A stretch of DNA of 64,000 bases from the NCBI GenBank assembly GCA_026398135.1, contig JAPLTN010000003.1:1-64000 (forward strand). Reading direction: 5' to 3'. Origin of the DNA: Verrucomicrobiota bacterium. Lineage in GTDB: Bacteria; Verrucomicrobiota; Verrucomicrobiia; Opitutales; Opitutaceae. How positions within the stretch are numbered: position 1 is the stretch's first letter; each line of letters begins with the position of its first letter. Shown here one piece after another: positions 1-64,000 of the stretch. The notes beneath the pieces were generated by a model, which did no database searches, was not told where the DNA came from, and worked only from the letters and a program-made list of their open reading frames with translations. The position numbers and the translations under genes were made by a program.

Positions 1-47
1 CGGTCGGTGACCGGTTCCGCCCGCTAAACCGCACCGGTCACCGACCG
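1..47. repeat. Perfect 15-bp inverted repeat at window start
   Basis: Bases 1-15 (CGGTCGGTGACCGGT) are exactly reverse-complementary to bases 33-47, with a 17-base spacer. The arms may continue left of the window. The hairpin would be very GC-rich and lies inside the open frame of the truncated gene that follows. It could be a REP-like element or the end of an inserted repeat. No poly-T follows, so it does not look like a simple terminator. Confidence 0.7.
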
Positions 48-350
48 GTTGCTACACCAATCATCGTTCATAGTCTAAAACCATGGGGGAATTGGTATGA
101 TTTTCGCACGACGGATGGTTACGAGGTGGATTCGGTCTTCCAACTGGACAGCCGCCTCTGGGCGGTGGAAGTGAACCTCACGTCCAACCCGACCGAGACC
201 GAGTTTGCGCGTTTCAACAAGGCAGCCGAGCACATCGGAGCCGATCGCCGGGTGTGGGTGGCCCAGGTGAAGGATACGGTTTTCAACGGCCAAAGCGGGC
301 TCGCGTCCTTGTCCGGACTTCTGGAACTCCTTGGCAAAGAAATCGAATGA
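1..350 (+). CDS. 3' end of an ATP-binding protein, DUF4143-like C-terminus (partial)
   Basis: The frame ending with the stop at 348-350 is open to the left window edge. Its last ~100 residues contain FRTTDGYEVD followed by LWAVEV, the restriction-nuclease-like core (D...E-x-K type) seen near the C-terminus of DUF4143 AAA ATPases. Here the usual lysine of EVK is N (EVN). The N-terminal ATPase half would lie upstream and cannot be seen. The first ~30 codons translate the hairpin at 1-47 and show no homology I recognise, so the gene may be a remnant joined to unrelated DNA. Family assignment is moderate; the start is unknown. Confidence 0.5.
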   Translation, partial: VGDRFRPLNRTGHRPVATPIIVHSLKPWGNWYDFRTTDGYEVDSVFQLDSRLWAVEVNLTSNPTETEFARFNKAAEHIGADRRVWVAQVKDTVFNGQSGLASLSGLLELLGKEIE

Positions 351-490
351 ACACTCCCGCCACCGCCGCCGCTTCCGCCGTCTTTCCGCGCTACGCGTCG
401 CAAGACGCGGAGGTAGCGCGTGGCCGCCGGGCTGGCGCTTGCGGAACGGTTGCGTGCCGGCAAGGATCCATGCACGTTGAACCTTCGACT

Positions 491-979
491 ATGAAAACCC
501 TTCACGTTTTTTTGTGCGCGTTAGTGTTGTCCAGCGGAGCCTGCGCTTCGCGGCCCGTGCGCTCGGCGGGCGGGCACGCGAGCGCTCCGGTGCCGGCGAA
601 GATTCCGGTTTTGAAGAGTCTCGCGGGCACGAATTGGACCGTGGTGGAGCTGGCCGGGTCGGTGGTGGTGAACGCCACCGAAGGTTGGCCGGCCCCGAGT
701 CTTGAATTCGACGTCAACGGGCAGGCGGTCACCGGACATGGCGGGGTAAATCGATTTGGCGGACGCTACTCGGAGGCTGGGGCTGCGCTCAGTTTTGGCC
801 CCCTGGCGATGACGCGCCGGATCGGACCGGCGGGGCAGATGCAGTTGGAGACCACGTACACGCAGGTGCTTTCGCGGGTGGTCGGCTGGCGGCAGCAAGG
901 CGCGCAGGTGATTTTAAACGGACCGAGTGGCGAGCGCGCGGCGGTTTTGGAACGCGCGCCGGCCAAGCCTTCCGAGTAA
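491..979 (+). CDS. META/HslJ-like domain lipoprotein
   Basis: A 162-aa protein with an N-terminal export signal (MKTLHVFLCALVLSSGAC) whose SGAC ending resembles a lipobox, so it is probably a lipoprotein. Residues ~40-155 match the META/HslJ pattern: LAGTNWTVVEL near the start, then a G-H-G-G-V-N-R-F-G-G stretch (the family's G-x-N-x-[YF]-x-G signature) and FGPLAMTRR, equivalent to the T-[RK] segment. HslJ-like proteins sit in the envelope and are linked to heat-shock or novobiocin responses; the precise role is unknown. ATG 491 is chosen because the signal peptide starts there; the longer upstream frame is arginine-rich and not protein-like. Confidence 0.75.
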   Translation: MKTLHVFLCALVLSSGACASRPVRSAGGHASAPVPAKIPVLKSLAGTNWTVVELAGSVVVNATEGWPAPSLEFDVNGQAVTGHGGVNRFGGRYSEAGAALSFGPLAMTRRIGPAGQMQLETTYTQVLSRVVGWRQQGAQVILNGPSGERAAVLERAPAKPSE

Positions 980-992
980 ACGCGGGGTGGGT

Positions 993-1805
993 TTAGATTG
1001 CATGGCGTCGGGCCTCGGCGGCGAAGCGGGCGAGGCCGGTGGCGGCATCGGCTGCGCGGTGGAGGCGCAAGGGGAAATCGGAGCCGAATAACACTTGCCC
1101 GGCGCGCACGCTTTGATCGCGCATTGCCCAAGCTTGCTCGCCGTAGATCAGGGGGGCCGCCGCCGTATCGACGCTCACGTTGGGGAAAGGACGCACGTCG
1201 TAACCTCCGGCCCAGTGGGCGAGAATGAAACGCACCTCGGGCCAGGCGCGGAAGAGCGCGAAAAAGTCCTCCGCCGGGGTTTCGATTTTACCCGGGTAAA
1301 ATCGGCCGCGCGGGTCGGTAACGTGGAGATTGACCGGCCAGGACCAGGATTGGGCCAGACTGAGCGCGGCGTGCAGGCCGGGTCCGTCGCAAGGTGCGCC
1401 CACGCTGTGGGGGGAGAGTTCGCCGAGGCCGCTCAGGCCTTCGTCGCGGGCGCGGGTGAGTTCCTGTTCGATGGACTCGGGCGATGCGGCGGGTTGCAGG
1501 GTGGCGAAGGCGCTGAGCCGGTCGGGGTGGGCGCGCACCCAGGCGGCCATGGCGCGATTATGCCAGGCGCAGGTTTCGGCGTTTTCCCAATACCAGCCGA
1601 GCAGGACGGCGTGTTCGATCTCGGCGGTGTCCATGGCGTGGAGCAGTTGCTCGACGTTGGGAAAATCCTGCACGGGCGAGCCGTCGGCGCGGCGGCGCAG
1701 GGAAAGTTTGGCCCAGTGGGGCTCGGCGTGCGCGGCCGCCCACGCCGCAGGGTCTCGGTTTAGCTCGGCCGGGTAGAGGTGCACATGGTGGTCGATCCGT
1801 GGCAT
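993..1805 (-). CDS. Amidohydrolase family (TIM-barrel metal-dependent hydrolase)
   Basis: A 270-aa protein that begins MPRIDHHVHLY, the HxH metal-binding motif of amidohydrolase-2 / TatD-like hydrolases at strand 1. Further metal or active-site positions are NLHVTD (~residue 160), FILAHWAGG (~197) and LFGSDFPLR (~245), the usual H, H and D of the superfamily. Length fits the PF04909 amidohydrolase_2 group, whose members hydrolyse or decarboxylate small cyclic or carboxylic substrates; the substrate here cannot be told. It is convergent with the META lipoprotein upstream (13-bp gap) and lies 47 bp downstream of rpoN on the same strand, possibly co-transcribed with it. Confidence 0.8.
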   Translation of the reverse strand: MPRIDHHVHLYPAELNRDPAAWAAAHAEPHWAKLSLRRRADGSPVQDFPNVEQLLHAMDTAEIEHAVLLGWYWENAETCAWHNRAMAAWVRAHPDRLSAFATLQPAASPESIEQELTRARDEGLSGLGELSPHSVGAPCDGPGLHAALSLAQSWSWPVNLHVTDPRGRFYPGKIETPAEDFFALFRAWPEVRFILAHWAGGYDVRPFPNVSVDTAAAPLIYGEQAWAMRDQSVRAGQVLFGSDFPLRLHRAADAATGLARFAAEARRHAI

Positions 1806-1852
1806 GGGCGGAGACGCGGGACGGTACGGGAGGCGAAGTGGCCGCCGCAGAT

Positions 1853-3358
1853 TTATACGGTGTAGTCGCGGCGGAGGTTGCTCGGCAGCAGGCCGAGTTC
1901 CTCGCGGTATTTGGCGACGGTGCGGCGGGCGATTTTGATGCCCTTTTCCTTCAACTTTACCACCAGTTCCTGGTCGCTCAGCGGACGGGCTTTGTCTTCC
2001 AGCGTCACGAGCTCGTTGATCATTTCCTTCACGCTTTTGTTGGAGACGGATTCGCCGGTGGAGTTTTCGTAGCCGGGGGTGAAGAAGAATTTCATCTCAA
2101 ATACGCCGTGCGGGGTGCGGATGTATTTGTTGGCGATGGCGCGGCTGACGGTCGTCTCGTGCACGCCGACGACATCGGCGATTTGCGTCATGGTGAGCGG
2201 GCGGAGTTTGTGCACGCCGTCCTCAAAGAAGTCGCGCTGGACCTTGATGATCTCGCGGGTGATGCGCTCGATGGTCTGCTGGCGCTGCTCGATCGAGTTG
2301 ATGATGAACTTGCCCGAACGCATGCGCTCGCGGAGGTAGTCGCGCTCCTGCTTGGTAAGGGATCCGCGGGCGATCATCTCCTTGTAGGTGTTGGAGATGC
2401 GCAGGCGGGGAATGTAATCGTTGTTGAGGATGATTTTCCACTCGTCGCCGTCTTTTTCAACCGCGACGTCGGGCACGACGACGCGGTTGTTGTCGTCGGC
2501 GAATTTGCGGCCGGGAGCGGGGTCGAGGCGGCCGATTTCCTCGATGGCTTCCTGGACGTCGTCCACGTGAACGCCGGTCTTGCGGGCGATCTCGGGGATG
2601 CGGCGGCGGGTGAGCAGGGTGAAGTGGTCGCGCACGATGCGGGCGGCGAGGCTGTCGCCGCGGCTTTTGGCACGGAGTTGGAGCAAGAGGCAGTCGCCAA
2701 GGTCCACCGCACCGATGCCGGCGGGTTCGAAGGTTTTGAGCAGGCGGGCGGCCTCTTGGGTGGTGGAGAGGGGAAGGCCGGCCTGGAGGGCGGCTTCGGA
2801 AGGCGTCTGGGTGAGGAAGCCGCGTTCGTCGAGGCCGCCGATGAGGTGGCGGAGGGCGGCCTGGCATTCGGCGGAGATATCGAGCATTTCGGCCTGCCGG
2901 ACGAGGTGTTCTTGCAGTGAAGTCTCGGAGACGAGGGAGTCGAAAAAGTGTTGGCGGCGTTCGGCGTCCTCGGAGGTGTAGGGTTGGGCGCCGGCGTTTT
3001 CGGAGAGGTAGTCTTTCCAGTCGTCGCCGAGCTTGCTGAGCACGTCGAATTCCTTGGAGAAATCCATGCTCTCGGGGCTGTCGTTCGGCGCGTCTTCGGA
3101 GGGAGGGGGGGAGGCGTCGGAGCTTTCGTCGCCCTCGCCATGCTGGGGTTCGGCGGCGGCTTCGGAGGAGGCTTCGAGGCTGTCGGCGTCGCTGGAGATG
3201 TCTTCGAGGGTGGGGTTGCCCTCCAGTTCGGACTGGATGACGGAGCGCAGGTCGAGGGCGGCGACCTGGAGGATTTTCAAGGACTGCCGCAGCTGGGGCG
3301 CGAGAACCAGGGATTGGTTCTGACGCTGGCGGAGGTCTTGGTTAAATCCGGCGCACAT
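1853..3358 (-). CDS. rpoN: RNA polymerase sigma-54 factor RpoN
   Basis: A 501-aa sigma-54. The N-terminal activator-interacting region is Gln/Leu-rich (SLVLAPQLRQSLKILQ, residues ~16-31). An acidic, Ser-rich linker (~60-95) follows, then the core-binding domain (~110-300), the helix-turn-helix with VHETTVSRAIANKYIRTPHG (~400), and the RpoN box ARRTVAKYREELGLLPS near the C-terminus. The box is an almost perfect match to the family motif that contacts the -24 promoter element. Length is normal. ATG 3358 gives MCAGFNQDLRQ. A serine/threonine kinase gene lies immediately upstream on the same strand; no dedicated enhancer-binding protein is present in the window. Confidence 0.97.
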   Translation of the reverse strand: MCAGFNQDLRQRQNQSLVLAPQLRQSLKILQVAALDLRSVIQSELEGNPTLEDISSDADSLEASSEAAAEPQHGEGDESSDASPPPSEDAPNDSPESMDFSKEFDVLSKLGDDWKDYLSENAGAQPYTSEDAERRQHFFDSLVSETSLQEHLVRQAEMLDISAECQAALRHLIGGLDERGFLTQTPSEAALQAGLPLSTTQEAARLLKTFEPAGIGAVDLGDCLLLQLRAKSRGDSLAARIVRDHFTLLTRRRIPEIARKTGVHVDDVQEAIEEIGRLDPAPGRKFADDNNRVVVPDVAVEKDGDEWKIILNNDYIPRLRISNTYKEMIARGSLTKQERDYLRERMRSGKFIINSIEQRQQTIERITREIIKVQRDFFEDGVHKLRPLTMTQIADVVGVHETTVSRAIANKYIRTPHGVFEMKFFFTPGYENSTGESVSNKSVKEMINELVTLEDKARPLSDQELVVKLKEKGIKIARRTVAKYREELGLLPSNLRRDYTV

Positions 3359-3421
3359 GAGCGGGTGTAGCGGGGGGGGGGGAGCGTGTCGGGTCGGCCG
3401 GGCGGGCGGATACGACTCTCT

Positions 3422-4357
3422 TCAGGCCGACATGATTTCGCGAAGGTAGGCGCCCAACTTTTCGTTGGTCGGCCCGTAGCCGTCGCCGTAAAGATACATT
3501 TCCAAGGCGGTCAGCATCTCGGTGGCCGTTTGGTAACGTTGCTCGCGGTCGCGCGTAAGTGCTTTTTGAATGATAAATTCGAGTTTGGGAGGAATATCCG
3601 CGCGGAGGGAGGTGAACTGCGGAATCGGCATTTCCAAGATATTGCGCCGGGATTCGAGGCGGTCGGCATTACGGAAGATGTTTTGACCAAGAAGGAGTTC
3701 GGTGAGTACGATGCCGAGCGGGAAAATATCTGCGCGGGCGTCGGTGACGGCGTAGTTGGCCTGTTCGGGCGAGAGGTATTCGTCTTTGCCCGCGATCACC
3801 TGCCCTTCCTCGTTGTACATCAGGTCGAGGGCCTTCGCGATGCCGAAGTCGGTGAGCTTCACGTCGCCTTCGTGGGCGATCATGATGTTTTTGGGGCCGA
3901 TGTCGCGGTGGACAATGCCGAGGAGGCGGCCGTCGCGACCGCGTTTGTTATGCGCGTAGGAGAGGCCTCGGGCGATGCGCGAAACGATAAAAGCAGCCAG
4001 ATCGACAGGGATGGTGCGACCGAGGGCGACATGGCGCTCGAGGAACTGTTCCAAGTTAACGCCGTTCACATACTCCATGACCATGAAGTAATGCCCGCCG
4101 ATCATGCCGAGGTGGTAGGTCTGAACGATGTTGGTGTGAACGAGGTCGGCCACCAGGCGGGCTTCGCCGATAAAGTTGTTCTGAAACTCCGGGATGGTGG
4201 AGTATTCCTCGCGGATGAGTTTTACCGCGACGGTCTTTTTGAACTGGCCGGCGCCGCGCTGGCAGGCCTCGTAAACCATGCCCATGCCGCCATCGGCGAG
4301 CTTTCGGACCATCTCGTAGTGAATTTCGTTAAAGATGTGCTTAAGAGGAGCGGCCAC
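3422..4357 (-). CDS. Serine/threonine protein kinase
   Basis: A 311-aa Hanks-type kinase without membrane segments or extra domains. The glycine-rich loop is [10 protein letters not shown] (21-30), the ATP-binding lysine is K46 in VAVKL, the catalytic loop is HRDIGPKN (150-157) with D152 and N157, DFG is at 170-172, and the activation segment ends in [10 protein letters not shown]. The lysine normally two residues after HRD is a glycine here, which is tolerated in several bacterial kinases. Translation probably starts at GTG 4357, since the next methionine lies at the first kinase strand. It is 63 bp upstream of rpoN and likely in the same transcript, but nothing shows that it acts on sigma-54. 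Confidence 0.9.
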
Positions 4358-4521
4358 ACGGGAGGACTAGGGCATGAGTGGCTTTGCTGGCAAGGCGGGA
4401 AATTAACCTAGCATGGAAACTGCTATGGCGAGTTCGTGCCGCCTGAATTTGCTTACGCTAACGGTGAAGCTTGTTACGGGGGCAGGGTTGACATGCCGGG
4501 TGCGCTGCGGAGTTTGCAGGC

Positions 4522-4839
4522 ATGATTACGCTCACTCCCCGCGCTGCGTCCCAAATCCGGGCGATGCAAAAAGAACAAGCCGCCGAAGACCGGTTTCTGC
4601 GCGTATTGGTGGAGTCGGGCGGATGTTCGGGTTTCCAGTACGGGATGTCGTTTGAGGCCCCGAAGCCGGATGACGAACGTTATGAAAGCGAGGGCGTGGC
4701 CATGGTGGTTGACCCGGGCAGCGCGGCGTATCTCAGCGGCACGCGCATCGATTTTGACGACGGCTTGCAGGGCAAGGGCTTCGAAATCCAAAACCCCAAC
4801 GCCCAAAGCACGTGCGGCTGCGGCAAGTCGTTCAGTTGA
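4522..4839 (+). CDS. A-type iron-sulfur carrier (IscA/ErpA/HesB family)
   Basis: A 105-aa protein with the three conserved cysteines of A-type carriers: C35 in VESGGCSGFQY, and C98 and C100 in CGCGKSFS. These proteins bind and pass on Fe-S clusters to apo-enzymes in the cytoplasm. Length is typical. It stands alone between a divergent kinase gene and a convergent ubiE, without isc or suf partners in view, so ErpA/IscA/SufA subtype cannot be settled. The start at ATG 4522 fits the family N-terminus (MITLTPRAA). Confidence 0.92.
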   Translation: MITLTPRAASQIRAMQKEQAAEDRFLRVLVESGGCSGFQYGMSFEAPKPDDERYESEGVAMVVDPGSAAYLSGTRIDFDDGLQGKGFEIQNPNAQSTCGCGKSFS

Positions 4840-4951
4840 AAATTAAAGCAACGGATGGTGAAGCGCTAAAAGACGCCAAACCTCTCTGAATCAGGCAATA
4901 GTGGGTATTATCAGGGCGGTCAAACGGCAGGATCCGGTTAAATCCACGCGT

Positions 4952-5650
4952 TCAAGCTACCCCGACGTGGAGCGCAACGATACCCAAGGTCATGCGGGTG
5001 ACGCGCACCTCGCGAAAACCTGCGCGTAGCAGCTCCTCGCTCATGGCTTCGTGGCCGGGGTAGGCGGCGATGGTGGCGTTTAAGTAGGCGTAGGCGTCGC
5101 GGTCCCCCGTCACCCAGCCCGCCACCGTCGGCAGAATACGGCGGGTGTAAAAGTAGTAAATCGGCGCAAACCAGGGCTGGGGCTGGGAAAACTCCAAAAC
5201 GTGGACACGGCCGCCCGGAGCGAGGACACGGCGCATTTCACGGAGGGCACGGTCGCGGTCCGCCATGTTGCGCAAACCAAAGGAAACCGTGACCGCATCG
5301 AAACTCGCGTCGGCGCACGGTAGGTTAAGGCCGTCACCCTGGCGGAAACGGATCTTGGCGGCGCGGGAGTCGGAGTTTTTTTGTTTGGCGATGGCCTGAT
5401 CCAGCATGGGCTGGCAGAAATCCAAACCGGTGATTTCGGTCTCCGCAGATAGACTGTGGGCGAGGGAAAACGCCACATCTCCGCTGCCTGTGGCGAGATC
5501 GAGCACGCGGCGGGGGCGGGCGGAGCGCACGACCTGCATCAGGCAGCGCCGCCACCACAGGTCCATGCCCCCGCTCAGCAGGCGATTCGCCAGATCATAC
5601 CGACCGGCGATGCGGGAAAACATGGAATTAACGGCGACAGGATCAGGCAT
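4952..5650 (-). CDS. ubiE: Demethylmenaquinone / ubiquinone methyltransferase UbiE (MenG)
   Basis: A class I SAM-dependent methyltransferase of ~232 aa from ATG 5650; a TTG at 5704 would add 18 low-complexity residues. UbiE/COQ5 marks are FSRIAGRYDLANRLLSGG at the N-terminus, the SAM-binding VLDLATGSGDVAFSLA, and the signature FGLRNMADRDRALREMRRVL followed by PGGRVHVLEFS. It performs the C-methylation step of menaquinone (and in some bacteria ubiquinone) biosynthesis; no other quinone genes are in the window. A divergent HU-like gene lies upstream across a 300-bp AT-rich intergenic region. Confidence 0.93.
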   Translation of the reverse strand: MPDPVAVNSMFSRIAGRYDLANRLLSGGMDLWWRRCLMQVVRSARPRRVLDLATGSGDVAFSLAHSLSAETEITGLDFCQPMLDQAIAKQKNSDSRAAKIRFRQGDGLNLPCADASFDAVTVSFGLRNMADRDRALREMRRVLAPGGRVHVLEFSQPQPWFAPIYYFYTRRILPTVAGWVTGDRDAYAYLNATIAAYPGHEAMSEELLRAGFREVRVTRMTLGIVALHVGVA

Positions 5651-5871
5651 TGGGGAGGGTGCGGCGCTGGAGTTTGGATTGGAATCGGTGGCGGCAGTTA
5701 GCAAGCCAAGTCGTTGGACGCAAACTTCGGGTGTGGTTACTTGCGCCGAGCATCCAGGAAAAAAATCTTAAAGTATTGGAAAATAAAAAAAGCTTTTCGC
5801 TTAAGTTATTGATGGGGAGTCCGTAGAATGGTCTATGCGTTGAATTAGAACGGGAAATCTCAACCTTCAAT

Positions 5872-5900
5872 TTGACGCAATCGCACAACCGTAAATAACT
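5872..5900 (+). promoter_or_regulatory. Candidate sigma-70 promoter for the HU-like gene
   Basis: TTGACG at 5872-5877 is followed after 17 bases by ATAACT at 5895-5900, inside the most AT-rich stretch of the 5.7-5.95 kb intergenic region and 50 bp before the HU start at 5951. The -35 box matches the consensus at five of six positions; the -10 box is weak. The rest of the 300-bp intergenic region (5651-5950) is AT-rich and holds no gene I can see. Prediction only. Confidence 0.4.
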
Positions 5901-5950
5901 TAAGCCAGAACCACAAGTTCACCACTAAAACCTAAACCCACCTATCAACC

Positions 5951-6259
5951 ATGCCCGCCAACCTCACTAAGCGCGAAATCGTTTTGGAAATTTATGAAAA
6001 GACCGGCTTTCCCCAAAAGGAAATCGTCGGTACCGTGCAGATGACCCTCGACATCGTCATGCGGGCTTTGGCCGAAGGCCGTAATGTTGAGCTGCGCAAC
6101 TTCGGTGTGCTCGAAGTGCAACGCCGCAAGTCCCGCATCGGCCGCAATCCCAACAAGCCCGACGCCGAGGTAGTCATCCCCGAGCGTGCGGTGGTTAAGT
6201 TCAAGTCCGGCAAGATCTTGAAGCAGTTGCTCAAGAAGCTGGATATCACCCAGCTCTGA
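5951..6259 (+). CDS. HU/IHF-family DNA-binding protein
   Basis: A 102-aa nucleoid protein with the HU/IHF fold: an N-terminal helical pair (LTKREIVLEIYEKTGFPQ) and the DNA-bending arm with RNFGVLEVQRRKSRIGRNPN, where GRNP is the diagnostic proline-containing tip. It binds and bends DNA as a dimer. The middle and C-terminus (VVIPERAVVKFKSGK) are IHF-like, but no second subunit is in view, so HU versus IHF is open. A rho-independent terminator follows at 6285. Confidence 0.93.
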   Translation: MPANLTKREIVLEIYEKTGFPQKEIVGTVQMTLDIVMRALAEGRNVELRNFGVLEVQRRKSRIGRNPNKPDAEVVIPERAVVKFKSGKILKQLLKKLDITQL

Positions 6260-6284
6260 GTTTGATTCGCAGTTTTTTGCGTAT

Positions 6285-6317
6285 GCCGACCTCCTTTTTG
6301 GGGGTCGGCCTTTTTTT
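6285..6317 (+). terminator. Rho-independent terminator after the HU-like gene
   Basis: The 7-bp stem GCCGACC (6285-6291) / GGTCGGC (6303-6309) encloses an 11-base loop and is followed by a C and seven T residues (6311-6317). It lies 26 bp after the HU stop and ends transcription before hisS, so hisS needs its own promoter. Confidence 0.85.
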
Positions 6318-6375
6318 GGGGTGGCGCTGGGGTTTGCGAAAACGCCAGTGTCGGGGGTTCTCCCGATTTAACGCC

Positions 6376-7698
6376 ATGGCCCAGTTTCAATCCCTGCCCG
6401 GTTTTCGTGAATTTTATCCCGACGCGCTCGCGCGCCGGAACCACATTTTTCGCCAATGGCGGCGCGCGGCGCACGCCTACGGGTTTTCCGAATACGACGC
6501 GCCGATCCTGGAGCCGCTTGATCTCTACAAGGCCAAGTCGGGCGACGAGATCGAGACCCAGCTTTTCTCTTTCACCGACAAGGGCGGTCGCGAGGTCGCG
6601 CTGCGGCCGGAGATGACTCCGACGGTCTGCCGCCTTGTGGGCGAAAAGGCCAACGCGCTCAAGCGGCCGATCAAGTGGTTTAGCATCGGCGAGTTTTATC
6701 GCTACGAGCGTATGCAAAAGGGCCGCGGGCGGAGCTTTTTCCAGCTCAACGCCGATATTTTTGGCGAGCCCGGCATCGAGGCGGAGACGGAGTTGATCGC
6801 CCTTCTTATCCAGTGCCTGCGCGGCTTCGGCCTGGGTGCCGAGGATTTTTATGTGCGCCTGAGTGATCGCAACTTGTGGTTTTACTACCTCGAAACCCTC
6901 GGGCTGGACGAGGCGCGGGTGCGCGGTATCCTGAGCGCGGTTGATCGCTATGAGAAACTCGGCGACGACGCGTTCAAGGACTACGTGACCGAGTTCGGTC
7001 CCTTGGACGCCGAGCTGAAGGCCAAGGTGATCGCGTTCATGGGCGTGAAGACGATGTCCGCTCTCGAAGCCACGCTGGGGGCCCTGGTTTCCGACAAGCT
7101 GCAGGCTCGTTTGGGCGATTGGCGGCGCTTGCTGGCCAATCTCGCGGCCATGGGTTTTGGCGATTGCGTGGAAGTAGATCTCGGCGTCGTGCGCGGGCTG
7201 GCCTACTACACCGGCTTTGTTTTCGAGGCTTTTGACCGCAAGGGCGATCTGCGCGCGCTGGCCGGCGGCGGGCGTTACGATACCCTCATTGGCAAACTCG
7301 GCTACAATGAGATGCCGGCGGTCGGCTTTGGCATGGGCGATATGACCTTTGCACTGCTTCTGGAGCAACGCGGCCTGATGCCGGCTTTTGGGCCCACGAC
7401 CGATGTTTATGTGGTGATCGGTGGCGAGGCCGAGCGCACGGCGGCGTTTCTCGACATCGCAGGACTACGCGCGGCGGGGTACCGGGTGGATTATTCGCTC
7501 AAAGAGGTGGCTTTCGGCAAACAGTTCAAAGCTGCCGCCGAATCGGGAGCCAAGCTGGCCTTGATTTATGGCGGCGATGAACTGGCCAAGGGCGTGGTGA
7601 AGTTCCGCGATTTGAGCGATCGTAGCGAACACGAGATTCCGCGCGCTTCCGTGGTCGAGGCGGTGCGGGATTATTTCACCACGGGTGGGACTGCGTAA
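6376..7698 (+). CDS. hisS: Histidyl-tRNA synthetase
   Basis: A 440-aa class II aminoacyl-tRNA synthetase. Motif 1 region PGFREFYP is at the N-terminus, motif 2 shows EFYRYERMQKGRGRSFFQLN, the histidine-binding box is VVRGLAYYTGFVFEAFDR, and motif 3 is AGGGRYDTLIGKLG. The anticodon-binding domain occupies the last ~90 residues. It charges tRNA-His in the cytoplasm. ATG 6376 (MAQFQSLPGFREF) is the start: the upstream in-frame extension reads through the HU terminator. It is followed by rpsA after 225 bp. Confidence 0.95.
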   Translation: MAQFQSLPGFREFYPDALARRNHIFRQWRRAAHAYGFSEYDAPILEPLDLYKAKSGDEIETQLFSFTDKGGREVALRPEMTPTVCRLVGEKANALKRPIKWFSIGEFYRYERMQKGRGRSFFQLNADIFGEPGIEAETELIALLIQCLRGFGLGAEDFYVRLSDRNLWFYYLETLGLDEARVRGILSAVDRYEKLGDDAFKDYVTEFGPLDAELKAKVIAFMGVKTMSALEATLGALVSDKLQARLGDWRRLLANLAAMGFGDCVEVDLGVVRGLAYYTGFVFEAFDRKGDLRALAGGGRYDTLIGKLGYNEMPAVGFGMGDMTFALLLEQRGLMPAFGPTTDVYVVIGGEAERTAAFLDIAGLRAAGYRVDYSLKEVAFGKQFKAAAESGAKLALIYGGDELAKGVVKFRDLSDRSEHEIPRASVVEAVRDYFTTGGTA

Positions 7699-7923
7699 CC
7701 GCCGGGTTAAAAAACTGGTGTAACGCGGTAAAATGCCCTTGCGCGCTGCGTTGCAGGCGGGCGAGGCTGATTGTTCGCGGCATTTTCTTTGGTCAGGCCG
7801 GTGACGCCGCGTCGCTCCCATCGGCCCAAAAGTCAGTAACCTTCAACCCGCGTCGCGCAAGCGATGCCCCCGGTTCGACGGCGTCTGCGGAGCGAAGGCG
7901 GCGGCGGATCGTCTTACACGTCT

Positions 7924-9594
7924 ATGAGTTCCATCATGCAAGAGCTGCTGGCCCAATCCGGCCTCAGCCAGATCCAAGAGGGCAAGATCGTCCCCGGTGT
8001 TATCACCGAAATCCGCCAAAACGAAGTCGTCGTCGATATCGGCGGCAAATCCGAAGGCGTCATCCCCGCCAACGAGTTTATCGACATCGGCGAGCTCCAA
8101 ATCGGCGGCACCATCGAGGTGTTGATCGAGAAGGTCGAAAACAAGGAGGGCTATCCGGTCCTTTCCTACGACAAAGCCGAGCAAAAGAAGAACTGGGATA
8201 ACATCCTCACCAAGTTCCCCGAGGGCTCCGTCGCCACCGGTCGCGTCAAGGCCAAGGTCAAAGGCGGCCTCATCATTTCCATCGGCGTCGATGCCTTCAT
8301 CCCCGCCTCCCACGTCGATATCCAGCCACCCAAGAACCTGGATCAATACGTCGGCCAGACCTACGATTTCAAGGTCATCAAGATCGACCAGCTCCGCAAG
8401 AACGTCGTCCTCTCCCGCCGCGAGCTCATCGAGCAGCAGCGTGGCGAGAAGCGCCGCCTTCTCCTCGACTCCATCCAGCCCGGCCAGGTGCGCAAGGGCG
8501 TGGTCAAGAACATCACCGATTTCGGTGCGTTCATCGACCTCGACGGCATGGACGGCCTGCTCCACATCACGGACATGTCCTGGGGTCGCATCGCGCATCC
8601 CTCCGACGTCCTCAAGCAGGGCGAAGAGATCCAGGTCATGATCATCGAGGTTAACCGCGAAAAAGAACGCGTTTCCCTCGGTCTCAAGCAGACCACCACC
8701 AATCCTTGGGACGCGATCGAGCACAAGTTCCCGGTTGGCGCCAAAGTTCACGGCAAGGTGGTCAACCTCGTTCCCTACGGCGCGTTCCTCGAGATCGAGC
8801 CCGGCGTCGAAGGTCTCGTGCACATCACCGCGATGTCCTGGACCAAGCGCATCACCAAGCCCTCCGAGATGCTCAAGGTCGGCCAGGAGCTCGACGCGGT
8901 GGTCCTCGGTGTCGCCAAGGACGAGCAGAAGATCTCCCTCGGCCTCCGCCAGCTGGAGCCGAACCCGTGGGATATGGTCCGCCACAACTACCCGATGGGC
9001 GCTCGCGTCCGCGGCAAGGTGCGCAACATGACTACCTACGGCGCCTTCATCGAACTCGAAGAAGGCATCGACGGCATGGTGCACGTCTCCGACATGACCT
9101 GGAACCGCAAGGTCAACCACCCGTCCGAAGTCCTCAAGAAGGGCGACGAAGTGGACGCCATTGTTCTGGACGTCGATCCTTCCCAGCAGCGCATCAGCCT
9201 CGGCATGAAGCAGCTCGCCGAAGATCCCTGGTCCGACATCGACGCGCACTTCAAGATCGGCGACGTCGTCAAGGGCACCGTTTCCAAGATCACCACCTTC
9301 GGCGCCTTCGTGGAGCTCAAGGATGGTATCGACGGCTTGGTGCACATCTCGCAGATCAGCGAAGACCGCATCGAGAAGGTCAAAGACCACGTCAAGCCCG
9401 GTCAGGAAGTCACCGCCCGCGTGGTGAAGATCGACCGCGAAGAGCGCCGCCTCGGCCTCTCGATCAAGGCCGCCAACTACAGCAGCGAGCAGCTCGCCGC
9501 CGAGACCTCGGCCTTCGAGGCGCTCAACCGCGACAGCTCCGGCGACATGATGAACCTGGGCGACATCCTCGATGCCGCTTCGGACAAGAAGTAA
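7924..9594 (+). CDS. rpsA: 30S ribosomal protein S1
   Basis: A ~556-aa protein with six S1 (OB-fold) repeats. The first two are divergent (ribosome-binding); the later four each carry the G-x-V-x-[NK]-[IL]-x-x-[YF]-G-A-F signature, seen as VVKNITDFGAFIDL, VVNLVPYGAFLEI, VRNMTTYGAFIEL and VSKITTFGAFVEL. S1 binds mRNA and helps deliver it to the 30S subunit, which matters where Shine-Dalgarno signals are weak, as in much of this window. ATG 7924 is preferred; an upstream in-frame ATG at 7864 would add a basic, glycine-rich leader that is not typical. A strong terminator follows. Confidence 0.95.
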   Translation: MSSIMQELLAQSGLSQIQEGKIVPGVITEIRQNEVVVDIGGKSEGVIPANEFIDIGELQIGGTIEVLIEKVENKEGYPVLSYDKAEQKKNWDNILTKFPEGSVATGRVKAKVKGGLIISIGVDAFIPASHVDIQPPKNLDQYVGQTYDFKVIKIDQLRKNVVLSRRELIEQQRGEKRRLLLDSIQPGQVRKGVVKNITDFGAFIDLDGMDGLLHITDMSWGRIAHPSDVLKQGEEIQVMIIEVNREKERVSLGLKQTTTNPWDAIEHKFPVGAKVHGKVVNLVPYGAFLEIEPGVEGLVHITAMSWTKRITKPSEMLKVGQELDAVVLGVAKDEQKISLGLRQLEPNPWDMVRHNYPMGARVRGKVRNMTTYGAFIELEEGIDGMVHVSDMTWNRKVNHPSEVLKKGDEVDAIVLDVDPSQQRISLGMKQLAEDPWSDIDAHFKIGDVVKGTVSKITTFGAFVELKDGIDGLVHISQISEDRIEKVKDHVKPGQEVTARVVKIDREERRLGLSIKAANYSSEQLAAETSAFEALNRDSSGDMMNLGDILDAASDKK

Positions 9595-9635
9595 GCCAGT
9601 CAGCCACGGGCGTAACGCCTGAGGCTAAAAACAAA

Positions 9636-9669
9636 GCCGCCCGCCCTCGAAAGAGGCGGGCGGCTTTTT
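9636..9669 (+). terminator. Rho-independent terminator after rpsA
   Basis: The ten-base stem GCCGCCCGCC (9636-9645) / GGCGGGCGGC (9655-9664) is followed by TTTTT (9665-9669). It lies 41 bp after the rpsA stop. On the other strand it is preceded by A-rich sequence (CTAAAAACAAA), so it may also serve the minus-strand tRNA-Arg transcript. Confidence 0.9.
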
Positions 9670-9725
9670 CGTTTTTCGCGATTCAGAAGCAAAGCTGAAG
9701 CGAGCTGAGATGCGGTGTTTTAAAG

Positions 9726-9800
9726 TGGTGTTCCCGCTCGGGATCGAACCGAGATCACCGGCTTCGGAGACCAGTGCACTATCCATTGTGCTACAGGAAC
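9726..9800 (-). tRNA. tRNA-Arg (anticodon CCG)
   Basis: On the minus strand the acceptor arms GTTCCTG/CGGGAAC pair (one G-T wobble), the T-arm holds GGTTCGATCCC, and the anticodon loop CTCCGAA gives anticodon CCG, decoding CGG. The CCA end is encoded (9726-9728). The cloverleaf closes well by eye. It stands alone between rpsA and the polysaccharide locus. Confidence 0.93.
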
Positions 9801-9934
9801 AAAATGACGTGCGCAGCGTGCCGAAAGGAGCGGCGGGCTGTCCAGCGGTTTTAATGCAGCAGCGTCGGTAAAATCGAGGGAAGGCGCCGGCCAGATGGTT
9901 TTCCGTCAGCGGTGGGGAGCCAAACCTGAACCCG

Positions 9935-11293
9935 TCAGCGCCCGCCTTTGCCGAAGAGCATCACGTGCATGGTTTTTAGGACGATGGCGGCGTCGAGGCG
10001 CAGGCTGTAGCGGCGGATGTAGTAGAGGTCGTATTCGAGTTTACGGGCAGTGTCTTCGAGGTTGGCGCCGTAGGGGTAGTTGACCTGGGCCCAGCCGGTG
10101 ATGCCGGGGCGGACGAGATGGCGGTAGTGGTAGCAGGGGATTTGTTTTTCGTAGTCGGCGACCAGCACATCCCACTCGGCGCGGGGGCCGATCATGCTCA
10201 TCTCGCCGGTGAAGACGTTCCAGAGCTGGGGCAATTCATCGAGGCGGCTGGCGCGCAGGAGGGCGCCGACGCGGGTGATGCGGCGGTCGCCGGGGGCGGT
10301 GTAACGGTCGCCGCCGGGGGTGGCGCGCATGGTGCGCAGTTTCATCAAGGTAAACGGGCGGCGGTGGCGGCCGACGCGGGTTTGGCGAAAGAGAATGGGG
10401 CCGCCGTCCTCCAGTTTGATGGCGAGGGCGGCGAGACCTAGCAGCGGCGCGGCGAGGAGGAGGACGACGAAGGCCAGCAGCAGGTCGCACACGCGTTTGA
10501 GGCGGTCGAAGATGGGTTCGCGGGCGATTTGGAAGCCGCCTTGGAAAAGCCAGATGGGGTTGATGCGGTAGAGGGGGATTTTGCGCCAGATGACCTCGTG
10601 AAAAAGCTCCAATGTGAAGGTGGGGATGCCTTTGAAGTGGAGTCGCATGAGGCGGTCGGGCAGGTCAGGCGGAAGGTTTTGGGCGGATTCGCGAAGCACG
10701 ATGGCGTCCACCGGGAGAGTGCCGGCCTCAATGCAGGTGATGAGCTCCTCCACGGCAGGACGGCTGGCGTTGGAGGTTTCGGAGGGGAGGGCGGCGTAGG
10801 TGACGGGCCGGTCAAAGGCGATGCGGGCGCATTCGGCGGCGAAGGTTTGCCCGCTGGTCGTATCGCCGATGAAGACCACGCCGTGGAAGCGGTGCACGGC
10901 GGCGCGGCGCAGGGCCAGGATGCGGCGAATGAACAGGGCGCAGGGGGCGTGCAGGAGAAAAGCGAGCAGGATGACGGAGCGGCTTTGTTGGAGTTGAAGG
11001 CCGCCGCTGAAGACGACGAAGGTGATCAGCAGGGTGGCCAGCATGGCGAGGGTGGTCGCGATGAGGTGCTGGCTGGTATAATCGAGGGAGAGCAGGTCGG
11101 TGCGCGGGGAGTAGCCGTCGATCAGGGCGAGGGCGGCGATGAGGAGGGCGGCGGGGACGAGCAGGGGCCAGAGGAGCGGGGCCTCCGGGAACGAGACGAT
11201 GCCGCGCAGGAAGCCGACGGTGTTGAAGGCCAAAATCACTCCCGCGAGGTCGCCTGCAATCAGGGCCAGGGTGAAGCGGGGGCTGGAATTCAT
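9935..11293 (-). CDS. Polyprenyl-phosphate hexose-1-phosphate transferase (bacterial sugar transferase, WcaJ/EpsB type)
   Basis: A 452-aa two-part protein. The N-terminal ~260 residues carry four or five hydrophobic segments and a CoA-binding-like region; the C-terminal ~190 residues are the bacterial sugar transferase domain with KRVCDLLLAFVVLLLAAPLL, a conserved FRQTRVGRHRRPFTLMKLRTM block, DELPQLWNVFTGEMSMIGPR and RPGITGWAQVNYPYG. Such enzymes start repeat-unit synthesis by moving a sugar-1-phosphate onto undecaprenyl phosphate at the inner membrane. It is the last gene of the minus-strand locus, so initiation is encoded at the 3' end and export at the 5' end. Confidence 0.93.
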   Translation of the reverse strand: MNSSPRFTLALIAGDLAGVILAFNTVGFLRGIVSFPEAPLLWPLLVPAALLIAALALIDGYSPRTDLLSLDYTSQHLIATTLAMLATLLITFVVFSGGLQLQQSRSVILLAFLLHAPCALFIRRILALRRAAVHRFHGVVFIGDTTSGQTFAAECARIAFDRPVTYAALPSETSNASRPAVEELITCIEAGTLPVDAIVLRESAQNLPPDLPDRLMRLHFKGIPTFTLELFHEVIWRKIPLYRINPIWLFQGGFQIAREPIFDRLKRVCDLLLAFVVLLLAAPLLGLAALAIKLEDGGPILFRQTRVGRHRRPFTLMKLRTMRATPGGDRYTAPGDRRITRVGALLRASRLDELPQLWNVFTGEMSMIGPRAEWDVLVADYEKQIPCYHYRHLVRPGITGWAQVNYPYGANLEDTARKLEYDLYYIRRYSLRLDAAIVLKTMHVMLFGKGGR

Positions 11294-11348
11294 GGAGCTG
11301 GAATGGGGAGCAGGGTAAGCTAGTAAGCTGGTAGAGCTAGTAAACTAG
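11294..11348. repeat. AGCTAGTA-type short repeats between sugar transferase and glycosyltransferase genes
   Basis: The gap between the two genes is made of repeated short units (AGCTAGTA, AGCTGGTAG, AGCTAGTAA, ACTAG), plus one GAGCAGGG unit like the heptamer family described elsewhere. It starts right behind the ATG of the sugar transferase gene. No other feature is seen in it. Confidence 0.55.
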
Positions 11349-12175
11349 CGGGGGGCGTCGCGCAAGCGGCTCAGCTCGGCGGCGGCGAAGCCCTCGTAGC
11401 GGGCGAGCAGGCGGCAGTAGCGCCAGCCGGGGGCACCGTCAAGGAAGCCGCCACGCAGCAGGTATTGATAAACGAAGCGGGCGAAGGGGCGGGCGGGCAG
11501 GCGGTAGCTGAGGGATTTGAGCGCGCGGCGGCGGGCGAGGGGGGAGGCGGCGAAAAGCTCGAGCAGCTCGGAGGGAAGGGGGCGGTGGTGGGCGAACCAG
11601 GCTTCGGCTTCGCGGCGGGCGTAGCGGCGGTGTTTGGCCAGCCAGTCGTCCACGCCGGAAGCGGACATGTCGTGTTCGTAGTTGGCTTGGAGGCGGGACA
11701 GGCGCAGACCCCCGGCTTCGCGCTGGCCGTGTCCGCGTTCGACAAAGCGGAAGGTGGCGGCGTGGCAGAAACGGGCCTGCCAGGCGGGGTAATCGGTGCA
11801 ACGGGGAACCCACCGCCCTTCCCAGAGCATGCGCGGAGCGACCCAGAAACCATCCACGGTGCGGGCGGGGCCGGTCTGGGCGGCGGCGGCGGCGCGGAGT
11901 TCGGCGAGGAGGGCGGGGGTCATGCGCTCGTCGGCGTCGAGATGGAAGACCCAGGGGTGGCGTAGCGGGAGGGCGGTGTGGGCGTGGTTGCGCTGTTGGG
12001 CGAAGTTTTCGAAGGCGTTGACCGAAACGTGCGCACCGGCGGCGCGGGCGATTCGGGCGGTGGCGTCGGTGGAGCCGGAGTCGAGTACGTGGATGTCGTC
12101 CACGCCGGGCAGGGTGGCGAGGCAGGCGGGGAGATTACGGGCCTCGTTGAGGGTCAGGATGACGACGGAGAACAT
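11345..12175 (-). CDS. Glycosyltransferase family 2
   Basis: A GT-A fold enzyme of 276 aa from ATG 12175, starting MFSVVILTLNEARNLPACL. The nucleotide-sugar site shows VLDSGSTDATARIA and the metal-binding FHLDADER. The C-terminal basic part (WLAKHRRYARREAEAW) resembles the lipopolysaccharide-core type GT2 (WaaE/KdtX-like), which add a glucose or heptose to a lipid-linked acceptor. An upstream in-frame ATG would read through the 3' end of the next gene. It overlaps the O-antigen ligase-like gene upstream by 22 bp, so both are surely co-transcribed. Confidence 0.88.
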   Translation of the reverse strand: MFSVVILTLNEARNLPACLATLPGVDDIHVLDSGSTDATARIARAAGAHVSVNAFENFAQQRNHAHTALPLRHPWVFHLDADERMTPALLAELRAAAAAQTGPARTVDGFWVAPRMLWEGRWVPRCTDYPAWQARFCHAATFRFVERGHGQREAGGLRLSRLQANYEHDMSASGVDDWLAKHRRYARREAEAWFAHHRPLPSELLELFAASPLARRRALKSLSYRLPARPFARFVYQYLLRGGFLDGAPGWRYCRLLARYEGFAAAELSRLRDAPR

Positions 12176-13611
12176 GCGGCGCGGGAGCGGGCGGAGACAG
12201 CGGGTGAGAGCTGGAGGATACGGATCCCGGAGAAGAAAAGTATCCACCAGAGGGCGACGACGGCGGGGTTGGCGAAGGGGAACTCGACCCAGGCGTAGAG
12301 CGCAATCAGGGCGCAGCCGGTGAACAGGCCGCCGGGCAGGGCGGTGAGGCGACGGAGACGAACGGTTTCGGCAAGGGGCAGGAGCACGCAGAGCAAAAGC
12401 AGGCCGGTGCCGACAAAACCAAGCTCGGCGAGGGATTGCAGCCAGTCGGAGTGGGCATCCTCGAAGGTGTTCATGAGCCGGTCGGGGCCGGGGCGGAAAC
12501 GGGAGTAGTTGAGGAAAATGGGGCCGTAGGAGTCGAGTCCCCAGCCGAATGCGGGGCGGTCGGCGGCCATGCGCCAGGTGTCGGCGTAGAGATCGGCGCG
12601 GGTGTAGCCGTCCGGCCCGGAGCGAAGGTGGGCGATTTGTTCCAGGGTTTGCGTGAAGCGTAGCTGGATAACCTCGCGACTTTGGAAAAAAACAAGTCCG
12701 CCCAGGGTAACGAAGAGGGCGAGCAGGCCGACGATGAGCGACGCGCGGAGCGGTTGATGACGATTCCGGTGTCGGGTGCGGAAGTGGTGGCGCAGGGAGG
12801 CCGCGCCGGCGGAAATGGCGAGCAGGGCCATTAACACGGTGGCGGAGCGCGAGCTGGAGAGGGGGGCGGTGGCGGCGACGAGGATGGAGGTTAAGGTGAG
12901 CAAGGGGCCGGGGCCGTGAAACCAGCCGTTGTCCGGGGGGTAACGCAGAGAATGAAAGACGAGGCCGAGGGTGGAGGCGGTGCTCAGCACGGCGAAGGCC
13001 CCCCAGTGGTTATGGTAGAGGAAGGTGGCGAACCAGGCGGGGTTGTGAGAGGTGACAAAACCGAAGTAGGGGCCGGGGGCGAGTGCCTGGTGTTGCAAGG
13101 TGCCGAGCACGGCGAGGACGAGGGCGTTGAAGGCAAGCAGGAGAATGAGGCTGCGCAGGAGCCGTCGGGAATAGATGCAAAAGGCGAGGGTGAGGCCGGT
13201 GGCGGCGAGTCCTCCGAAGCAGGCAAGCACGCGCAGACTGGCGAGGGGAAGGGCGGATGCGGGCAACCACTCGACGTGAGCCACGGGGCGCAGCACGTAG
13301 GTGTTGAAGAGAAAGGCGGGGCGGTGGGAGGGGTTGAGCGCGCTGATGATTATGAAAACGGCGAGCGCCAGGAGAGGGGCGGTCCAGCGGAGCAGGCGGC
13401 GGAGGCCGGCCCGGTCGTGGTGGCGGAGGCGGTACCGGGCTTCGGCGAAGAGAAAATAATAAGCGGGGGCGGCGAGGGCGGCGATCACCCATTCGAGCCG
13501 GGGACCGATGCCGCCGAGCAACCAGGCGGAGACGAGGGCAACGAGGGCGACGTGGGCGACCACGAGTTTTTCCCGCTGGATTACCCGGGAGGAGGCGGAA
13601 GGGTTAACCAC
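12154..13611 (-). CDS. O-antigen ligase/polymerase-like membrane protein (Wzy/WaaL family)
   Basis: A 485-aa integral membrane protein with about 11 hydrophobic segments. The long periplasmic loop before the last segments holds RADLYADTWRMAADRPAFGWGLDSYGPIF and EDAHSDWLQSLAELGFVG, the pattern of the Wzy_C/O-antigen ligase family (the histidine of D-A-H-x-x-x-L is conserved). It either polymerises lipid-linked repeats or ligates glycan to an acceptor on the periplasmic side. Start is probably GTG 13611. A second polymerase-like protein is at 18619-20037, so one of the two may be a ligase. Confidence 0.85.
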   Translation of the reverse strand: MVNPSASSRVIQREKLVVAHVALVALVSAWLLGGIGPRLEWVIAALAAPAYYFLFAEARYRLRHHDRAGLRRLLRWTAPLLALAVFIIISALNPSHRPAFLFNTYVLRPVAHVEWLPASALPLASLRVLACFGGLAATGLTLAFCIYSRRLLRSLILLLAFNALVLAVLGTLQHQALAPGPYFGFVTSHNPAWFATFLYHNHWGAFAVLSTASTLGLVFHSLRYPPDNGWFHGPGPLLTLTSILVAATAPLSSSRSATVLMALLAISAGAASLRHHFRTRHRNRHQPLRASLIVGLLALFVTLGGLVFFQSREVIQLRFTQTLEQIAHLRSGPDGYTRADLYADTWRMAADRPAFGWGLDSYGPIFLNYSRFRPGPDRLMNTFEDAHSDWLQSLAELGFVGTGLLLLCVLLPLAETVRLRRLTALPGGLFTGCALIALYAWVEFPFANPAVVALWWILFFSGIRILQLSPAVSARSRAACSPSSS

Positions 13612-13626
13612 GATGCGAAGCGAGGT

Positions 13627-14793
13627 TCAGGTCGTCGGGCGGGCAGGCAGTTGACTGTAGAAACTCAGCAGGTTTTGAGCCGCGAATTTCCACGTGTAGT
13701 TTGCCAAAACCCAGGACCGGCCGTTGCCGCCCAGGGTGGCGAGATCGGGGGCGGGGGCGGCGAGGAGGGCGGCGAGGGCGGCGGGGTAGTCGGCCCAGGG
13801 GACGCAGCGGCCGGCGGAAGCGGCGTCGAGGCCCCGCCAGGGCAGGGTGTCGGTGACGAGCGCGGGCAGGCCGGCGGCGAGGGCTTCGGCCACGGCCTGG
13901 CCGAAATTTTCCGAGTGCGAGGGGAGGAGGAAAAGTTCGGCCAGCGGATAGGGCGCGGGCAGGCCGGCGCCGTCGGCGACCACGATGGGGGAGGTGGCGG
14001 AGGCGGGGGCGAGGGCTCGGAGTTGAGCGACGGTGTAATCGCCGGGGATGCCGGCGAGCAGAAGGGTCCAGCCGGGGCGGGGGACTGAGCGCCAGAGCGA
14101 GATGAGCTCGGCGACGCGTTTTTTACGGTGGAGGCGTCCGTAGAAAAGGGCGATGCGGGTGTTTTTTAACTGCGGGTGGGCGGCGGGCCAGGCGGCGCGG
14201 GCGGCGGAGACGCCACCGGGCGCGGGGGCGCTGACACCATTGGGGGCGATGCAGGTGGGAGCCGGGAGCGGCGGGCCGGGGGCGTGAAGCCAGGGGGGGA
14301 GCTGGGTGAGGTTTTCGGCTTCCTGCGGGCTGGTGGCGTGCCAGCCGGAAACGGCGGAGAGGGCGCGTGAGTGTATGAAGGAAGCGGCGACGCGTTTTTT
14401 CCAGGTGTGGTGGGCGAGTGCCCAGGGCTCGAGCATGCCGCGCGGGGCGACCACCAGGGGGATGCGGTGGTGGACGGCGGCGGCGGCGGCGTGGTAAAGG
14501 GGGCGTTGCCAGAGTCCGTGGACGTGGATGGCACGGGCGGGGGTGTGGTGGAGAAATTCGGCCAGTCCGGAGGCGCAGGCGCAGATCCGGCCGAGCGGTC
14601 CTGGACGGGCGGGGAAAGCGTGAACGGGAAGGTGGGGGTGACGGGTCGGGAAATCGGGTGGTATCGGACCTACGGTGACGAGATTAACGTAGGCGCCGAG
14701 CTCGGCCTGGGCGGCGGCGAGGGCGGGCACGGTGCGCGACGGGCCGCCGTGACGAGGATCGAGACTGGCGGTGACATGAAGGACATCGAGCAT
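13627..14793 (-). CDS. Glycosyltransferase family 4 (GT-B)
   Basis: A 388-aa retaining GT-B glycosyltransferase, MLDVLHVTASLDPRHGGPS at the N-terminus. The C-terminal nucleotide-sugar domain has IALFYGRLHRKKRV and the E-x7-E type motif LLPSHSENFGQAVAEALAAGLP. It adds one sugar to a lipid-linked intermediate at the cytoplasmic face. ATG 14793 is used because the in-frame extension upstream translates the heptamer repeat and intergenic DNA. It is 16 bp downstream of the previous gene in the operon. Confidence 0.88.
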   Translation of the reverse strand: MLDVLHVTASLDPRHGGPSRTVPALAAAQAELGAYVNLVTVGPIPPDFPTRHPHLPVHAFPARPGPLGRICACASGLAEFLHHTPARAIHVHGLWQRPLYHAAAAAVHHRIPLVVAPRGMLEPWALAHHTWKKRVAASFIHSRALSAVSGWHATSPQEAENLTQLPPWLHAPGPPLPAPTCIAPNGVSAPAPGGVSAARAAWPAAHPQLKNTRIALFYGRLHRKKRVAELISLWRSVPRPGWTLLLAGIPGDYTVAQLRALAPASATSPIVVADGAGLPAPYPLAELFLLPSHSENFGQAVAEALAAGLPALVTDTLPWRGLDAASAGRCVPWADYPAALAALLAAPAPDLATLGGNGRSWVLANYTWKFAAQNLLSFYSQLPARPTT

Positions 14794-14809
14794 GGTGGTT
14801 TGGCGCGGG

Positions 14810-14830
14810 GAGCTAGGAGCAGGGAGCGGG
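14810..14830. repeat. Heptanucleotide repeat, three units
   Basis: GAGCTAG, GAGCAGG, GAGCGGG in 7-bp register, 16 bp behind the start of the glycosyltransferase gene at 13627-14793. Confidence 0.8.
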
Positions 14831-14840
14831 GAGGACTGAG

Positions 14841-15413
14841 TCAGGTGGGGTCGGGGCGGGGTTTGAGGGGGCGGCAGGGGTGGCCGGCGCAGACCATGCG
14901 GGCGGGTTGATCGGAGACGACGACGGAGCGGGCACCAATAACACAAAGTTCGCCGATGGTGACGTCGGGGCCGACGAAGACCTCGGCGGCGAGCCAGGCG
15001 TTGGGGCCGACCTCGATGGGCGCGGTGGTCAGCGGCATGGACCAGCGGGTGTAGTCGTGGGAGCCAGAGCAGAGGTGGACTCCCTGGGAGAGGTTGGCGC
15101 CGCGCCGGAGGGTGACGGGGCCGAGATTGTAGATGTTCACCTTACGGCCGATCATGGAGCGGGGTTCGAGCCGGAGTTTCCACGGGAAGAAGACGCGGGC
15201 GGAGGCAAAAACAACGACTTGAGCGGGGGCGGGGATATCGGCGCCGAAGCAGCGGAGGAGCCGGGCGCGAAAGCCGTGGGCGCGGGGGAGGCTGAAGCGA
15301 AAAAGGGTGGCTTGAACGACGGACCAGAGACGTTGGCGGATAAGCTCGGAGCGCGGGTAGGGGGTGACGCAGCCTTGGGCGAGGTAGGGGGGCTCGGGGG
15401 CGGCGGGGGGCAT
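14841..15413 (-). CDS. WcaF-type hexapeptide acetyltransferase
   Basis: A 190-aa left-handed beta-helix acetyltransferase. After a helix-rich N-terminus (RQRLWSVVQATLFRFSLPRAHGFRARLL) come hexapeptide repeats such as IGRKVNIYNLGPVTLRRGANLSQ, the catalytic-type histidine in GSHDYTRWSMPL, and IEVGPNAWLAAEVFVGPDVTIG. The closest match I know is the colanic-acid acetyltransferase WcaF. It O-acetylates a sugar of the growing polysaccharide with acetyl-CoA. The start is ATG 15413; a longer frame upstream is the shadow of the neighbouring glycosyltransferase. Confidence 0.85.
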   Translation of the reverse strand: MPPAAPEPPYLAQGCVTPYPRSELIRQRLWSVVQATLFRFSLPRAHGFRARLLRCFGADIPAPAQVVVFASARVFFPWKLRLEPRSMIGRKVNIYNLGPVTLRRGANLSQGVHLCSGSHDYTRWSMPLTTAPIEVGPNAWLAAEVFVGPDVTIGELCVIGARSVVVSDQPARMVCAGHPCRPLKPRPDPT

Positions 15414-15426
15414 GCGGAAGGAAGGG

Positions 15427-16560
15427 CTAGGCGAGGGTGGCGAAATCGGCGAGCATGGATTCGGCTTGGGCGGGGTAGTCGAGGTGGGCGACGGTGGCGC
15501 GGGTCTGGGCGGCGAGACGGGCGCGGGTGCCGGGGGCGCGAATGAGGGTGGCGAGGGTTTCGGCCCAGGCGCGGGCGTCGGCGGAGAGCGGGAGTATCCG
15601 GCCGGAGCGGCCGGGAACGACGTAATCGTTAAAGCACGCGAGGTCGGTGGCAACGACGGGAACGCCGGCGGCGAGGGCTTCGAGCACGGCGACGGGCAGG
15701 GCTTCGCCGAGCTCGGCGCGAGTGGGGTAAACGAAGAGGTCGTAGTTGTGATACGTCGCGGCGAGACGGGTGGCGTCAAACTCGGGGGGGGCGTGTTGCC
15801 AGCGGCCCTCGGCGACGAGCGGGCCGGCGAGGGCAAGGAGTTTTGCCTCGAAGGCGGGTCCGCCGCCGCCTCGCGGGATGTCGGCGGGGCCGCGGAGCAC
15901 GATGCGCCAGGGGGGAAGGTCGGGCAGGGTGGCGAGGTGGCGGGCGGCGGCGGCGAGGAGTTCGAGGCCTTTTTCGGGGTGAAGGCGGCCGGTGAAGCCG
16001 AGGGTTAGCGGAGTGTCGGGCGGGCGGGGGCGGGCGGGGGTATTGAAGAGGGCGAGGTCAACGGGGTTGGGCGTGAGGCGGATGCGCGAGGCGAGGGCGG
16101 GAGCTTGTCGGGCGGCGGCGGCGGCGATGGAGGCGGAGGCGGCCTGGATGCGGGCAACACGCCCCCAGGTGCGAAGCTGTCCCTTCGGGTAGCGGTTGAG
16201 GTTGGCGACCAGACGTCCGGCGCGGGGGGTGAGGCGGGGGGCGAGGGCGGGCAGGGCGACGTTGTTGCTCACGAGGATGTCGGCGGCGGGCAGGTGGCGC
16301 AGGGCGCGCAGGCTCCCGAGGGCGTCGAGCAGCAGGTTGAGCGGGAGGTGGCGGGAGTGGTCGTGGCCGGGGCGGCGGTGGAGGTGCACGCCTTCGAGAA
16401 ATTCACTTTGGGGAAAGCCGGGCCAGCGGCGGGAAATGGAGACGACCTCGTGGCCGCGGGCGGCAAACTCTCGGGCGAGGCGCCACCAGATTTTTTCCAT
16501 GGCGCCGCCGGCGACGGGCGGGATGGGAAGGAAAAAACCGTGCACGAGGGTGATTTTCAT
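15427..16560 (-). CDS. Glycosyltransferase family 4 (GT-B)
   Basis: A 377-aa GT-B enzyme. The N-terminal domain starts MKITLVHGFFLPIPPVAGGAM, with the glycine-rich acceptor loop; the C-terminal domain has LGFTGRLHPEKGLELL and the donor-site motif YPTRAELGEALPVAVLEALA followed by GVPVVATD. Its start codon overlaps the stop of the FkbM-type gene upstream (ATGA at 16557-16560), showing translational coupling. Sugar specificity cannot be read from the sequence. Confidence 0.88.
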   Translation of the reverse strand: MKITLVHGFFLPIPPVAGGAMEKIWWRLAREFAARGHEVVSISRRWPGFPQSEFLEGVHLHRRPGHDHSRHLPLNLLLDALGSLRALRHLPAADILVSNNVALPALAPRLTPRAGRLVANLNRYPKGQLRTWGRVARIQAASASIAAAAARQAPALASRIRLTPNPVDLALFNTPARPRPPDTPLTLGFTGRLHPEKGLELLAAAARHLATLPDLPPWRIVLRGPADIPRGGGGPAFEAKLLALAGPLVAEGRWQHAPPEFDATRLAATYHNYDLFVYPTRAELGEALPVAVLEALAAGVPVVATDLACFNDYVVPGRSGRILPLSADARAWAETLATLIRAPGTRARLAAQTRATVAHLDYPAQAESMLADFATLA

Positions 16561-17306
16561 ACGGCGGCGGGCGGCAGGCAGAGGAGTTCGCCGAAAGGGT
16601 TGGTTTCCAGCTCAGCCAAGGAGGCGGGGGAACAGGGCTGGAGGGTGTATCCGAGTTCGGAGAGGAGGGCACGGCAGCCGTTCAGTTCTTCGTGGGTGTG
16701 TACGCCGAGCAGAATGGTGGGACGGGCGATGGACAGGGTGTGGCGCATGCCTTGCAGGGCGGGGACGGCGTGGCCTTCGACGTCAATTTTTATGAAATGG
16801 GGCGAGCGGATGCGGCCGGTGGCAACCCAGGCGTCGAGCGCGACGGTGGTGATCTCGCGGAAAGGGACGCCGGCCAGGGTTTCGCCGGGAAAGGGTAGAT
16901 GGGAGGTGGTGGAACCGAAGCTCTCGTATTGGTAGAGGCGGGAGGTGCTTTGGGCATTTGAGGCGGCGACCGGGTGGGTTTTAAGCTGGGGCAAACGATT
17001 GAGACGGGCGTGCCAGCTCAGGCGGCGAAAGGAGACGGGGTCGGGCTCGAAGGCTTCGATGCGGCCGGCAGGGCCGACGCGACGGGCCAGGCCGATGGCG
17101 TAGATGCCGTAGTGGGCACCGAGGTCCCAGCAGACTAGGCCGGGACGGCAGGCGTGGTGGAGGAGGGCGGCTTCGACGGCGGGGTCGTTGCCGCCGAGTC
17201 TCCAGTAGGCGGAGTGGGGGTAGAGTGAAAACCAGGCACCTCGGGCCAAGCCGCGGAGGACTTTTACAGGGAGGTGTCCCAGGAAATGAAGGATCCGGGT
17301 CAGCAT
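16557..17306 (-). CDS. FkbM-family methyltransferase
   Basis: A ~249-aa SAM-dependent methyltransferase. The SAM site is LVCWDLGAHYGIYAIGLARR, followed by the acidic IEAFEPDPVSFRRL, and near the C-terminus the FkbM hallmark FIKIDVEGHAVPALQGM. These enzymes O-methylate sugars or other hydroxyls. ATG 17306 (MLTRILHFLGH) is chosen; the upstream extension is shadow sequence. It overlaps the glycosyltransferase on each side (7 bp and 4 bp). It is the first of three FkbM proteins in this locus. Confidence 0.9.
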   Translation of the reverse strand: MLTRILHFLGHLPVKVLRGLARGAWFSLYPHSAYWRLGGNDPAVEAALLHHACRPGLVCWDLGAHYGIYAIGLARRVGPAGRIEAFEPDPVSFRRLSWHARLNRLPQLKTHPVAASNAQSTSRLYQYESFGSTTSHLPFPGETLAGVPFREITTVALDAWVATGRIRSPHFIKIDVEGHAVPALQGMRHTLSIARPTILLGVHTHEELNGCRALLSELGYTLQPCSPASLAELETNPFGELLCLPPAAV

Positions 17307-18607
17307 TTGAATACAGATTGGAGCGCTGCGGTGAGGCCGGCGGCGGCGGCTTCGTAACTGAAATGGGTTACACGGCGGGCGGCGGCTTGGCCGCACGCCG
17401 CGAGTTCGGCGGGCGGGAGGGTCAGGGCGGAGCGGAGGGTGGCGGCAAGGGCGGTTTGGTCGCCGGCGGGGAAAACCCAGCCGGTCTGGAGCGAGGAGCT
17501 AGGAGCGAGGAGCGGGGAGCCAGGAGAGGGGAGCATGGCGTTGTGAGCTGAGAACTGGGATTTGTTCCACGCTCCCTGCTCCACGCTCCCTGTTCCCACG
17601 AGGTCGGCGGCGCAGCCGACGTGGTCGCTCACGATGCAGGGGCGGGCGAGGTGCATGGCTTCGTTGACCGCGAGGCCCCAGGTTTCGTGGCGGCCTTCGG
17701 AGGGCAGGACGAAGACATCGCCCAGGAGGTAGCGGGCGGGCATGGCGGACTGATTGGCGAAGGGCAGGAAGTGGACGTAGGGGAGACCGGCGGCGGCGGC
17801 GCGGAGTTGGGGGAGGAGTTCGCCGTCGCCGGAGAAGACGAGATGGGCGCCGGGTACGGCGGCTTCGATGAAGGCGGCAAGCAGGAGATCGGGGCGTTTT
17901 TTGGGGATAAGTTTTCCCGCGAACAGGGCGACCGGGGCGGTGGCGGGGATGCCGAGGGTGTCCCTTTGGGCGGCGGCGGTGGCGAGGCGTTCGGGGGTGA
18001 TGGTGAAGTGGGCGGCGTCCACCGCGTGGGGCGCGAGAAAACAGTTTTCGGCTGGCACGCCGTAGTGGCGGAAGTAGGCGGCGTTGGCGGTGCCGACAGG
18101 GAGGAAGGCGGAGCAGCGGGAGAAGAGGAGGCGTTTGAGCAAGGAGCGTGGAGCGAGCTGAGCCAAGAAGCTAGCAGGGCTGGCAAGGCCGAGGAGGTGG
18201 GAGTCGCCGCGGAAGAGGATGGGGGCGGGCGGGCGGAGGATGAGTGCGAGGTGGGGGCGGTAGGCGTAGCCGAAGAGCAGGATGGCTTCGGGGGCGAAGG
18301 CGCGCAGGGCGGGGCGGAGGCCGGGGTTATGCAGGCCGGAGAAGCGGGTGACGTCGGGGCGGGTGGCGAGGTTGGGGACGAATTCGCAGGCGTAGCCGGA
18401 CAGCAGGTCGGTATCCCAGGCGAAGGCGGTGCCGAATTGGGCGTCGGGGCGGGAGGCCTGGCCGTGGTCGGACAGGTAAAATACCTTCAGCTCCAATTCA
18501 GGCCGGTGGACTGCAAGGTGGCGGAACCATGGCGCATAGTACTGGATCGGATGGGAAACGACGATGGCGAGGCGGCGGGGCGGGAGGGGGGTTGCGGCGC
18601 GAGGCAT
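17300..18607 (-). CDS. Glycosyltransferase family 4 with an in-frame repeat insertion
   Basis: A 435-aa GT-B enzyme starting MPRAATPLPPRRLAIVVSHPIQYYAPW (ATG 18607; a TTG at 18622 is possible). The donor domain has VALFAGKLIPKKRPDLLL and FVLPSEGRHETWGLAVNEAM followed by ARPCIVSDHVGCAADLV. Right after that motif, about 37 residues (roughly 336-373) are not family sequence. They translate two arrays of heptanucleotide repeats in opposite orientation (17489-17537 and 17566-17593), after which normal sequence resumes with TGWVFPAGD. The frame is kept, so the gene may still work. A shorter repeat also falls at 18144-18157. It overlaps the FkbM gene downstream. Confidence 0.85.
   Translation of the reverse strand: MPRAATPLPPRRLAIVVSHPIQYYAPWFRHLAVHRPELELKVFYLSDHGQASRPDAQFGTAFAWDTDLLSGYACEFVPNLATRPDVTRFSGLHNPGLRPALRAFAPEAILLFGYAYRPHLALILRPPAPILFRGDSHLLGLASPASFLAQLAPRSLLKRLLFSRCSAFLPVGTANAAYFRHYGVPAENCFLAPHAVDAAHFTITPERLATAAAQRDTLGIPATAPVALFAGKLIPKKRPDLLLAAFIEAAVPGAHLVFSGDGELLPQLRAAAAGLPYVHFLPFANQSAMPARYLLGDVFVLPSEGRHETWGLAVNEAMHLARPCIVSDHVGCAADLVGTGSVEQGAWNKSQFSAHNAMLPSPGSPLLAPSSSLQTGWVFPAGDQTALAATLRSALTLPPAELAACGQAAARRVTHFSYEAAAAGLTAALQSVFKC
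17489..17593. repeat. Inverted pair of heptamer arrays inside a glycosyltransferase gene
   Basis: Seven plus-orientation units (GAGCGAG, GAGCTAG, GAGCGAG, GAGCGGG, GAGCCAG, GAGAGGG, GAGCATG; 17489-17537), 28 bp of unique DNA, then four minus-orientation units (17566-17593; TCCACGC, TCCCTGC, TCCACGC, TCCCTGT on the plus strand). The whole block is translated in frame. Confidence 0.85.
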
Positions 18608-18618
18608 CGGAGGACTTA

Positions 18619-20037
18619 TCAAGCGGTGAACTTACGATAAATCAAAGGCAGGCCGATGCAGACCACGGCGGCTTGAAAGAGTGAGGATACCCAAGTGGCC
18701 ATGACGAATTCGGCCTGAAAGCTCCAGGCGGTGAGGAGAATCATGAGGATGCCCAAGGCGGAAAACAGGGGCACATCAGTCGAGAGGATGGCCAGGCGGC
18801 GGGACAGCAGGCCGAAACCTAAACCGAGGAGGATGACACCGATGGGTCCGAAGTTCAGGTAGGCTTCCGCGATCATGCCGAATGCGATGGATACCTTGAA
18901 GGGGTTGTCGGGGTCGATGAGGTTAAAGTAAAGGGCGAGGCGGATGTTGGCCAAAAGGCTGGAGGGTTTATCGGGCCAAACTAAGCGCGGGATAAACTGG
19001 GCGGGGATATCGATGTAGCTTTCGCCTCCCAGGTAGGGCTTGAAGCCGGGTACACGGTCCACCGCCAGGCAAAGCATTTGGAGCAAGGAGGCGCGATCAA
19101 AGACCGAGGCGCGGGGGCGTTGGTCGTCCTTGTCACGGTTCGTCAGGCCGTAGTTCACCCATTCGTAAAAAAACGCGGGGAGCTCGCTTACGGTGGGCGG
19201 AGGACGGTCGCTCTCCCAATAAAGCTGCCGCATGGTGGACTTTCCATTGTGGAGCACGCCGAGCACGGGCAAGAGCAGGGCGATGGCTATTATGGGGATT
19301 TTGCGGCGAGCGGAGGCGTAAGCGATCAAGCCGAGCGCAAGCAGGGAAATTCCGCGAATGAGGTAGAGGTGGGAAAAAAGAATGATGATCTGCAGGGCAA
19401 GGTTGCCGAAAAAGAAGACCCGGGCGCGTGCGTCCAGCATGCCCAGCCCATGCAGTCGCGAGAGAACAAATACGGCCACGGTGCCGAGGCCGAAAAACAG
19501 GGCGCGCAAGGTGCCATCGAGATTGGCGGGAAGCAGATTGCTGTAGCTCTCTATGCCAAGGTGCAGGGTGTTTAGCACCAGCCCGACCGGCACGTAGCGA
19601 TAAATGGTTTGAGGCAGCAAGCTGGCGGTGGCCCAGGCGGAGGCGCGCACCGGTTGTTTTTGCAGATTAAAACCGATCAACGCCGCGCATAGGTAAGCGA
19701 GAATCAGGCTGGCGGATTCGTTTACCACGGTGTCCGGGTAGGCTCGCAGCTCTTCGTGTCCGGTGAGCAAGGGTATGGCGTAAAAAGCCACGCAGGTGAG
19801 GCAGGAGATCTCGAAAGCCGGGAACCAACTGCGCCGAAGTTTCGCCCACTGGAGAATGGGGAAACTTGCCGCCACCATGATGATGATGCCGAGCACGGTG
19901 CCGGTGTTGATTTTCCCGCCGGAGCGCAGCACGAACCAGCCTATGGCAAAGAGCAGTAAACCGAGCCCGGCCTGATAGAGACGAAGCGACGCATTCCGGC
20001 TGGGCGGGGGGCTGTAATCGTAGTCAGGACTGCTCAC
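18619..20037 (-). CDS. O-antigen/oligosaccharide polymerase-like membrane protein
   Basis: A 472-aa polytopic protein with 10-12 hydrophobic segments and a large hydrophilic loop (~300-385) containing ASVFDRASLLQML, GGESYIDIPAQFIPRLVWP and, after it, IAFGMIAEAYLNFG. The pattern of a long loop with R and conserved FIPR..WPDKP is what I know from O-antigen polymerases of the oligosaccharide repeat unit polymerase group. It would join lipid-linked repeats in the periplasm. GTG 20037 overlaps the stop of the upstream glycosyltransferase gene (GTGA), so the two are coupled. Its GC content is lower than that of its neighbours. Confidence 0.75.
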   Translation of the reverse strand: MSSPDYDYSPPPSRNASLRLYQAGLGLLLFAIGWFVLRSGGKINTGTVLGIIIMVAASFPILQWAKLRRSWFPAFEISCLTCVAFYAIPLLTGHEELRAYPDTVVNESASLILAYLCAALIGFNLQKQPVRASAWATASLLPQTIYRYVPVGLVLNTLHLGIESYSNLLPANLDGTLRALFFGLGTVAVFVLSRLHGLGMLDARARVFFFGNLALQIIILFSHLYLIRGISLLALGLIAYASARRKIPIIAIALLLPVLGVLHNGKSTMRQLYWESDRPPPTVSELPAFFYEWVNYGLTNRDKDDQRPRASVFDRASLLQMLCLAVDRVPGFKPYLGGESYIDIPAQFIPRLVWPDKPSSLLANIRLALYFNLIDPDNPFKVSIAFGMIAEAYLNFGPIGVILLGLGFGLLSRRLAILSTDVPLFSALGILMILLTAWSFQAEFVMATWVSSLFQAAVVCIGLPLIYRKFTA

Positions 20038-21338
20038 GGACTTGAATTTGCGGCGGGTATGAGGGCATGGTCAAAAATTTCGACCATGTGCCGGGTCATC
20101 ACTTCGGCGGAATGTGAGGCAAGTGACAGGGTGTTGATGTTCGGCAGTTGGTGAAAGCCTTCGCCGCCGAGCCAGTTGGCCGCAAGGCGTTTGAGCCCGG
20201 CCCCGGACTCGTCTGGCGCGGCGAACGTGGACCCGGGCGTGTATTGGCTGGCGGTATGAAAGATCGGGCTTAGCGGGTGCGCGATGCAAAGCAACGGACG
20301 TGCGGCGAACAGGCAGGGGTAGAGTTTGGAGGCGTTGTAGCCGGGATCGTCGGAGCCGAGCACGAGGATGGCGTCGGCGGTCGCGAGGTAGTGAAGCGCA
20401 TCAAAGTAGGGTACACGTTGGGTGTGTTCGGAAACGTAAGCGTCAACGCCCTCGCGCTCGGCGAGCGGCAGGACCATGGGGCGGGCTTGAGCCGCCGAGG
20501 CGTAGTTGGTGCCGATGAAATGGAAGTGGAATCGAGCGGCTCCGGGTTTCGCGAGGTGGACGCGCAAGGCCTGAAACAGCAGGGTTAGCGCGGGGGCCAT
20601 GCCGGGGACGCAGCGCCCGGCATAGACTACAGTGCAGACGCCGGGCCCGGCGCGCACCAACGGAACCGCTGGCGAATGGGTGCGCGCGAAGGCGAAGTCC
20701 CCGGCGGCGGCGCCAAACGGCAAGTGATGAATAGGTTTGGAGCAGAGGGCGGGGTGGCGTTCGCGCAGTTGCGGCCCATAGGTTGGAGATACGGTGATTA
20801 ATGCGCTGGCCCCGAGCACGGCTTTCCGTTCGTGACGGCGGGCGTTAAGTTGGGCGACGAGGAAACGCAGGGGGCCGCCAGGAGGGCGGGCCCCGGTTTT
20901 GGCGTAGTGGTCGTTTAGCCAGGGGTCCTGATAATCGAGCACGTAGGGCACGCCGAAACGCGCCAGCCAGCGGGGGCCGAGGGTGAAGGCGGGAAATTGG
21001 GTGGTGGAGAAAAACACCAGGTCGAAGCGTTCGGTGGCGAGCAAGCGGTCGCCGGCGCGGCGCAAGGCATGGCCGACGCGCCACCAAAGGGAGCCAAAGC
21101 CGAAGGGGCGGGTGTAGCGGACGGGAATACCGCGCACCCGCACCACGCGGATGGAGGCCGGGTAGCTTTGCTCAAGCGAAGGTTCCAGGGTGGCACCCTC
21201 GATGGTCTCGGGGGCGACGGCGAGCACGGTGGCTTCCCACCCAAGGCTGCGGAAGTAGGGGAGGGCGAGGCGAACGCGATGGAGGTCGGGTGCGTTTACC
21301 GGTGGAAAGTGCGGGCTGATAATGAGGACGCGTTTCAT
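20034..21338 (-). CDS. Glycosyltransferase (GT4-like)
   Basis: A 434-aa GT-B-like protein: MKRVLIISPHFPPVNAPDLHRVR at the N-terminus, VLDYQDPWLNDHY (~residue 140), a domain boundary near 235 with CTVVYAGRCVPGM, and a donor site region FDALHYLATADAILVLGSDDPGYNASKLYPCL. The last motif, ending in S-K-x-[YF], is typical of the subgroup that transfers amino-sugars such as fucosamine (WbuB-like). The E-x7-E motif is replaced there, as in that subgroup. Sugar is unknown. Confidence 0.82.
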   Translation of the reverse strand: MKRVLIISPHFPPVNAPDLHRVRLALPYFRSLGWEATVLAVAPETIEGATLEPSLEQSYPASIRVVRVRGIPVRYTRPFGFGSLWWRVGHALRRAGDRLLATERFDLVFFSTTQFPAFTLGPRWLARFGVPYVLDYQDPWLNDHYAKTGARPPGGPLRFLVAQLNARRHERKAVLGASALITVSPTYGPQLRERHPALCSKPIHHLPFGAAAGDFAFARTHSPAVPLVRAGPGVCTVVYAGRCVPGMAPALTLLFQALRVHLAKPGAARFHFHFIGTNYASAAQARPMVLPLAEREGVDAYVSEHTQRVPYFDALHYLATADAILVLGSDDPGYNASKLYPCLFAARPLLCIAHPLSPIFHTASQYTPGSTFAAPDESGAGLKRLAANWLGGEGFHQLPNINTLSLASHSAEVMTRHMVEIFDHALIPAANSSP

Positions 21339-21353
21339 CGGGGGCGCGGCGGG

Positions 21354-22463
21354 TTATGCAGAGCGCAGGATCCGTTTGCGCGCGGGTTTTTCCAGCCAGC
21401 TCCAAGCCAGGTGGCCCGTGACCAGGCAGACGCTTCCGGCACCAGCGTAAAAGAGCAGCTGTACCCCAATCATGCCTCCGGGCGAAAGCATTTGAGTGGC
21501 CGGAAGCAAGAGGTCGCGTAGCGCGGCCCGGAGGGGAAGGTGGGTCAGGTAGAGCGCGTAAGAACGGGTTCCGAGCCAGGTAAGCGCGGGCAAAGTGAGT
21601 AACTTTTGGATGGACGGAATGGATAGCGGTTGGCGGGCGATATCCAGTAGCGCGGCGCAGCCGAGGGCGAACCAAGTGTAGCCCAGGGTCATACCCCAGG
21701 CGCCTTCGCGGGACCAGGCGGGCAGGGCGGCGGCGAGCAGGCCGAGGAGGCCCAAGGCGCGCAGCCAGGCGGGCAGCGGTTTAATGCCGCGGGCAAGGAG
21801 CAGCCCGGCGGCAAAGGCATCCAGCCGGGCGGGGGTGGCGACCAGGATTTGGATCCAGTTGGCGTCGGCGTAAAACATTCCGAGGCGGAACACGAGGGCG
21901 GCGGCGGCGATAAGCCACCAGAAGCGTCGCGTGCCGCCGTCCGGGCGAAGCGCGAAGACAAAGGAGATCAATGCGTAGAACTGCACCTCAATGGCCAACG
22001 ACCAGGCGACGTCGAGGGCGGGGTTGATGAAGCGTCCGACATGAAAATTAAGCCAGTTTGACGTGAAGGTGGCATACCAAGGCCAGTCTCCGGACGCACC
22101 GGTCTGGGTGGCCAGTTTCGTCTCGAACCCACCAAGCCGCAGCAAAGGAGGCAGCACCAGGTAAACGACGACGAGCAAGGCGGCGTAGAGCGGGAGGATT
22201 TTGGCGGCGCGGCGGCGCCAAAAAGCGCCCGCCCAGCGGGGGCGGGCGCGACGGGCGCGCAGCTGGGTGAAGATCAAATAACCGGACAGGGCGAAAAATA
22301 AATCCACGCCCCGGCCACCCAGTTCAGCCAGGCCTGCGAGCAGGGGGGATGTTTCGGTGCTTGGCGTCAGTGTCAGGTGGCCGAATAAAACGCCCAGGAT
22401 GGCGAGGCCCCGCAAGCCATCGAGGGCAGCCCAGCGGGTGGTGATGGCGGGCGTGGCGCGCAT
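21354..22463 (-). CDS. Acyltransferase family 3 (OafA-like)
   Basis: A 369-aa membrane O-acyltransferase with about ten hydrophobic segments. The N-terminal catalytic region reads RWAALDGLRGLAILGVLFGH, with the family's conserved R/D/H pattern, followed by GVDLFFALSGYLIF and LRARRARPRWAGAFWRRRAAKILPLY (split around positions 75-100). Such proteins acetylate or otherwise acylate extracellular polysaccharide. No SGNH domain is attached. One of three paralogous types in this locus. Confidence 0.9.
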   Translation of the reverse strand: MRATPAITTRWAALDGLRGLAILGVLFGHLTLTPSTETSPLLAGLAELGGRGVDLFFALSGYLIFTQLRARRARPRWAGAFWRRRAAKILPLYAALLVVVYLVLPPLLRLGGFETKLATQTGASGDWPWYATFTSNWLNFHVGRFINPALDVAWSLAIEVQFYALISFVFALRPDGGTRRFWWLIAAAALVFRLGMFYADANWIQILVATPARLDAFAAGLLLARGIKPLPAWLRALGLLGLLAAALPAWSREGAWGMTLGYTWFALGCAALLDIARQPLSIPSIQKLLTLPALTWLGTRSYALYLTHLPLRAALRDLLLPATQMLSPGGMIGVQLLFYAGAGSVCLVTGHLAWSWLEKPARKRILRSA

Positions 22464-22469
22464 GCGTCC

Positions 22470-23099
22470 TTAACGTTTTTGCAGGCGGCGCAGATCCCAA
22501 GTTTGGCCGGCGGCGTTGGTGACGACGCGTTCCAACGGGAAAGTGAAACCGCGGCCGAGGCGTTGCCAGAACGCGGCGTGGTTTACGGCGCGGAAGTGGG
22601 AGACGAAGAGGGCTCCGCCCGGCGGCAGGGTGTTGGAAAAGCGCAGGGCGGTGGCGAGCGGGTCGGCTGCGTAGCCCAGGCATTCGTTGAAAGTGATCAC
22701 ATCGAAGCTGTCAGGCGCAGGTGTCCATTCCTCGAAATCGTGGCAGGCGAAATTGCCATGGGGCAGGTTCAGGGCGCGGGCGCGGTCAAGACCAGCGAGG
22801 GAGAGATCCACGCCGAGGTAGCCGGCGAGCTGCGCGGGCTGAAGGAGGCTGGCGAGGCGGCCGGAGCCGCAGCCGAGGTCGAGAACCCGGGGGCGGGGGT
22901 GGGCCAGGTGGATCAGGCCGACCAGCATTTCATGGCGGGCGAGTTCGTCGGGGCCGAAAAAATGGTCCCAAGCGCCGGAGGTGTATTCGTTATCCAAGGC
23001 GCGGGTGGGTACGGGACGCCCCAGGCCGGCGCGCTTGCCATAGAGCGCGTAGCGGAGGCGGTGAAGGAGTCGGGCGAGCGGTGAGGTGGCGGGACTCAT
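22470..23099 (-). CDS. Class I SAM-dependent methyltransferase
   Basis: A ~209-aa methyltransferase with the SAM-binding motif VLDLGCGSGRLASLL (~75), the acidic GVDLSLAGLDRARAL, and DVITFNECLGYAADP (~140) followed by LPPGGALFVSHFR. Substrate unknown; by position it probably modifies a sugar or acceptor in this locus. ATG 23099 is the start, overlapping the stop of the PIG-L gene upstream by four bases (23096-23099). Confidence 0.85.
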   Translation of the reverse strand: MSPATSPLARLLHRLRYALYGKRAGLGRPVPTRALDNEYTSGAWDHFFGPDELARHEMLVGLIHLAHPRPRVLDLGCGSGRLASLLQPAQLAGYLGVDLSLAGLDRARALNLPHGNFACHDFEEWTPAPDSFDVITFNECLGYAADPLATALRFSNTLPPGGALFVSHFRAVNHAAFWQRLGRGFTFPLERVVTNAAGQTWDLRRLQKR

Positions 23100-23914
23100 G
23101 GGGTGTGTTCGAAGTAGAATTCCTGTTCGCGTTTGAAGCTGTCGGCGAAATCGGCGGGGAGCACGGGCTCGGTCCACGGTGGCACGGGTTTAAATTGAGA
23201 GGCGTAGGAAGCGAGGGCGTGGTCTTTTTGCGCGCCGTAACCGAAGAAACTAAAATGATGCACGCGTACCGGGGTTAGCAGGGTTTGCAGCAAAAGGGTG
23301 GGCCGGTAAGTCGCCCATACTGGATATTCCAATACGCGTGGTCGCAGTCCGATTTCAGCCAGGGCGGCGGCGACCAGGTAAAAGCCGGCTTCGTGCTCGG
23401 AACTGCCGTCTTGCCGCCAGGGCAGGAGAATGGTGCGGGGGCTTATCGAAGCGAGCAAGGCGCCGAGTTTTTTCATGGCCGCAGCGCGCGAGGACTCGTC
23501 CAGGTGGGGCAGGCGGCCGTCGGGCAGGTCAAGAAAGTGCAGGCAGGCGGAATCGAGGTAGAGACGGGATTTGGCCAGCCGGGCCTCTTTCTTACGAAGG
23601 GCGGAGAGCGTGTCCGGGGTGAGGGTGGGGTGGCCCGGATGGGAGGCGGCGCCGTCGGTCAGGTAGAGAACATGGACCGGGTTTCCCGAGAGTCTTTTTT
23701 GGAAAACCAGACCTCCGCAGCCGAGGGTGCCATCGTCTTGGTGGGGGGCGATCAGCAGGGTGACTTCGTTGGTGAGGGAGAGGGGGCGGCTGCGCAGGAG
23801 CAGCAGCCGGTGAATGATGGCGCGCAGGAGGCGGCGAACGGTTCGCTTGGCGTTGGGCAAGAGCACGGAACCGAGCGAGAAAAGGATAAGAATGAGGATA
23901 ATCGCGCGACGCAT
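23096..23914 (-). CDS. PIG-L/LmbE-family deacetylase
   Basis: A ~272-aa protein with an N-terminal hydrophobic anchor (RRAIILILILFSLGSVLL) and the PIG-L zinc-site motif APHQDDGTLGCGG (~residues 59-71), here with Q-D-D where most members have P-D-D-E. The third metal ligand region is DGSSEHEAGFYLVAAAL. The family removes N-acetyl groups from GlcNAc-containing lipids or small thiols, so this one likely de-N-acetylates a glycan intermediate. The start ATG 23914 lies 3 bp from an eight-unit heptamer repeat array. Confidence 0.87.
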   Translation of the reverse strand: MRRAIILILILFSLGSVLLPNAKRTVRRLLRAIIHRLLLLRSRPLSLTNEVTLLIAPHQDDGTLGCGGLVFQKRLSGNPVHVLYLTDGAASHPGHPTLTPDTLSALRKKEARLAKSRLYLDSACLHFLDLPDGRLPHLDESSRAAAMKKLGALLASISPRTILLPWRQDGSSEHEAGFYLVAAALAEIGLRPRVLEYPVWATYRPTLLLQTLLTPVRVHHFSFFGYGAQKDHALASYASQFKPVPPWTEPVLPADFADSFKREQEFYFEHTP

Positions 23915-23917
23915 GGG

Positions 23918-23973
23918 GAGCCAGGAGCTAGGAGCTAGGAACGGGGAGCGGGGAGCCCGGGGAGGGGAGCAGG
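23918..23973. repeat. Heptanucleotide tandem repeat, eight units
   Basis: Read on the plus strand: GAGCCAG, GAGCTAG, GAGCTAG, GAACGGG, GAGCGGG, GAGCCCG, GGGAGGG, GAGCAGG in exact 7-bp register. It fills the gap behind the PIG-L start codon and extends 46 bp into the 3' end of the next glycosyltransferase gene, supplying that gene's TAG stop (23928-23930) and its last ~15 codons. Confidence 0.85.
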
Positions 23974-25187
23974 GTGGTTTCGACCAAGGCGAGCAGGCGG
24001 GGGGCTTCTTTTTCCCAGCAGAAGAGCTGTTCCGCCAGTTGGCGGGCGGCGAGGCGGCGGCGGGCGAGGCGGGCCGGATCCGCGAGCAAGGCGTCAAGCT
24101 GGGTGGTGAGGGCGGTGGTTTCGTGCAAAGAGACGAGCAGACCGGCTTCCGGCCCGCGGGTAAGCACCTCGCGCTGGCCCTGGGTATTGGACGCGACTAC
24201 GGCGAGGCCGGCGTTGAGATACTGGAGGATTTTATTGGTGATGGTGAGGTCGCGGTTGACGATGAAGTCTTTTTCCAAGGCGAGGCCGATGTCGTGGCGG
24301 GCGATAAGAGCCGGGAGTTGATCGGGCGGAACCAAGGGGAGGAAGGTGACGCGGGCGCGGAAAGATTCGGGCAAGGACTCGAGCAGGCGCTGGCGATAGC
24401 CGAGGCGCGTTTCGCCCAAGAGAACGAGGCGGGAGGGCTGGGTGGTGCCCGACCAAGCGGCGAGGAAGAGTTCGAGCCCGCGACCAGGGCCGGTAGTCTG
24501 GGAGAACCAGAAAAACGACGGCGGAAGGGGCGGGGAGGGGTGAGCCAGGAAGGGGCCGAGCGGGAAGGAGTTGGTGATAACCTCGGGGCGGCGTCCTCCG
24601 TAGCGAGCATGGAGGGCATCGGCCAGGGCGTGCGAGGTGGTGGTGGTGTAGGCGGCGTGGTGGAGGAGGTAGCGCTCGCCGGCGCGGAGGAGGCGGAGCG
24701 GTCGTCCGGAGCGTTCGTGGGGCAGGAGATCCTCGGAGTGCCAGTCCTCGATGTCGGCGGCGACACGGCGACCGGCGGCGATCAGGCGGGAGACGCACCA
24801 GTGGGGAATTTCGTTATGGGCGATGATCAGGTCGGCGGGATGGCGGAGGGCGGCGCGAAGCAGGGGGCCGGCGGGACCGAGGGCGGAGGCGAGTTGCCAG
24901 TCGAGGCGGTGGCAAAGCTCGCGGGCGGCGCGGTGTTGGAGGCGGCGCAGCCAGACGGCGAGGCGATGCGGGGGAGGGCTCTTGCGACCTAGCATATCGA
25001 CGCTGAGGTGGCGGAAGGGGGAGCGGGCGACGAGATCGCGGTCGATGGCTATGGAGGGAAAATGATTACTGATGCCAAGAACCGTGACGTCGTAACCGGC
25101 CGAGCCCAGAGTGGTCGCCTCTTTGACCACGCGCGGGTTCCGGCAGAGGGGGGAGTTGGTGAGGATGAGGATGCGGGCGCTAGGCAT
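23928..25187 (-). CDS. Glycosyltransferase family 4
   Basis: A 419-aa GT-B enzyme. N-terminus RILILTNSPLCRNPRVVKEA, acceptor domain DIEDWHSEDLLP (~145), donor domain FFWFSQTTGPGRGLELFL and EKDFIVNRDLTITNKILQYLNAGLAVVASN, the last being the T-[NK]-K-x-x-[QE]-Y-L-x-x-G element found in GT4 proteins. The extreme C-terminus (LLPSPGSPLPVPSS) is not family sequence: it translates the heptamer repeat, which also gives the stop. The true ancestral end has probably been replaced. Confidence 0.87.
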   Translation of the reverse strand: MPSARILILTNSPLCRNPRVVKEATTLGSAGYDVTVLGISNHFPSIAIDRDLVARSPFRHLSVDMLGRKSPPPHRLAVWLRRLQHRAARELCHRLDWQLASALGPAGPLLRAALRHPADLIIAHNEIPHWCVSRLIAAGRRVAADIEDWHSEDLLPHERSGRPLRLLRAGERYLLHHAAYTTTTSHALADALHARYGGRRPEVITNSFPLGPFLAHPSPPLPPSFFWFSQTTGPGRGLELFLAAWSGTTQPSRLVLLGETRLGYRQRLLESLPESFRARVTFLPLVPPDQLPALIARHDIGLALEKDFIVNRDLTITNKILQYLNAGLAVVASNTQGQREVLTRGPEAGLLVSLHETTALTTQLDALLADPARLARRRLAARQLAEQLFCWEKEAPRLLALVETTLLPSPGSPLPVPSS

Positions 25188-26157
25188 TAGAGGAACGGGA
25201 AAGGCGGTTAAGCCTGCGCACCAGGCTGCGGATGCGAAGTGCGGAACGCCAGCCGAGTAAACGGGAGATCAGCTTTAAAACGCGACCGCCACCGGGACGA
25301 ATGTTCGAGCCCCCAAGCTGATGGATCTTGGTCAAGGCCGAGCGCATGAGATCTGGCGCGGCGGGGTAATAGCCTTGGACAAAAGTCATCAAGGCATCGG
25401 CGGCGGCGCGGCGGGTGCGAGGCGAGTTTTCGTGGTTCAGAAGGTGTTCGGTGGCGAGGCGGCAGGAGAGGTAGGCGGATTCGAGTGCGCGGCGACTGGT
25501 TTGCCGGGAGAGGCTGCCGGGCAGGCCGGAGCGGTAGTAGAGGCGGGCCCCGGGGGTGTGGATGATGCCGCCGGAAGCGAGGACAAGGCGGGTGAAAAAC
25601 TCAAAATCGTTGATCAGGCCGAGGCGTTCGTCCCAGGCGCGGGTGCGGGCGAGCAGGGCGCGAGGAATGAGCCAGAGGGCGCATTGATACATGGGTTCGG
25701 CATCGGCCCAGGTGGCGAGCAGCCAGTCGAGCGGGGCGGCGTCGTGGTCGCCGGGTCGAGAGGTGAAGACGGCCCCGGCGGGGTCGGTGTGGAAGCGCGC
25801 CCATTGTCCGTAGGCGAGGCAGGTTGGAGGATGGCGGGCGAGGGCGGCGACCTGGATCGCGATGGTTTCGGGGGCGAGGATGTCGTCGGCGTCGAAGAAT
25901 TTTATGTAATCTCCCCGGGCACGGGTTAAGCCGTGGTTAAGGGCGGCGGACTGGCCGGAATTGGGTTGCTGAAGAACCGTGATGCCGAAGTTGCGCTGGC
26001 AGGTTTCGAGAATGCGGGGGGTGGAATCGGTCGAGCCATCGTTGACCACGATGATTTCGATGGCCGGGTAGGTTTGGGCCAGTGCGGAATCGAGGGCGGC
26101 GGCCAGGTGGCGTTCGGCTTGGTAGGCGGCCATGACAATGGAGACGAGCGGGGTCAT
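25180..26157 (-). CDS. Glycosyltransferase family 2
   Basis: A 325-aa GT-A enzyme starting MTPLVSIVMAAYQAERHL (ATG 26157). It has VVNDGSTDSTPRIL, the acceptor-binding NSGQSAALNHGL, the metal motif IKFFDADDIL, and a base-region NDFEFFTRLVLA (equivalent of E-D). The first ~80 residues of the longer frame are shadow sequence. It overlaps the neighbours by 8 bp (downstream GT4) and 4 bp (upstream acyltransferase). Confidence 0.9.
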   Translation of the reverse strand: MTPLVSIVMAAYQAERHLAAALDSALAQTYPAIEIIVVNDGSTDSTPRILETCQRNFGITVLQQPNSGQSAALNHGLTRARGDYIKFFDADDILAPETIAIQVAALARHPPTCLAYGQWARFHTDPAGAVFTSRPGDHDAAPLDWLLATWADAEPMYQCALWLIPRALLARTRAWDERLGLINDFEFFTRLVLASGGIIHTPGARLYYRSGLPGSLSRQTSRRALESAYLSCRLATEHLLNHENSPRTRRAAADALMTFVQGYYPAAPDLMRSALTKIHQLGGSNIRPGGGRVLKLISRLLGWRSALRIRSLVRRLNRLSRSSNA

Positions 26158-27203
26158 GGCTTGGGCGGGTAAAGGCGGCGGGGAAAGAGGCAGGGGCGTT
26201 CTACTAAGTGGAAGAAAACGAAGCCAGCGGCGACGGATGCGGCTAACCCAAGGGTCAACGCGGCGAGCATGCCCATGAGGTTGGGTCCGAGTGCACGGGC
26301 GGCGGGGAGAAAAACCATAAAAACACCGATTGGAACATGAATCAGGTACAAGCTGTAGGAGGTGATCCCGAGGCGAACCAAAACGTGGTCGTGAGCGGGA
26401 TTCCACCAGGAGGCGGGAAGCAGCAGGATGAGGGCGGTGAGCACGCCGATAAAGTGGTGCGGACCGGTTTCGCCCCGGGCGGTTAAAAGCGCGAAATAGA
26501 GCGCTGAAACAATTAGAGAGGGAAGGGCCAGGCGGTGGCCGGCTGCCCGCAGGGCCAGACTGACGCCCAGGGCGAAGAGCCCCCAGTGTTCCAAAAAGAA
26601 AAACGGGGTGTGCGGGACGCCCCAGCCCAGCAGGCTGAGCAGGCTGAAACCAAGGTTTAGCATAACCCAGGCAGAGGCACGTCCGGGATACGCGGGCGTA
26701 AAAAGCAGTCCGGCCAGCACAAGGTAGTAGGCCATTTCGCAGGCGAGGGACCAGTATACCCAGCTGAGCCCGGTCACGGAGGTGGCCGGATGGATGGCCA
26801 GGCTGAGATGGGCCAAGATGGAGGGCAGGTCACGGGGCAGGGGGGCGTAGTCGTTGGTGCCTGTGATCAAGCGGCGTATCAGAATAACCCCGAGGCAGAC
26901 GGCCAGACTGGCGAGGTAAGCAGGGTAGATCCGGCGGATACGACGAAGGGTGAAGTGAGCCGCGCCAGGTGCGTTCAGCCATGCCTGTCCGACGCAGCGT
27001 CCGCTGAGAACGAAGAAAACCGGAACGCCGAGCCAGCCCCAGACGGCGAACCCGTTCAGGCTTTGCAAGAACGGGTGGGCATCGTGCCAATCCCACGGCG
27101 CGAAGATATGGTGGATCACGACCAAAAGGGCGGCCAGGCCGCGAAGAGCGTCGATGCGGGTTTGGCGGTCGCCAACGGATGCCGGGGGAATGGCAAAGCT
27201 CAT
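26154..27203 (-). CDS. Acyltransferase family 3
   Basis: A 349-aa polytopic O-acyltransferase. N-terminal motif TRIDALRGLAALLVVIHHIF carries the catalytic histidines; GWLGVPVFFVLSGRCVGQAW and TLRRIRRIYPAYLASL follow. About ten membrane segments. Expected to acylate a sugar at the periplasmic face. Second of three such proteins; it shares little sequence with the one at 21354-22463 beyond the family motifs, so it is not a recent duplicate. Confidence 0.9.
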   Translation of the reverse strand: MSFAIPPASVGDRQTRIDALRGLAALLVVIHHIFAPWDWHDAHPFLQSLNGFAVWGWLGVPVFFVLSGRCVGQAWLNAPGAAHFTLRRIRRIYPAYLASLAVCLGVILIRRLITGTNDYAPLPRDLPSILAHLSLAIHPATSVTGLSWVYWSLACEMAYYLVLAGLLFTPAYPGRASAWVMLNLGFSLLSLLGWGVPHTPFFFLEHWGLFALGVSLALRAAGHRLALPSLIVSALYFALLTARGETGPHHFIGVLTALILLLPASWWNPAHDHVLVRLGITSYSLYLIHVPIGVFMVFLPAARALGPNLMGMLAALTLGLAASVAAGFVFFHLVERPCLFPRRLYPPKP

Positions 27204-28036
27204 GGTGCGGTGCAGGCGATGCCGTGCCGACGTTTGAGCGATTCAAACAAGCATGCGGCATGATAGCTCCCGTTTTTAGCCCAGCCGGAGGAGCGCCAGA
27301 TTTCGTTGTGCAGATGGATCGCGCGCGTGCCCGGGCGCAAGCGGCCGACGCGGAACTCGGGGTCTCGCAAGGCGCGGATCCGGTATTTCACGTGACGCAT
27401 TAAATGGATTAGTCGAGCGCGGGAGCCGCGGGCATAAACCACCCGGCCTAATTGCGTATGAGGAAAGGGGGAGAACTCCCACCACGGCGCGACGGCATCC
27501 AGGCAACCCAGTTCACGCACCATGCGTTGCACCAAATAGGGTCCGAGCGCGCCAAATTCGGGTTCAGCGGTTTGCAGCGCCGTTTCGGCGTTTTCGCAAA
27601 GCCAGTTTAGCGCGGGATGACCGGCGGGTGCATGGATGGCGCAGTTGTTGGCCAGCTGGCCGTATCCACCCTCGAAGCTGGAGGCGAGCCGCAGTCCAGC
27701 AGGGGCGGGGAGCGGACGGATGGAGATGATGTCGGCATCGAACCACCAGCCGCCTTTTTGGCGTAGCAGATGATACCGAAAGAGGTCGGCGAAACCTGCG
27801 TAGCTGCCCTGAGCCCAACCGCCGGATTGTCGAAATATGCGCCTTGCGGGCAAAATGGTTTCAGCGGCACACAAGTTCACGACCGGAGGGACGCCGGCGA
27901 TTTCAGTGTAAGCATAAAGATCGACCGGATACCCGTGGGCGACAAACGAACGCAGGCTGAGTTGTTCCAGGCAGGAAAGTGAGCCGCCGACCCAGAGGAA
28001 CTGTGCACGGGGAGGGTTGGCGGGTTCTACGCGCAT
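27200..28036 (-). CDS. Glycosyltransferase with DXD sugar-binding motif (GT32-like)
   Basis: A 278-aa protein starting MRVEPANPPRAQFLWVGGSL. The middle region FADLFRYHLLRQKGGWWFDADIISIRPL holds the DXD metal site of the Gly_transf_sug family (OCH1/capsular polysaccharide synthesis type), and IHLHNEIWRSSGW near the C-terminus is the usual H-x-W-x-x-S-W end motif. It overlaps the next gene upstream by 10 bp and the acyltransferase by 4 bp. Donor sugar unknown. Confidence 0.8.
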   Translation of the reverse strand: MRVEPANPPRAQFLWVGGSLSCLEQLSLRSFVAHGYPVDLYAYTEIAGVPPVVNLCAAETILPARRIFRQSGGWAQGSYAGFADLFRYHLLRQKGGWWFDADIISIRPLPAPAGLRLASSFEGGYGQLANNCAIHAPAGHPALNWLCENAETALQTAEPEFGALGPYLVQRMVRELGCLDAVAPWWEFSPFPHTQLGRVVYARGSRARLIHLMRHVKYRIRALRDPEFRVGRLRPGTRAIHLHNEIWRSSGWAKNGSYHAACLFESLKRRHGIACTAP

Positions 28037-28968
28037 GGCGGGATAAACGTACGCCAGGCGTGGCGAAAGTAGCCACTCTTGGCCGTGTCCACGTAATGAT
28101 GCATCACTGCGGAGGGGCTGACGATTTCTGCGGGAGCGGGCAGGGTAACATAGTCCTTCTCCGGAGCGACGGCGCAGGTCCGTCCAGCGCAGAGCAGGGC
28201 TACCAAGGCTTGTTCGAGATAGTAGTTGGTGCGCTCCGTGCGGATGAGGGTGGCCGACCAGTATTCGAGTTGATCCCAGTCTATTTCGGAACTGTTGAGC
28301 CCGCAGAGACCGACGTTGAGTTTGGTGGCCAAGGGGCGGCCGGCGAGGCGTGCCAAGAGCGGCCGGGAGTAGCCGTAACTTTCGATGCAGTCCACGGCGT
28401 GGAGCGGGCGGTCCGGCGCAACGAGCCAATGGAGAAGGAAATCGGGACGGCGGTAAAACAGGAGGTCGGAGTAGAGCACGAGTTTCCAGCCTGTGCCGCC
28501 CAGATGAACGTCGATGAGTTTGCGGATGTGGGGATAGTTTACCCAACGTTCGCGGAGGGTCGGGTAGCGTTCTCCAGGCAGGAGGCGTTCGAGTTTTTCG
28601 CGCAGAGCCGCGTGATCGTGGAATATGATCGGAAGGCCGAGGCGACGGAGATTTTCCCGGTGCTCAGATGCCAGGGTGCCGTCATCGTAGAGGTGGGTTT
28701 CCAGGGCGACACCGCTGGTCCGGGCGAGGGAGTGCAGGCAGAAGGCGGTTTGCCACCAGAAGCGGGCGCCGGTGAGGAAATGGATTTGCCGGCCAGCGGC
28801 GTGGGCTAGGACGGGGAGGGCGGGCAGGTTTTCGGCGCCGGCCTGCATATCGCGACGCCCGCGTTCGGTGCGCCATTGGGCGATGGGGCCGCCGTGACGT
28901 AGCGATTCGCGCAACGCTCCGGTGGGGCGGTGCCAGAGGTGATAAAGCAATTGTCCGGGAAGGCTCAT
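28027..28968 (-). CDS. Putative glycosyltransferase (GT-A like)
   Basis: A ~313-aa protein starting MSLPGQLLYHLWHRPTGALR. It contains IHFLTGARFWWQTAFCLHSLARTS, THLYDDGTL, a central LVLYSDLLFYRRPDFLLHWL that looks like a D-x-D-like site replaced by SDLLF, and YLEQALVALLCAGR near the end. The layout resembles GT8-like or hypothetical glycosyltransferases from capsule loci. No catalytic motif is beyond doubt, so the call rests partly on its place between glycosyltransferase genes with overlapping ends. Confidence 0.55.
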   Translation of the reverse strand: MSLPGQLLYHLWHRPTGALRESLRHGGPIAQWRTERGRRDMQAGAENLPALPVLAHAAGRQIHFLTGARFWWQTAFCLHSLARTSGVALETHLYDDGTLASEHRENLRRLGLPIIFHDHAALREKLERLLPGERYPTLRERWVNYPHIRKLIDVHLGGTGWKLVLYSDLLFYRRPDFLLHWLVAPDRPLHAVDCIESYGYSRPLLARLAGRPLATKLNVGLCGLNSSEIDWDQLEYWSATLIRTERTNYYLEQALVALLCAGRTCAVAPEKDYVTLPAPAEIVSPSAVMHHYVDTAKSGYFRHAWRTFIPPCA

Positions 28969-29894
28969 GGGCGGACGCGGCCCTCGAAGTGGCCGACCGA
29001 ACCGTGCCAACGGATACGGTGGGCGGGCGAGCTGCGGAAAAGGGGGAAATGGCGAAACCACGCCTTGAGGATGCGGAGCCGGGCGCCCAGGGTAGTGAGT
29101 GGTGGCCAAGGGTTGGCTCGGTGCAGCGACAGCACTTGCATCCAGGAACGTTGGATACCGCGATTTAAACGTGCGAGGTAGGCCGGATCCAGGCGCTTGG
29201 CGGGTATGAGGTGGGTGAGCTCAAGCCCGGGGAAATAGGCCACATCACCACCGGCGTGCAGGGCGGTGAAAACCATGTCGTTGTCGCCGCCCGAGGTGAG
29301 GGCTCCGGCGCGGCGGTCGAGTGCGGCGCGCGCCGGATCGGATCGGACGGCGGCGGCGTAGAGGGTGGCGTAGTCGCGGCGCAGGCAAAGCCCCGCGCCG
29401 GCGGGAGCGAAATCCGGCCAGGGCGCGGCGTGGCCGCCGGTGGCAAACAAGGCGGTGTGGCCGTGGTCGTGCAGGGCGAGCAGCGGGTAAAACTCGGCCG
29501 CCCAGCCGGGCGGGGTGATTTCGAACTCGGGACGCACGGGTCCGCCCGCCGCAGCGAGCCGGGGGTGGGTTTGGAAGGCGGCCAGCGCGTGGGAGAGAAA
29601 CGCGGGCGCAAGAACGTTGTCGTCGTCCACAAAGACGAGGATCTCGCCCCGGGCCTCGGCGATGCCGCGCAGGCGGGCGGGAGTCAGGCCGGGAATTTTT
29701 TCTTGGATGATGCGTTGATTCGGAGATGCGAGCGGGGTGCTTTTTTCGGAAAGCGAAGGGCTCGAACCATTATCCACGATGAGGAGCTCCCAGTGGTCGG
29801 CGCCCAAGGATTGCGCGGCGAGTCCGGCCAGGGTGCGGTTGAGTCGTCCGGCATCCGGGTTGCGAGTACAGAGGATGACGCTGAGCGTGATCAT
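28965..29894 (-). CDS. Glycosyltransferase family 2
   Basis: A 309-aa GT-A enzyme: MITLSVILCTRNPDAGRL, IVDNGSSPSLSEK, GLTPARLRGIAEARGEILVFVDDDNVL with the DDD metal site, and SGGDNDMVFTALHAGGDVAYFP in the base region, followed by W in RSWMQVL. ATG 29894 is the start, with a four-base overlap to the FkbM gene upstream (29891-29894). Adds a sugar to a lipid-linked glycan. Confidence 0.9.
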   Translation of the reverse strand: MITLSVILCTRNPDAGRLNRTLAGLAAQSLGADHWELLIVDNGSSPSLSEKSTPLASPNQRIIQEKIPGLTPARLRGIAEARGEILVFVDDDNVLAPAFLSHALAAFQTHPRLAAAGGPVRPEFEITPPGWAAEFYPLLALHDHGHTALFATGGHAAPWPDFAPAGAGLCLRRDYATLYAAAVRSDPARAALDRRAGALTSGGDNDMVFTALHAGGDVAYFPGLELTHLIPAKRLDPAYLARLNRGIQRSWMQVLSLHRANPWPPLTTLGARLRILKAWFRHFPLFRSSPAHRIRWHGSVGHFEGRVRP

Positions 29895-30712
29895 GAGGAA
29901 AAACCTGTGGAAGGGGCCGACCAAGGGGGCGCGCCATGGGAGAGAAGGAGCGTGGAGGTGGTGCGCCAATGGCGACGGCGGAGGAAGTCGGTCGGGCGCA
30001 AGCGGCGGTGTTCGTTGTCGTAGATATAGGGATAGGCGCGAAGGAGAGGATAAAAGCGAATGATGCGGATCAGCAGTCGAAGCTCTCCCTGTAGTTTGCT
30101 TAGAAAGCCCCGCCCGAGGTAAGGTTTAAGAAAGAAGTGCTGATGAAGGGAGAGAAACACGGTTGCCCGGCGCCGGAGCAGCACAGGCGTCATTGACGGA
30201 AGCACGTCAAATTCGCCTCCCTCAATGTCGATTTTAGCAAAGCAGTGGGGGAGGACCGGCCAGTCGGCCTCAAACGAGTCGAGGCGGCGGGCAGGAGCCG
30301 TCCACCCACCCGCCCGGTCGGCGAAGAGAACGCTGGACATGGAATCGCCGGGCTGGGTGTCGCTGCCCATGCGCACGACGCCGTTCTGTTTCGCAACGGC
30401 GCAGCGATGTAATTGAATCGGGTTGGGCAGGGGGTTGGCGGCGAGATTTGCCGCGAGTTCGGTGTATGCGACGGGATCGGGCTCAAAGCCCGCGGCATGG
30501 CCGGCACGGGGGGCGGCGAAGAGGAGTGTTGGCCCGATCCAAGCACCGATATCGAGATAGAGGGTGTCAGGTCCGACGTAGTGGTCGAGGATTGAAAGGG
30601 TGTCCGGCTCCCACCGGCCTGACTCGAAGTCATCCCAAAAGGAGTCGTGGCCCGGGGTGATCCGGATGGATCGGCCAAGGCGGCGGATGAGTCGGGGTGA
30701 AGTAAAATTCAT
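29891..30712 (-). CDS. FkbM-family methyltransferase
   Basis: A ~273-aa protein starting MNFTSPRLIRRLGRSIRI. The SAM site is LYLDIGAWIGPTLLFAA, followed by AAGFEPDPVAYTELAANL, and the FkbM hallmark FAKIDIEGGEFDVLPSM. The C-terminal ~90 residues are longer and more basic than in the other two FkbM proteins. It overlaps the GT61-like gene upstream by four bases. Expected to methylate a glycan hydroxyl. Confidence 0.85.
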   Translation of the reverse strand: MNFTSPRLIRRLGRSIRITPGHDSFWDDFESGRWEPDTLSILDHYVGPDTLYLDIGAWIGPTLLFAAPRAGHAAGFEPDPVAYTELAANLAANPLPNPIQLHRCAVAKQNGVVRMGSDTQPGDSMSSVLFADRAGGWTAPARRLDSFEADWPVLPHCFAKIDIEGGEFDVLPSMTPVLLRRRATVFLSLHQHFFLKPYLGRGFLSKLQGELRLLIRIIRFYPLLRAYPYIYDNEHRRLRPTDFLRRRHWRTTSTLLLSHGAPPWSAPSTGFSS

Positions 30713-31881
30713 GATAACGGTGGCGGTGGGAGTCCTGCGCAGACGGTGGCTAAACAAGCGTCGAATCGCTCGGGATTCACGTAAAAGCCTTCCAGATAGC
30801 TTCGTCGAACTTGGTTGGCGGGAACCGGGCCGAAGAGATGCACTTCCCGTCCCGCGGAGGCGGCCAGGGTGAGTTGATAAGGCAGGGTGGGGGCCTGTTC
30901 GGGGTAGATCACCAGCACGCGCGCGGTGGCGGGGGCAAAGGCCAGACTGGAGAGATTGGCCCCGTCGATACCGGCGATCACGGCGGCGTTGGCGCAGGCT
31001 TCGAGGGCGGTGCGGCCTGCAGCGGGATCCACGATCTCAAAGCCATGCTGGCGCAAAACGGTCAGCGCCTCGGCTTCGTTGAGGAAGTTTCGCGCGCAGC
31101 CAGCTCGGGCCAGGTAAACGCGGCGGGCAAAGGGCGGGGCCTGTCGCCAACGCGCGCCGAGGGTTTCCAGGAATATTGCGTCGCGGGGGGCGATGGTGCC
31201 GACCGCGCCCGGGTAGGTGGTGGCGATCAACTGGTCGCAGAGGTAATCCCAGCCCGGGCGGTGGTTGAGCAGTTTGGCGGGGGCGATGCCGAGATCGGCA
31301 CAGAGGTCGTCCACCGTGGCGCTGGGCAGGCGCGGGCAGAAAATCCAGTCGGCTTTGGTGAAGTCGATCCCGGCCAGTCGCAGCAATCTCAGGCGCGGCA
31401 GGCAGTCATGGACGAAGTGCCCGTAGCCGCCGGCGGCGAAATCGCTCGCGATGGAAACGGTGAGTCCCGGCAGGTGCTGCGCGGGGGGTGTCTTGCGCAG
31501 TTGATAGGCGCTGTGGTCGCGATCGGGGCGCGGGCGCAGCCGGCTCCAGAAACCCGCGTCGAAAACCAACTCGTTGTTTTGGGTGATGATGTGTCCGTCG
31601 GCGTCGCGCAGGCGGGCGTGGCGCACGGTGAAAACGTGGTTCACGGGGGCTTCGGAGCGGAGGGCGCCGAGACCGTCGTCCGGCACGTCGCCGTGCAGAG
31701 AGAGTTTGAGCCGAGGGATGGGTTCGGCCGGTTCGGTCGCCAGAATGGAGCCGGCGGCGAGATCGGTGGCAGAGAGGTAGCGGCGCGGCGGGGCGAACGC
31801 ACGCACGCGGCGCGGGACCAGGCGGGCGAGCTGCGGCGGGAGGTGGCGGCCGCGGAGAAAGGCGCGGAGGGGGTTCAGCAT
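30709..31881 (-). CDS. Glycosyltransferase family 61 (DUF563)
   Basis: A 390-aa protein. The region from ~145 on carries GGYGHFVHDCLPRL (the N/H-[FY]-x-H-W/D-x-x-P-R type motif of GT61), FARRVYLARAGCARNFLNEAEAL, FEIVDPAAGRTALEAC, and IAGIDGANLSSLAFAP, the last equivalent to the family's G-x-H-G-A-[GA]-x-x-N. GT61 enzymes transfer xylose or related sugars in eukaryotes; the bacterial ones occur in capsule loci. ATG 31881 overlaps the acyltransferase stop by a single base. Confidence 0.85.
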   Translation of the reverse strand: MLNPLRAFLRGRHLPPQLARLVPRRVRAFAPPRRYLSATDLAAGSILATEPAEPIPRLKLSLHGDVPDDGLGALRSEAPVNHVFTVRHARLRDADGHIITQNNELVFDAGFWSRLRPRPDRDHSAYQLRKTPPAQHLPGLTVSIASDFAAGGYGHFVHDCLPRLRLLRLAGIDFTKADWIFCPRLPSATVDDLCADLGIAPAKLLNHRPGWDYLCDQLIATTYPGAVGTIAPRDAIFLETLGARWRQAPPFARRVYLARAGCARNFLNEAEALTVLRQHGFEIVDPAAGRTALEACANAAVIAGIDGANLSSLAFAPATARVLVIYPEQAPTLPYQLTLAASAGREVHLFGPVPANQVRRSYLEGFYVNPERFDACLATVCAGLPPPPLS

Positions 31882-33035
31882 TATCGTGAAGCTCCGTATC
31901 GGGAGGCCATTCGGATAAACGGTGCCTCCAGGTAATTCCAGCTCAGCGGAGCGAGGAGCAGCAGGATGCCGGTTCCCAAGGGAAACAGGACGAAACGCAG
32001 GCCATCGGCGGGCAAGCCCGGAATGAGTTTGTAGCCGTGGCCGACGAGGCGCGCGGTCAGATCCTGAAACATGTAGATGAAGTAGGAATAGGTGCCGAAA
32101 CGCACCAGCCAGGGCCGGGTGAGCAGGCGGCGCGGCAGCGAACCGGGGCGACCGGCGAGCAACAAGAGCGAAAGCATAAAAAAGCCGGCGATCACGGTGT
32201 AGCCCACGCCGGCGAGAAGGAGGTCGTGGGGGGAGACGTTTTTAACCGTGAGCAGCAGCATGCCGCAGCCGCCGAGCACCCAGGCGGCCAGCAAGGCAGG
32301 CCGGCGCGTTTCCAGCCAGGGGGCGGGATGGCCGTTGATCAGCCAGCCTGCGGCCAGAATCCCGCAACCAAAGGCGTCGGCCCGGCAGAAGGGCAGAAAG
32401 TGGGTGGCGAAACCGGCATCGGGCGCAAGGGCGAGCACCACGAGGCGAGAGCCCAAACCGAGGGCGACAAAGAAAGCGCCCACGCGCAGAGGGCTGCGCA
32501 GCAGGAGAAAAAAAAGAGGGGCGGCGAGGTAGAACTGCATTTCCACGCCGAGCGACCAGAGGTGGGCCAAGGGCGAGCCGCTGCCCCATTCGAGATTATA
32601 AGCGAGCGGCCAGTTCGAGACGAAGACGGCATAGGTCCACCAGGGGTGGTTTCGCTCCACGCCCGCCAGGGTGAAATTATCGTGGTAGCCCAGACTGAGG
32701 CCGACGTAGGTGAGGCCGATGCAGACCGCCGCGAGCGGTAAAATACGGGCGGCGCGGCGCAGATAGAAATCCTTGTCCGGACGGCCCGCGCCCCAGGTGC
32801 GGACCAAAATCCCGCCCACAAAGAATCCCGAGAGGACAAAGAACAGGTCGATGCCGGTGAAGGTGAGGTGGATGGCGCGGCGCAGGTAGGCCACCGGCGT
32901 CGCGTACTCTCCGGGCAGGGGAGACGGGAAGTAGTGGGCGATTAAAATGAAAATAACGGCGACGCCCCTCAAGCCGTCCAGCCAGGCCAATCTGGTTTGC
33001 GACGTTGGCGCGGAGGCGGGGGCGGGGCGCTTCAT
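31881..33035 (-). CDS. Acyltransferase family 3
   Basis: A 384-aa O-acyltransferase with ~10 membrane segments. N-terminus LAWLDGLRGVAVIFILIAHYF; further GIDLFFVLSGFFVGGIL, DFYLRRAARILPLAAVCI and LAHLWSLGVEMQFYLAAPLFF. ATG 33035 is chosen because a long upstream in-frame extension is arginine/proline-rich shadow. The third member of its family in this locus. Its start overlaps the stop of the GT4 gene upstream by four bases. Confidence 0.9.
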   Translation of the reverse strand: MKRPAPASAPTSQTRLAWLDGLRGVAVIFILIAHYFPSPLPGEYATPVAYLRRAIHLTFTGIDLFFVLSGFFVGGILVRTWGAGRPDKDFYLRRAARILPLAAVCIGLTYVGLSLGYHDNFTLAGVERNHPWWTYAVFVSNWPLAYNLEWGSGSPLAHLWSLGVEMQFYLAAPLFFLLLRSPLRVGAFFVALGLGSRLVVLALAPDAGFATHFLPFCRADAFGCGILAAGWLINGHPAPWLETRRPALLAAWVLGGCGMLLLTVKNVSPHDLLLAGVGYTVIAGFFMLSLLLLAGRPGSLPRRLLTRPWLVRFGTYSYFIYMFQDLTARLVGHGYKLIPGLPADGLRFVLFPLGTGILLLLAPLSWNYLEAPFIRMASRYGASR

Positions 33036-34261
33036 ATCGCTTGGGGCGGGTTTAGGTGGCGGGCGAGTCGGGCGTAAAGGCAAAGACTGGCCCGGGCCAG
33101 TGCCGAGTCGGAGAAACGCTCGCGGTAGGTGGCGAGAGCGTTGGCTCCCAGTCTGGCGCGTTGCTCGGGCTGGGCGAGAACGTGGTCGATGGCCGCGGCC
33201 AGGGCGGCCGGCGATTCGGGCGGGACCAGCAGGCCGTCGTGGCCGCTGTTTATCACGTCGGGCACTCCGCCCACGGCGCAGCCGACCGGCACGATGCCGC
33301 GCGACATCGCCTCGACGTAGATCAACCCGAAGGATTCGTAGCGTGAAGGGGCCACGAGCAGGGTGGTTTCGCGCCACAGGGCTTCGAGCGCAGGGGTGTC
33401 GAGTCGACCATGGGCGCGCACCCGCGCCCGGGTCTCGGCGGGAAGCGGCGAGAGGGGTTCGGCCCAGTCGTGGTTTTCGCCGATTTCGCCAACCAGGGAA
33501 ACGTGCAGATCGGGATGGCTCAGAAGCAGTCCGGGCAAGGCTTGGAGCAAGGTGTCGATGCCCTTCCGGCGCTCGAAGCGACCGAGGAAGAGCAGTCGTT
33601 TGCCGGGCGGCGCGGTCGAGGAGCCGCATCCCGGCGCGGGCAGGCCGTGCGGGATCAGGGCGAAACGTCGGGGATCCAGACCCGTGTCGGCGCATACCTG
33701 AGCGCGGTGGCGGGCGCTGTGGGTGAGCAGGGCCGGGCTGAGCGCGAGGTGAAGGGTTTCCAAGGCGGCCCCAAGGCGCAGCCAACGCGAGCTGATGGCG
33801 CGTTCTTCGTACATACGGGCCATGGTGGTCGAGACGCGGACCAAGGTCGTCCAACCCAAGGCGTTGAAAACCAGGGCGGGAACGCAGGTCGAGTGGGTTT
33901 CCACCACGGTGTTGGTTTGGTGGACGCGCAGGCGCAGCAGTTCGCGCACGGCGAGACCGGCGGACCAGAGGTCGCGCAGGAGCCAAAGCAGGGGCCAGCG
34001 CGCGGGGGGCGGACTCAGCCAGGCGGGTAGTTGACAATCAACGACGGTGTAGCTCCAGCGGGGGGCGAGTCGGGCCAGGGCCGCGCGCTGGGCGGAAGAG
34101 TTTTCCGCCGCCAGGAGCACGAGGTGGACGCAGGCGCCGGCCCCGGCCAGGGCATCGGCCAGGACGATAAAATGGCGGCCTATGCCGCTGTCGGGCTGGG
34201 CCGGAGTGGCCAGGTAACGGGTCAAGAGCACGACGCGAGGCGGAGGAGAGGGCGGCGTCAT
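33032..34261 (-). CDS. Glycosyltransferase family 4
   Basis: A 409-aa GT-B enzyme with a textbook donor domain: LLFLGRFERRKGIDTLLQAL, RARVRAHGRLDTPALEALW, and VAPSRYESFGLIYVEAMSRG with the E-x7-E motif, then VPVGCAVGGVPDVINSGHDGLLVP. The N-terminus (RVVLLTRYLATPAQPDSGIGRHF) is the acceptor domain. Start ATG 34261 overlaps the stop of the GT34-like gene by four bases. Specificity not readable. Confidence 0.9.
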   Translation of the reverse strand: MTPPSPPPRVVLLTRYLATPAQPDSGIGRHFIVLADALAGAGACVHLVLLAAENSSAQRAALARLAPRWSYTVVDCQLPAWLSPPPARWPLLWLLRDLWSAGLAVRELLRLRVHQTNTVVETHSTCVPALVFNALGWTTLVRVSTTMARMYEERAISSRWLRLGAALETLHLALSPALLTHSARHRAQVCADTGLDPRRFALIPHGLPAPGCGSSTAPPGKRLLFLGRFERRKGIDTLLQALPGLLLSHPDLHVSLVGEIGENHDWAEPLSPLPAETRARVRAHGRLDTPALEALWRETTLLVAPSRYESFGLIYVEAMSRGIVPVGCAVGGVPDVINSGHDGLLVPPESPAALAAAIDHVLAQPEQRARLGANALATYRERFSDSALARASLCLYARLARHLNPPQAI

Positions 34262-35028
34262 CGGGTGAGGGCGGCGACGCGGGCGGAGAGTTCGCGCAGG
34301 CGGGTTTCGTGGGCGACGCCGGGCAGATGGAGCACAAAATCCCCGGGCCGATAGGCACCTTCGGGGTCGCAGGCGGTGAGTGCGGGCAAGTAGGAATTGA
34401 GCCGGTTTTGCCGGACCACGCGGACTTGGCGGCGGTGGTGTTTTTTGCGGAGCAACAAGTCGATGGCGCGATTTTCCCAGAGACGATCGGTATCCAGATC
34501 ATACTCGCTGCGGTATTCGTCGGTGGCGGGGAAGTCCCAGGCGGCTTCCAGAAAGGCGAGCGTCCAGGGGCAGCGGCGCAGCAGAAAACTGCCGGAGTTG
34601 TAGCCGACTTGATCGCGGGTGATGACGATGCCGGCACGCGTGCGCAGCAAGGGGGCGAGGCTGAGCGCGGGGTTGGTGATCAGGCTGTCGGGGTCGGACC
34701 AGAAGACCCAGGCGTGGGAGCGCAAGGCTTCCTGGATGAAGCGGAGTTTACTCCAGGCGACCGGGCGAGCCGGATCGAAACCGGAAGTGCGGGGAATCCA
34801 GTGGTAACCCCAGCGCGAGCAGTAGGCGGCCTTGTTGGGCGAGGTGATGGCGGCGAGGTCGGCCTGGCGCGCGTCCCACATGGAGACCACGGCCACTTGG
34901 TCTGGCGGAGTGGCTGGAGAGAGCGAACCTGTGGCAAGGAAAAGGAGGTTCCTGGGATAGTAATAAAGGTCGAGCATCCGGTCCTGGCCAAGCCGGGCGC
35001 GAAGAAGGTGCTTCAGACGGTCCAGCAT
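34258..35028 (-). CDS. Glycosyltransferase, GT34-like (galactosyl transferase GMA12/MNN10 type)
   Basis: A 256-aa protein. The segment WSKLRFIQEALRSHAWVFWSDPDSLITNP contains the K-[LF]-x2-[IL]-x2-[AV]-x(6-8)-[WD]-x-D-x-D pattern typical of GT34, with DPDS as metal site, and GYNSGSFLLRRCPWTLAFLEAAW matches the N-x-G-x-F-x-[IL]-R-x-x-x-W element. FVLHLPG near the end is the [FV]-x-H-[FL]-x-G motif. GT34 is best known from yeast and plants; bacterial members are scarcer. It lies between the GT4 and FkbM genes in the same operon. Confidence 0.75.
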   Translation of the reverse strand: MLDRLKHLLRARLGQDRMLDLYYYPRNLLFLATGSLSPATPPDQVAVVSMWDARQADLAAITSPNKAAYCSRWGYHWIPRTSGFDPARPVAWSKLRFIQEALRSHAWVFWSDPDSLITNPALSLAPLLRTRAGIVITRDQVGYNSGSFLLRRCPWTLAFLEAAWDFPATDEYRSEYDLDTDRLWENRAIDLLLRKKHHRRQVRVVRQNRLNSYLPALTACDPEGAYRPGDFVLHLPGVAHETRLRELSARVAALTR

Positions 35029-35035
35029 GCGCGTC

Positions 35036-35914
35036 CTAGCTGGCGCGGCGGCGCAGCCATAGGTTGGAATCGGGCAATTCGACTTCGGCGCGGTAAGGTT
35101 CGCCGTGAACGTTTAGCAATTCGTAGCCTTCCGACTTTAACCAAGCGAGTTCATGGGCCAGCTGGTCAACGGAGTCATTTTCGCATATCCCGGGAAGGTA
35201 CTCGACGATCAGGTTGCGCGGGCGGATGGGGGTGGCTCCAAAGAGTGAGCGCAGGATGCGGAACTCCTGACCCTCCACGTCGAGTTTTACCAGATCGAGG
35301 CAAGCCTCGGGTATGAGAGGTACGAGTTCGGCGGCGGGACGAACCGCGACATGCAGGGCGATTTCGCGCTGGTCTGATGCCAGGTTGTGCGGGTTGCCCA
35401 GGCGGCTGCCGCCGGTGTTGTTGAAGTGGGGCGTGATCATGCGCAGCAGGCCGCCTTGATCGGAGAAGGCGGCGCAGCAGAGTTCGATGTTTTGCAAGCC
35501 GCTCAGGTGTGCGTTACGCAGCAGGGCGTGGGCGTTCGGGATGGTGGGTTCGATCGCAAAAACACGTCCGTCGCGAGGCAGGAGGGCGCGGGCTGCGCGC
35601 AGAGTGTAGAGCCCCATGTGGGCGCCGAAATCGGTAAAACCACGCGCCTCAAGGAGCAAGGAATCGAACCGCTCCAGGGTTGGCAGTTCGTAGCCGCCAT
35701 GAAACAGGATTTCCCTTTGCACGTAGTCATCGGGATCGAGAGCCATGACCACTCCGGGGCTAATTTCAGAATGAATGCAGGGACGGGCTAGAAGGGCGGT
35801 CAGGGTATTCAGGATGCGCAGTCGGCCCGGGTGTTCTGCGCGACGATAATAGCGGGAGAGCAAGCCATGGCCGAAAGGGAGCGACGCGGGGGCAGGTGTT
35901 TGGTTGGTGCTCAT
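35036..35914 (-). CDS. FkbM-family methyltransferase
   Basis: A 292-aa protein with GFTDFGAHMGLYTLRAARAL as SAM site, VFAIEPTIPNAHALLRNAHL, and LDLVKLDVEGQEFRILRSLFG as the FkbM hallmark. The C-terminus is NLWLRRRAS. Third FkbM enzyme in the locus, suggesting several O-methylations of the exported polysaccharide, possibly capping it. It is directly downstream of the ABC exporter ATPase gene (3-bp gap). Confidence 0.9.
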   Translation of the reverse strand: MSTNQTPAPASLPFGHGLLSRYYRRAEHPGRLRILNTLTALLARPCIHSEISPGVVMALDPDDYVQREILFHGGYELPTLERFDSLLLEARGFTDFGAHMGLYTLRAARALLPRDGRVFAIEPTIPNAHALLRNAHLSGLQNIELCCAAFSDQGGLLRMITPHFNNTGGSRLGNPHNLASDQREIALHVAVRPAAELVPLIPEACLDLVKLDVEGQEFRILRSLFGATPIRPRNLIVEYLPGICENDSVDQLAHELAWLKSEGYELLNVHGEPYRAEVELPDSNLWLRRRAS

Positions 35915-35917
35915 GAC

Positions 35918-37138
35918 TTAGTTTTTCACCGGGTATAAGGGCAATGTTACCGCGCCCACGTTCCAGTCGGCCTGAAGCACGCGATCAACTCCGTCCGGGG
36001 TTGCCCGGGTTACTTCGATCGCGGCGGGATGATCCAGGATGAGGTGGTGTTCCACGCCGACTTCAAACAGCTGCAGGCGGATGAAATAGCTGCCGTTGGC
36101 GAGCTGTGAGGCATCCAGAAGCCAGCGCGACCGGGTGTCGCCGGGAGTGATGACCAAGGCTTGGTCGAAGCGGAGTGAGCCGGCGTCGGCGAAGGCGACC
36201 GGCGTGCCCATGCTGGATTTCACAATGACTTCCAGCGCCAAACGGCCGGGGAGCTTGGCGCGAAGGGTGAGGTCGAGGGCGATGGCAGGAAAGGCCCCTG
36301 CCTGGGTGAAGCCTATATGATCCACGCGCAGGGCATAGGTTTCGCCGTGGAATTGGTCGTTCGCGTCGGGTTGCGCGTCGGCTAAATAGGCTTGGAGGGC
36401 CACGGCCACGGGGGCGTCGCAAAACAGGGTGCCGCCGCGCAGGAAAATGGCGCGCTGGCAGAGGCTTTGCACCGCCGCCATGTTGTGACTCACGAAGAGC
36501 ACGGTGCGGCCCTGGTTGCGGGCGACGTCCTCGATTTTTCCGAGGCACTTTTTCTGGAACTGGGCGTCGCCGACCGCGAGGACCTCGTCCACGATCAGGA
36601 TCTCGGGCTCCAGGTGCGCGGCGACGGCGAAGGCCAGGCGCACATACATGCCGCTGCTGTAGCGTTTCACCGGCGTGTCGAGGAAGCGCTCCACTTCGGC
36701 GAAGGCCACGATTTCGTCGAATTTGCGGCTGATTTCGGCCCGTTGCATGCCGAGGATGGCGCCGTTCAGGTAGATGTTTTCGCGTCCGCTGAGGTCGGGG
36801 TGGAAACCGGTGCCGACTTCGAGCAGGCTAGCCACGCGGCCGCGAAGGGTGATTTGACCGGAGGTCGGTTCGGTGATGCGGGAGAGGATTTTTAACAGGG
36901 TGCTTTTGCCTGCGCCGTTGCGTCCGATGATGCCGACGACTTCGCCCGGTTGAATGGAAAAAGACACGTCGCGCAGCGCCCAAAATTCTTCGCGCTCAAA
37001 ACCGGTCCCCCAACGCAGCCGCCGCCAGAGCTTGCGGGCGCTATGGTGCAGGGTGTCGCGCAGGCTGTCGTGGCGTGATTCGTGCTCGATAACGTAGCGT
37101 TTGGAGAGCCCACTGACTTCGATTGCGGGTAAAGGCAT
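35918..37138 (-). CDS. wzt: ABC transporter ATP-binding protein for polysaccharide export (Wzt-like)
   Basis: A 406-aa ATPase. Walker A GIIGRNGAGKSTLLKIL (~70-86), signature YSSGMYVRLAFAVA, Walker B ILIVDEVLAVGD, and a following H-loop (FVSHNMAAV) are intact. A ~160-residue C-terminal extension after ~245 matches the Wzt substrate-binding domain that reads the modified non-reducing end of O-antigen or capsule chains. Together with the permease 12 bp upstream it forms the exporter. The presence of methyltransferases next to it fits a methyl-capped export signal, which is inference. Confidence 0.93.
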   Translation of the reverse strand: MPLPAIEVSGLSKRYVIEHESRHDSLRDTLHHSARKLWRRLRWGTGFEREEFWALRDVSFSIQPGEVVGIIGRNGAGKSTLLKILSRITEPTSGQITLRGRVASLLEVGTGFHPDLSGRENIYLNGAILGMQRAEISRKFDEIVAFAEVERFLDTPVKRYSSGMYVRLAFAVAAHLEPEILIVDEVLAVGDAQFQKKCLGKIEDVARNQGRTVLFVSHNMAAVQSLCQRAIFLRGGTLFCDAPVAVALQAYLADAQPDANDQFHGETYALRVDHIGFTQAGAFPAIALDLTLRAKLPGRLALEVIVKSSMGTPVAFADAGSLRFDQALVITPGDTRSRWLLDASQLANGSYFIRLQLFEVGVEHHLILDHPAAIEVTRATPDGVDRVLQADWNVGAVTLPLYPVKN

Positions 37139-37150
37139 GGTGTCAGTTGC

Positions 37151-38008
37151 TCAGATGATGTCGGCGAAGCTGCGTTCGGTGCGGCGGAAATACCATACGC
37201 CGGAGACAAGCAAGAGGACGGCGGTGATGATGGAGGCGGCGAGGCCGGGGAGGTAGATTTCGGTGCGTCCTCCGAGCAGGCACCAGCGCATGCCGTCCAC
37301 CACGGCGGAGAGGGGGTTTAACGCGAGCAGGTCGCGCCAGTTGGGCAGGAAGTCGGTACGGTAGCCGACCGGGGTGACGAACATGCCGACTTGCAGGATG
37401 AAAGGGGTGATGAATCGGAAATCGCGAAACTTGACCGTGAGCGCGGTGATCCAGAGCCCCGCGCCGAGGGCAATGACCAGGGTCAGTAGAATGAAGGCGG
37501 GCAGGAGCAGAAGTTGCCAGCCGGGCCAGAGGCCGAAGAACGCGATGACGGGCAGGGCCAGGACAAGCATGACTGCGAAGTCGAGCAGGGCGACCGCGAG
37601 CGCCGAGACGGGCACGATGAGGCGGGGGAAATAGACTTTGCTGATGAGGTGGGAGTTGCCGACCAGGCTGCCGCCCGCGCCGTTGAACGCTCCGGTGAAG
37701 AGTTGCCAGGGTAGGAGACCGCAGAGCACGAGCAGGGGGTAAGGAACGCCGCCGTCGGGCATTTTGGCGAGTTTGCCGAAAACGAAGGTGAGCAAGATGG
37801 TTTGCACGGCGGGCTGGACCACGGCCCAGGCGATGCCGAGAACGGCTTGTTTATAGCGCACCTTGATGTCGCGCCAGGCGAGGAAGCCGGCCAGTTCGCG
37901 GTAACGCCAGAGGTCCCGCCAGTAGTGGGCCGAGGCGCGACCGGCGGCGAGCACGAGAGCGGGCGGATCGGCGAGGGTAGGTGGGTTTGCGGGGGCGGGG
38001 AAATCCAT
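37151..38008 (-). CDS. wzm: ABC transporter permease for polysaccharide export (Wzm-like)
   Basis: A 285-aa ABC-2 permease with six hydrophobic segments. Family marks: WRYRELAGFLAWRDIKVRYKQ at the N-terminus, VLGIAWAVVQPAVQTILLTFVF, and near the end LNPLSAVVDGMRWCLLG. It moves the completed lipid-linked glycan across the inner membrane with the Wzt ATPase. It is the first gene of the 28-kb minus-strand locus, so the locus promoter should lie in 38009-38491. Confidence 0.93.
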   Translation of the reverse strand: MDFPAPANPPTLADPPALVLAAGRASAHYWRDLWRYRELAGFLAWRDIKVRYKQAVLGIAWAVVQPAVQTILLTFVFGKLAKMPDGGVPYPLLVLCGLLPWQLFTGAFNGAGGSLVGNSHLISKVYFPRLIVPVSALAVALLDFAVMLVLALPVIAFFGLWPGWQLLLLPAFILLTLVIALGAGLWITALTVKFRDFRFITPFILQVGMFVTPVGYRTDFLPNWRDLLALNPLSAVVDGMRWCLLGGRTEIYLPGLAASIITAVLLLVSGVWYFRRTERSFADII

Positions 38009-38491
38009 GCGGGACGATTGCGCGGGTGAGTTAGCAGGGCCCGGCGCAGGGATTCACGCTCTATTTAAGATTAAACGCGGCGCTTGATTACCGAAATCAG
38101 CGACAGCCTGACGGGGGCTAGGGTGTGCGGTCGACTTAGAGGAAAGAATATGCGTCGCGGATTCCGCATGCCGCAGGGTTAAGCGCCCGAACCAGACGGA
38201 TTCAAAAAATGGCGACCGGGCGGGGCTGAACCACCTCGGAATTGAGCTCTCCGCAGGTTCTGCATGGCTATTTCCGACGCCCCCTGTGCTTCCCCACTGA
38301 CATTGTCTCATGCCGCCGGCCCCTCGAAGGCCTTCCTGCGGAACCGACGGCGGGGGCGGCGTCCGGCTCAAGCGCTGAGAGAACCATACCCCTTTAGGCT
38401 CGATCCCAGCCTCTGGATTTTGGGGGGATCGAACAGGGAGGGGTTAACCGAGTTCTTCGCTATGTCCGTTTATTGAAAGCTACAATGCTCT
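38009..38491. other. Intergenic region upstream of the polysaccharide locus
   Basis: This 483-bp stretch has no frame I can support as a gene on either strand. An AT-rich patch with TTTAATCTTAAATAG (minus strand, ~38065-38080), 60-70 bp before the wzm start, is the likely place for the locus promoter, but no clear -35/-10 pair stands out. The rest is of mixed composition and contains no repeat that I could match elsewhere in the window. Confidence 0.4.
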
Positions 38492-38818
38492 TTATGGCAG
38501 GAATTTACTGATTCTTTGAGCCATTTGAAGCGATCCGCTGACTTTCAGTTTTCCTAACGCAAACGCCTTGGCGCCGTTCAAATCACCGTTGGCGAGATCA
38601 ATAAAATTTTGAGCTTCTACATTATAGATGACCGTTGGGTTGATTGCGCCGCCCTCTTCGACAGAAATTTTGCCGTTATCTACGCGAATGGTCCAGGTGC
38701 CACCCTCAGGGCCTATGAGCTTGTAAACAATTATTGCTTCTACTCCGGGAGCATGTTCGGGCAAGAAGCGCTCTTGCACGGTGTCGAAGTACTCGCGACA
38801 TGATTGGATTTTGCGCAT
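38492..38818 (-). CDS. SCP2 sterol-binding-like domain protein
   Basis: A 108-aa single-domain protein. The pattern YKLIGPEGGTWTIRVDNGKI, then INPTVIYNVEAQNFIDLANGDL and AFALGKLKVSGSLQMAQRIS, is the SCP2 lipid-carrier fold, including the conserved G-K-[LM]-x-[VI]-x-G-[DS] near the C-terminus. SCP2-like proteins bind hydrophobic ligands. It stands alone, flanked by ~240 and ~480 bp without genes, and its base composition is clearly less GC-rich than the surrounding operons, suggesting transfer or a different history. Ligand unknown. Confidence 0.85.
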   Translation of the reverse strand: MRKIQSCREYFDTVQERFLPEHAPGVEAIIVYKLIGPEGGTWTIRVDNGKISVEEGGAINPTVIYNVEAQNFIDLANGDLNGAKAFALGKLKVSGSLQMAQRISKFLP

Positions 38819-39061
38819 TGCTATTAGCTTCAGTGATTTAAAAGTGAAAGATGTGCTATACGCCTAGAGGAGAACGGTTTTGTAACTGGAATATCAAGCC
38901 AGGAATACGCACGTTTTTGACGCCGCGCAGCGTTTCGGCGACTTTAGCACCTCCCTGTAAAACGATTCGGCGCATCCACTCCCGGGCGATCAGAGAGCGC
39001 CATCCTGTCATTTATATCCGCAATCCAGCACTCGGCGGACTATGGGTGGCTTTTGGGGCTA

Positions 39062-40153
39062 TTAATACCAGCTGGTTGCGAGGGTGGTGACCAAGTGGTC
39101 GTAACTGTAAGGCTGGGCGAGTTTGCGGAGGTCACCCGGGTCCCAGCAACGAATGAGGCAATCTGTAAGCGCGGCGGCGAGGGCGGCGGGGTCGTCGGGC
39201 GCGGCCAGAGTGCCGGCGGCGGGCGTGATGAGTTCCGGCACAGCTCCGGCTCGCACTCCGACGCAGGGGCGCCCGGCGGCAAGGGCTTCGAGGTAAACGA
39301 GGCCGAAACCTTCGCCGGAGCTGGGCAGGGCGAAGCAGGTGCAGTCAGCAAAGGCGCGGCTCAGGTCGGGGTCGGAGAGGCGGCCGGAAAACTCCACCCG
39401 GTCGGCGACGTGGAGGTTGATAGCCAGCTGTTGCAGGCGGGCAAGATCATCGCCTTCGCCCACAAAACGCAGACGCGGCAGCAAGGCGGGGCGGTGATAA
39501 AAGGCGGCGTGGGGCAGGAGGGCGAAGGCGCGCAGGAGCAGATCGTAGCCCTTGTAGGCATCGGCGGCGCAGAGGCGACCGACGCACAAGACGGTGGGTG
39601 GGTGGTCGAGCGGCGGCGGGGAGGGTTTGGGGCGGTCGAGCAGCGCGGGATCGAGGGCGTTGGGCACGATCCGGAGTCGGGTTTTGAGTTCGGGGTGATT
39701 GGCCGCAAGGCGGTTGCGCGTGTAGTTCGAAACGCAAAAAATCCGGTCGCAGCGACGGAGGGCCAGACGGCGGAGCAGGTTGGCGGGTTGCCAGACTTCT
39801 ATGCCGTGCGCCACGAGGGCCAGGCGGGTGGCTCGTCTGGAGGCGAAGGCGGCGATGGGAAGTTGCCCGATATGTCCGCAAACGATGCGGTCGGCCCGGG
39901 AGCAGGCGCTCCAAGCGCCGCGGGTAAAACGGGTTTTGGAGCGAGCGTGGGCGCGGGCCTTGAGTGGCTTGCCTTTGACCATGCCAGCGGTGGCGGCGGG
40001 GCGGGACGCTAAGTGGGCCGGGGAGTCGTTCAGGGTTTCAAGGGTCAGGGTGCCGTGGGTGGGGTCATCGGCCAGGGCATCGAGGTAGAGCCGCAGAATA
40101 CGCTGCACGCCACCAGGGCCGGTAAATTCGGGGGCGAGCAGGACGGCGTTCAT
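39062..40153 (-). CDS. Glycosyltransferase family 4
   Basis: A 363-aa GT-B enzyme: MNAVLLAPEFTGPGGVQRIL (ATG 40153), acceptor region LVAHGIEVWQPANLLRR, then NPELKTRLRIVPNALDP-like linker, VLCVGRLCAADAYKGYDLLL, and CFALPSSGEGFGLVYLEALAAG with the E-x7-E motif. The longer in-frame frame upstream reads through repeats and is rejected. It lies downstream of asnB and separate from the main locus, perhaps as an extension of it. A heptamer array begins 11 bp behind its start codon. Confidence 0.9.
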   Translation of the reverse strand: MNAVLLAPEFTGPGGVQRILRLYLDALADDPTHGTLTLETLNDSPAHLASRPAATAGMVKGKPLKARAHARSKTRFTRGAWSACSRADRIVCGHIGQLPIAAFASRRATRLALVAHGIEVWQPANLLRRLALRRCDRIFCVSNYTRNRLAANHPELKTRLRIVPNALDPALLDRPKPSPPPLDHPPTVLCVGRLCAADAYKGYDLLLRAFALLPHAAFYHRPALLPRLRFVGEGDDLARLQQLAINLHVADRVEFSGRLSDPDLSRAFADCTCFALPSSGEGFGLVYLEALAAGRPCVGVRAGAVPELITPAAGTLAAPDDPAALAAALTDCLIRCWDPGDLRKLAQPYSYDHLVTTLATSWY

Positions 40154-40163
40154 GGGCGTGGGG

Positions 40164-40191
40164 GAGCGGGGAGCTGGGAGCGCGGAGCTGA
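40164..40191. repeat. Heptanucleotide repeat, four units (plus orientation)
   Basis: GAGCGGG, GAGCTGG, GAGCGCG, GAGCTGA in 7-bp register, 10 bp behind the start codon of the minus-strand glycosyltransferase gene. It faces an inverted array at 40247-40288 across a 55-bp unique core. Confidence 0.8.
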
Positions 40192-40246
40192 TGAGTAGGG
40201 GAAGATGAGGAGAAGCGGAAGCGTGGTTTTTGGACCGGGTGGTTTC

Positions 40247-40288
40247 TTCGCTCTGGACTCCTCGCTCCAAGCTCCCGGCTCCTAGCTC
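40247..40288. repeat. Heptanucleotide repeat, six units (minus orientation)
   Basis: Read on the minus strand: GAGCTAG, GAGCCGG, GAGCTTG, GAGCGAG, GAGTCCA, GAGCGAA in exact register. The first unit provides the TAG stop codon of asnB (40282-40284). Confidence 0.8.
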
Positions 40289-42255
40289 ATGCGTCGGTTG
40301 GCGAGGTGGATGAGCACGGCGAGGGACCAGACGCAGGACCAGGCGCGGTCGTCGGAGCCATCGCGGTAGGCGCGCCAGAGTTTGCCGGCTGCGTAGGGGT
40401 CGAAAAGTCCGCAGCGACCGACCGAGGCGGAACCGAGCGTGTCTTCCATAAACGGGCGGAGGGGACCGCGCAGCCAGCGGGCGAAGGGCAGGGTGAAGCC
40501 GCGTTTTTGACGGTTGAGCAAAGCGGGCGGGAGCAGGTCGGCGCAGGCGGCGGCGAGCACGGATTTGGGTGCGGCCCCGGCGGGGTGGAGCAGGGAGGGG
40601 TTTTGCGCCCAGGCCCACTCGACCAGCGGCAGGTCAAGGAAGGGCACGCGCAATTCCAGGGAATGGCGCATGCTGAATTCGTCGGCGTCGCGCAGGAGCA
40701 CGTCGGCCATGTAGCCGCGGGTTTCGGCGAGGCTGGCAAGCAGGGCCAATGGGGCCGGAGTCGAGGGCGGGAGGGAGGAGAGCGCGGCTTCCCAGGCGGC
40801 GCGGATTTCGGGGGCGGCGGGGTGCAGGAGCCGGGAACCGGGCCTCAAGTAACCTAATAGGTTACTTGAGGCTTGGGAGGAGGCGGCGGGGGCGAGCAGG
40901 CGGGAGATTTCGCGGGTGGAAAAAACCTGGCGCTGGGCAAGAGCCACGTCGGTGAGGTCGTCGCCGAGGCGCAGGGTGTCGGCGAGTTTGCGGGCGGCGG
41001 TGCCGCGCGCGTCGAGCAGGCCGAGCAGGGTGCGTTGCAGCGGGGCGGGGATGAGTGCCCAGCGCGGAAGCCAGCGGGCAAGCGTGGGCAGGCGGCGGAA
41101 CGCGGGGTAGCCGCCGAAAAGTTCATCGGCTCCCAGGCCCGAGAGGGCGACAGTGATACCGCCGGCGCGGGCGAAACGGGCGGCGTAGTAGGTGTTGAGG
41201 CCGTCGCCGGTGGGTTGGTCGAGGGTGGCGAGGATGTTGTCCAAATCTCCGGCTACGGCGGCGCCGGTGAGGATGTGGGTGTGGTGCGCGACGCCGAGGT
41301 GGCGGGCGGTGGCGGCGGCTTCGGCGGTTTCGGAGAATGCGTTTTCCTCAAACCCGATGGAAAAGGTCTGCACGCGGTCGGGGCCGACTTGGCGGGCCAT
41401 GAGCGCGGTGATGATGGCGGAGTCGAGTCCGCCGGAGAGGAATGCGCCCACCGGAACGTCGGCGGCGATATGGGCCTGGATGGAGTCTTCGAGCCGGGCG
41501 CGAAGCTGGGACTGAAGTTCGGCGGCGGAAGCGGCCGGGGGCGGCAGGCCGGGGCGGCGGCGGGCGGTGGCGAGGCAGGCGGCGGGCGTCCACCAGGCGG
41601 AAACTTCGCTGCGTCCGTCGTGCCAGCGAAGCTGTTCGCCGGGGCGCAGGGAACGCACACCGGCATGGAGGGTGCGGGGGGCGGGCACGGATTGCCAGCG
41701 GAGGAAGTCGTCGGCGGCGGCGGGATCGAGCTCGCCCGGCACGTGGCGGGAGGCGAGCAGGGCGCGTGACTCGGACGCGAAGAGGAGCGGGCCGACCGGG
41801 TCGATGTGGTAGAGCAGGGGTTTGATGCCGAGGGCATCGCGGACGAGGAGGAGGGTTTTCTCGCGGGCATCCCACCAGGCGAAGGCGAACATGCCGCGCA
41901 GGCCGGGGAGCACGGCGACCCCGTCGAGCGCGAGGGCGGCGAGCAAAACTTCGGTGTCACACCCGGTGCGAAAGACCCAACCGCGCTGGGCGTAGGCGGA
42001 GCGCAGGGGACGGAAATTATAGATGGCGCCGTTGAAGACGAGATGGTGACGGCCATCCGGCGAGATCATGGGCTGGTGGCCGTTGGCGGGGTCGAAAACC
42101 GCGAGGCGGCGCATGCCGAGGGTGGCGGGGCCTTGGGTGATGCTGCCCTCGTCGTCCGGTCCGCGCTGGCGCTGGGCGGCGAGCATGCGCGCGAGGGCGG
42201 CCTCACGGGTGGAGGCGGGGTGACGAAGGGAAACAAAACCGGCGATGCCGCACAT
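40282..42255 (-). CDS. asnB: Asparagine synthase (glutamine-hydrolysing)
   Basis: A 657-aa class-II amidotransferase of the kind common in polysaccharide loci. Cys2 of MCGIAGFVSLRH is the glutaminase nucleophile; LVFNGAIYNFRPLR and the glutamine site R/N pattern follow. The synthetase half has VGAFLSGGLDSAIITAL (ATP-pyrophosphatase P-loop) and LSGLGADELFGGYPAFRRL. It makes amides from carboxylates, either asparagine or a sugar-linked acid. Residues ~461-471 (SSNLLGYLRPG) translate a 31-bp palindromic repeat inserted in frame, and the stop codon lies in a heptamer repeat. Confidence 0.93.
   Translation of the reverse strand: MCGIAGFVSLRHPASTREAALARMLAAQRQRGPDDEGSITQGPATLGMRRLAVFDPANGHQPMISPDGRHHLVFNGAIYNFRPLRSAYAQRGWVFRTGCDTEVLLAALALDGVAVLPGLRGMFAFAWWDAREKTLLLVRDALGIKPLLYHIDPVGPLLFASESRALLASRHVPGELDPAAADDFLRWQSVPAPRTLHAGVRSLRPGEQLRWHDGRSEVSAWWTPAACLATARRRPGLPPPAASAAELQSQLRARLEDSIQAHIAADVPVGAFLSGGLDSAIITALMARQVGPDRVQTFSIGFEENAFSETAEAAATARHLGVAHHTHILTGAAVAGDLDNILATLDQPTGDGLNTYYAARFARAGGITVALSGLGADELFGGYPAFRRLPTLARWLPRWALIPAPLQRTLLGLLDARGTAARKLADTLRLGDDLTDVALAQRQVFSTREISRLLAPAASSQASSNLLGYLRPGSRLLHPAAPEIRAAWEAALSSLPPSTPAPLALLASLAETRGYMADVLLRDADEFSMRHSLELRVPFLDLPLVEWAWAQNPSLLHPAGAAPKSVLAAACADLLPPALLNRQKRGFTLPFARWLRGPLRPFMEDTLGSASVGRCGLFDPYAAGKLWRAYRDGSDDRAWSCVWSLAVLIHLANRRMS
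40842..40872. repeat. Perfect 31-bp palindromic repeat inside asnB
   Basis: GCCTCAAGTAACCTA (40842-40856), one centre base, then TAGGTTACTTGAGGC (40858-40872): 15-bp perfect arms. Related copies lie at 58949-58978 and 59707-59736. It is in frame within the asnB coding sequence. Confidence 0.88.
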
Positions 42256-42257
42256 GG

Positions 42258-42285
42258 GAGCTGGGAGCGGGGAGCGGGGAGCTAG
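42258..42285. repeat. Heptanucleotide repeat, four units, upstream of asnB
   Basis: GAGCTGG, GAGCGGG, GAGCGGG, GAGCTAG in 7-bp register (a fifth degenerate unit GAGTTGA follows), starting 3 bp behind the asnB ATG. It fills the asnB-PfpI intergenic gap. Confidence 0.85.
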
Positions 42286-42292
42286 GAGTTGA

Positions 42293-42838
42293 TCAAAAGC
42301 GAATGGCGGTGGCGATTTCGGCGGATTTTTCCGGGGAGGCCAGGGCGGAGACCAAAGCCAGTCCGAAGTCGATCGCGGTGCCTGCGCCGCGCGAGGTGAG
42401 CAGGCGGCCGTCGAGCACGGTGCGCTGGTCGGCGAGGATGTCGGGAAGTTCTCCGGCTACGCTGGGGTGGGCGGTGTAGCGGCGGCCGGCGAGCAGGCCG
42501 GCGTCGTGCAGCACGGCGGGGGCGGCGCAGATGGCGGCGAGCAGCGCCCCGGCGGCATGGTGACGGGCAACGAGTTCGCGCACGACGGGCGAGGCGCGTA
42601 GCAGGGATACGCCGGGGCCGCCGGGCAGGAGCAGGCAATCGAAGGTGACGGCGTCGGCGGGGATAGCGGCGAGGGGAAGATCGGCGTGGAGGGTGATGGC
42701 GTTGCGACCGGTGACGTGGATGCCGGGGCCGAGGGCGGCGACCGTTACCTGGCAGCCGGCGCGGCGAAGCAGGTCGATGGGCGCGACGGCTTCGAGTTCT
42801 TCAAATCCCTCAGGCAAGATGACTAGGACCGTGGACAT
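42293..42838 (-). CDS. DJ-1/PfpI family protein
   Basis: A 181-aa protein of the DJ-1/YajL type. MSTVLVILPEGFEELEAVAPIDLLRRAG contains the conserved acidic residue (E of GFEE), and GALLAAICAAPAVL holds the nucleophile-elbow cysteine; GRRYTAHPSV and TSRGAGTAIDFGLAL complete the family pattern. Members are deglycase/chaperone-like or thiol-oxidation sensors; the exact activity is unsettled. ATG 42838 gives the standard N-terminus. Probably co-transcribed with asnB downstream. Confidence 0.9.
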   Translation of the reverse strand: MSTVLVILPEGFEELEAVAPIDLLRRAGCQVTVAALGPGIHVTGRNAITLHADLPLAAIPADAVTFDCLLLPGGPGVSLLRASPVVRELVARHHAAGALLAAICAAPAVLHDAGLLAGRRYTAHPSVAGELPDILADQRTVLDGRLLTSRGAGTAIDFGLALVSALASPEKSAEIATAIRF

Positions 42839-42928
42839 GGTGTCGGGAGAGAAACCCAAGCCAGGGACCTAGTCGAGCCATGGCGGCGCGGGCTCGACTC
42901 GGCGGTGCGAGGGCGCGAGACACAGGCG

Positions 42929-43861
42929 ATGCATACAGCGGAATCGGAGAAAGGGCATTTGGCGGTTTTCGGCGCGGGTTACGTCGGCGGCGCGCTGGCG
43001 CGGCGGGCGCTGGCGGCGGGCTGGCGGGTGACGGCATTGACGCGCAATCCCGCGACGGCGGCAGAACTCCGGGCGGCGGGATGTGCGGTGGTGATCGCCG
43101 AGTTGGCCTCGAGCGATTGGTGGGACGCACCGGAACTGCGCGGCGGGGCGGAGCGGGTGGCGGTTACGGTGGCCAGCGGCGGGGGCGGGGCGGCGGGGTA
43201 TCGTCGGAGCTATGTGGAGGGGCTCGCCAGCGTGGTGGCTTGGGGCGCGCGCGTGCAGGAGCGGGGAGCGGGGAGCGGTGAGGGGGGAGTTGGCGGGCAT
43301 TTGATCTATACGAGCAGCACCTCGGTTTATCCGCAGGATGGCGGTGTGCGGGTGACGGAGGCGGACGCGGTGTGCGGGGAGGCGGAGACGAGTCAGGCCT
43401 TGATCGAGGCGGAGCGCATCGCCTCAACTTGGACGGGCCGGGCGGCGACGGTGTTGCGCCTGGCGGGTATTTACGGGCCGGAGCGCACGTATTTGGTGGA
43501 GCAGGTGAGGAACGGCGAGGTGGCGGGGCGGGCGGATTTTCACCTAAACTTGATTCACCGGGACGACATTTTAACCGGCATGGAAGCCGTGTGGGCGGGT
43601 GGAGATCAGAGCGGAGAGGGGGTGTTTAACCTGGCGGATGAAGGTGCGGCGAGGAAGGGCGAGGTGGTGGCGTGGCTGGCGGCGCGGCTGGGCGTGGCGA
43701 CGCCGCGTTTTACCGGTGCTCCGGCGGGGGGGCGACGGATGGTGACGCCGGATCGGATTATTGACGCAGGGCGGGCGCGGGCGGTTTTGGGGTGGCGACC
43801 GGCGCACCCGAGCTACCGGGAAGGTTACGCGCACATAATGAAGGCGACGATCCAGGCTTGA
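42929..43861 (+). CDS. NAD-dependent epimerase/dehydratase (YeeZ-like)
   Basis: A 310-aa Rossmann-fold SDR-extended-like protein. The NAD(P) site is HLAVFGAGYVGGALARRALAAG; LIYTSSTSVYPQDGG has the serine/tyrosine region, and LRLAGIYGPERTYL and LNLIHRDDILTGM follow. It resembles the YeeZ/YfcH group of small epimerase-like proteins, with unknown substrate. Residues ~110-119 (ERGAGSGEGG) translate a heptamer repeat at 43259-43286, a probable insertion in a surface loop. Start choice between ATG 42929 and an earlier ATG at 42905 is uncertain. It is divergent from the PfpI gene. Confidence 0.82.
   Translation: MHTAESEKGHLAVFGAGYVGGALARRALAAGWRVTALTRNPATAAELRAAGCAVVIAELASSDWWDAPELRGGAERVAVTVASGGGGAAGYRRSYVEGLASVVAWGARVQERGAGSGEGGVGGHLIYTSSTSVYPQDGGVRVTEADAVCGEAETSQALIEAERIASTWTGRAATVLRLAGIYGPERTYLVEQVRNGEVAGRADFHLNLIHRDDILTGMEAVWAGGDQSGEGVFNLADEGAARKGEVVAWLAARLGVATPRFTGAPAGGRRMVTPDRIIDAGRARAVLGWRPAHPSYREGYAHIMKATIQA
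43259..43286. repeat. Heptanucleotide repeat inside the epimerase gene
   Basis: GAGCGGG, GAGCGGG, GAGCGGT, GAGGGGG in 7-bp register, within the coding sequence of a plus-strand gene, reading frame preserved. Confidence 0.75.
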
Positions 43862-43935
43862 AAGCGCGGCGCGCTTGCGCGGCACTCGCGGGCTGTTCGT
43901 TTCGTTTTATCTAACCCTCAAACCCAAGCATCACC

Positions 43936-44244
43936 ATGGCCGGCGTCGGTAAACTCCTCAAACAAGCTCAGAAAATGCAGCGCTCCATCGAGGGCCTCCA
44001 AAGCCAGCTCGCGGCCAAGGAGCTCGATTTCTCGCGCGGCGGCGGCGCGGTGCAGGTCAAGGTCAACGGCGCGGGTCAATTCCTCGCGTTGAAGCTGGAT
44101 GCGGAATTCCTGAAGGAAGACGCCGCGACGGTGGCGGCCGAAATTCTGGCCGTTGTGCAAGAAGCTGCGGCGGCGGCCAAGAAGTGCAACGAGGACGAGA
44201 TGGCGAAGGTGACCTCGGCCTTCCAGATGCCGGGCATGTTCTAA
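43936..44244 (+). CDS. YbaB/EbfC nucleoid-associated protein
   Basis: A 102-aa protein: MAGVGKLLKQAQKMQRSIEGLQ is the helical N-terminal arm, and GGGAVQVKVNGAGQFLALKLDAEFL the central sheet. YbaB dimers bind DNA with tweezer-like arms. The gene ends 14 bp before recR, the arrangement (ybaB-recR) seen widely in bacteria, so the two form an operon. Confidence 0.93.
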   Translation: MAGVGKLLKQAQKMQRSIEGLQSQLAAKELDFSRGGGAVQVKVNGAGQFLALKLDAEFLKEDAATVAAEILAVVQEAAAAAKKCNEDEMAKVTSAFQMPGMF

Positions 44245-44258
44245 GGCGTTCGCGCATC

Positions 44259-44861
44259 GTGACGCCCGCCTTCGAGAAACTCCAGCAGGCGCTCAAGAGC
44301 CTGCCGGGCGTCGGCTACCGTTCGGCCGAGCGCATGGCGCTGCATCTCCTGGTGGAGAAACCGGAGCGGCGGATCGCCTTGGTGGCGGCGCTGGAGGCGG
44401 CGGCGCGGGCGGTGCACCGGTGCGTGCGGTGCGGAAATCTGGCCGAGGGCGAGCAGTGCGCGGTGTGCGCAGACACGCGGCGCGACGACGCGGTGGTGTG
44501 TGTGGTGGAACATGTGCCCGACCTGGTGGCGATGGAGCGCTCGGGGGCGTATCGCGGGGTCTATCACGTGCTCTACGGCCGGCTGTCGCCGATCAACGGG
44601 GTGGGGCCGGGCGAGCTGAATTGGGAGGCGTTGCGCACGCGTCTGGAATCGGGCGCGGTGCGCGAACTCATCCTCGCGCTGGGCAACGATGTGGAGGGCG
44701 AGGCGACCTGCCACTTTATCACCCAGCATTTGGGCACGGTTCACGATGTGGCGGTAAAGGTGTCGCGCATCGGGTTCGGGCTGCCGAGCGGCGGCGGGGT
44801 TTTGTACGCGGATGCGGTTACGCTTAAAAGTGCGCTGGATGGGCGACGCGACTACGTGTGA
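44259..44861 (+). CDS. recR: Recombination protein RecR
   Basis: A 200-aa protein with an N-terminal helix-hairpin-helix (LKSLPGVGYRSAERMALHLL), the C4 zinc finger CVRCGNLAEGEQCAVC (~58-73), and the Toprim domain beginning VVCVVEHVPDLVAMERSGAYRG. The end GVLYADAVTLKSALDGR is the usual RecR C-terminus. Acts with RecFO in gap repair. Start is GTG 44259 (TPAFEKLQQ), which matches the family N-terminus; the longer frame overlaps ybaB. Confidence 0.95.
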   Translation: MTPAFEKLQQALKSLPGVGYRSAERMALHLLVEKPERRIALVAALEAAARAVHRCVRCGNLAEGEQCAVCADTRRDDAVVCVVEHVPDLVAMERSGAYRGVYHVLYGRLSPINGVGPGELNWEALRTRLESGAVRELILALGNDVEGEATCHFITQHLGTVHDVAVKVSRIGFGLPSGGGVLYADAVTLKSALDGRRDYV

Positions 44862-44930
44862 GTCAGTCGTGTGGCGATGCGGCCGGAGGGATTGCGTCGG
44901 GCGGCCGGGTAAGGATGATGCGTTGAAGTC

Positions 44931-46574
44931 ATGGTGAACATCGTGCAGTTTTGGCGGGCTGGGTCGCGGGCGGAGCGATTCGCCGGGCTGGCCAGTGTGC
45001 TGGTGGCGGGCGGTTTGCTGGCGTGGGCGGCCTGCTTGTGGCCGGCGTGGGGGGAGAATCCGGATTTATCGCATGGGTTTCTGGCGCTGCCGGTCTTGGC
45101 GATGCTCTGGAAACGGGCGCGGGAAGATAGTGCCTCGGGGCGAGCGCAGAAGCAGGAGTGGTTGAGCGACGGGTGGGTCGGGCTTGGCGTGGGGCTGGGC
45201 TTGGCGGGGCTGGCGGTGGCGAGGTTGTTTACGACGGTGTATGCGGTGGCCTTGGGCTGGAGCGCCACGCCGACGCTCTTTTTCTTGAGTGTGGCGGCGG
45301 CGAGCGCGCTGGGGATGGCGACGATCTTGGCGACGGGGCAAGGCGTGCGTTGGGTGCGGCCGGGCTGGCCCTTGGCGGTGATGGTTGCGGTGGTGCTTTT
45401 AAGCGCGCCCCTGCCCCCTGGAAGCTATGCGCGGCTGACGGCGGGATTGCAGGAGATGGTCACGATCGGAGTAGTGGATACGCTGCGGCTGTTTGGCGTG
45501 CCGGCCTTGCGCGCGGGGAACGTTATCCAGCTCGGTTCGACGGCGGTGGGGGTGGAGGAAGCGTGCAGCGGAGTGCGCAGTCTGGTGTCGTGCGTGCTGG
45601 GCGGGCTGGTGTTGTCGGCCCTGTGGTTGAACTCGCCCTGGCGTCGTTTTTGGCTGGTGGGGCTGGCCGCGCCGCTGGCCTTGGCGGCGAATTTCGGGCG
45701 CTCGCTGACGCTTACCCTGATGGCCAGAAGCGGGGTGGATATCGCGGGGGCTTGGCACGACGTGCTCGGTTACGGGGTGTTGGTGGTTACGATGGGTTTG
45801 CTGGCGGGGCTGGCGTACCTGCTGGAGGAGAAGCCGCCGGGCTTGGCTAGGGTGGAGCGGAGTCCGAAGGCTGCGAAGGGGGCGGAGTGGAGCGGGGTGG
45901 TGGCGGTGGCGGCCTTGGTGTTGGCGGCGGGGTGGTTTGGTTTTATGGGACTGCGGACGCAGGCGAGCGGCGGGGTAGCGGTGGCCGCGCCTGATTTGGA
46001 GCGTTTGGTGCCGGCGGTGGGGCCGGCGGGTTGGCGGGTGGAGACGCGGAGGGATTTGGGGCGCTTCGCGGGGATTTTGCAGACGAATTATCTGCTGGAG
46101 CGTACGTATTCGAGAGTCACGGATGCGGGCGAGAGCTGGCAGGTGACGGTTTACGTGGCGTGGTGGCCGGCGGGCGGGGCCTCGGTGAGCACGGTGGCGG
46201 CGCATACGCCGGAGGCCTGCTGGCCGGGCGCGGGTTGGCAGGCGGTGCCGGGAGCGGAGGGGAGAGGCGAGTTGGCGCTGGGCCAGGGGGTGCGGGTGAG
46301 GGAGGCGGAAAAACGGGCGTTTATCGGTAGGGATTACCCGCAGAACGTATGGTTCTGGCATCTGGTGGACGGGAGGCCGATGCGGGCGTTTGACCCGCGT
46401 TCGTGGCGCGAGCAGCTGGCGGTATTTTGGCAGCGCGGAGTGCGGCGGGAGGAGGCGCAGGCCTTTGTGCGTTTATCGAGCAACGTGGAGTGGGAGCGTT
46501 TGGCGGCGGACCCTTTGCTGGCCGAGGTGGTTGCAGGGGTGGCCGAGCTGGGCGTGCCGGTGACTAAGCGGTGA
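44931..46574 (+). CDS. Exosortase fused to an EpsI-type domain
   Basis: A 547-aa membrane protein in two parts. Residues ~15-300 form the exosortase core with about eight hydrophobic segments; the catalytic triad is C212 in VEEACSGVRSL, R257 in NFGRSLTL and H276 in AWHDVLGY. After another hydrophobic segment (~323-340) comes a periplasmic EpsI domain with HTPEACWPGAGW and YPQNVWFWHLVDGR. Exosortases cut and anchor PEP-CTERM type proteins during export and co-occur with polysaccharide loci. No protein with a PEP-CTERM tail is visible in this window, so its substrates are elsewhere. Confidence 0.92.
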   Translation: MVNIVQFWRAGSRAERFAGLASVLVAGGLLAWAACLWPAWGENPDLSHGFLALPVLAMLWKRAREDSASGRAQKQEWLSDGWVGLGVGLGLAGLAVARLFTTVYAVALGWSATPTLFFLSVAAASALGMATILATGQGVRWVRPGWPLAVMVAVVLLSAPLPPGSYARLTAGLQEMVTIGVVDTLRLFGVPALRAGNVIQLGSTAVGVEEACSGVRSLVSCVLGGLVLSALWLNSPWRRFWLVGLAAPLALAANFGRSLTLTLMARSGVDIAGAWHDVLGYGVLVVTMGLLAGLAYLLEEKPPGLARVERSPKAAKGAEWSGVVAVAALVLAAGWFGFMGLRTQASGGVAVAAPDLERLVPAVGPAGWRVETRRDLGRFAGILQTNYLLERTYSRVTDAGESWQVTVYVAWWPAGGASVSTVAAHTPEACWPGAGWQAVPGAEGRGELALGQGVRVREAEKRAFIGRDYPQNVWFWHLVDGRPMRAFDPRSWREQLAVFWQRGVRREEAQAFVRLSSNVEWERLAADPLLAEVVAGVAELGVPVTKR

Positions 46575-46671
46575 GACGCCGACGGAAGCAGGGAGCTGTT
46601 TTTGCCGCCGAGGTCGTAAATGGATGTTGCGCGAAGCGGGCACGGAGCTAGGTCTAGGCGCAAGTTGAGTC

Positions 46672-46746
46672 GCGGGCATAGTATACCGGCTATTATGTGT
46701 GCTTCCCAAGCATGAGAAGAGGGTTCGACTCCCTCTGCCCGCACCA
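46672..46746 (+). tRNA. tRNA-Gly (anticodon CCC), integration site
   Basis: Acceptor stem GCGGGCA/TGCCCGC, T-arm GAGGG-TTCGACT-CCCTC and anticodon loop TTCCCAA (anticodon CCC) form a regular cloverleaf, with the CCA end encoded. Its 3' half is the left attachment site of the 9.1-kb element, and the same sequence recurs at 55796-55831. The tRNA remains complete after integration. Confidence 0.93.
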
Positions 46747-46755
46747 ACTTTTACC
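46720..46755 (+). repeat. attL: 36-bp direct repeat at the tRNA-Gly 3' end
   Basis: Starts AGGGTTCGACTCCCTCTG and runs through the CCA end and nine bases beyond the tRNA. It is identical, base for base, to 55796-55831. The integrase-like gene begins 53 bp further on, the usual arrangement for tyrosine-integrase islands. Confidence 0.92.
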
Positions 46756-46779
46756 TCTGAAGCGGGAAAGCAAACAGCA

Positions 46780-46804
46780 GATTTGCCAGTTTACGTGGCA
46801 AATC
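46780..46804 (+). promoter_or_regulatory. Palindrome in front of the integrase gene
   Basis: GATTTGCCA (46780-46788) and TGGCAAATC (46796-46804) are perfect 9-bp inverted arms around a 7-base loop, ending 4 bp before the integrase ATG. No T-run follows. An operator or an RNA hairpin that hides the start region is more likely than a terminator. Confidence 0.6.
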
Positions 46805-46808
46805 TTAC

Positions 46809-47957
46809 ATGGCCCAGGACTCTACGTTCGTCATTCCCGAATTCACGAATCCATCAGGAGAAATTGTTTTTCGCCTTTTTGGTTGGCTCGACGGTAAGCG
46901 CATCCGCAAAAATTTTCCGACTCGCGCCGAGGCAGTCGCCGAGCGCCAAGCCCTGGAAATCAGCCTTGTTCAGGCCCAGTCCAGCGTTCGCACTGCCATT
47001 ACTCGACTGACAGATAGCCAGCTCCACGATGCCGAGGTTGCTTTCAGCCGTCTCGGTAATGCGCCTAAATCTTTGGCTTTTTACGGCGAATACGCACTCG
47101 CCAACTATCGCGCCCCCGAGCGTGAAATTACGGTTGAGACAGCCGCCACGACCTACCTTGCGACCAAGCAAACAGCGTATGGGCGTGGGCTGGTTTCAGG
47201 GTGCCAGCTCAAGGACATCCGCATCCGACTCGTAACCTTGAAAAAGGCATTTCCCGGCAAGGTGCTCTCTCAGCTCACCCGCGAAGCGCTCGCCGCGCAT
47301 TGCCAGCAGGGCAACCCGAAGCCTAAGACGTTTAACAACCGGCGCGGTGTGCTCTTCACGTTCTTTAAATTCGCGTTCTATCAAGACTGGGTCGCCGCCA
47401 ATCCGCTCGATAAAGTCCCTCATCTGCGCATCGCCTATCGACGCGGCTCCGCCAAGACCTTGACCGCCGAGCAGGCCGAAAAACTCATGCGCCACATCGA
47501 GACCTTCGAGGGCGGGGTGTTCGTTACGTATTTCAGCCTCTGCCTGTTTGCCGGCATTCGCCCGAGCATTCTCGTTGGTGAAATCTCCAAGCTCCAGCCC
47601 GATAGCATTAACTTGGATACCGGCGTGATTCATATCGAGCACGAGGTCTCTAAGGTCCGTATGAAGCGCAACGTCACGATACTGCCCAACCTCGACGCCT
47701 GGCTGCGCGCTTATGCTTTGCTTGCCGCAGGCTATCTCGACCGCGACGCCTCTCGCTATGTTTCGCCAGGATATGCCGTGCGTCGTGCGGACACCTTTCG
47801 TGTAAATGCAGCCTTTCCCCGCGTTATCGAAGCCAGCCTGCCCTTAGGTGTCGGCTCCGTCTCATACGACCTTAGTCTCGCCGCTTGTGCTGTATTCGCG
47901 GTGGCACCGGCAGATTTACAGACAGTCCTCTCTTCCACGTTCGAACCCGCCATTTAA
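46809..47957 (+). CDS. Tyrosine integrase-like protein, C-terminal catalytic box missing
   Basis: A 382-aa protein. The N-terminus (SGEIVFRLFGWLDGKRIRKNFPTRAEA) is an arm/core-binding region as in phage-type integrases, then a SAM-like core domain (~100-210, with NRRGVLFTFFKFAFYQDWV) and the start of the catalytic domain: CLFAGIRPS gives the first catalytic arginine, and HEVSKVRMKRNVTILPNL the lysine region. The expected H-x-x-R and terminal tyrosine are absent; after residue ~300 the sequence (ending APADLQTVLSSTFEPAI) is unlike the family and other frames do not restore it. Position beside attL fits an integrase, but it is probably inactive. Confidence 0.75.
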   Translation: MAQDSTFVIPEFTNPSGEIVFRLFGWLDGKRIRKNFPTRAEAVAERQALEISLVQAQSSVRTAITRLTDSQLHDAEVAFSRLGNAPKSLAFYGEYALANYRAPEREITVETAATTYLATKQTAYGRGLVSGCQLKDIRIRLVTLKKAFPGKVLSQLTREALAAHCQQGNPKPKTFNNRRGVLFTFFKFAFYQDWVAANPLDKVPHLRIAYRRGSAKTLTAEQAEKLMRHIETFEGGVFVTYFSLCLFAGIRPSILVGEISKLQPDSINLDTGVIHIEHEVSKVRMKRNVTILPNLDAWLRAYALLAAGYLDRDASRYVSPGYAVRRADTFRVNAAFPRVIEASLPLGVGSVSYDLSLAACAVFAVAPADLQTVLSSTFEPAI

Positions 47958-47963
47958 CTTTTC

Positions 47964-48320
47964 ATGCTTACCCTCGAACAATTCGCCCAAGAGGTGAAAT
48001 CCGATGTCCGTCAGCGCATCGAACCCGCCACCGGCACGCCAAAGCTCTCGGAAGAGGCGTTCACGGACTTTGCCATCGAACGACTCGTGGAGCGCAACGA
48101 GGCGCTCGACCACGAACTCTGCCCGGATCAGTGGCCGGCCCGTGGCGCAAAAAATCCGGCGGCGCAAGTCAGCGCCTGGCACCTCTCCGACGACGGTGCC
48201 CGTCTCGATCTCTTTATTACGGAATATCGCGACGAGGATACGCCACCTGTCGTCGCTCGCGCGGAAGCGGATCAGCTTTTTAAGAAACTGCGCGGATTAC
48301 TTCCGCCCCTTACCGCTTGA
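47964..48320 (+). pseudogene. Truncated AIPR-like (abortive-infection phage resistance) gene, N-terminal fragment
   Basis: 118 codons starting MLTLEQFAQEVKSDV. The segment WHLSDDGARLDLFITEYRDED followed by ARAEADQLFKKL resembles the first ~110 residues of AIPR-family proteins, which are normally 500-700 aa. The frame then stops and the DNA continues with a small minus-strand gene. It begins 7 bp after the integrase-like stop. Most likely the remainder of a phage-defence gene whose body has been deleted; the family call is from memory of the N-terminal pattern and moderate. Confidence 0.5.
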
Positions 48321-48473
48321 TTTTACGGACGCCCAGCGCGCTTCCGCCGCTTTTTTCGCCGCGTCACTTCGCTTCTTCGCACTGACGCCCTTCCAGCGAG
48401 ACTTTCCTGCTTTCGCCTGCTGAAGGGCTGGCGCATCCCATTCATGGCCGCACTTCGGGCATGTGTGCTTCAA
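48297..48473 (-). CDS. Small zinc-ribbon protein (58 aa)
   Basis: A short gene. It starts at TTG 48473, overlapping the TGA stop of the gene upstream (TTGA), with GGAGGA six bases before. The protein begins with a CPKCGHEW zinc-knuckle half, followed by a Lys/Ala-rich helix RWKGVSAKKRSDAAKKAAEA and a basic tail. It overlaps the 3' end of the AIPR fragment on the other strand by 24 bp. One C-x2-C pair alone may bind metal as a dimer. Function unknown; similar small proteins with the KKAAEARW end occur on mobile elements. Confidence 0.6.
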   Translation of the reverse strand: MKHTCPKCGHEWDAPALQQAKAGKSRWKGVSAKKRSDAAKKAAEARWASVKSSGKGRK

Positions 48474-48763
48474 CGCACATCCTCCGAGATCGGCACGACC
48501 TTCAGCGGCACTTTTAGCACCGCCTCAAAATAGCGGCGCTTCATTTCCTCATTATCACGCCCATCGTAGATTTCGGCCTCTTCAAGCGGAACGAGGGTGG
48601 CGGTCAGCCCTCGAAGTCCCACGGCGCGGGCGTCGTCGGTTGCCAAAAACCACTGCACACCGGCCAGCGCCTTCGCGCGTGCCCGTGATCCGGGTTTTGT
48701 ATCGCCGCTTACCACATCCGAAATCCGCTCCCTTACTTCATCCGCGCCAGTGTCAGTTTTCAT
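48470..48763 (-). CDS. Hypothetical protein (97 aa)
   Basis: ATG 48763 gives MKTDTGADEVRERISDVVSG; TTG 48769 is an alternative. No recognised domain. It is mixed alpha/beta in appearance (VQWFLATDDARAVGLRGL, then LKVVPISEDVR), acidic at the start and soluble. It is coupled to the 58-aa zinc-ribbon gene by a four-base overlap, which supports that both are real genes of one operon. It diverges from the RES toxin gene. No function is assigned. Confidence 0.55.
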   Translation of the reverse strand: MKTDTGADEVRERISDVVSGDTKPGSRARAKALAGVQWFLATDDARAVGLRGLTATLVPLEEAEIYDGRDNEEMKRRYFEAVLKVPLKVVPISEDVR

Positions 48764-48905
48764 TTCCAAAAGCTATGCAAGCGCGCTTGCATGAAAAGCC
48801 TGTATTTGCGCTTGGCGGATGAATTTATGGGCAATGGAAAGCCATGCGAATCGCCATTTTTTCATCGCTCAAACGACTGTCGTCCGCCTGCTTTTGCGGT
48901 ATTCC

Positions 48906-49511
48906 GTGAAACTCCCGGCCCCATCGCCCAATCCCCGCTACGGTGACCTCCGCTCGACCCTCGCGGCGCACCCCGAGTGGCTGTCCCCGTGGAGCGGCCA
49001 CTTTTTCCGGTTTCAAACCATCCAGTTCCCCGCCGCCAAAGACATTCTTTCCGGCACTGGTGCCAAGCAACGAGGCGGGCGCTGGAATCCTCCCGGCCTT
49101 GCCGCACTCTACGGAAGCACGACCGATACCGCCGCCTTGGAAGAGGCCAAGGCCAACGACCGCTACTATGGTCTCGAAACCAAGACTCCCCGGCTCGTCG
49201 TCGCCATCCAGGCCAAGGTCGGCAAAATACTCGATCTCACTTCCCCCGGCATCCGTCGCCATCTCGGCATCACCCTTGCCGAACTCTCCGGAGAGGACTG
49301 GCGCAAGCTCCTTCAGTCCGGCCAGGAAAGCCTGTCTCAGACCCTCGGACGCGCTGCCGCCTCCACCGGCGCTTCCGGCCTACTCGTTCGCTCCGCCGCT
49401 GTGCATCAGGCCCGCAACGTCATCCTGTTCCCGCCCCTCGGCGGTTCCGACCGCCTATCCATCATCGAGGGTGATGCTCTCGCCCGCCTCACCGCCGGAA
49501 AGAAACCTTGA
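48906..49511 (+). CDS. RES-domain toxin
   Basis: A ~201-aa RES (R-E-S) protein. FFRFQTIQFP, the G-x-R-W-N-P-P-G loop (GGRWNPPGLAALYGSTTDTAALEE, split around residues 50-75) and a serine in VRSAAVHQARNVILFP match the NAD-degrading toxin family of RES-Xre systems. GTG 48906 is preferred; ATG 48819 is in frame but adds a leader not typical of the family. The cognate DUF2384 protein follows 34 bp downstream. Expected effect is NAD+ depletion when freed from its partner. Confidence 0.85.
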   Translation: MKLPAPSPNPRYGDLRSTLAAHPEWLSPWSGHFFRFQTIQFPAAKDILSGTGAKQRGGRWNPPGLAALYGSTTDTAALEEAKANDRYYGLETKTPRLVVAIQAKVGKILDLTSPGIRRHLGITLAELSGEDWRKLLQSGQESLSQTLGRAAASTGASGLLVRSAAVHQARNVILFPPLGGSDRLSIIEGDALARLTAGKKP

Positions 49512-49545
49512 AACATGCATAATTGCAGGTTTTAGTGCAGGCATA

Positions 49546-49959
49546 ATGAGCACGCTTAACCGACGCCCCAAAACCGCCAAGGCACCCAAGGTCGCCCTCG
49601 TCGCCTTCCGTTTCAAGCACCGTGGCGCGACTGATTACGCCGGCTTGCTTAAAACCTACCGTGCCGAGTTTCACGTCACCCAAGCGCAGCTTGTCCGCCT
49701 CACCGGTTTCTCGCCTCGCTCGGTCGCCAAATGGAGCCAGGGGGAAACGCCTTCGCCGAAACAGGAAAAGGCCTTGGTCGAGATGGATCGTTTGTTTGAC
49801 GGCCTCGCCCGCGTGATCGAACCGGCGCAAGTCGGCCGTTGGCTCACGCACCCCAATCCCGCCTTCGACGGCTCGACACCCTTGCAGGTGGTGGAACGCG
49901 GCGAACTGGATCGCATCTGGCGCATGCTTTACGACCTCGAATCCGGCCAGCCGGGTTGA
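49546..49959 (+). CDS. Xre/MbcA/ParS-type antitoxin (DUF2384)
   Basis: A 137-aa protein. The first part is a helix-turn-helix (FHVTQAQLVRLTGFSPRSVAKWSQG, ~residues 42-66); the C-terminal ~55 residues have the DUF2384 toxin-binding pattern with VGRWLTHPNPAFDGSTPLQ. The gene starts at ATG 49546, deep inside a longer open frame that is only the shadow of the toxin gene. Direct repeats of GCATAAT and GCAGG lie between toxin and antitoxin (49518-49547) and may be its operator. Here the antitoxin follows the toxin; the usual order in RES-Xre systems is the reverse. Confidence 0.83.
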   Translation: MSTLNRRPKTAKAPKVALVAFRFKHRGATDYAGLLKTYRAEFHVTQAQLVRLTGFSPRSVAKWSQGETPSPKQEKALVEMDRLFDGLARVIEPAQVGRWLTHPNPAFDGSTPLQVVERGELDRIWRMLYDLESGQPG

Positions 49960-49986
49960 GTGCCGTCAGCATGTCGCCGGTAAAGC

Positions 49987-50787
49987 TTGAACCCCAGCAA
50001 CCAGGGCGCTCAGCCCTGCTGTCGGCTTTGTGGCCAGAGCAGGCCACTATGCCGATCACACATCTACCCTAAGTTTACCTTCAAACGCATGAAGGCCGCC
50101 GATGGAACCTTTATGCGCTTCGAGGGCAGTAGGCGCGGCTGGCTTCCGCGTCCGCTCCAAGATGATTGCGTGGAGCATCTGCTCTGCGGCGACTGCGAAC
50201 ACCGACTTCACAAATGGGAGAATTCTGTCGCCCGGTTTTTAGCTGGGGGGCTTTTAGATAACCTCACCCCGGCCCCCGGAAAGCATTACACGTTCGTCAA
50301 TCTGCCCGATTACACGACGGTTAAGCTCTACCTGTTATCATTGCTATGGCGCTGTCATGCAGCGCGTGCGCCAGCGTTTCGCTTCGTTGATCTCGGCCCA
50401 ATGCACGACGCTCGATTGCGTGAGATGCTTCTCACTGGTGCCCCCGGAGAACCATGGGAATACGGCTGCTTCATTTCCACGGTTCATCTGAATCTGGACG
50501 ATGGTAAATTCGACCGCCCTCCTATCGGTTTCATGCCGGAGGCGATGAGGTTCGAAGGCGAGCATGGCCTTCATATCGTTAGAAAGGTGATCGATGGTAT
50601 CGTGCTTCATTTTGTTATCGGCAGCCCTGAGCGCATGAAGGCATGGCGAGGAGGCCCGATGTTTCCTCAACGGGATGGGCGCACGGTCGTCGGAGTAGAT
50701 GACGGCATGAACATGCCCTTTTTTCGTGATCAGCTCAGATATGTTTTCGAATGCGAAAACCCGGTCTGGGAACGACGCTCGCCGTAG
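49987..50787 (+). CDS. HNH-like zinc-binding protein, function unknown
   Basis: A 266-aa protein starting at TTG 49987 (no other start keeps the N-terminal motif; an in-frame stop lies just upstream). CRLCGQSRPLCRSHIYPKF has the C-x2-C ... S-H-x-x-P-K arrangement of an HNH-like family, and HLLCGDCEHRLHKWEN supplies the second C-x2-C. The rest is rich in aromatic residues. Proteins of this type occur scattered on mobile elements and in defence islands, but a nuclease role here is only an inference. Confidence 0.6.
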   Translation: MNPSNQGAQPCCRLCGQSRPLCRSHIYPKFTFKRMKAADGTFMRFEGSRRGWLPRPLQDDCVEHLLCGDCEHRLHKWENSVARFLAGGLLDNLTPAPGKHYTFVNLPDYTTVKLYLLSLLWRCHAARAPAFRFVDLGPMHDARLREMLLTGAPGEPWEYGCFISTVHLNLDDGKFDRPPIGFMPEAMRFEGEHGLHIVRKVIDGIVLHFVIGSPERMKAWRGGPMFPQRDGRTVVGVDDGMNMPFFRDQLRYVFECENPVWERRSP

Positions 50788-51092
50788 GCTCGAATTCTTC
50801 GTGCGTGGCCGTGCCCCAGAGGGTGCCTTTAGGGTAGCACCTGCGACGGCTGGCGGTCTCCGCGCTGCGCACTCCGCCCGTCCACGCCTCTAGGTGTTGC
50901 TCGCTGGCGGGCGCTGGCGGCTACGCCGTCCCACGTCCCGTCCCGCTGCGCTCCACCTTGCGCAGCCGGTGCTTCCCGTCGGCATCCCTCGGGGGCGGCC
51001 GTTTTTTCGGTTTGGCCATCTGAGGGCTCCGCGTAGCGCGGCCCCGCTACTCCCATCCGCGCTCTCGTTGGGGCGCTCTCCTCTGACATCCC
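50788..51092. other. Gene-free stretch in the element
   Basis: About 305 bp without a gene I can support. A 32-codon frame on the minus strand (50921-51019, MAKPKKRPPPRDADGK at the start) is Lys/Arg-rich and might be a small basic peptide, but has no clear ribosome binding site. The rest is GC-rich with several short inverted repeats. Confidence 0.35.
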
Positions 51093-51541
51093 ATGCGTGA
51101 CATCTCCCGTGATCCTACACCTCAGCCCGGCGACCAGATCCACCAGCCCGGCCACCCGTTCGACGGCTTCACCGTCATCAGCGTTTACACCCGCGCCCAG
51201 GCCATCGCCGACGGCGTCCTTGCCGACGCCTCCACCGGAGACCTCGCCGAGGTCTCAGCCCAGCATTTCCCCGGCGTTCACGTCGCCATGACGGCGGCGG
51301 TCTTCGCCCTCATCGAGCAGGCGGTCGCGAGCCCGAAGCACGCGAACGACTGCCGTGGCGTCTGGCATGACATCCTCCACATGTCCCGAGCTGCCCCGTG
51401 CGCGTCTGGCAGGGTGGGCGCCTGTTCCGCGTCATCATCACTGGCACCGGCCGCAAGCGCCTGCACACCTTGAAGGCCATTTCCCACCCCGACGAGACCG
51501 GCCGCCCCTGCCTCACGATCATGCTTCCTGACGAGGACTGA
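51093..51541 (+). pseudogene. DUF6573-like gene with a frameshift
   Basis: The first ~100 codons (ATG 51093) encode the DUF6573-type segment FTVISVYTRAQAIADGVLAD and end near GVWHDILHMS (~51385). The family's C-terminal part is found in another frame: RVWQGGRLFRVIITGTGRKR and later CLTIMLPDED, stopping at 51539-51541. One base appears to be missing between ~51385 and ~51412. DUF6573 genes are common on conjugative and mobilisable elements. A good terminator follows, so the locus was once a normal gene. Confidence 0.7.
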
Positions 51542-51553
51542 TCGACGCCCCCC

Positions 51554-51586
51554 AGCCCCGCCGCCACCTAGCGAGCGGGGCTTTTT
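51554..51586 (+). terminator. Rho-independent terminator after the DUF6573 gene
   Basis: AGCCCCGC (51554-51561) pairs with GCGGGGCT (51575-51582), followed by TTTTT. It begins 12 bp after the DUF6573 stop at 51541. The convergent recombinase operon ends at 51738. Confidence 0.85.
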
Positions 51587-51737
51587 CGATTCTAAAAATG
51601 GAATCACCCGACCACGAAAGAACGGTGTTTCACCAAGCCTCGCGGCCTCGTGCCCATATTCGCCTCGCGGCTTTGGTCGTTACGGCGTCCGGGTGCCAGC
51701 CCACTTGTTTCCGATGCGGTTGCAGTCGGGTGAAAAA

Positions 51738-52619
51738 TCAAAGCGCCTCCAACGCGGCCAATTCTTGGAGTTCTTCTAGAATCTCGGGATGCCGTTGGTT
51801 CAGGAAGCGCTTCACCTTGGCGTTTTCTAGTAGCCGGCGCACGTAACGCTGAGCCGAGCCGAGGTGGAGCGTGTTCTCGCCGTAGCGTTCCTCGAACAGC
51901 CTGTAGTCGCGCTCGAGCGCTTCCATCTCCCGCTCCATGCGGGCCACGTCCTCGGCCGCGACGCCACGCATCTTTTTCGGTTCGTCCGGCTTCACCATGT
52001 GCCCGCGGTTGGTGCCGACTAGCAACGCGCGGGCGTAGGAAAACGTGTAGTTGTTCCCGCTCACCATGAGCTGGGCCATTTCGATTTGGCGGAGCGCCTT
52101 CACGTGTTTGAGCACCGTCAGCGCCCGCTCCGTGATCGGCTTGTCTTTTAAGAGCTGCACCGCCTCCGGATGGATGCCTTCGAGCATCTTCTTTCGCGAC
52201 ATCACCGTCCGGATGTCTATGTCGAGCGCCTTGGCGATCTCCTCCTCCGTCACGCCGCCATCTAGCGCTTTAAGGATCATGCGGTGTTCTTGAATCAGCG
52301 AGAGCCCGCTGATTTTGTCGTTGTAGGTGAACGCGTCGTCTTCCGTGGACACCAGGCAAAGCGCCTTCTCCGCCCCGATCTCTTGTAGCGCCTTCAAGCG
52401 CATGTGCCCGTCGAGAAGTAGGTAGGTGCCCTTCGCGGCGCGGTTTGGATAGACCACCATCGGCTCGACCAACCCGACGGAGCGGATCGAGGCCAGCACG
52501 GCGCGGTATTTCCCAAAACAGCCGTCTGTCGCCTTCACCTGGCGGATCGGCAGGAGAGCCGTCAATGGCAGCTCGACCGCCTGTTTTTCAAACCCGATGC
52601 GAACTCGTTTCATGCTCAT
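51738..52619 (-). CDS. ParB/RepB-like protein (RepB C-terminal domain type)
   Basis: A 293-aa protein. The N-terminal ParB/Srx-like domain has LLPIRQVKATDGCFGKYRAV and YLLLDGHMRLKALQEIG (~68-84); an HTH follows (EEIAKALDIDIRTVMSRKKML), then IHPEAVQLLKDKPITERAL as in plasmid RepB proteins. The end, KRFLNQRHPEILEELQEL, recurs almost unchanged in the recombinase two genes upstream. ATG 52619 overlaps the TGA of the preceding gene (ATGA). No ParA ATPase is present, so a role in DNA partition is unlikely; a DNA-binding partner of the recombinase is an inference. Confidence 0.82.
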   Translation of the reverse strand: MSMKRVRIGFEKQAVELPLTALLPIRQVKATDGCFGKYRAVLASIRSVGLVEPMVVYPNRAAKGTYLLLDGHMRLKALQEIGAEKALCLVSTEDDAFTYNDKISGLSLIQEHRMILKALDGGVTEEEIAKALDIDIRTVMSRKKMLEGIHPEAVQLLKDKPITERALTVLKHVKALRQIEMAQLMVSGNNYTFSYARALLVGTNRGHMVKPDEPKKMRGVAAEDVARMEREMEALERDYRLFEERYGENTLHLGSAQRYVRRLLENAKVKRFLNQRHPEILEELQELAALEAL

Positions 52620-53503
52620 GAAGCCTCCTGCACCCGTTCGACGATGAACTTCGGGAGCGTTTGCAGATCCTCCGCGCGCAACAGCGTCGCGAAGTTTTCG
52701 TCCGCGAGCAGCGCCTTGAACGCAGCCGTAAGTGACAACAGCCGCGACTCCGCCGCCTGCGCCTTCCGCACCATCAATTTTTGCCGCTGAGTCTCGCGCT
52801 TGTAGGCGAGGATCAGGCCGTCCGCGCTGGTGCGCTTACGTGCCCGATGAGCCTCCTTTGAATAGCCCCGCCCGAAGCTCTTTCGTTGATCGATAAGTTT
52901 CCGAAAGCGGGACAGCGTCGCCTGCTTCATTTCATTCCGCTCGTAGGCTTCGAGCAGGATTCGCTGGCTCGCCTCGTCATCCAGCCCGGAGATGCTGACC
53001 GCTATTGTGATAGGCAGCCGACCATGCAGCACCGCGTCGAGGACGCGCTCCTCGCCCTGCCGGAGCAATTTCAAGATGCCTTGGAGGTAGTGCTCGGCGA
53101 GGCCCGTCTTGCGGGCGATCTCTTCGAGCGAGTTGCCCTGTTCCTGCATCCATTGAATCAGGCGTATTTGATCAATCGCCCGCACGCGCCGGCGGGCGAT
53201 ATTTTCCACGAGACTCGCGATCAGGCTGTCCGTCTTCGTGAGCTTCCGCACAAAGGCCGGGATTTCGGCTTGGCCAAGCGCCTGAAACGCTTCGAGCCGA
53301 CCTTGGCCGCAAACTAGATCATAGGTCGCCGCGCCCTCAGCGTCCGGCTGGCCCTCCGTGACGGTGATCGGCCGCTTCAACCCGACCGCCTCGATGTTCT
53401 TTACGATGCGCTCAAAATGCTTTCGGTCGCGCACTCGCGGATTCGGCACTCGCACAGCCTTGACCGGCACCATCACCACCTCGCGTTCGTCGCTTTTTTT
53501 CAT
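52616..53503 (-). CDS. ParB N-terminal domain protein
   Basis: A 295-aa protein (ATG 53503; an earlier in-frame start reads through the recombinase gene). The ParB/Srx domain shows YDLVCGQGRLEAFQALG and SLVENIARRRVRAIDQIRL, and an HTH-like stretch NSLEEIARKTGLAEHYLQGIL. The C-terminal ~100 residues are basic and helical, ending EDLQTLPKFIVERVQ. Its start overlaps the recombinase stop by four bases and its stop overlaps the next start in the same way, so three proteins are made from one coupled message. Confidence 0.82.
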   Translation of the reverse strand: MKKSDEREVVMVPVKAVRVPNPRVRDRKHFERIVKNIEAVGLKRPITVTEGQPDAEGAATYDLVCGQGRLEAFQALGQAEIPAFVRKLTKTDSLIASLVENIARRRVRAIDQIRLIQWMQEQGNSLEEIARKTGLAEHYLQGILKLLRQGEERVLDAVLHGRLPITIAVSISGLDDEASQRILLEAYERNEMKQATLSRFRKLIDQRKSFGRGYSKEAHRARKRTSADGLILAYKRETQRQKLMVRKAQAAESRLLSLTAAFKALLADENFATLLRAEDLQTLPKFIVERVQEAS

Positions 53504-55065
53504 GCGACCTCCTCGATGGAAACCCGCTCTGCGAGCGAGTAAAAGAACTCCAGATCGTCGAAGCGGTAGGCGTCTAGTAGGGCGTCGTTGCACTCCGCGA
53601 GCCGTAGCCGCAGCGCCAGTTGGTCGAGCGAAGGGAAGAGGTAGTAATCTTTGATGCCTTGGTTCGTCTCATCCATGCGCGCGACAATGGTGATGTCCGG
53701 CCGGTGGCTTTCCTCAAACCGCACGAGCCACCGCGGCGAGCCCGCGTCCGTGCGCAAGCACCGCGACAGCACGAGCGAGACGACCAACTCTTGGTCCAGG
53801 ACGAGAAGCTCCGTCTCCGGGTCGCGCTGCACCTGCACCCCGATCCCGGCCAGGTTGGAAATCACCTCTTGCACGATCTCCGGATGCTTCTGGCGTAGGA
53901 AGCGGTTAACCTCGATGAAGCTCATGTTCGTCTCCGGCACATAACCGATAAGCTGATAAGCACGCACAAGGCTGCCGAAGCGGCTGCGAAAGACCGAGCT
54001 GGAGGGCAGGTCTTCGCGCTCGTCGATGATGACGCCTGAGAGCCGCCCATGCTGCCGCAGAACGTCACGCAACTTTTCGAGCATCTCCTCGTCGGTGTAG
54101 CGCTTGGCGCGGGCGATGATGATTTCCTGCGCCTTCGTGAAGTCCTCCGGCGTCACGATTGCGGGGAATGCGCCCGGCACGCGGATCCACATGTCCGGCG
54201 GGTTTTGGACGTGCTTTCGTTTCAGCTTAAACGAAGTGCGGTGATAGACGTTGTTGCCGAGGTATTTTTCGTTCGTCAGGAGTTGATGCACCGTGCCCCG
54301 CGTCCATTCGCGCCCGAGATCGGTCTTGAGCCCGCGTGCGTTCAGCCGCTCCGCGATCTCCCGCTCCGTCAGCCCCTCGTCGAGAAAAGCGCGATAAACC
54401 CCGCGCACCGTTTCGACCTCCTCCTCCGGCCCGAGCGTGAGGACGACGCGATCCGTCTGGAGGCTCTTGTGTTCGCCGACCGCGAGCACGCCTTTGTGAT
54501 TCCCGGCCTGATCGACCAGCATCCGCCGCAGCCCGTAGCCGGCCGTCCCGCCCTGCTTGAACCCCATCTGAATCAGGCGACAGGCCCCTTGAAAAACCTT
54601 GGTCGAGAGTTCCCGGCTATACTCGCCGGCCATCGACCGTTTCACGCTCTTGATGATGTTCGAGGTGGGGGAGCCATCGTTTTCGAACTGCTCTGCGCAG
54701 TAGTGGACGGCTATGCCCGCGCGCTTGCAGATGTATTCGTAATACCCGCTCTCGTCCGCGTCCTGGAACCGCCCCCACCGGCTGACATCGTAGGCGAGGA
54801 TGCACTTGAAGTCGGCGTTACCGCCTTCGACTTCGGCGATCATCTTTTTCAGGCTCTCGCGGCCGCGCACGTTGAGACCGCTTTTGCCCGAGTTCTCGAA
54901 CACGCGCACGATCTCCATGCCCCGGCGCGCGGCATATTCCTTGATCCGGTCGAGTTGGTTCTCGGTGGAATACTGCTGATGTTCCGTGGACATGCGGACG
55001 TAGGCCGCCGCAGGGATCGCGGCGGCGTCCGGCTTCGGGAGCGGGAGTTGGGTCGGCCCGCTCAT
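53500..55065 (-). CDS. Large serine recombinase
   Basis: A ~521-aa recombinase. The catalytic domain begins AAYVRMSTEHQQYSTENQ with nucleophile S26, and includes VFENSGKSGLNVRGR and LAYDVSRWGRFQDADESGYY with the active-site arginines. The 'recombinase' DNA-binding domain lies at ~180-290 (LTEREIAERLNARGLKTDLG). The C-terminal ~200 residues lack the usual coiled-coil and contain NRFLRQKHPEIVQEVISNL, a motif shared with the RepB-like partner. ATG 55065 is chosen over TTG 55074. It could move the element or invert DNA, but its sites are unknown. Confidence 0.92.
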   Translation of the reverse strand: MSGPTQLPLPKPDAAAIPAAAYVRMSTEHQQYSTENQLDRIKEYAARRGMEIVRVFENSGKSGLNVRGRESLKKMIAEVEGGNADFKCILAYDVSRWGRFQDADESGYYEYICKRAGIAVHYCAEQFENDGSPTSNIIKSVKRSMAGEYSRELSTKVFQGACRLIQMGFKQGGTAGYGLRRMLVDQAGNHKGVLAVGEHKSLQTDRVVLTLGPEEEVETVRGVYRAFLDEGLTEREIAERLNARGLKTDLGREWTRGTVHQLLTNEKYLGNNVYHRTSFKLKRKHVQNPPDMWIRVPGAFPAIVTPEDFTKAQEIIIARAKRYTDEEMLEKLRDVLRQHGRLSGVIIDEREDLPSSSVFRSRFGSLVRAYQLIGYVPETNMSFIEVNRFLRQKHPEIVQEVISNLAGIGVQVQRDPETELLVLDQELVVSLVLSRCLRTDAGSPRWLVRFEESHRPDITIVARMDETNQGIKDYYLFPSLDQLALRLRLAECNDALLDAYRFDDLEFFYSLAERVSIEEVA

Positions 55066-55083
55066 TACGCGCAAGCGGCAGGG

Positions 55084-55606
55084 TTAGCGAGGGGCCGGCG
55101 GTCGCGAGGCGTCTCCGTTAAGGTAGTGAGTTTCGAGGGCAGCGAGGATGGCATTTCCCTCGACCATGATCTCGCGGAAGTCGCGCGCGATGGTCTCTTG
55201 TAACGCAGAGCCCCGCAGCCACGCAATGAGCCCGAGCAGGCCGGCGAGATACGGTGGCCAGGAATCTTGTAACGCACGGCAGGAATCTTGTAACGCAAGT
55301 TCCCTGAGCACGGCGGAGAGATCAGGCGCGGGGCAGGTTTCGGAGCTCCGTTTCTTTCGCCGCCAGTAGCCCGGATTGGCCTGACGCCACTCCCGAACAC
55401 GTTCGGCCGAGATCGGGCCGTCGTAGTAGGAGCCGTTGCCGGTGTTCTTCATCCACCGGGTTTGGCTCTCCCGTTTGCTGCGTTTTCGGCAGGAGGGTTT
55501 GGAGCAAAACCGCTGGCGACCGGCGGCCCGAGGTTCAGGAATAAACGGCAGGCCGCAGGCGGCGCACCGTGGTTGATCGGAGGTTTTTTTTGTGTGATGA
55601 TTTCAC
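55084..55606 (-). pseudogene. Zinc-ribbon protein gene upstream of the recombinase, probable frameshift at an A8 run
   Basis: The frame ending at 55084 encodes a zinc-ribbon start (CAACGLPFIPEPRAAGRQRF, then CSKPSCRKRSKRES) followed by RVREWRQANPGYWRRKKR, the pattern of a conserved protein I remember next to such recombinases. In that frame there is no start codon upstream of the ribbon. A GTG at 55604-55606 begins a frame that joins it only if the A8 run (plus strand T8, 55584-55591) is read as seven. Either the gene has a one-base expansion, or the run allows slippage. The first in-frame ATG (55452) would lose the ribbon. Confidence 0.6.
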
Positions 55607-55795
55607 GCCTTCCAGCCCGCACGCCGCGTGCCGATTTTCGAGCCGATCCGAGGCCCAAAAATTTGCCAGAGATTTGTCAGCCGATACGTTTTTTGCTTCA
55701 CTTCTCCAGTATTTCGCTCACACTAATTCTCGTTTTAAACTACTAACCCACAACATAAAGCACACTAAACGAAGGCTTTCTTTTGTTTGCCTAAA

Positions 55796-55831
55796 AGGGT
55801 TCGACTCCCTCTGCCCGCACCAACTTTTACC
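55796..55831 (+). repeat. attR: 36-bp direct repeat
   Basis: An exact copy of 46720-46755: the 3' part of tRNA-Gly from the T-arm through CCA plus nine bases. It marks the right end of the element, 88 bp before murJ. Confidence 0.92.
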
Positions 55832-55919
55832 GGCAGGAAATGTACAGGCTGAAGTGAAGTGGAGACACCCGCAGGCTTGTAACACCGTTTTGGGGCGGTG
55901 ACGGTGTCGCGAAATCTAT

Positions 55920-57503
55920 ATGGGCAAAGCGCTGCGCAACATCGGTATCGTGTCGGGGCTGACCATGGTCTCGCGCGTGCTCGGGCTGGGGCGCGAGATG
56001 GCGATTGCGGCGGCCTTCGGGGCCACCGCGCTGGGCTCGGCGTTCGCCACTGCGTTTACCCTGCCGAATCTGTTCCGGCGTTTGCTGGGTGAGGGCGCGC
56101 TGACCGCCGCGTTGGTGCCCACCTTGCAGGAGGAGACGGCGCGGGGGGGCGAGGCGGCGGCCTTGCGTCTGGTGAGCGAGGTGGCGACGTGGACCTTGCT
56201 GGCGGCGGGCTTGATCACGGCGGCGGCGATGGTGTTGCTCGGCGCGCATGTGTGGTGGGGACCGCAGTTGCTGGCGTGGGGTTGGGAGGCGGATACGGTG
56301 GCGCGCTGGGAACTGGGGGCGGAGTTGGGCGTGGTGCTGTTCCCGTATATGGTGACGGTGTGTCTGGCGGCGGTATTTAGCGCGGCCTTGCAGACGCGCG
56401 GGCGTTTCTTGGAGCCGGCGCTTAACCCGGTGTGGTTGAATCTGTGCATGGTCGGCCTGCTGGGCTACGGCGTGTGGAGCGCGCCGGGGGACGATGCGGT
56501 GCGCATGCGCTGGTTGTGCGCCGGGGTGCTGGCGGGCGGAGTGGCGCAGATGCTGGGGCCGGCGTGGGCCTTGATGCGCTTGGGATGGTCGCCGCGCTGG
56601 TCGCCGCAGGCGGGCCCGGGCGTGAGGCAGATCGCGCGGTTGATGGTGCCGACGCTTTTCGGCTCGGCCATTTACCTGGTGAACATGACGGTTTCGCGCT
56701 TGCTGGGGCTGTCGCTCGATGACGCGGCGGCGACGGTGTTGAATCTTTCCACGCGAGTGATGGAGCTGCCGATCGGGGTGTTTGCGGTGGCGATCACCAC
56801 GGTGGTTTTCCAGCAAATCTCTAAACATGCGGCGGAGGGGCGGCTGGATCTTCTGGCGGTGGATTACCGCAAGGGCATGCGGCTGATTTTACTGGTGAAT
56901 GTGCCGGCGGCGGCGGGGCTCGTGGTATTGGCGGAGCCGATCACGCGGGTGCTTTTTGAGCGGGGAAAATTCACGGCGGCGAACACGTTGACCATGGCGC
57001 CGGTGCTGGCGGTCGGGGCGCTGGCCTTGCCCGCGCTGGCGTTCGTGGGACTGGCTTTGCGGGCGTTTTATGCGCGCAAGGACATGCGCACGCCGGTGCG
57101 GGCGGCGGCGTGGAGTTTTGTCATCAACGTGGTGGCGAGCGTGGTGCTGATGCGCTGGTTTGGGGTGACCGGACTGGCGGCGGGTTCGACTGTGGCGGTG
57201 TTGTTTCAGGCCGGGTTTTTGCAGGCAAAACTCGCACGTGAACATGAGGGGCTGGGCTTCTCCCATCTGGCCGGGCATCTGGCAAAAGTGGCCGCGGCAA
57301 GCGCGGTGATGGGCGGGGTCGTTGCCTTGGCGTGGTGGGGGTGGCGTCAGGGAATGGGGACGGGCAGCGGGCGCGATCTGGCCGGGCTGACGTTGAGCGT
57401 GGCGGCGGGCGTGGCGACCTTCGGCGCGGCGGCGTGGGGCTTGCGCCTGGAGGGGCGGGACGAGGTGCTGGCGCTCGTGAAGCGGAAACTGAAACGCCAG
57501 TAA
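55920..57503 (+). CDS. murJ: Lipid II flippase MurJ
   Basis: A 527-aa protein with ~14 membrane segments. N-terminal GLTMVSRVLGLGREMAIAAA and FRRLLGEGALTAALVPTL are the MurJ/MviN signature (with the conserved arginines). Cytoplasmic membrane protein that moves lipid II outward for peptidoglycan synthesis. It begins right after the right end of the integrated element; a hairpin ACACCGT/ACGGTGT lies at 55882-55907. It converges on hflX. Confidence 0.95.
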   Translation: MGKALRNIGIVSGLTMVSRVLGLGREMAIAAAFGATALGSAFATAFTLPNLFRRLLGEGALTAALVPTLQEETARGGEAAALRLVSEVATWTLLAAGLITAAAMVLLGAHVWWGPQLLAWGWEADTVARWELGAELGVVLFPYMVTVCLAAVFSAALQTRGRFLEPALNPVWLNLCMVGLLGYGVWSAPGDDAVRMRWLCAGVLAGGVAQMLGPAWALMRLGWSPRWSPQAGPGVRQIARLMVPTLFGSAIYLVNMTVSRLLGLSLDDAAATVLNLSTRVMELPIGVFAVAITTVVFQQISKHAAEGRLDLLAVDYRKGMRLILLVNVPAAAGLVVLAEPITRVLFERGKFTAANTLTMAPVLAVGALALPALAFVGLALRAFYARKDMRTPVRAAAWSFVINVVASVVLMRWFGVTGLAAGSTVAVLFQAGFLQAKLAREHEGLGFSHLAGHLAKVAAASAVMGGVVALAWWGWRQGMGTGSGRDLAGLTLSVAAGVATFGAAAWGLRLEGRDEVLALVKRKLKRQ

Positions 57504-57591
57504 AACTCGGACGGGCGGAGGAAATCGGATTTTGAACCGCTAAATTCCGCTAAAATACGCTGAAGCAAGCCGACGACGTGCGGTTGAGCGT

Positions 57592-58896
<1,305 letters not shown>

Positions 58897-58917
58897 GGAG
58901 GAGAAGCGGGAAACTTG

Positions 58918-58978
58918 GAGCAGGGGGTGGGGAGTAGGGGGCTCGAACGCAAAGTAACCCAATAGGTTACTTGAGGCT
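58918..58978. repeat. Heptamer array followed by palindromic repeat, upstream of hflX
   Basis: GAGCAGG, GGGTGGG, GAGTAGG (58918-58938) lie 22 bp behind the hflX start. At 58949-58978 follows GCAAAGTAACCCAATAGGTT and ACTTGAGGCT, identical over 30 bp to 59707-59736 and related to the palindrome in asnB. Confidence 0.8.
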
Positions 58979-59019
58979 TGTGTGGAGCGGGAGAGAGGGG
59001 GTGCGTGGTGCGGGAGCAG

Positions 59020-59625
59020 CTAGCGGCGGCTGATTACGCGCACGACTTGCATGCCGGCGGCGAGGGCGGCGCGCACGCCGGGTTCGGCGTCCTCGAACAC
59101 CAGACATTGGACGGGAGGGACGCCGATGCGCCGGGCGGCTTCCATAAACATGTCCGGGTGGGGTTTGCCGCGACCGGGAGCGACGTCGTGCGGGGTGACG
59201 ACGATGGTAAAGAGATCGGCCAGGCCTGCCGCCGCCAGTGCGGGCAGGGCGACGTCAGGGGTGCCGCCAGTGGCGATGGCAATGGGGTGGGTGCGGGCGA
59301 TGCGGCGGGCGAAGTCCACCACGGGGGCGATGGTGTTGATTTGCACCTCGGTAAGCTGGGCGAGAAAAATCTGTTCCTTGCGGTCGGCGATGTGGGCGGC
59401 GTTGTCGATTTCGAGCCCGTGTTTGAGGGCGAGCAGTTGAGCCACTTGGACGGAGGGAACCCCGCCCAGCGCGTAGAAGGCGTCTTCGTCGAGATTACCC
59501 GCCAGACCTTCGTGCCGGAGGGCGGTCTGCCAGGCGCGGTAATGCACGGGCATGGTGTCGATCAAGGTGCCGTCCAAATCGAAAATGTACCCGGCGAAAT
59601 CGCCGGGGGGGATGTCTAGCTGCAT
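59020..59625 (-). CDS. HAD-superfamily phosphatase (beta-phosphoglucomutase/YqaB-like)
   Basis: A 201-aa HAD hydrolase. Motif I YIFDLDGTLIDTMPVHYRAW, motif II region PIAIATGGTP, motif III GKPHPDMFMEAARR, and motif IV VFEDAEPGVRAALAAG are all intact. Cap type fits the beta-phosphoglucomutase / fructose-1-phosphatase group. Substrate unknown. It is not closely linked to hflX (gap filled with repeats). Confidence 0.9.
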   Translation of the reverse strand: MQLDIPPGDFAGYIFDLDGTLIDTMPVHYRAWQTALRHEGLAGNLDEDAFYALGGVPSVQVAQLLALKHGLEIDNAAHIADRKEQIFLAQLTEVQINTIAPVVDFARRIARTHPIAIATGGTPDVALPALAAAGLADLFTIVVTPHDVAPGRGKPHPDMFMEAARRIGVPPVQCLVFEDAEPGVRAALAAGMQVVRVISRR

Positions 59626-59706
59626 GGGAAGGAAGCAAGCTCTGCGGGTGTTGCGGTGCGCGCAATCGAAACCTCGGTTTGCGGGGTCAGTCGATCTGCC
59701 CGGCTG

Positions 59707-59736
59707 GCAAAGTAACCCAATAGGTTACTTGAGGCT
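59707..59736. repeat. Palindromic repeat copy 3
   Basis: Identical over 30 bp to 58949-58978. The core AAGTAACC...GGTTACTT is a near-palindrome and the GAGGCT tail is shared with the copy in asnB. It lies in the intergenic region between metF and the HAD gene. Confidence 0.85.
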
Positions 59737-59810
59737 CGGGGTGGATGGCGGAAAGCGGAGGGCTGATGGTGGGGGTGGGGGGCGGCGAGATATTGGAATT
59801 TGTTCGCGGA

Positions 59811-60695
59811 CTAGGCGGCGAGGCCGGCGGCGAGGGCCAGGGCGCTGCGGGCGCGATTTAAGATGTATAGGTGGTAGCCGGGCGCGCCGTGGGCGAGCAG
59901 GTCGCGGATCTGGTCTAGCGCCCAGTCCACGCCGATGAACTCGACCACGTCGGGGTCTTCGCTGGCGACTTCAAGGCGGCGAAGGAGCGCGGGCGGCAGG
60001 ACCGAGCCCGAGAGGGTGGCGATGCGTTGCACCTGTTTTAACGAGAGCACGGGCATGATGCCGGGGACGATGGGCACGGTGATGCCTCGGGCGTGGCACT
60101 TTTCGACGAAGCGGTGGTAGATGGCGTTGTCGTAAAAGAGCTGGGTGGTGACGAAGGCGGCGCCGGCGTCCACTTTGCGTTTGAGGGCGTCGAGGTCGGC
60201 TTCGAGGGAGACGGCTTCAGGGTGCTTTTCCGGGTAGCCGCCGACACCGAGGCAGAAGTCGGGGTGGCGGGTTTTGAGTAGGGTAACGAGTTCGTTGGCG
60301 TAGCGCAGGCCGTCGGGGGCGGGGGTGAAGGTGGCAACGCCTTTGGGCGGGTCGCCGCGCAGGGTCATGATGTTGCGGTAGCCTTGGGCGTGGAGCTGGT
60401 CGGCGATGGCGTCGAGCTCGGCGCGGGAGTGGCCCACGCAGGTCAGGTGGGGCATGACGGTGTAGCCGAGCTCATCTTTGAGGATGGCTCCGACCTGGGC
60501 GGTGCGGTCGCGGGTGGTGCCGCCGGCGCCGTAGGTGACTGAGACGAAATCCCAGGGGATGCGACGGAGGGCGGTGGCGGTGGCGCGGAGGGCGGCGACG
60601 CCGGCGTCGTCCTTGGGTGGGAAAAACTCCAGGGAACGGAGCGGGCGGTTTTCAGCGAAGAGGTCGGAAATGGGGCGATCGGCGCGGTTGGGCAT
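59811..60695 (-). CDS. metF: Methylenetetrahydrofolate reductase [NAD(P)H]
   Basis: A 294-aa TIM-barrel flavoprotein: SLEFFPPKDDAGVAAL at the N-terminus, FVSVTYGAGGTTRDRT, and YRNIMTLRGDPPKG with the FAD/folate-binding RGD-like motif; FVTTQLFYDNAIYHRF and VPGIMPVLSLKQ follow. It makes 5-methyl-THF for methionine synthesis. Normal length. The heptamer units GAGCGGG, GAGTATG lie 8 bp behind the start. Confidence 0.95.
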   Translation of the reverse strand: MPNRADRPISDLFAENRPLRSLEFFPPKDDAGVAALRATATALRRIPWDFVSVTYGAGGTTRDRTAQVGAILKDELGYTVMPHLTCVGHSRAELDAIADQLHAQGYRNIMTLRGDPPKGVATFTPAPDGLRYANELVTLLKTRHPDFCLGVGGYPEKHPEAVSLEADLDALKRKVDAGAAFVTTQLFYDNAIYHRFVEKCHARGITVPIVPGIMPVLSLKQVQRIATLSGSVLPPALLRRLEVASEDPDVVEFIGVDWALDQIRDLLAHGAPGYHLYILNRARSALALAAGLAA

Positions 60696-60968
60696 GACTT
60701 GGGAGCGGGGAGTATGAGTTATAAAGTGGTTAAAGAGGGTGGGGCGGCAAGTGATATATCAATGAATTTGAATGCGTTGATATGTTCTCTGGTGATTAGC
60801 TAATTTTGACTTCGCTGTGGCAATTAGCCTTTAAACCGAATGAAGCCGTATGATAGGGCGGTAAATGGGCTGGGTTTTCGATCCTAAGTAAAACATCGAT
60901 GGATCTAATCAGTCTGTTTATATGCCACGCAGAAAAGAGTTATGGCATTTACGGTTTGCGGAAATCCA
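60696..60968. other. AT-rich gene-free region between metF and the OLD-like gene
   Basis: Apart from the two heptamer units at 60703-60716, this 273-bp stretch is much less GC-rich than the rest of the window and has no gene that I can support. ATATCAA ... TTGATAT forms a 7-bp inverted repeat near 60755-60783. It probably came in with the OLD-like gene next to it. Confidence 0.5.
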
Positions 60969-62726
60969 TTAGGACGCTGTAGCAAGTTTTAACTTGGCGA
61001 AGAGCGTGAGCACGTCGGCGTGGATTTCTGCTTCTTCCATCGCGCCAGCGACTTTCTCTCGCAGAGCAATAAGATCGGGGTTTTGGGTGCGAAGCTGGTG
61101 AAACAACGAGTCGTCGTTCTCGAATAGGAGGCGTTTTCCGTCGAGTACCTGAAAGATGTTGGCGTTGAGTTCGCGCCAGTTTTTTCCCGGTGGCAGGATC
61201 AGATTTTGATCGGTAAAGAAAGCGTCGATGAGCGTGACCAACGGTTGGGCGAATATCTCGCCCACGGATTGCATCGCAGGGTCGCGTTCGATTGCGCGGT
61301 GCCAGGCGGGCGGCACTAGGAGATAATTTTCGATGTTTTTGCGCCGCCACTCGAATAGCACGCTGTTATCGCTGCGAGGATGGAAAGCTGTCTTGTCCGT
61401 GTCATAATCGAAAATCATTAATCTACGCACTTGGGGTAGAACGGTTTGCAAGGCGGAGAAATGGTGGTCGGCCTCGGCTTTCATGTCGGCTTTAGTCCCG
61501 CCGTTCATGGTGCGAAACACGATCTGACGCAGCCAATCGCTCGCCCCGACTTTTGGAGCCCAAGCGCGCAGGATGCGTTCATCGCTTTCGCCCTCTACAT
61601 AAACCATCGTCGGGGATTCTCGCAGCCGGGCTATCTCTACGTTGGACAATGTCGCCATGGCGGCGATGACAGGGCCAGTTGATTGTAAACGAACCGGTCC
61701 GCCGGCCAGCAAAGATACCACCTGTTGACCACCGACGCCGCGCATGAACTCTTCCGCATGGGTGGCGATCAGGAATTGTACACCGCGCTCCTGCGATTTG
61801 GCTTTGAAGTAGTCCAGAATCTCGCGCTGCAAATTTACGTGGAGATGCGCGTCGGGCTCATCCAGCAAGATAGTCGTTGGCCTGTAGCCGTAAAGAAAGG
61901 CGAGTAATGTCAGCGTTTGGTGAAAGCCACTACCGCCTGAAATGATGTCGAATGTTTCGTAGCCGGAGTCTGTGCGTTGTCGGTATTCACAGGTGATGGT
62001 GGTGTCCTTACCTTCGATATAGCCTGGCTCCAGCAATTCGACTCCGAACCAGCGTTTAATCACCTCGACAATTTCGCACCAATCGGGGGGCAAGATACGC
62101 TTGGCTTTTGGAACGAACTCTTGGGGGGGAGGAGGGCAGACGAGGAGGAGAAGGTTTCTGAGAACGCTTCCAGGTTGCGCCTTGCCGACCTGCTTGCGCA
62201 AGGGGGCGCTGTCGCGCCATTCCTCCTGGGGCTCAAGGCCGGAAAACGGGGGAACATAGGCTACAAGGGGAAGCCCGATTTCGGGCTGCTCTAATTCGCG
62301 AAACTTGGCCCAGCCGCTTTGCGGAATAGCGTAAATCGTCTGGGCGCTTTGGTAGCGAAGGGCGACAGCGAATGTATGCTCCATGCCGTCTTTACCACGC
62401 CACGACACTTCTATCTCGATGAGAATAAATTTCTGTTGTTTTTTACCTTCGATTTCCGGGTATTCGCGATCTTTTTTGTCTCGCCACAACAAACTGAAGG
62501 CAGGAACCGGTAGTGCGGTAAAGTTAGGCAGGATAACCTGAATACCCTTGGTGCCGATTCGTTTGCTGCGGCGAAACTCGTCAACGCAAAACTGCCATAT
62601 GGCAATGGCCTGAAGGACTGTGCTTTTGCCTGAGTTGTTCCAGCCCACGAATAGGTCGAGCGAGGTGAAATCATATTCACGGAATTTCACGCTTTTGAAG
62701 TTTCGCAGGGTGAGCCTGGTGATCAT
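60969..62726 (-). CDS. OLD-family ATP-dependent nuclease (AAA ATPase + TOPRIM)
   Basis: A 585-aa protein. The ATPase half has LTLRNFKSVKFREYDF, Walker A VGWNNSGKSTVLQAI (~27-41), a signature-like IISGGSGFHQTLTLLAFLYG and Walker B TILLDEPDAHLH. The C-terminal half is a TOPRIM-like domain with VYVEGESDERILRAW and LMIFDYDTDKTAF (acidic metal-binding residues). OLD nucleases often act in phage defence, alone or with a helicase (GajB); no helicase is next to it. Base composition is lower in GC than in rph and metF on either side, which suggests it was acquired. Its start is 32 bp after rph. Confidence 0.88.
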   Translation of the reverse strand: MITRLTLRNFKSVKFREYDFTSLDLFVGWNNSGKSTVLQAIAIWQFCVDEFRRSKRIGTKGIQVILPNFTALPVPAFSLLWRDKKDREYPEIEGKKQQKFILIEIEVSWRGKDGMEHTFAVALRYQSAQTIYAIPQSGWAKFRELEQPEIGLPLVAYVPPFSGLEPQEEWRDSAPLRKQVGKAQPGSVLRNLLLLVCPPPPQEFVPKAKRILPPDWCEIVEVIKRWFGVELLEPGYIEGKDTTITCEYRQRTDSGYETFDIISGGSGFHQTLTLLAFLYGYRPTTILLDEPDAHLHVNLQREILDYFKAKSQERGVQFLIATHAEEFMRGVGGQQVVSLLAGGPVRLQSTGPVIAAMATLSNVEIARLRESPTMVYVEGESDERILRAWAPKVGASDWLRQIVFRTMNGGTKADMKAEADHHFSALQTVLPQVRRLMIFDYDTDKTAFHPRSDNSVLFEWRRKNIENYLLVPPAWHRAIERDPAMQSVGEIFAQPLVTLIDAFFTDQNLILPPGKNWRELNANIFQVLDGKRLLFENDDSLFHQLRTQNPDLIALREKVAGAMEEAEIHADVLTLFAKLKLATAS

Positions 62727-62758
62727 AGTGTAGAGAATTTAGGATTTTGGAATGTGCT

Positions 62759-63511
62759 TTAACCAAGTTTGAGGAGTTCGCGGCTGAGGAAGGCGGTTTG
62801 GGCGGCGGCGAGTTCTTTGATGCCTTTTTGGGCGAGGGTGAGGAGGGTTTGGAACTCGTCGCCAGTGAAGGTGGCTTCTTCGCCCGCGCCTTGGATTTCC
62901 ACGTAGCGGCCGCGGCCGGTCATGACGATGTTGCAGTCCACCTCGGCGTCTTTGTCTTCGGCGTAAGGGAGGTCGAGCAGGGCTTGGCCTCGGAGCAGGC
63001 CGACGCTGATGGCGGCGACGGAATCGACGAGGGGGTTTTCCTTGATTTTACCGGAGTCGAGCAGGGTCTGGATGGCGAGGCGGGCGGCGAGGTAGGCACC
63101 GGTGATGGAGGCGGTGCGGGTGCCGCCGTCGGCCTGGAGGACGTCGCAGTCGAGCCAGAGGGTGTTTTGGCCGAGTTTCTGGAGGTCGATTACGGCGCGG
63201 ATGGAGCGGCCGATGAGGCGCTGGATCTCGACAGTGCGGCCGTCGAGTTTGCCCCGGGAGATGTCGCGCTGTTTGCGCTCGTGGGTGCTGTAGGGGAGCA
63301 GGGAGTATTCGGCGGTGAGCCAGCCGCCGGGGACTTTTTGCTGGCGCATCCAGGTGGGCACGGCGGGCTCGATGGTGGCGGCGCAGATGACGCGGGTCTG
63401 GCCGAAGGAGACGAGGACGGAGCCGGTGGCATGGGGGGCGATGCCGGCCTCGAAGGCGACGGGGCGGAGTTGGTCGGGCTGGCGGCCGTCGGAGCGGAGG
63501 GGATGGGACAT
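62759..63511 (-). CDS. rph: Ribonuclease PH
   Basis: A 250-aa phosphorolytic exonuclease: RSDGRQPDQLRPVAFEAG, GSVLVSFGQTRVICAATI, PGGWLTAEYSLLPYSTHERK, QRLIGRSIRAVIDLQKLG, and DCDVLQADGGTRTASITGAY are all family blocks. It trims the 3' ends of tRNA precursors with phosphate. A heptamer array (63515-63542) begins 3 bp behind its ATG, followed by AATGACC-type 7-bp repeats. Confidence 0.95.
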   Translation of the reverse strand: MSHPLRSDGRQPDQLRPVAFEAGIAPHATGSVLVSFGQTRVICAATIEPAVPTWMRQQKVPGGWLTAEYSLLPYSTHERKQRDISRGKLDGRTVEIQRLIGRSIRAVIDLQKLGQNTLWLDCDVLQADGGTRTASITGAYLAARLAIQTLLDSGKIKENPLVDSVAAISVGLLRGQALLDLPYAEDKDAEVDCNIVMTGRGRYVEIQGAGEEATFTGDEFQTLLTLAQKGIKELAAAQTAFLSRELLKLG

Positions 63512-63514
63512 GGA

Positions 63515-63580
63515 GAGCGGGGATCAGGGAGCGAGGAGCAGGGAAAAATGTCGAATGACCAATGACCAATGTCCAATGAC
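63515..63580. repeat. Two kinds of 7-bp tandem repeats between hprK and rph
   Basis: GAGCGGG, GATCAGG, GAGCGAG, GAGCAGG (63515-63542), then AATGACC, AATGACC, AATGTCC, AATGAC (63554-63580). Both have a 7-bp period. The second kind resembles short tandemly repeated heptanucleotides known from cyanobacteria and other phyla. Confidence 0.85.
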
Positions 63581-63599
63581 GGAGGAGGGGCGACCTGGT

Positions 63600-64000
63600 T
63601 TATAGGGGGAGCGGGGGGCGGCTGGAGCTGCTGCTGGCGAAGGGGGAATTGGTGCCGGTGGCGGGTTTGATGATGCGTTCGGGCTCGGAGGCGGGGCGGG
63701 CGGCCATGTGGGCGATGAGGCGTTCGTTGAAGGTGTGGGCGGGGTCGTGGCCCATGCGGCGGAGGGCCTGGACCATGGCGGCGACTTCGACGAGGCGGGC
63801 CATGTCGCGGCCGGGTCGGACAAAGAGTTCGAAGAGGGGGATTTTGAGGCCGAGGATTTCGTGGAAGTTTTCCTCCAGTCCGGTGCGTTCCTCGACGACC
63901 TCGGGGGTCCATTCGCGGAGGGTGACGACGAGGTCGAGGCGTTTGTCGAGGCGCACGGCGTGCACGCCAAACATGTCGGCGATGTTGATGATGCCGATGC
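63600..64000 (-). CDS. hprK: HPr kinase/phosphorylase, C-terminal part (runs out of window)
   Basis: The frame is open to the right edge. [20 protein letters not shown], then [18 protein letters not shown] and [20 protein letters not shown] are the C-terminal blocks of HprK, including the conserved PGR-x-MA motif. HprK phosphorylates a serine of HPr. The last ~20 residues ([16 protein letters not shown]) are low-complexity. The N-terminal part with Walker A lies beyond 64000. Confidence 0.9.

Follow-up and report, generated by a model that had tools for sequence, protein, structure and literature searches.

A serine recombinase travelling with two ParB-type proteins, and often with a structured RNA: a possible new type of machine for moving genes

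What would a serine recombinase do in the company of two ParB-type proteins, with no ParA nearby? The question is raised by a 64,000-nucleotide stretch of DNA from a Verrucomicrobiota bacterium of the Opitutaceae (contig JAPLTN010000003.1, the window), in which the following genes were annotated:

53500..55065, minus strand: large-serine-recombinase-type gene (521 aa; catalytic domain N-terminal, zinc-ribbon domain not found with Pfam)
52616..53503, minus strand: RepB1, a ParB/RepB protein with GxGR and ENxxR CTP-clamp-type motifs (Pfam and motif scan)
51738..52619, minus strand: RepB2, from a second RepB family (Pfam, motif scan and tree)

The original prediction, made from the window, described the three genes as joined by ATGA overlaps, and all three are present in the sequence together with both overlaps (53500-53503 between recombinase and RepB1, 52616-52619 between RepB1 and RepB2). 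That the proteins are made in fixed proportion, as was also claimed, does not follow from the overlaps alone.

The recombinase contains the Pfam domains PF00239 (E 4.8e-21) and PF07508, the recombinase domain (E 7.7e-25), and residues R24, S26, R96 and R99, whose counterparts in resolvases are catalytic, are invariant in 46 of 46 recombinases. No recombinase zinc-ribbon family appeared among its Pfam matches up to E 0.1, and two CxnC pairs within recombinase residues 216-420 were found in only one of 85 cases. It also matches phrog_95, an integrase family of PHROG (E 6.2e-59), and, weakly, the IS607 family and the NCBIfam models of CcrB and CcrC (48.7 against a curated cut-off of 900 bits). 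Two structure models of medium confidence were used (mean pLDDT 77.5 and 77.4); the best Foldseek matches of the recombinase model are serine integrase-DNA complexes, with TM-scores of 0.2-0.4 that are uninformative on the C-terminal part.

RepB1 carries PF07506 and PF02195, while RepB2 carries PF07506 (E 7.5e-41) and a ParB_N match under its cut-off. Both CTP-clamp motifs (a GxGR of the GxxR type, and ENxxR) are kept in 85 of 85 RepB1 proteins; RepB2 has DGHxR in 84 of 85, and ENxxR in only 4. RepB1 aligns with structures of Spo0J, Noc and ParB, at E-values down to 1.4e-19, and KorB is among the matches. As predicted, ParA was absent: the Walker-type motif (K/R)GGxGK(S/T) was found in none of the 85 complete-set loci within 5 kb, by a motif test that stops at contig ends and that divergent ParAs may escape.

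In order to see how far this arrangement extends, we scanned genomes for RepB2. The three genes are adjacent and in order at 57 of 67 RepB2 loci; six of the remaining ten lie on contigs too short to judge, and four have room but miss at least one gene. The co-occurrence therefore reaches beyond the source genome, and the set is conserved across phyla, with seven genomes of the family having two recombinase matches each (some partial). Intergene gaps in the 85 complete sets range from -32 to +52 bp, except in L099, where RepB1 and RepB2 form one fused ORF. In a tree RepB1 and RepB2 are separate clades with support of 100/100, and their distances correlate with each other (r 0.88) and with those of the recombinase (r 0.72 and 0.73; 44 loci, 0 of 2000 permutations as high in either comparison). 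To judge from their sequences, they are two old, distinct families evolving in step. The trio was also found on mobile DNA in other bacteria (plasmids, islands and viral contigs), as the original prediction had stated, and no earlier account of a recombinase/RepB1/RepB2 module turned up in the titles and abstract openings of the open PMC literature, which agrees, within that part of the literature, with the statement that such sets have no established function. We give an even chance to the reading that the trio is a compact module for integration and excision, whose ParB pair builds the synapse or determines direction.

The original prediction counted a zinc-ribbon protein as a further member of the set. 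Upstream of the recombinase gene we annotated:

55084..55606 (approximate), minus strand: zinc-ribbon ORF, in the +1 frame relative to a GTG at 55606-55604, behind an A8 run at 55591-55584
55190-55207, 55259-55276 and 55280-55297, minus strand: direct repeats around TGCGTTACAAGA, three copies, all within the zinc-ribbon ORF

The zinc-ribbon frame is real and conserved in relatives, although it has no start codon of its own, but it is not a fixed partner, since an unrelated divergent gene occupies this place in several proteobacterial loci. The arrangement of GTG, A8 and +1-frame zinc ribbon was found in 15 of 23 Opitutaceae loci examined, by a scan that ranked possible starts first by length of the A run and second by frame gain, and so favours a shifted frame; the shift was always +1 and the A run exactly 8, neither of which the selection rule imposes. 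The TGCGTTACAAGA repeats are possible binding sites, their spacing of 21 and 69 bp being repeated in four other distinct modules. By a 10-mer count, three upstream copies are confined to Opitutaceae loci and L202, and two-copy matches are at chance level.

Repeats in this position would also suit a ParB pair that represses the recombinase operon or nearby defence genes while the recombinase acts alone. KorB-like ParBs are transcription repressors, and the KorB match points the same way. However, the strict trio, the fused RepB1-RepB2 ORF and the co-evolution with the recombinase fit a protein complex equally well or better, and we consider repression an unlikely explanation.

The limits of the module were taken from DNA homology with the relatives L153 and L154:

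51576..55811, minus strand: module extent, approximate

For most of the pairs compared, among those listed, homology ends within ~400-1,500 bp upstream of the recombinase gene and within 230 bp downstream of RepB2; some pairs share kilobases of flank, which we counted against a mobile unit. As far as these alignments go, the trio region is a discrete unit of ~4 kb. In Agrobacterium, a 3.9-kb unit stands at two different sites on plasmids, 97% identical and bracketed by direct repeats (none of 200 shuffles scored as high), and two plasmids that lack the unit have a single repeat motif after AbiEii. An empty site with both flanks joined was not among the matches listed for queries with this region or with a P. 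aeruginosa plasmid region. When 29 loci were tested for flanking repeats, only L093, L100, L033 and L035 gave repeats unmatched by any shuffle, and a wider-flank scan revealed additional long repeats in L058 and L082.

In the window, the trio lies within a larger element:

46717..55831, no strand: tRNA-Gly island, ~9.1 kb, between 39-bp repeats at 46717-46755 and 55793-55831 (97% identical)
46809..47957, plus strand: decayed tyrosine integrase with a fused DUF4420/MzaD C-terminus (domain search and relatives)
48819-49511, plus strand: RES toxin, cargo (domain search)
49537-49959, plus strand: Xre/MbcA antitoxin, cargo (domain search)

This island adjoins murJ, and in the relative G294 the same tRNA holds another island; an Xre relative (73%) adjoins the module in L154 too. 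In the window, L153 and L154, the left end each time adjoins the 3' end of a tRNA, a different one in each of the three, which had suggested a tRNA as the target of the serine recombinase. This candidate was rejected, and the tRNA-like ends were assigned to the tyrosine integrase, because such sequences stand beside related tyrosine integrases elsewhere: G443 has an intact tRNA-Glu, 39.4 kb away, beside a tyrosine integrase 53% identical to the broken one of the window, and G493 a matching tRNA-type 3' end beside one 64% identical. Among the loci scanned for it, a T-arm 11-mer lies no more than 800 bases from the unit in three (L093, L100 and the window), and L035 has one copy on the opposite strand. 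On this annotation, the window trio is carried as cargo by a tyrosine-integrase island, now decayed, in tRNA-Gly.

RepB2 matches 103 plasmid records (68 called conjugative; 48 Sinorhizobium) and RepB is a plasmid partition family, both of which favour a role in plasmid or element maintenance, the recombinase resolving dimers and the ParB pair stabilising the replicon without ParA. We regard this as rather improbable. The ParA motif is missing within 5 kb in all 85 complete-set loci; the window copy, far from serving a plasmid replicon, sits in the tRNA-Gly island, and the L046 copy within a 4.1-Mb chromosome record; plasmids may hold another ParB-family gene besides the trio, as L194 does; and the Agrobacterium unit occupies two sites on such plasmids.

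In IMG/VR, recombinase and RepB1 accompany RepB2 in 27 of 43 loci, and the contig starts inside the module in 20 of 43, these contig limits being automatic or assembly ends. Tail proteins are common downstream of the module (phage genes were counted among 104 proteins from 27 of the 43 loci). The surroundings of the module appear rich in defence genes on a rough PADLOC comparison, which counts families rather than systems and whose two sets differ in taxonomy: 212 families were matched among 105 flanking proteins versus 13 among 94 control proteins, and WYL regulators matched 4 of the 105. The flanking set comprised 115 proteins, drawn from 59 of the 77 loci, ten duplicate or partial loci having been left out of the sampling, and was reduced to 105 by removing ten rows by hand (L040, L052, L061 and L156, plus one row each from L076 and L166); nine Opitutaceae genomes, sampled at 20 arbitrary places, supplied the controls. 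Such neighbours, WYL regulators included, might indicate that the trio is itself a defence system attacking or rearranging incoming DNA, but its presence beside tail genes on IMG/VR contigs, and homology ends and repeats that resemble a mobile unit, make this very unlikely.

A further element follows the trio:

51714-51617, minus strand: conserved structured RNA, just past the RepB2 stop codon (alignment A1, 16 sequences)

Compensatory changes affect both sides of 5 of its 22 base pairs (0 of 500 shuffles as high), and across the same 30 loci the mean identity is 89% for the RNA, 62% for RepB2 DNA and 55% for RepB2 protein. The source genome has one copy. The RNA exists in two versions, both without an Rfam match and both absent from several lineages; at the Rfam gathering score the window gave two tRNAs only and six module loci no match, and at a relaxed E-value the only match was an unrelated one on the plus strand inside the recombinase gene (E 0.27). 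From its conservation, the RNA is a part of the module in many, not all, lineages. In G433 a copy without the trio lies beside AbiE-like genes. We think it highly improbable that the recombinase works as a ribonucleoprotein in which the RNA and a RepB1-RepB2 clamp choose or pair DNA sites, trio-less RNA copies such as that of G433 marking cargo movable in trans. Least probable is a conventional serine integrase of the phage type accompanied by passenger genes, with the RNA as an elaborate terminator or untranslated region, which the phrog_95 match and a terminator-like hairpin 3' of the RNA in several alphaproteobacterial loci would favour, but one gene order across phyla is hardly expected of passengers, the RNA is much better conserved than RepB2, and the hairpin, where seen, is separate from the RNA.

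Returning to the integration/excision module, we infer that recombination is active and that the recombinase is guided by the ParB-like proteins. The recombinase would integrate and excise its own carrier DNA, either the bare module or a larger element downstream of RepB2. RepB1 would probably load as a CTP-dependent clamp near the recombinase gene, for instance on the upstream-ORF repeats, and RepB2, which generally lacks one CTP motif, would attach to RepB1 or to a second site. Between them the two proteins would build the synapse or choose between integration and excision, so replacing the missing zinc-ribbon domain and the directionality factor of ordinary large serine integrases. The RNA may act in expression control, scaffolding or site choice.

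Serine integrases are valued DNA-writing tools, and their direction control varies by element. If our reading is true, a recombinase seemingly without the zinc-ribbon control domain, and with two ParB-type proteins, would link CTP-clamp proteins to recombination, and records naming the trio genes plasmid partition proteins would be corrected. A conserved RNA in the company of a recombinase poses a further puzzle of its own, and the neighbouring genes hint at how defence genes spread via plasmids, islands and phage-like elements.

Among known systems, the large serine integrases (phiC31, Bxb1, SPbeta) have the same N-terminal resolvase domain and PF07508, and are the best Foldseek matches; the module recombinase differs from them in having no detected zinc ribbon, another C-terminal part and, in complete sets, two ParB-type partners. 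CcrA, CcrB and CcrC of SCCmec, which move variable cargo, are likewise serine recombinases, but the module scores far below their cut-offs, and SCC is not known to have ParB partners. RepB1 and RepB2 share the PF07506 RepB type with the RepABC partition system (RepA-RepB-parS), whereas the module has no nearby ParA motif, two RepB families and a recombinase in the place of ParA. Compared with the CTP-clamp proteins ParB, Noc and KorB, RepB1 keeps both motifs and is a predicted clamp, while RepB2 rarely has ENxxR. The serine catalytic domain is held in common with IS607, where it lies behind a MerR-like domain; that of the module is N-terminal. Finally, IS110 mobile elements have a structured RNA, the bridge RNA, beside the recombinase, and the module too pairs a recombinase with a structured RNA, although its recombinase is a serine enzyme and not a DEDD one.

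The module consists of a serine recombinase followed directly by two ParB/RepB-like proteins, RepB1 and RepB2, whose genes are linked in the window by ATGA overlaps:

55065-53500, minus strand: serine recombinase (Pfam PF00239 and PF07508)
53503-52616, minus strand: RepB1, ParB/RepB protein (Pfam PF07506 and PF02195)
52619-51738, minus strand: RepB2, second RepB protein (Pfam PF07506; ParB_N below threshold)

R24, S26, R96 and R99 of the recombinase are retained in 46 of 46 sequences. A zinc-ribbon was not found in it, two cysteine pairs being present in one of 85 proteins, and its structure model (mean pLDDT 77.5) best matched serine integrase complexes, with low TM-scores. RepB1, which can be aligned with Spo0J and Noc, retains GxGR and ENxxR in 85/85, while RepB2 retains DGHxR in 84/85 and has ENxxR in only 4/85. 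No ParA-type motif was found within 5 kb of the set in any of 85 loci.

The three genes travel together. A genome-wide scan with RepB2 returned 67 loci, 57 of them with recombinase, RepB1 and RepB2 adjacent; of the rest, six lie on contigs that are too short and four have room but miss at least one gene. The recombinase is carried at E 1e-80 or better by 22 of 250 family genomes, seven of which have two matches, some partial. All three genes are present in 21 of the 26 loci fetched from these genomes, which partly overlap with the RepB2-scan loci (some are repeats), and of the five without all three, two or more stop at a contig edge. RepB2 is also matched by 103 plasmid records, with coverage of at least 80% of its length in 76. 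Where the genes are complete (85 loci), gaps range from -32 to +52 bases, except in L099, where RepB1 and RepB2 form one fused frame (7942-9723); this record is filed as a Lactiplantibacillus plasmid, and we suspect that it is mislabelled or a contaminant. Upstream of the set, six loci (L058, L068, L079, L080, L083 and L086) carry an extra stretch that is similar to the N-terminal portion of this protein in the recombinase gene.

RepB1 and RepB2 form separate clades, each with support of 100/100, in a tree of 88 RepB proteins, and their subgroups are visibly parallel. Pairwise distances across 44 loci correlate with r 0.88 between RepB1 and RepB2, and 0.72 and 0.73 between recombinase and RepB proteins; none of 2000 permutations reached such values, for part of which host relatedness accounts.

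The limits of the unit were read from comparisons of related loci. Among the Opitutaceae pairs listed in an all-against-all comparison, homology ends on the left at about -550 at most (-830 in the close pair L153-L154), and on the right about 100-170 bases past RepB2; exceptions that reach further are few. The limits differ among proteobacterial pairs of 80% identity or more: the left one lies at about -390 to -1,475 where the flanks are different, the right one mostly at +43 to +231; kilobases of flank are common to L051-L052-L061, L038-L040, L191-L193 and L194-L196, and in some other pairs homology ends inside genes. In Agrobacterium, a 3.9-kb unit, 97% identical between two plasmids, occupies two sites and has direct repeats on both sides at each (0/200 shuffles as high in each). 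Two other plasmids lack the unit and carry a single repeat motif behind the same AbiEii gene. Direct repeats of 46 bases lie outside the unit in L033 and L035, and in the remaining 25 of the 29 loci examined no flanking repeats exceeded all shuffles. Longer direct repeats on either side of the set were seen in L058 (370 bases, 79%, at -796 and +1277) and L082 (682 bases, 76%, at -3050 and +291).

In the window, where the closest named relatives are Opitutus and Opitutae records, the module lies within a tRNA island:

46672-46746: tRNA-Gly; a second copy of its 3' end (39 bases, 97%) lies at 55793-55831

Between the tRNA and its repeat are a tyrosine integrase, a RES/Xre toxin-antitoxin pair and the serine module. 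Because relatives of this integrase adjoin an intact tRNA-Glu in one genome (G443, 53%) and a matching tRNA-type sequence in another (G493, 64%), we attribute the island to the tyrosine integrase, with the serine module as its cargo near the far end. In place of its C-terminal part the integrase gene (46809-47957) carries a fused DUF4420/MzaD tail, and a deletion here may have removed a defence locus. The tRNA-Gly beside murJ (46672-46755, 55793-55920) is an island hotspot: in G294 the same tRNA holds a different island, with a decayed repeat and genes reading as type III restriction-modification, and in G290 the sequence to the left of the repeat is different again.

Among 105 proteins encoded downstream of RepB2, 212 PADLOC families were matched at 1e-5, against 13 among 94 control proteins; the matches listed include WYL regulators, restriction enzymes, BrxC, AbiEii, Fic, methyltransferases and helicases. 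In L039 an insert reading as McrBC (11096-15139), with 160-base direct repeats around it, separates the unit from a WYL gene, whose counterpart directly follows the unit in L038 and L040. On a Piscinibacter plasmid (L201, 39-5384), Tn7-like genes (TnsA, transposase, TniB, TniQ) stop just upstream of the set, which TniQ/TniB genes also flank in L191. In IMG/VR, 43 loci match RepB2, and 27 of these also hold recombinase and RepB1; the contig starts within the module in 20 of the 43, five of which belong to the 27. Downstream proteins were sampled under a residue limit, giving 104 from 27 of the 43 loci; tail proteins (9 and 8 members) and tail fibre J (8) are their most frequent families. Contig limits in IMG/VR are automatic or assembly ends, so no att site can be read from them.

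A conserved structured RNA follows the RepB2 stop, in an Opitutaceae version (16 aligned sequences, mean column identity 85%) and an alphaproteobacterial one (35 sequences, 86%). Pairs in which both sides have changed number 5 of 22 in the first and 8 of 31 in the second (0/500 shuffles as high, slid controls far lower); 21 and 34 of 500 shuffles reached the observed number of additional pair types. The structures come from the tested alignments themselves, which biases the score for cells paired towards them. Across 30 alphaproteobacterial loci with RNA and RepB2 complete (the broken L080 RNA excluded), mean pairwise identity is 89% for the first 108 bases of the RNA, 62% for RepB2 DNA and 55% for RepB2 protein. 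The RNA had no match in Rfam. Our first model, R1, gave 16 matches at E 0.001, in 11 of 20 genomes. Around two of these, both in G433, the 9-11 kb examined contain no recombinase or RepB, and genes read as AbiEi/AbiEii lie nearby:

L219, 5955-6051: RNA copy
L220, 6353-6452: RNA copy

Searching 91 loci with the second model, R2, yielded 43 matches (E up to 1), and 11 of 11 genomes, all picked for holding the module, had at least one. One of the 43 is a second copy in L077 (about 4530-4858), 2.7 kb beyond the first and behind what appears to be the remnant of a RepB2 tail. Neither model matched Agrobacterium C58, other rhizobial plasmids or the plasmid loci from beta- and gammaproteobacteria; thus the RNA is not universal.

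Upstream of the recombinase is a further frame:

about 55606-55084, minus strand: zinc-ribbon frame, lacking its own start codon

In the stretch 55606-55584 a GTG, at 55606, precedes an A8 run that begins 15 bases further on, the long frame being +1 of the GTG. Since a start 15 or 16 bases ahead of an exact A8 run, with the longest frame at +1, recurs in 15 of 23 Opitutaceae loci examined, expression by programmed slippage at the run is likely. The frame contains three TGCGTTACAAGA-like repeats at spacings of 21 and 69, a triplet found with the same spacings in four further distinct modules, while other modules hold pairs. A different triplet occurs in the Variovorax locus L202, and in other groups repeat counts are at chance level. 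The leucine codon at the TGCGTTACAAGA-like repeats is TTA, which by eye looks unusual for this GC-rich DNA and suggests selection acting on the DNA itself.

We think that the trio would integrate and excise DNA lying with or downstream of it, with the upstream repeats as candidate sites of binding, and that the RNA may act as regulator, scaffold or guide. Relatives of RepB1 and RepB2 occur in PHROG families of unknown function (phrog_3951, phrog_31451), so pieces of the module are already catalogued; we found neither the trio nor the RNA described in the portions of the literature that our searches reached. We class the module as a previously undescribed form of serine-recombinase mobile modules, leaving a small chance that, on account of the RNA, it is a separate kind of its own. 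The ParB pair would most likely assemble the synapse or fix direction, since it goes with the recombinase, evolves in step with it and takes the place that a directionality factor and a zinc-ribbon domain fill in other large serine integrases.
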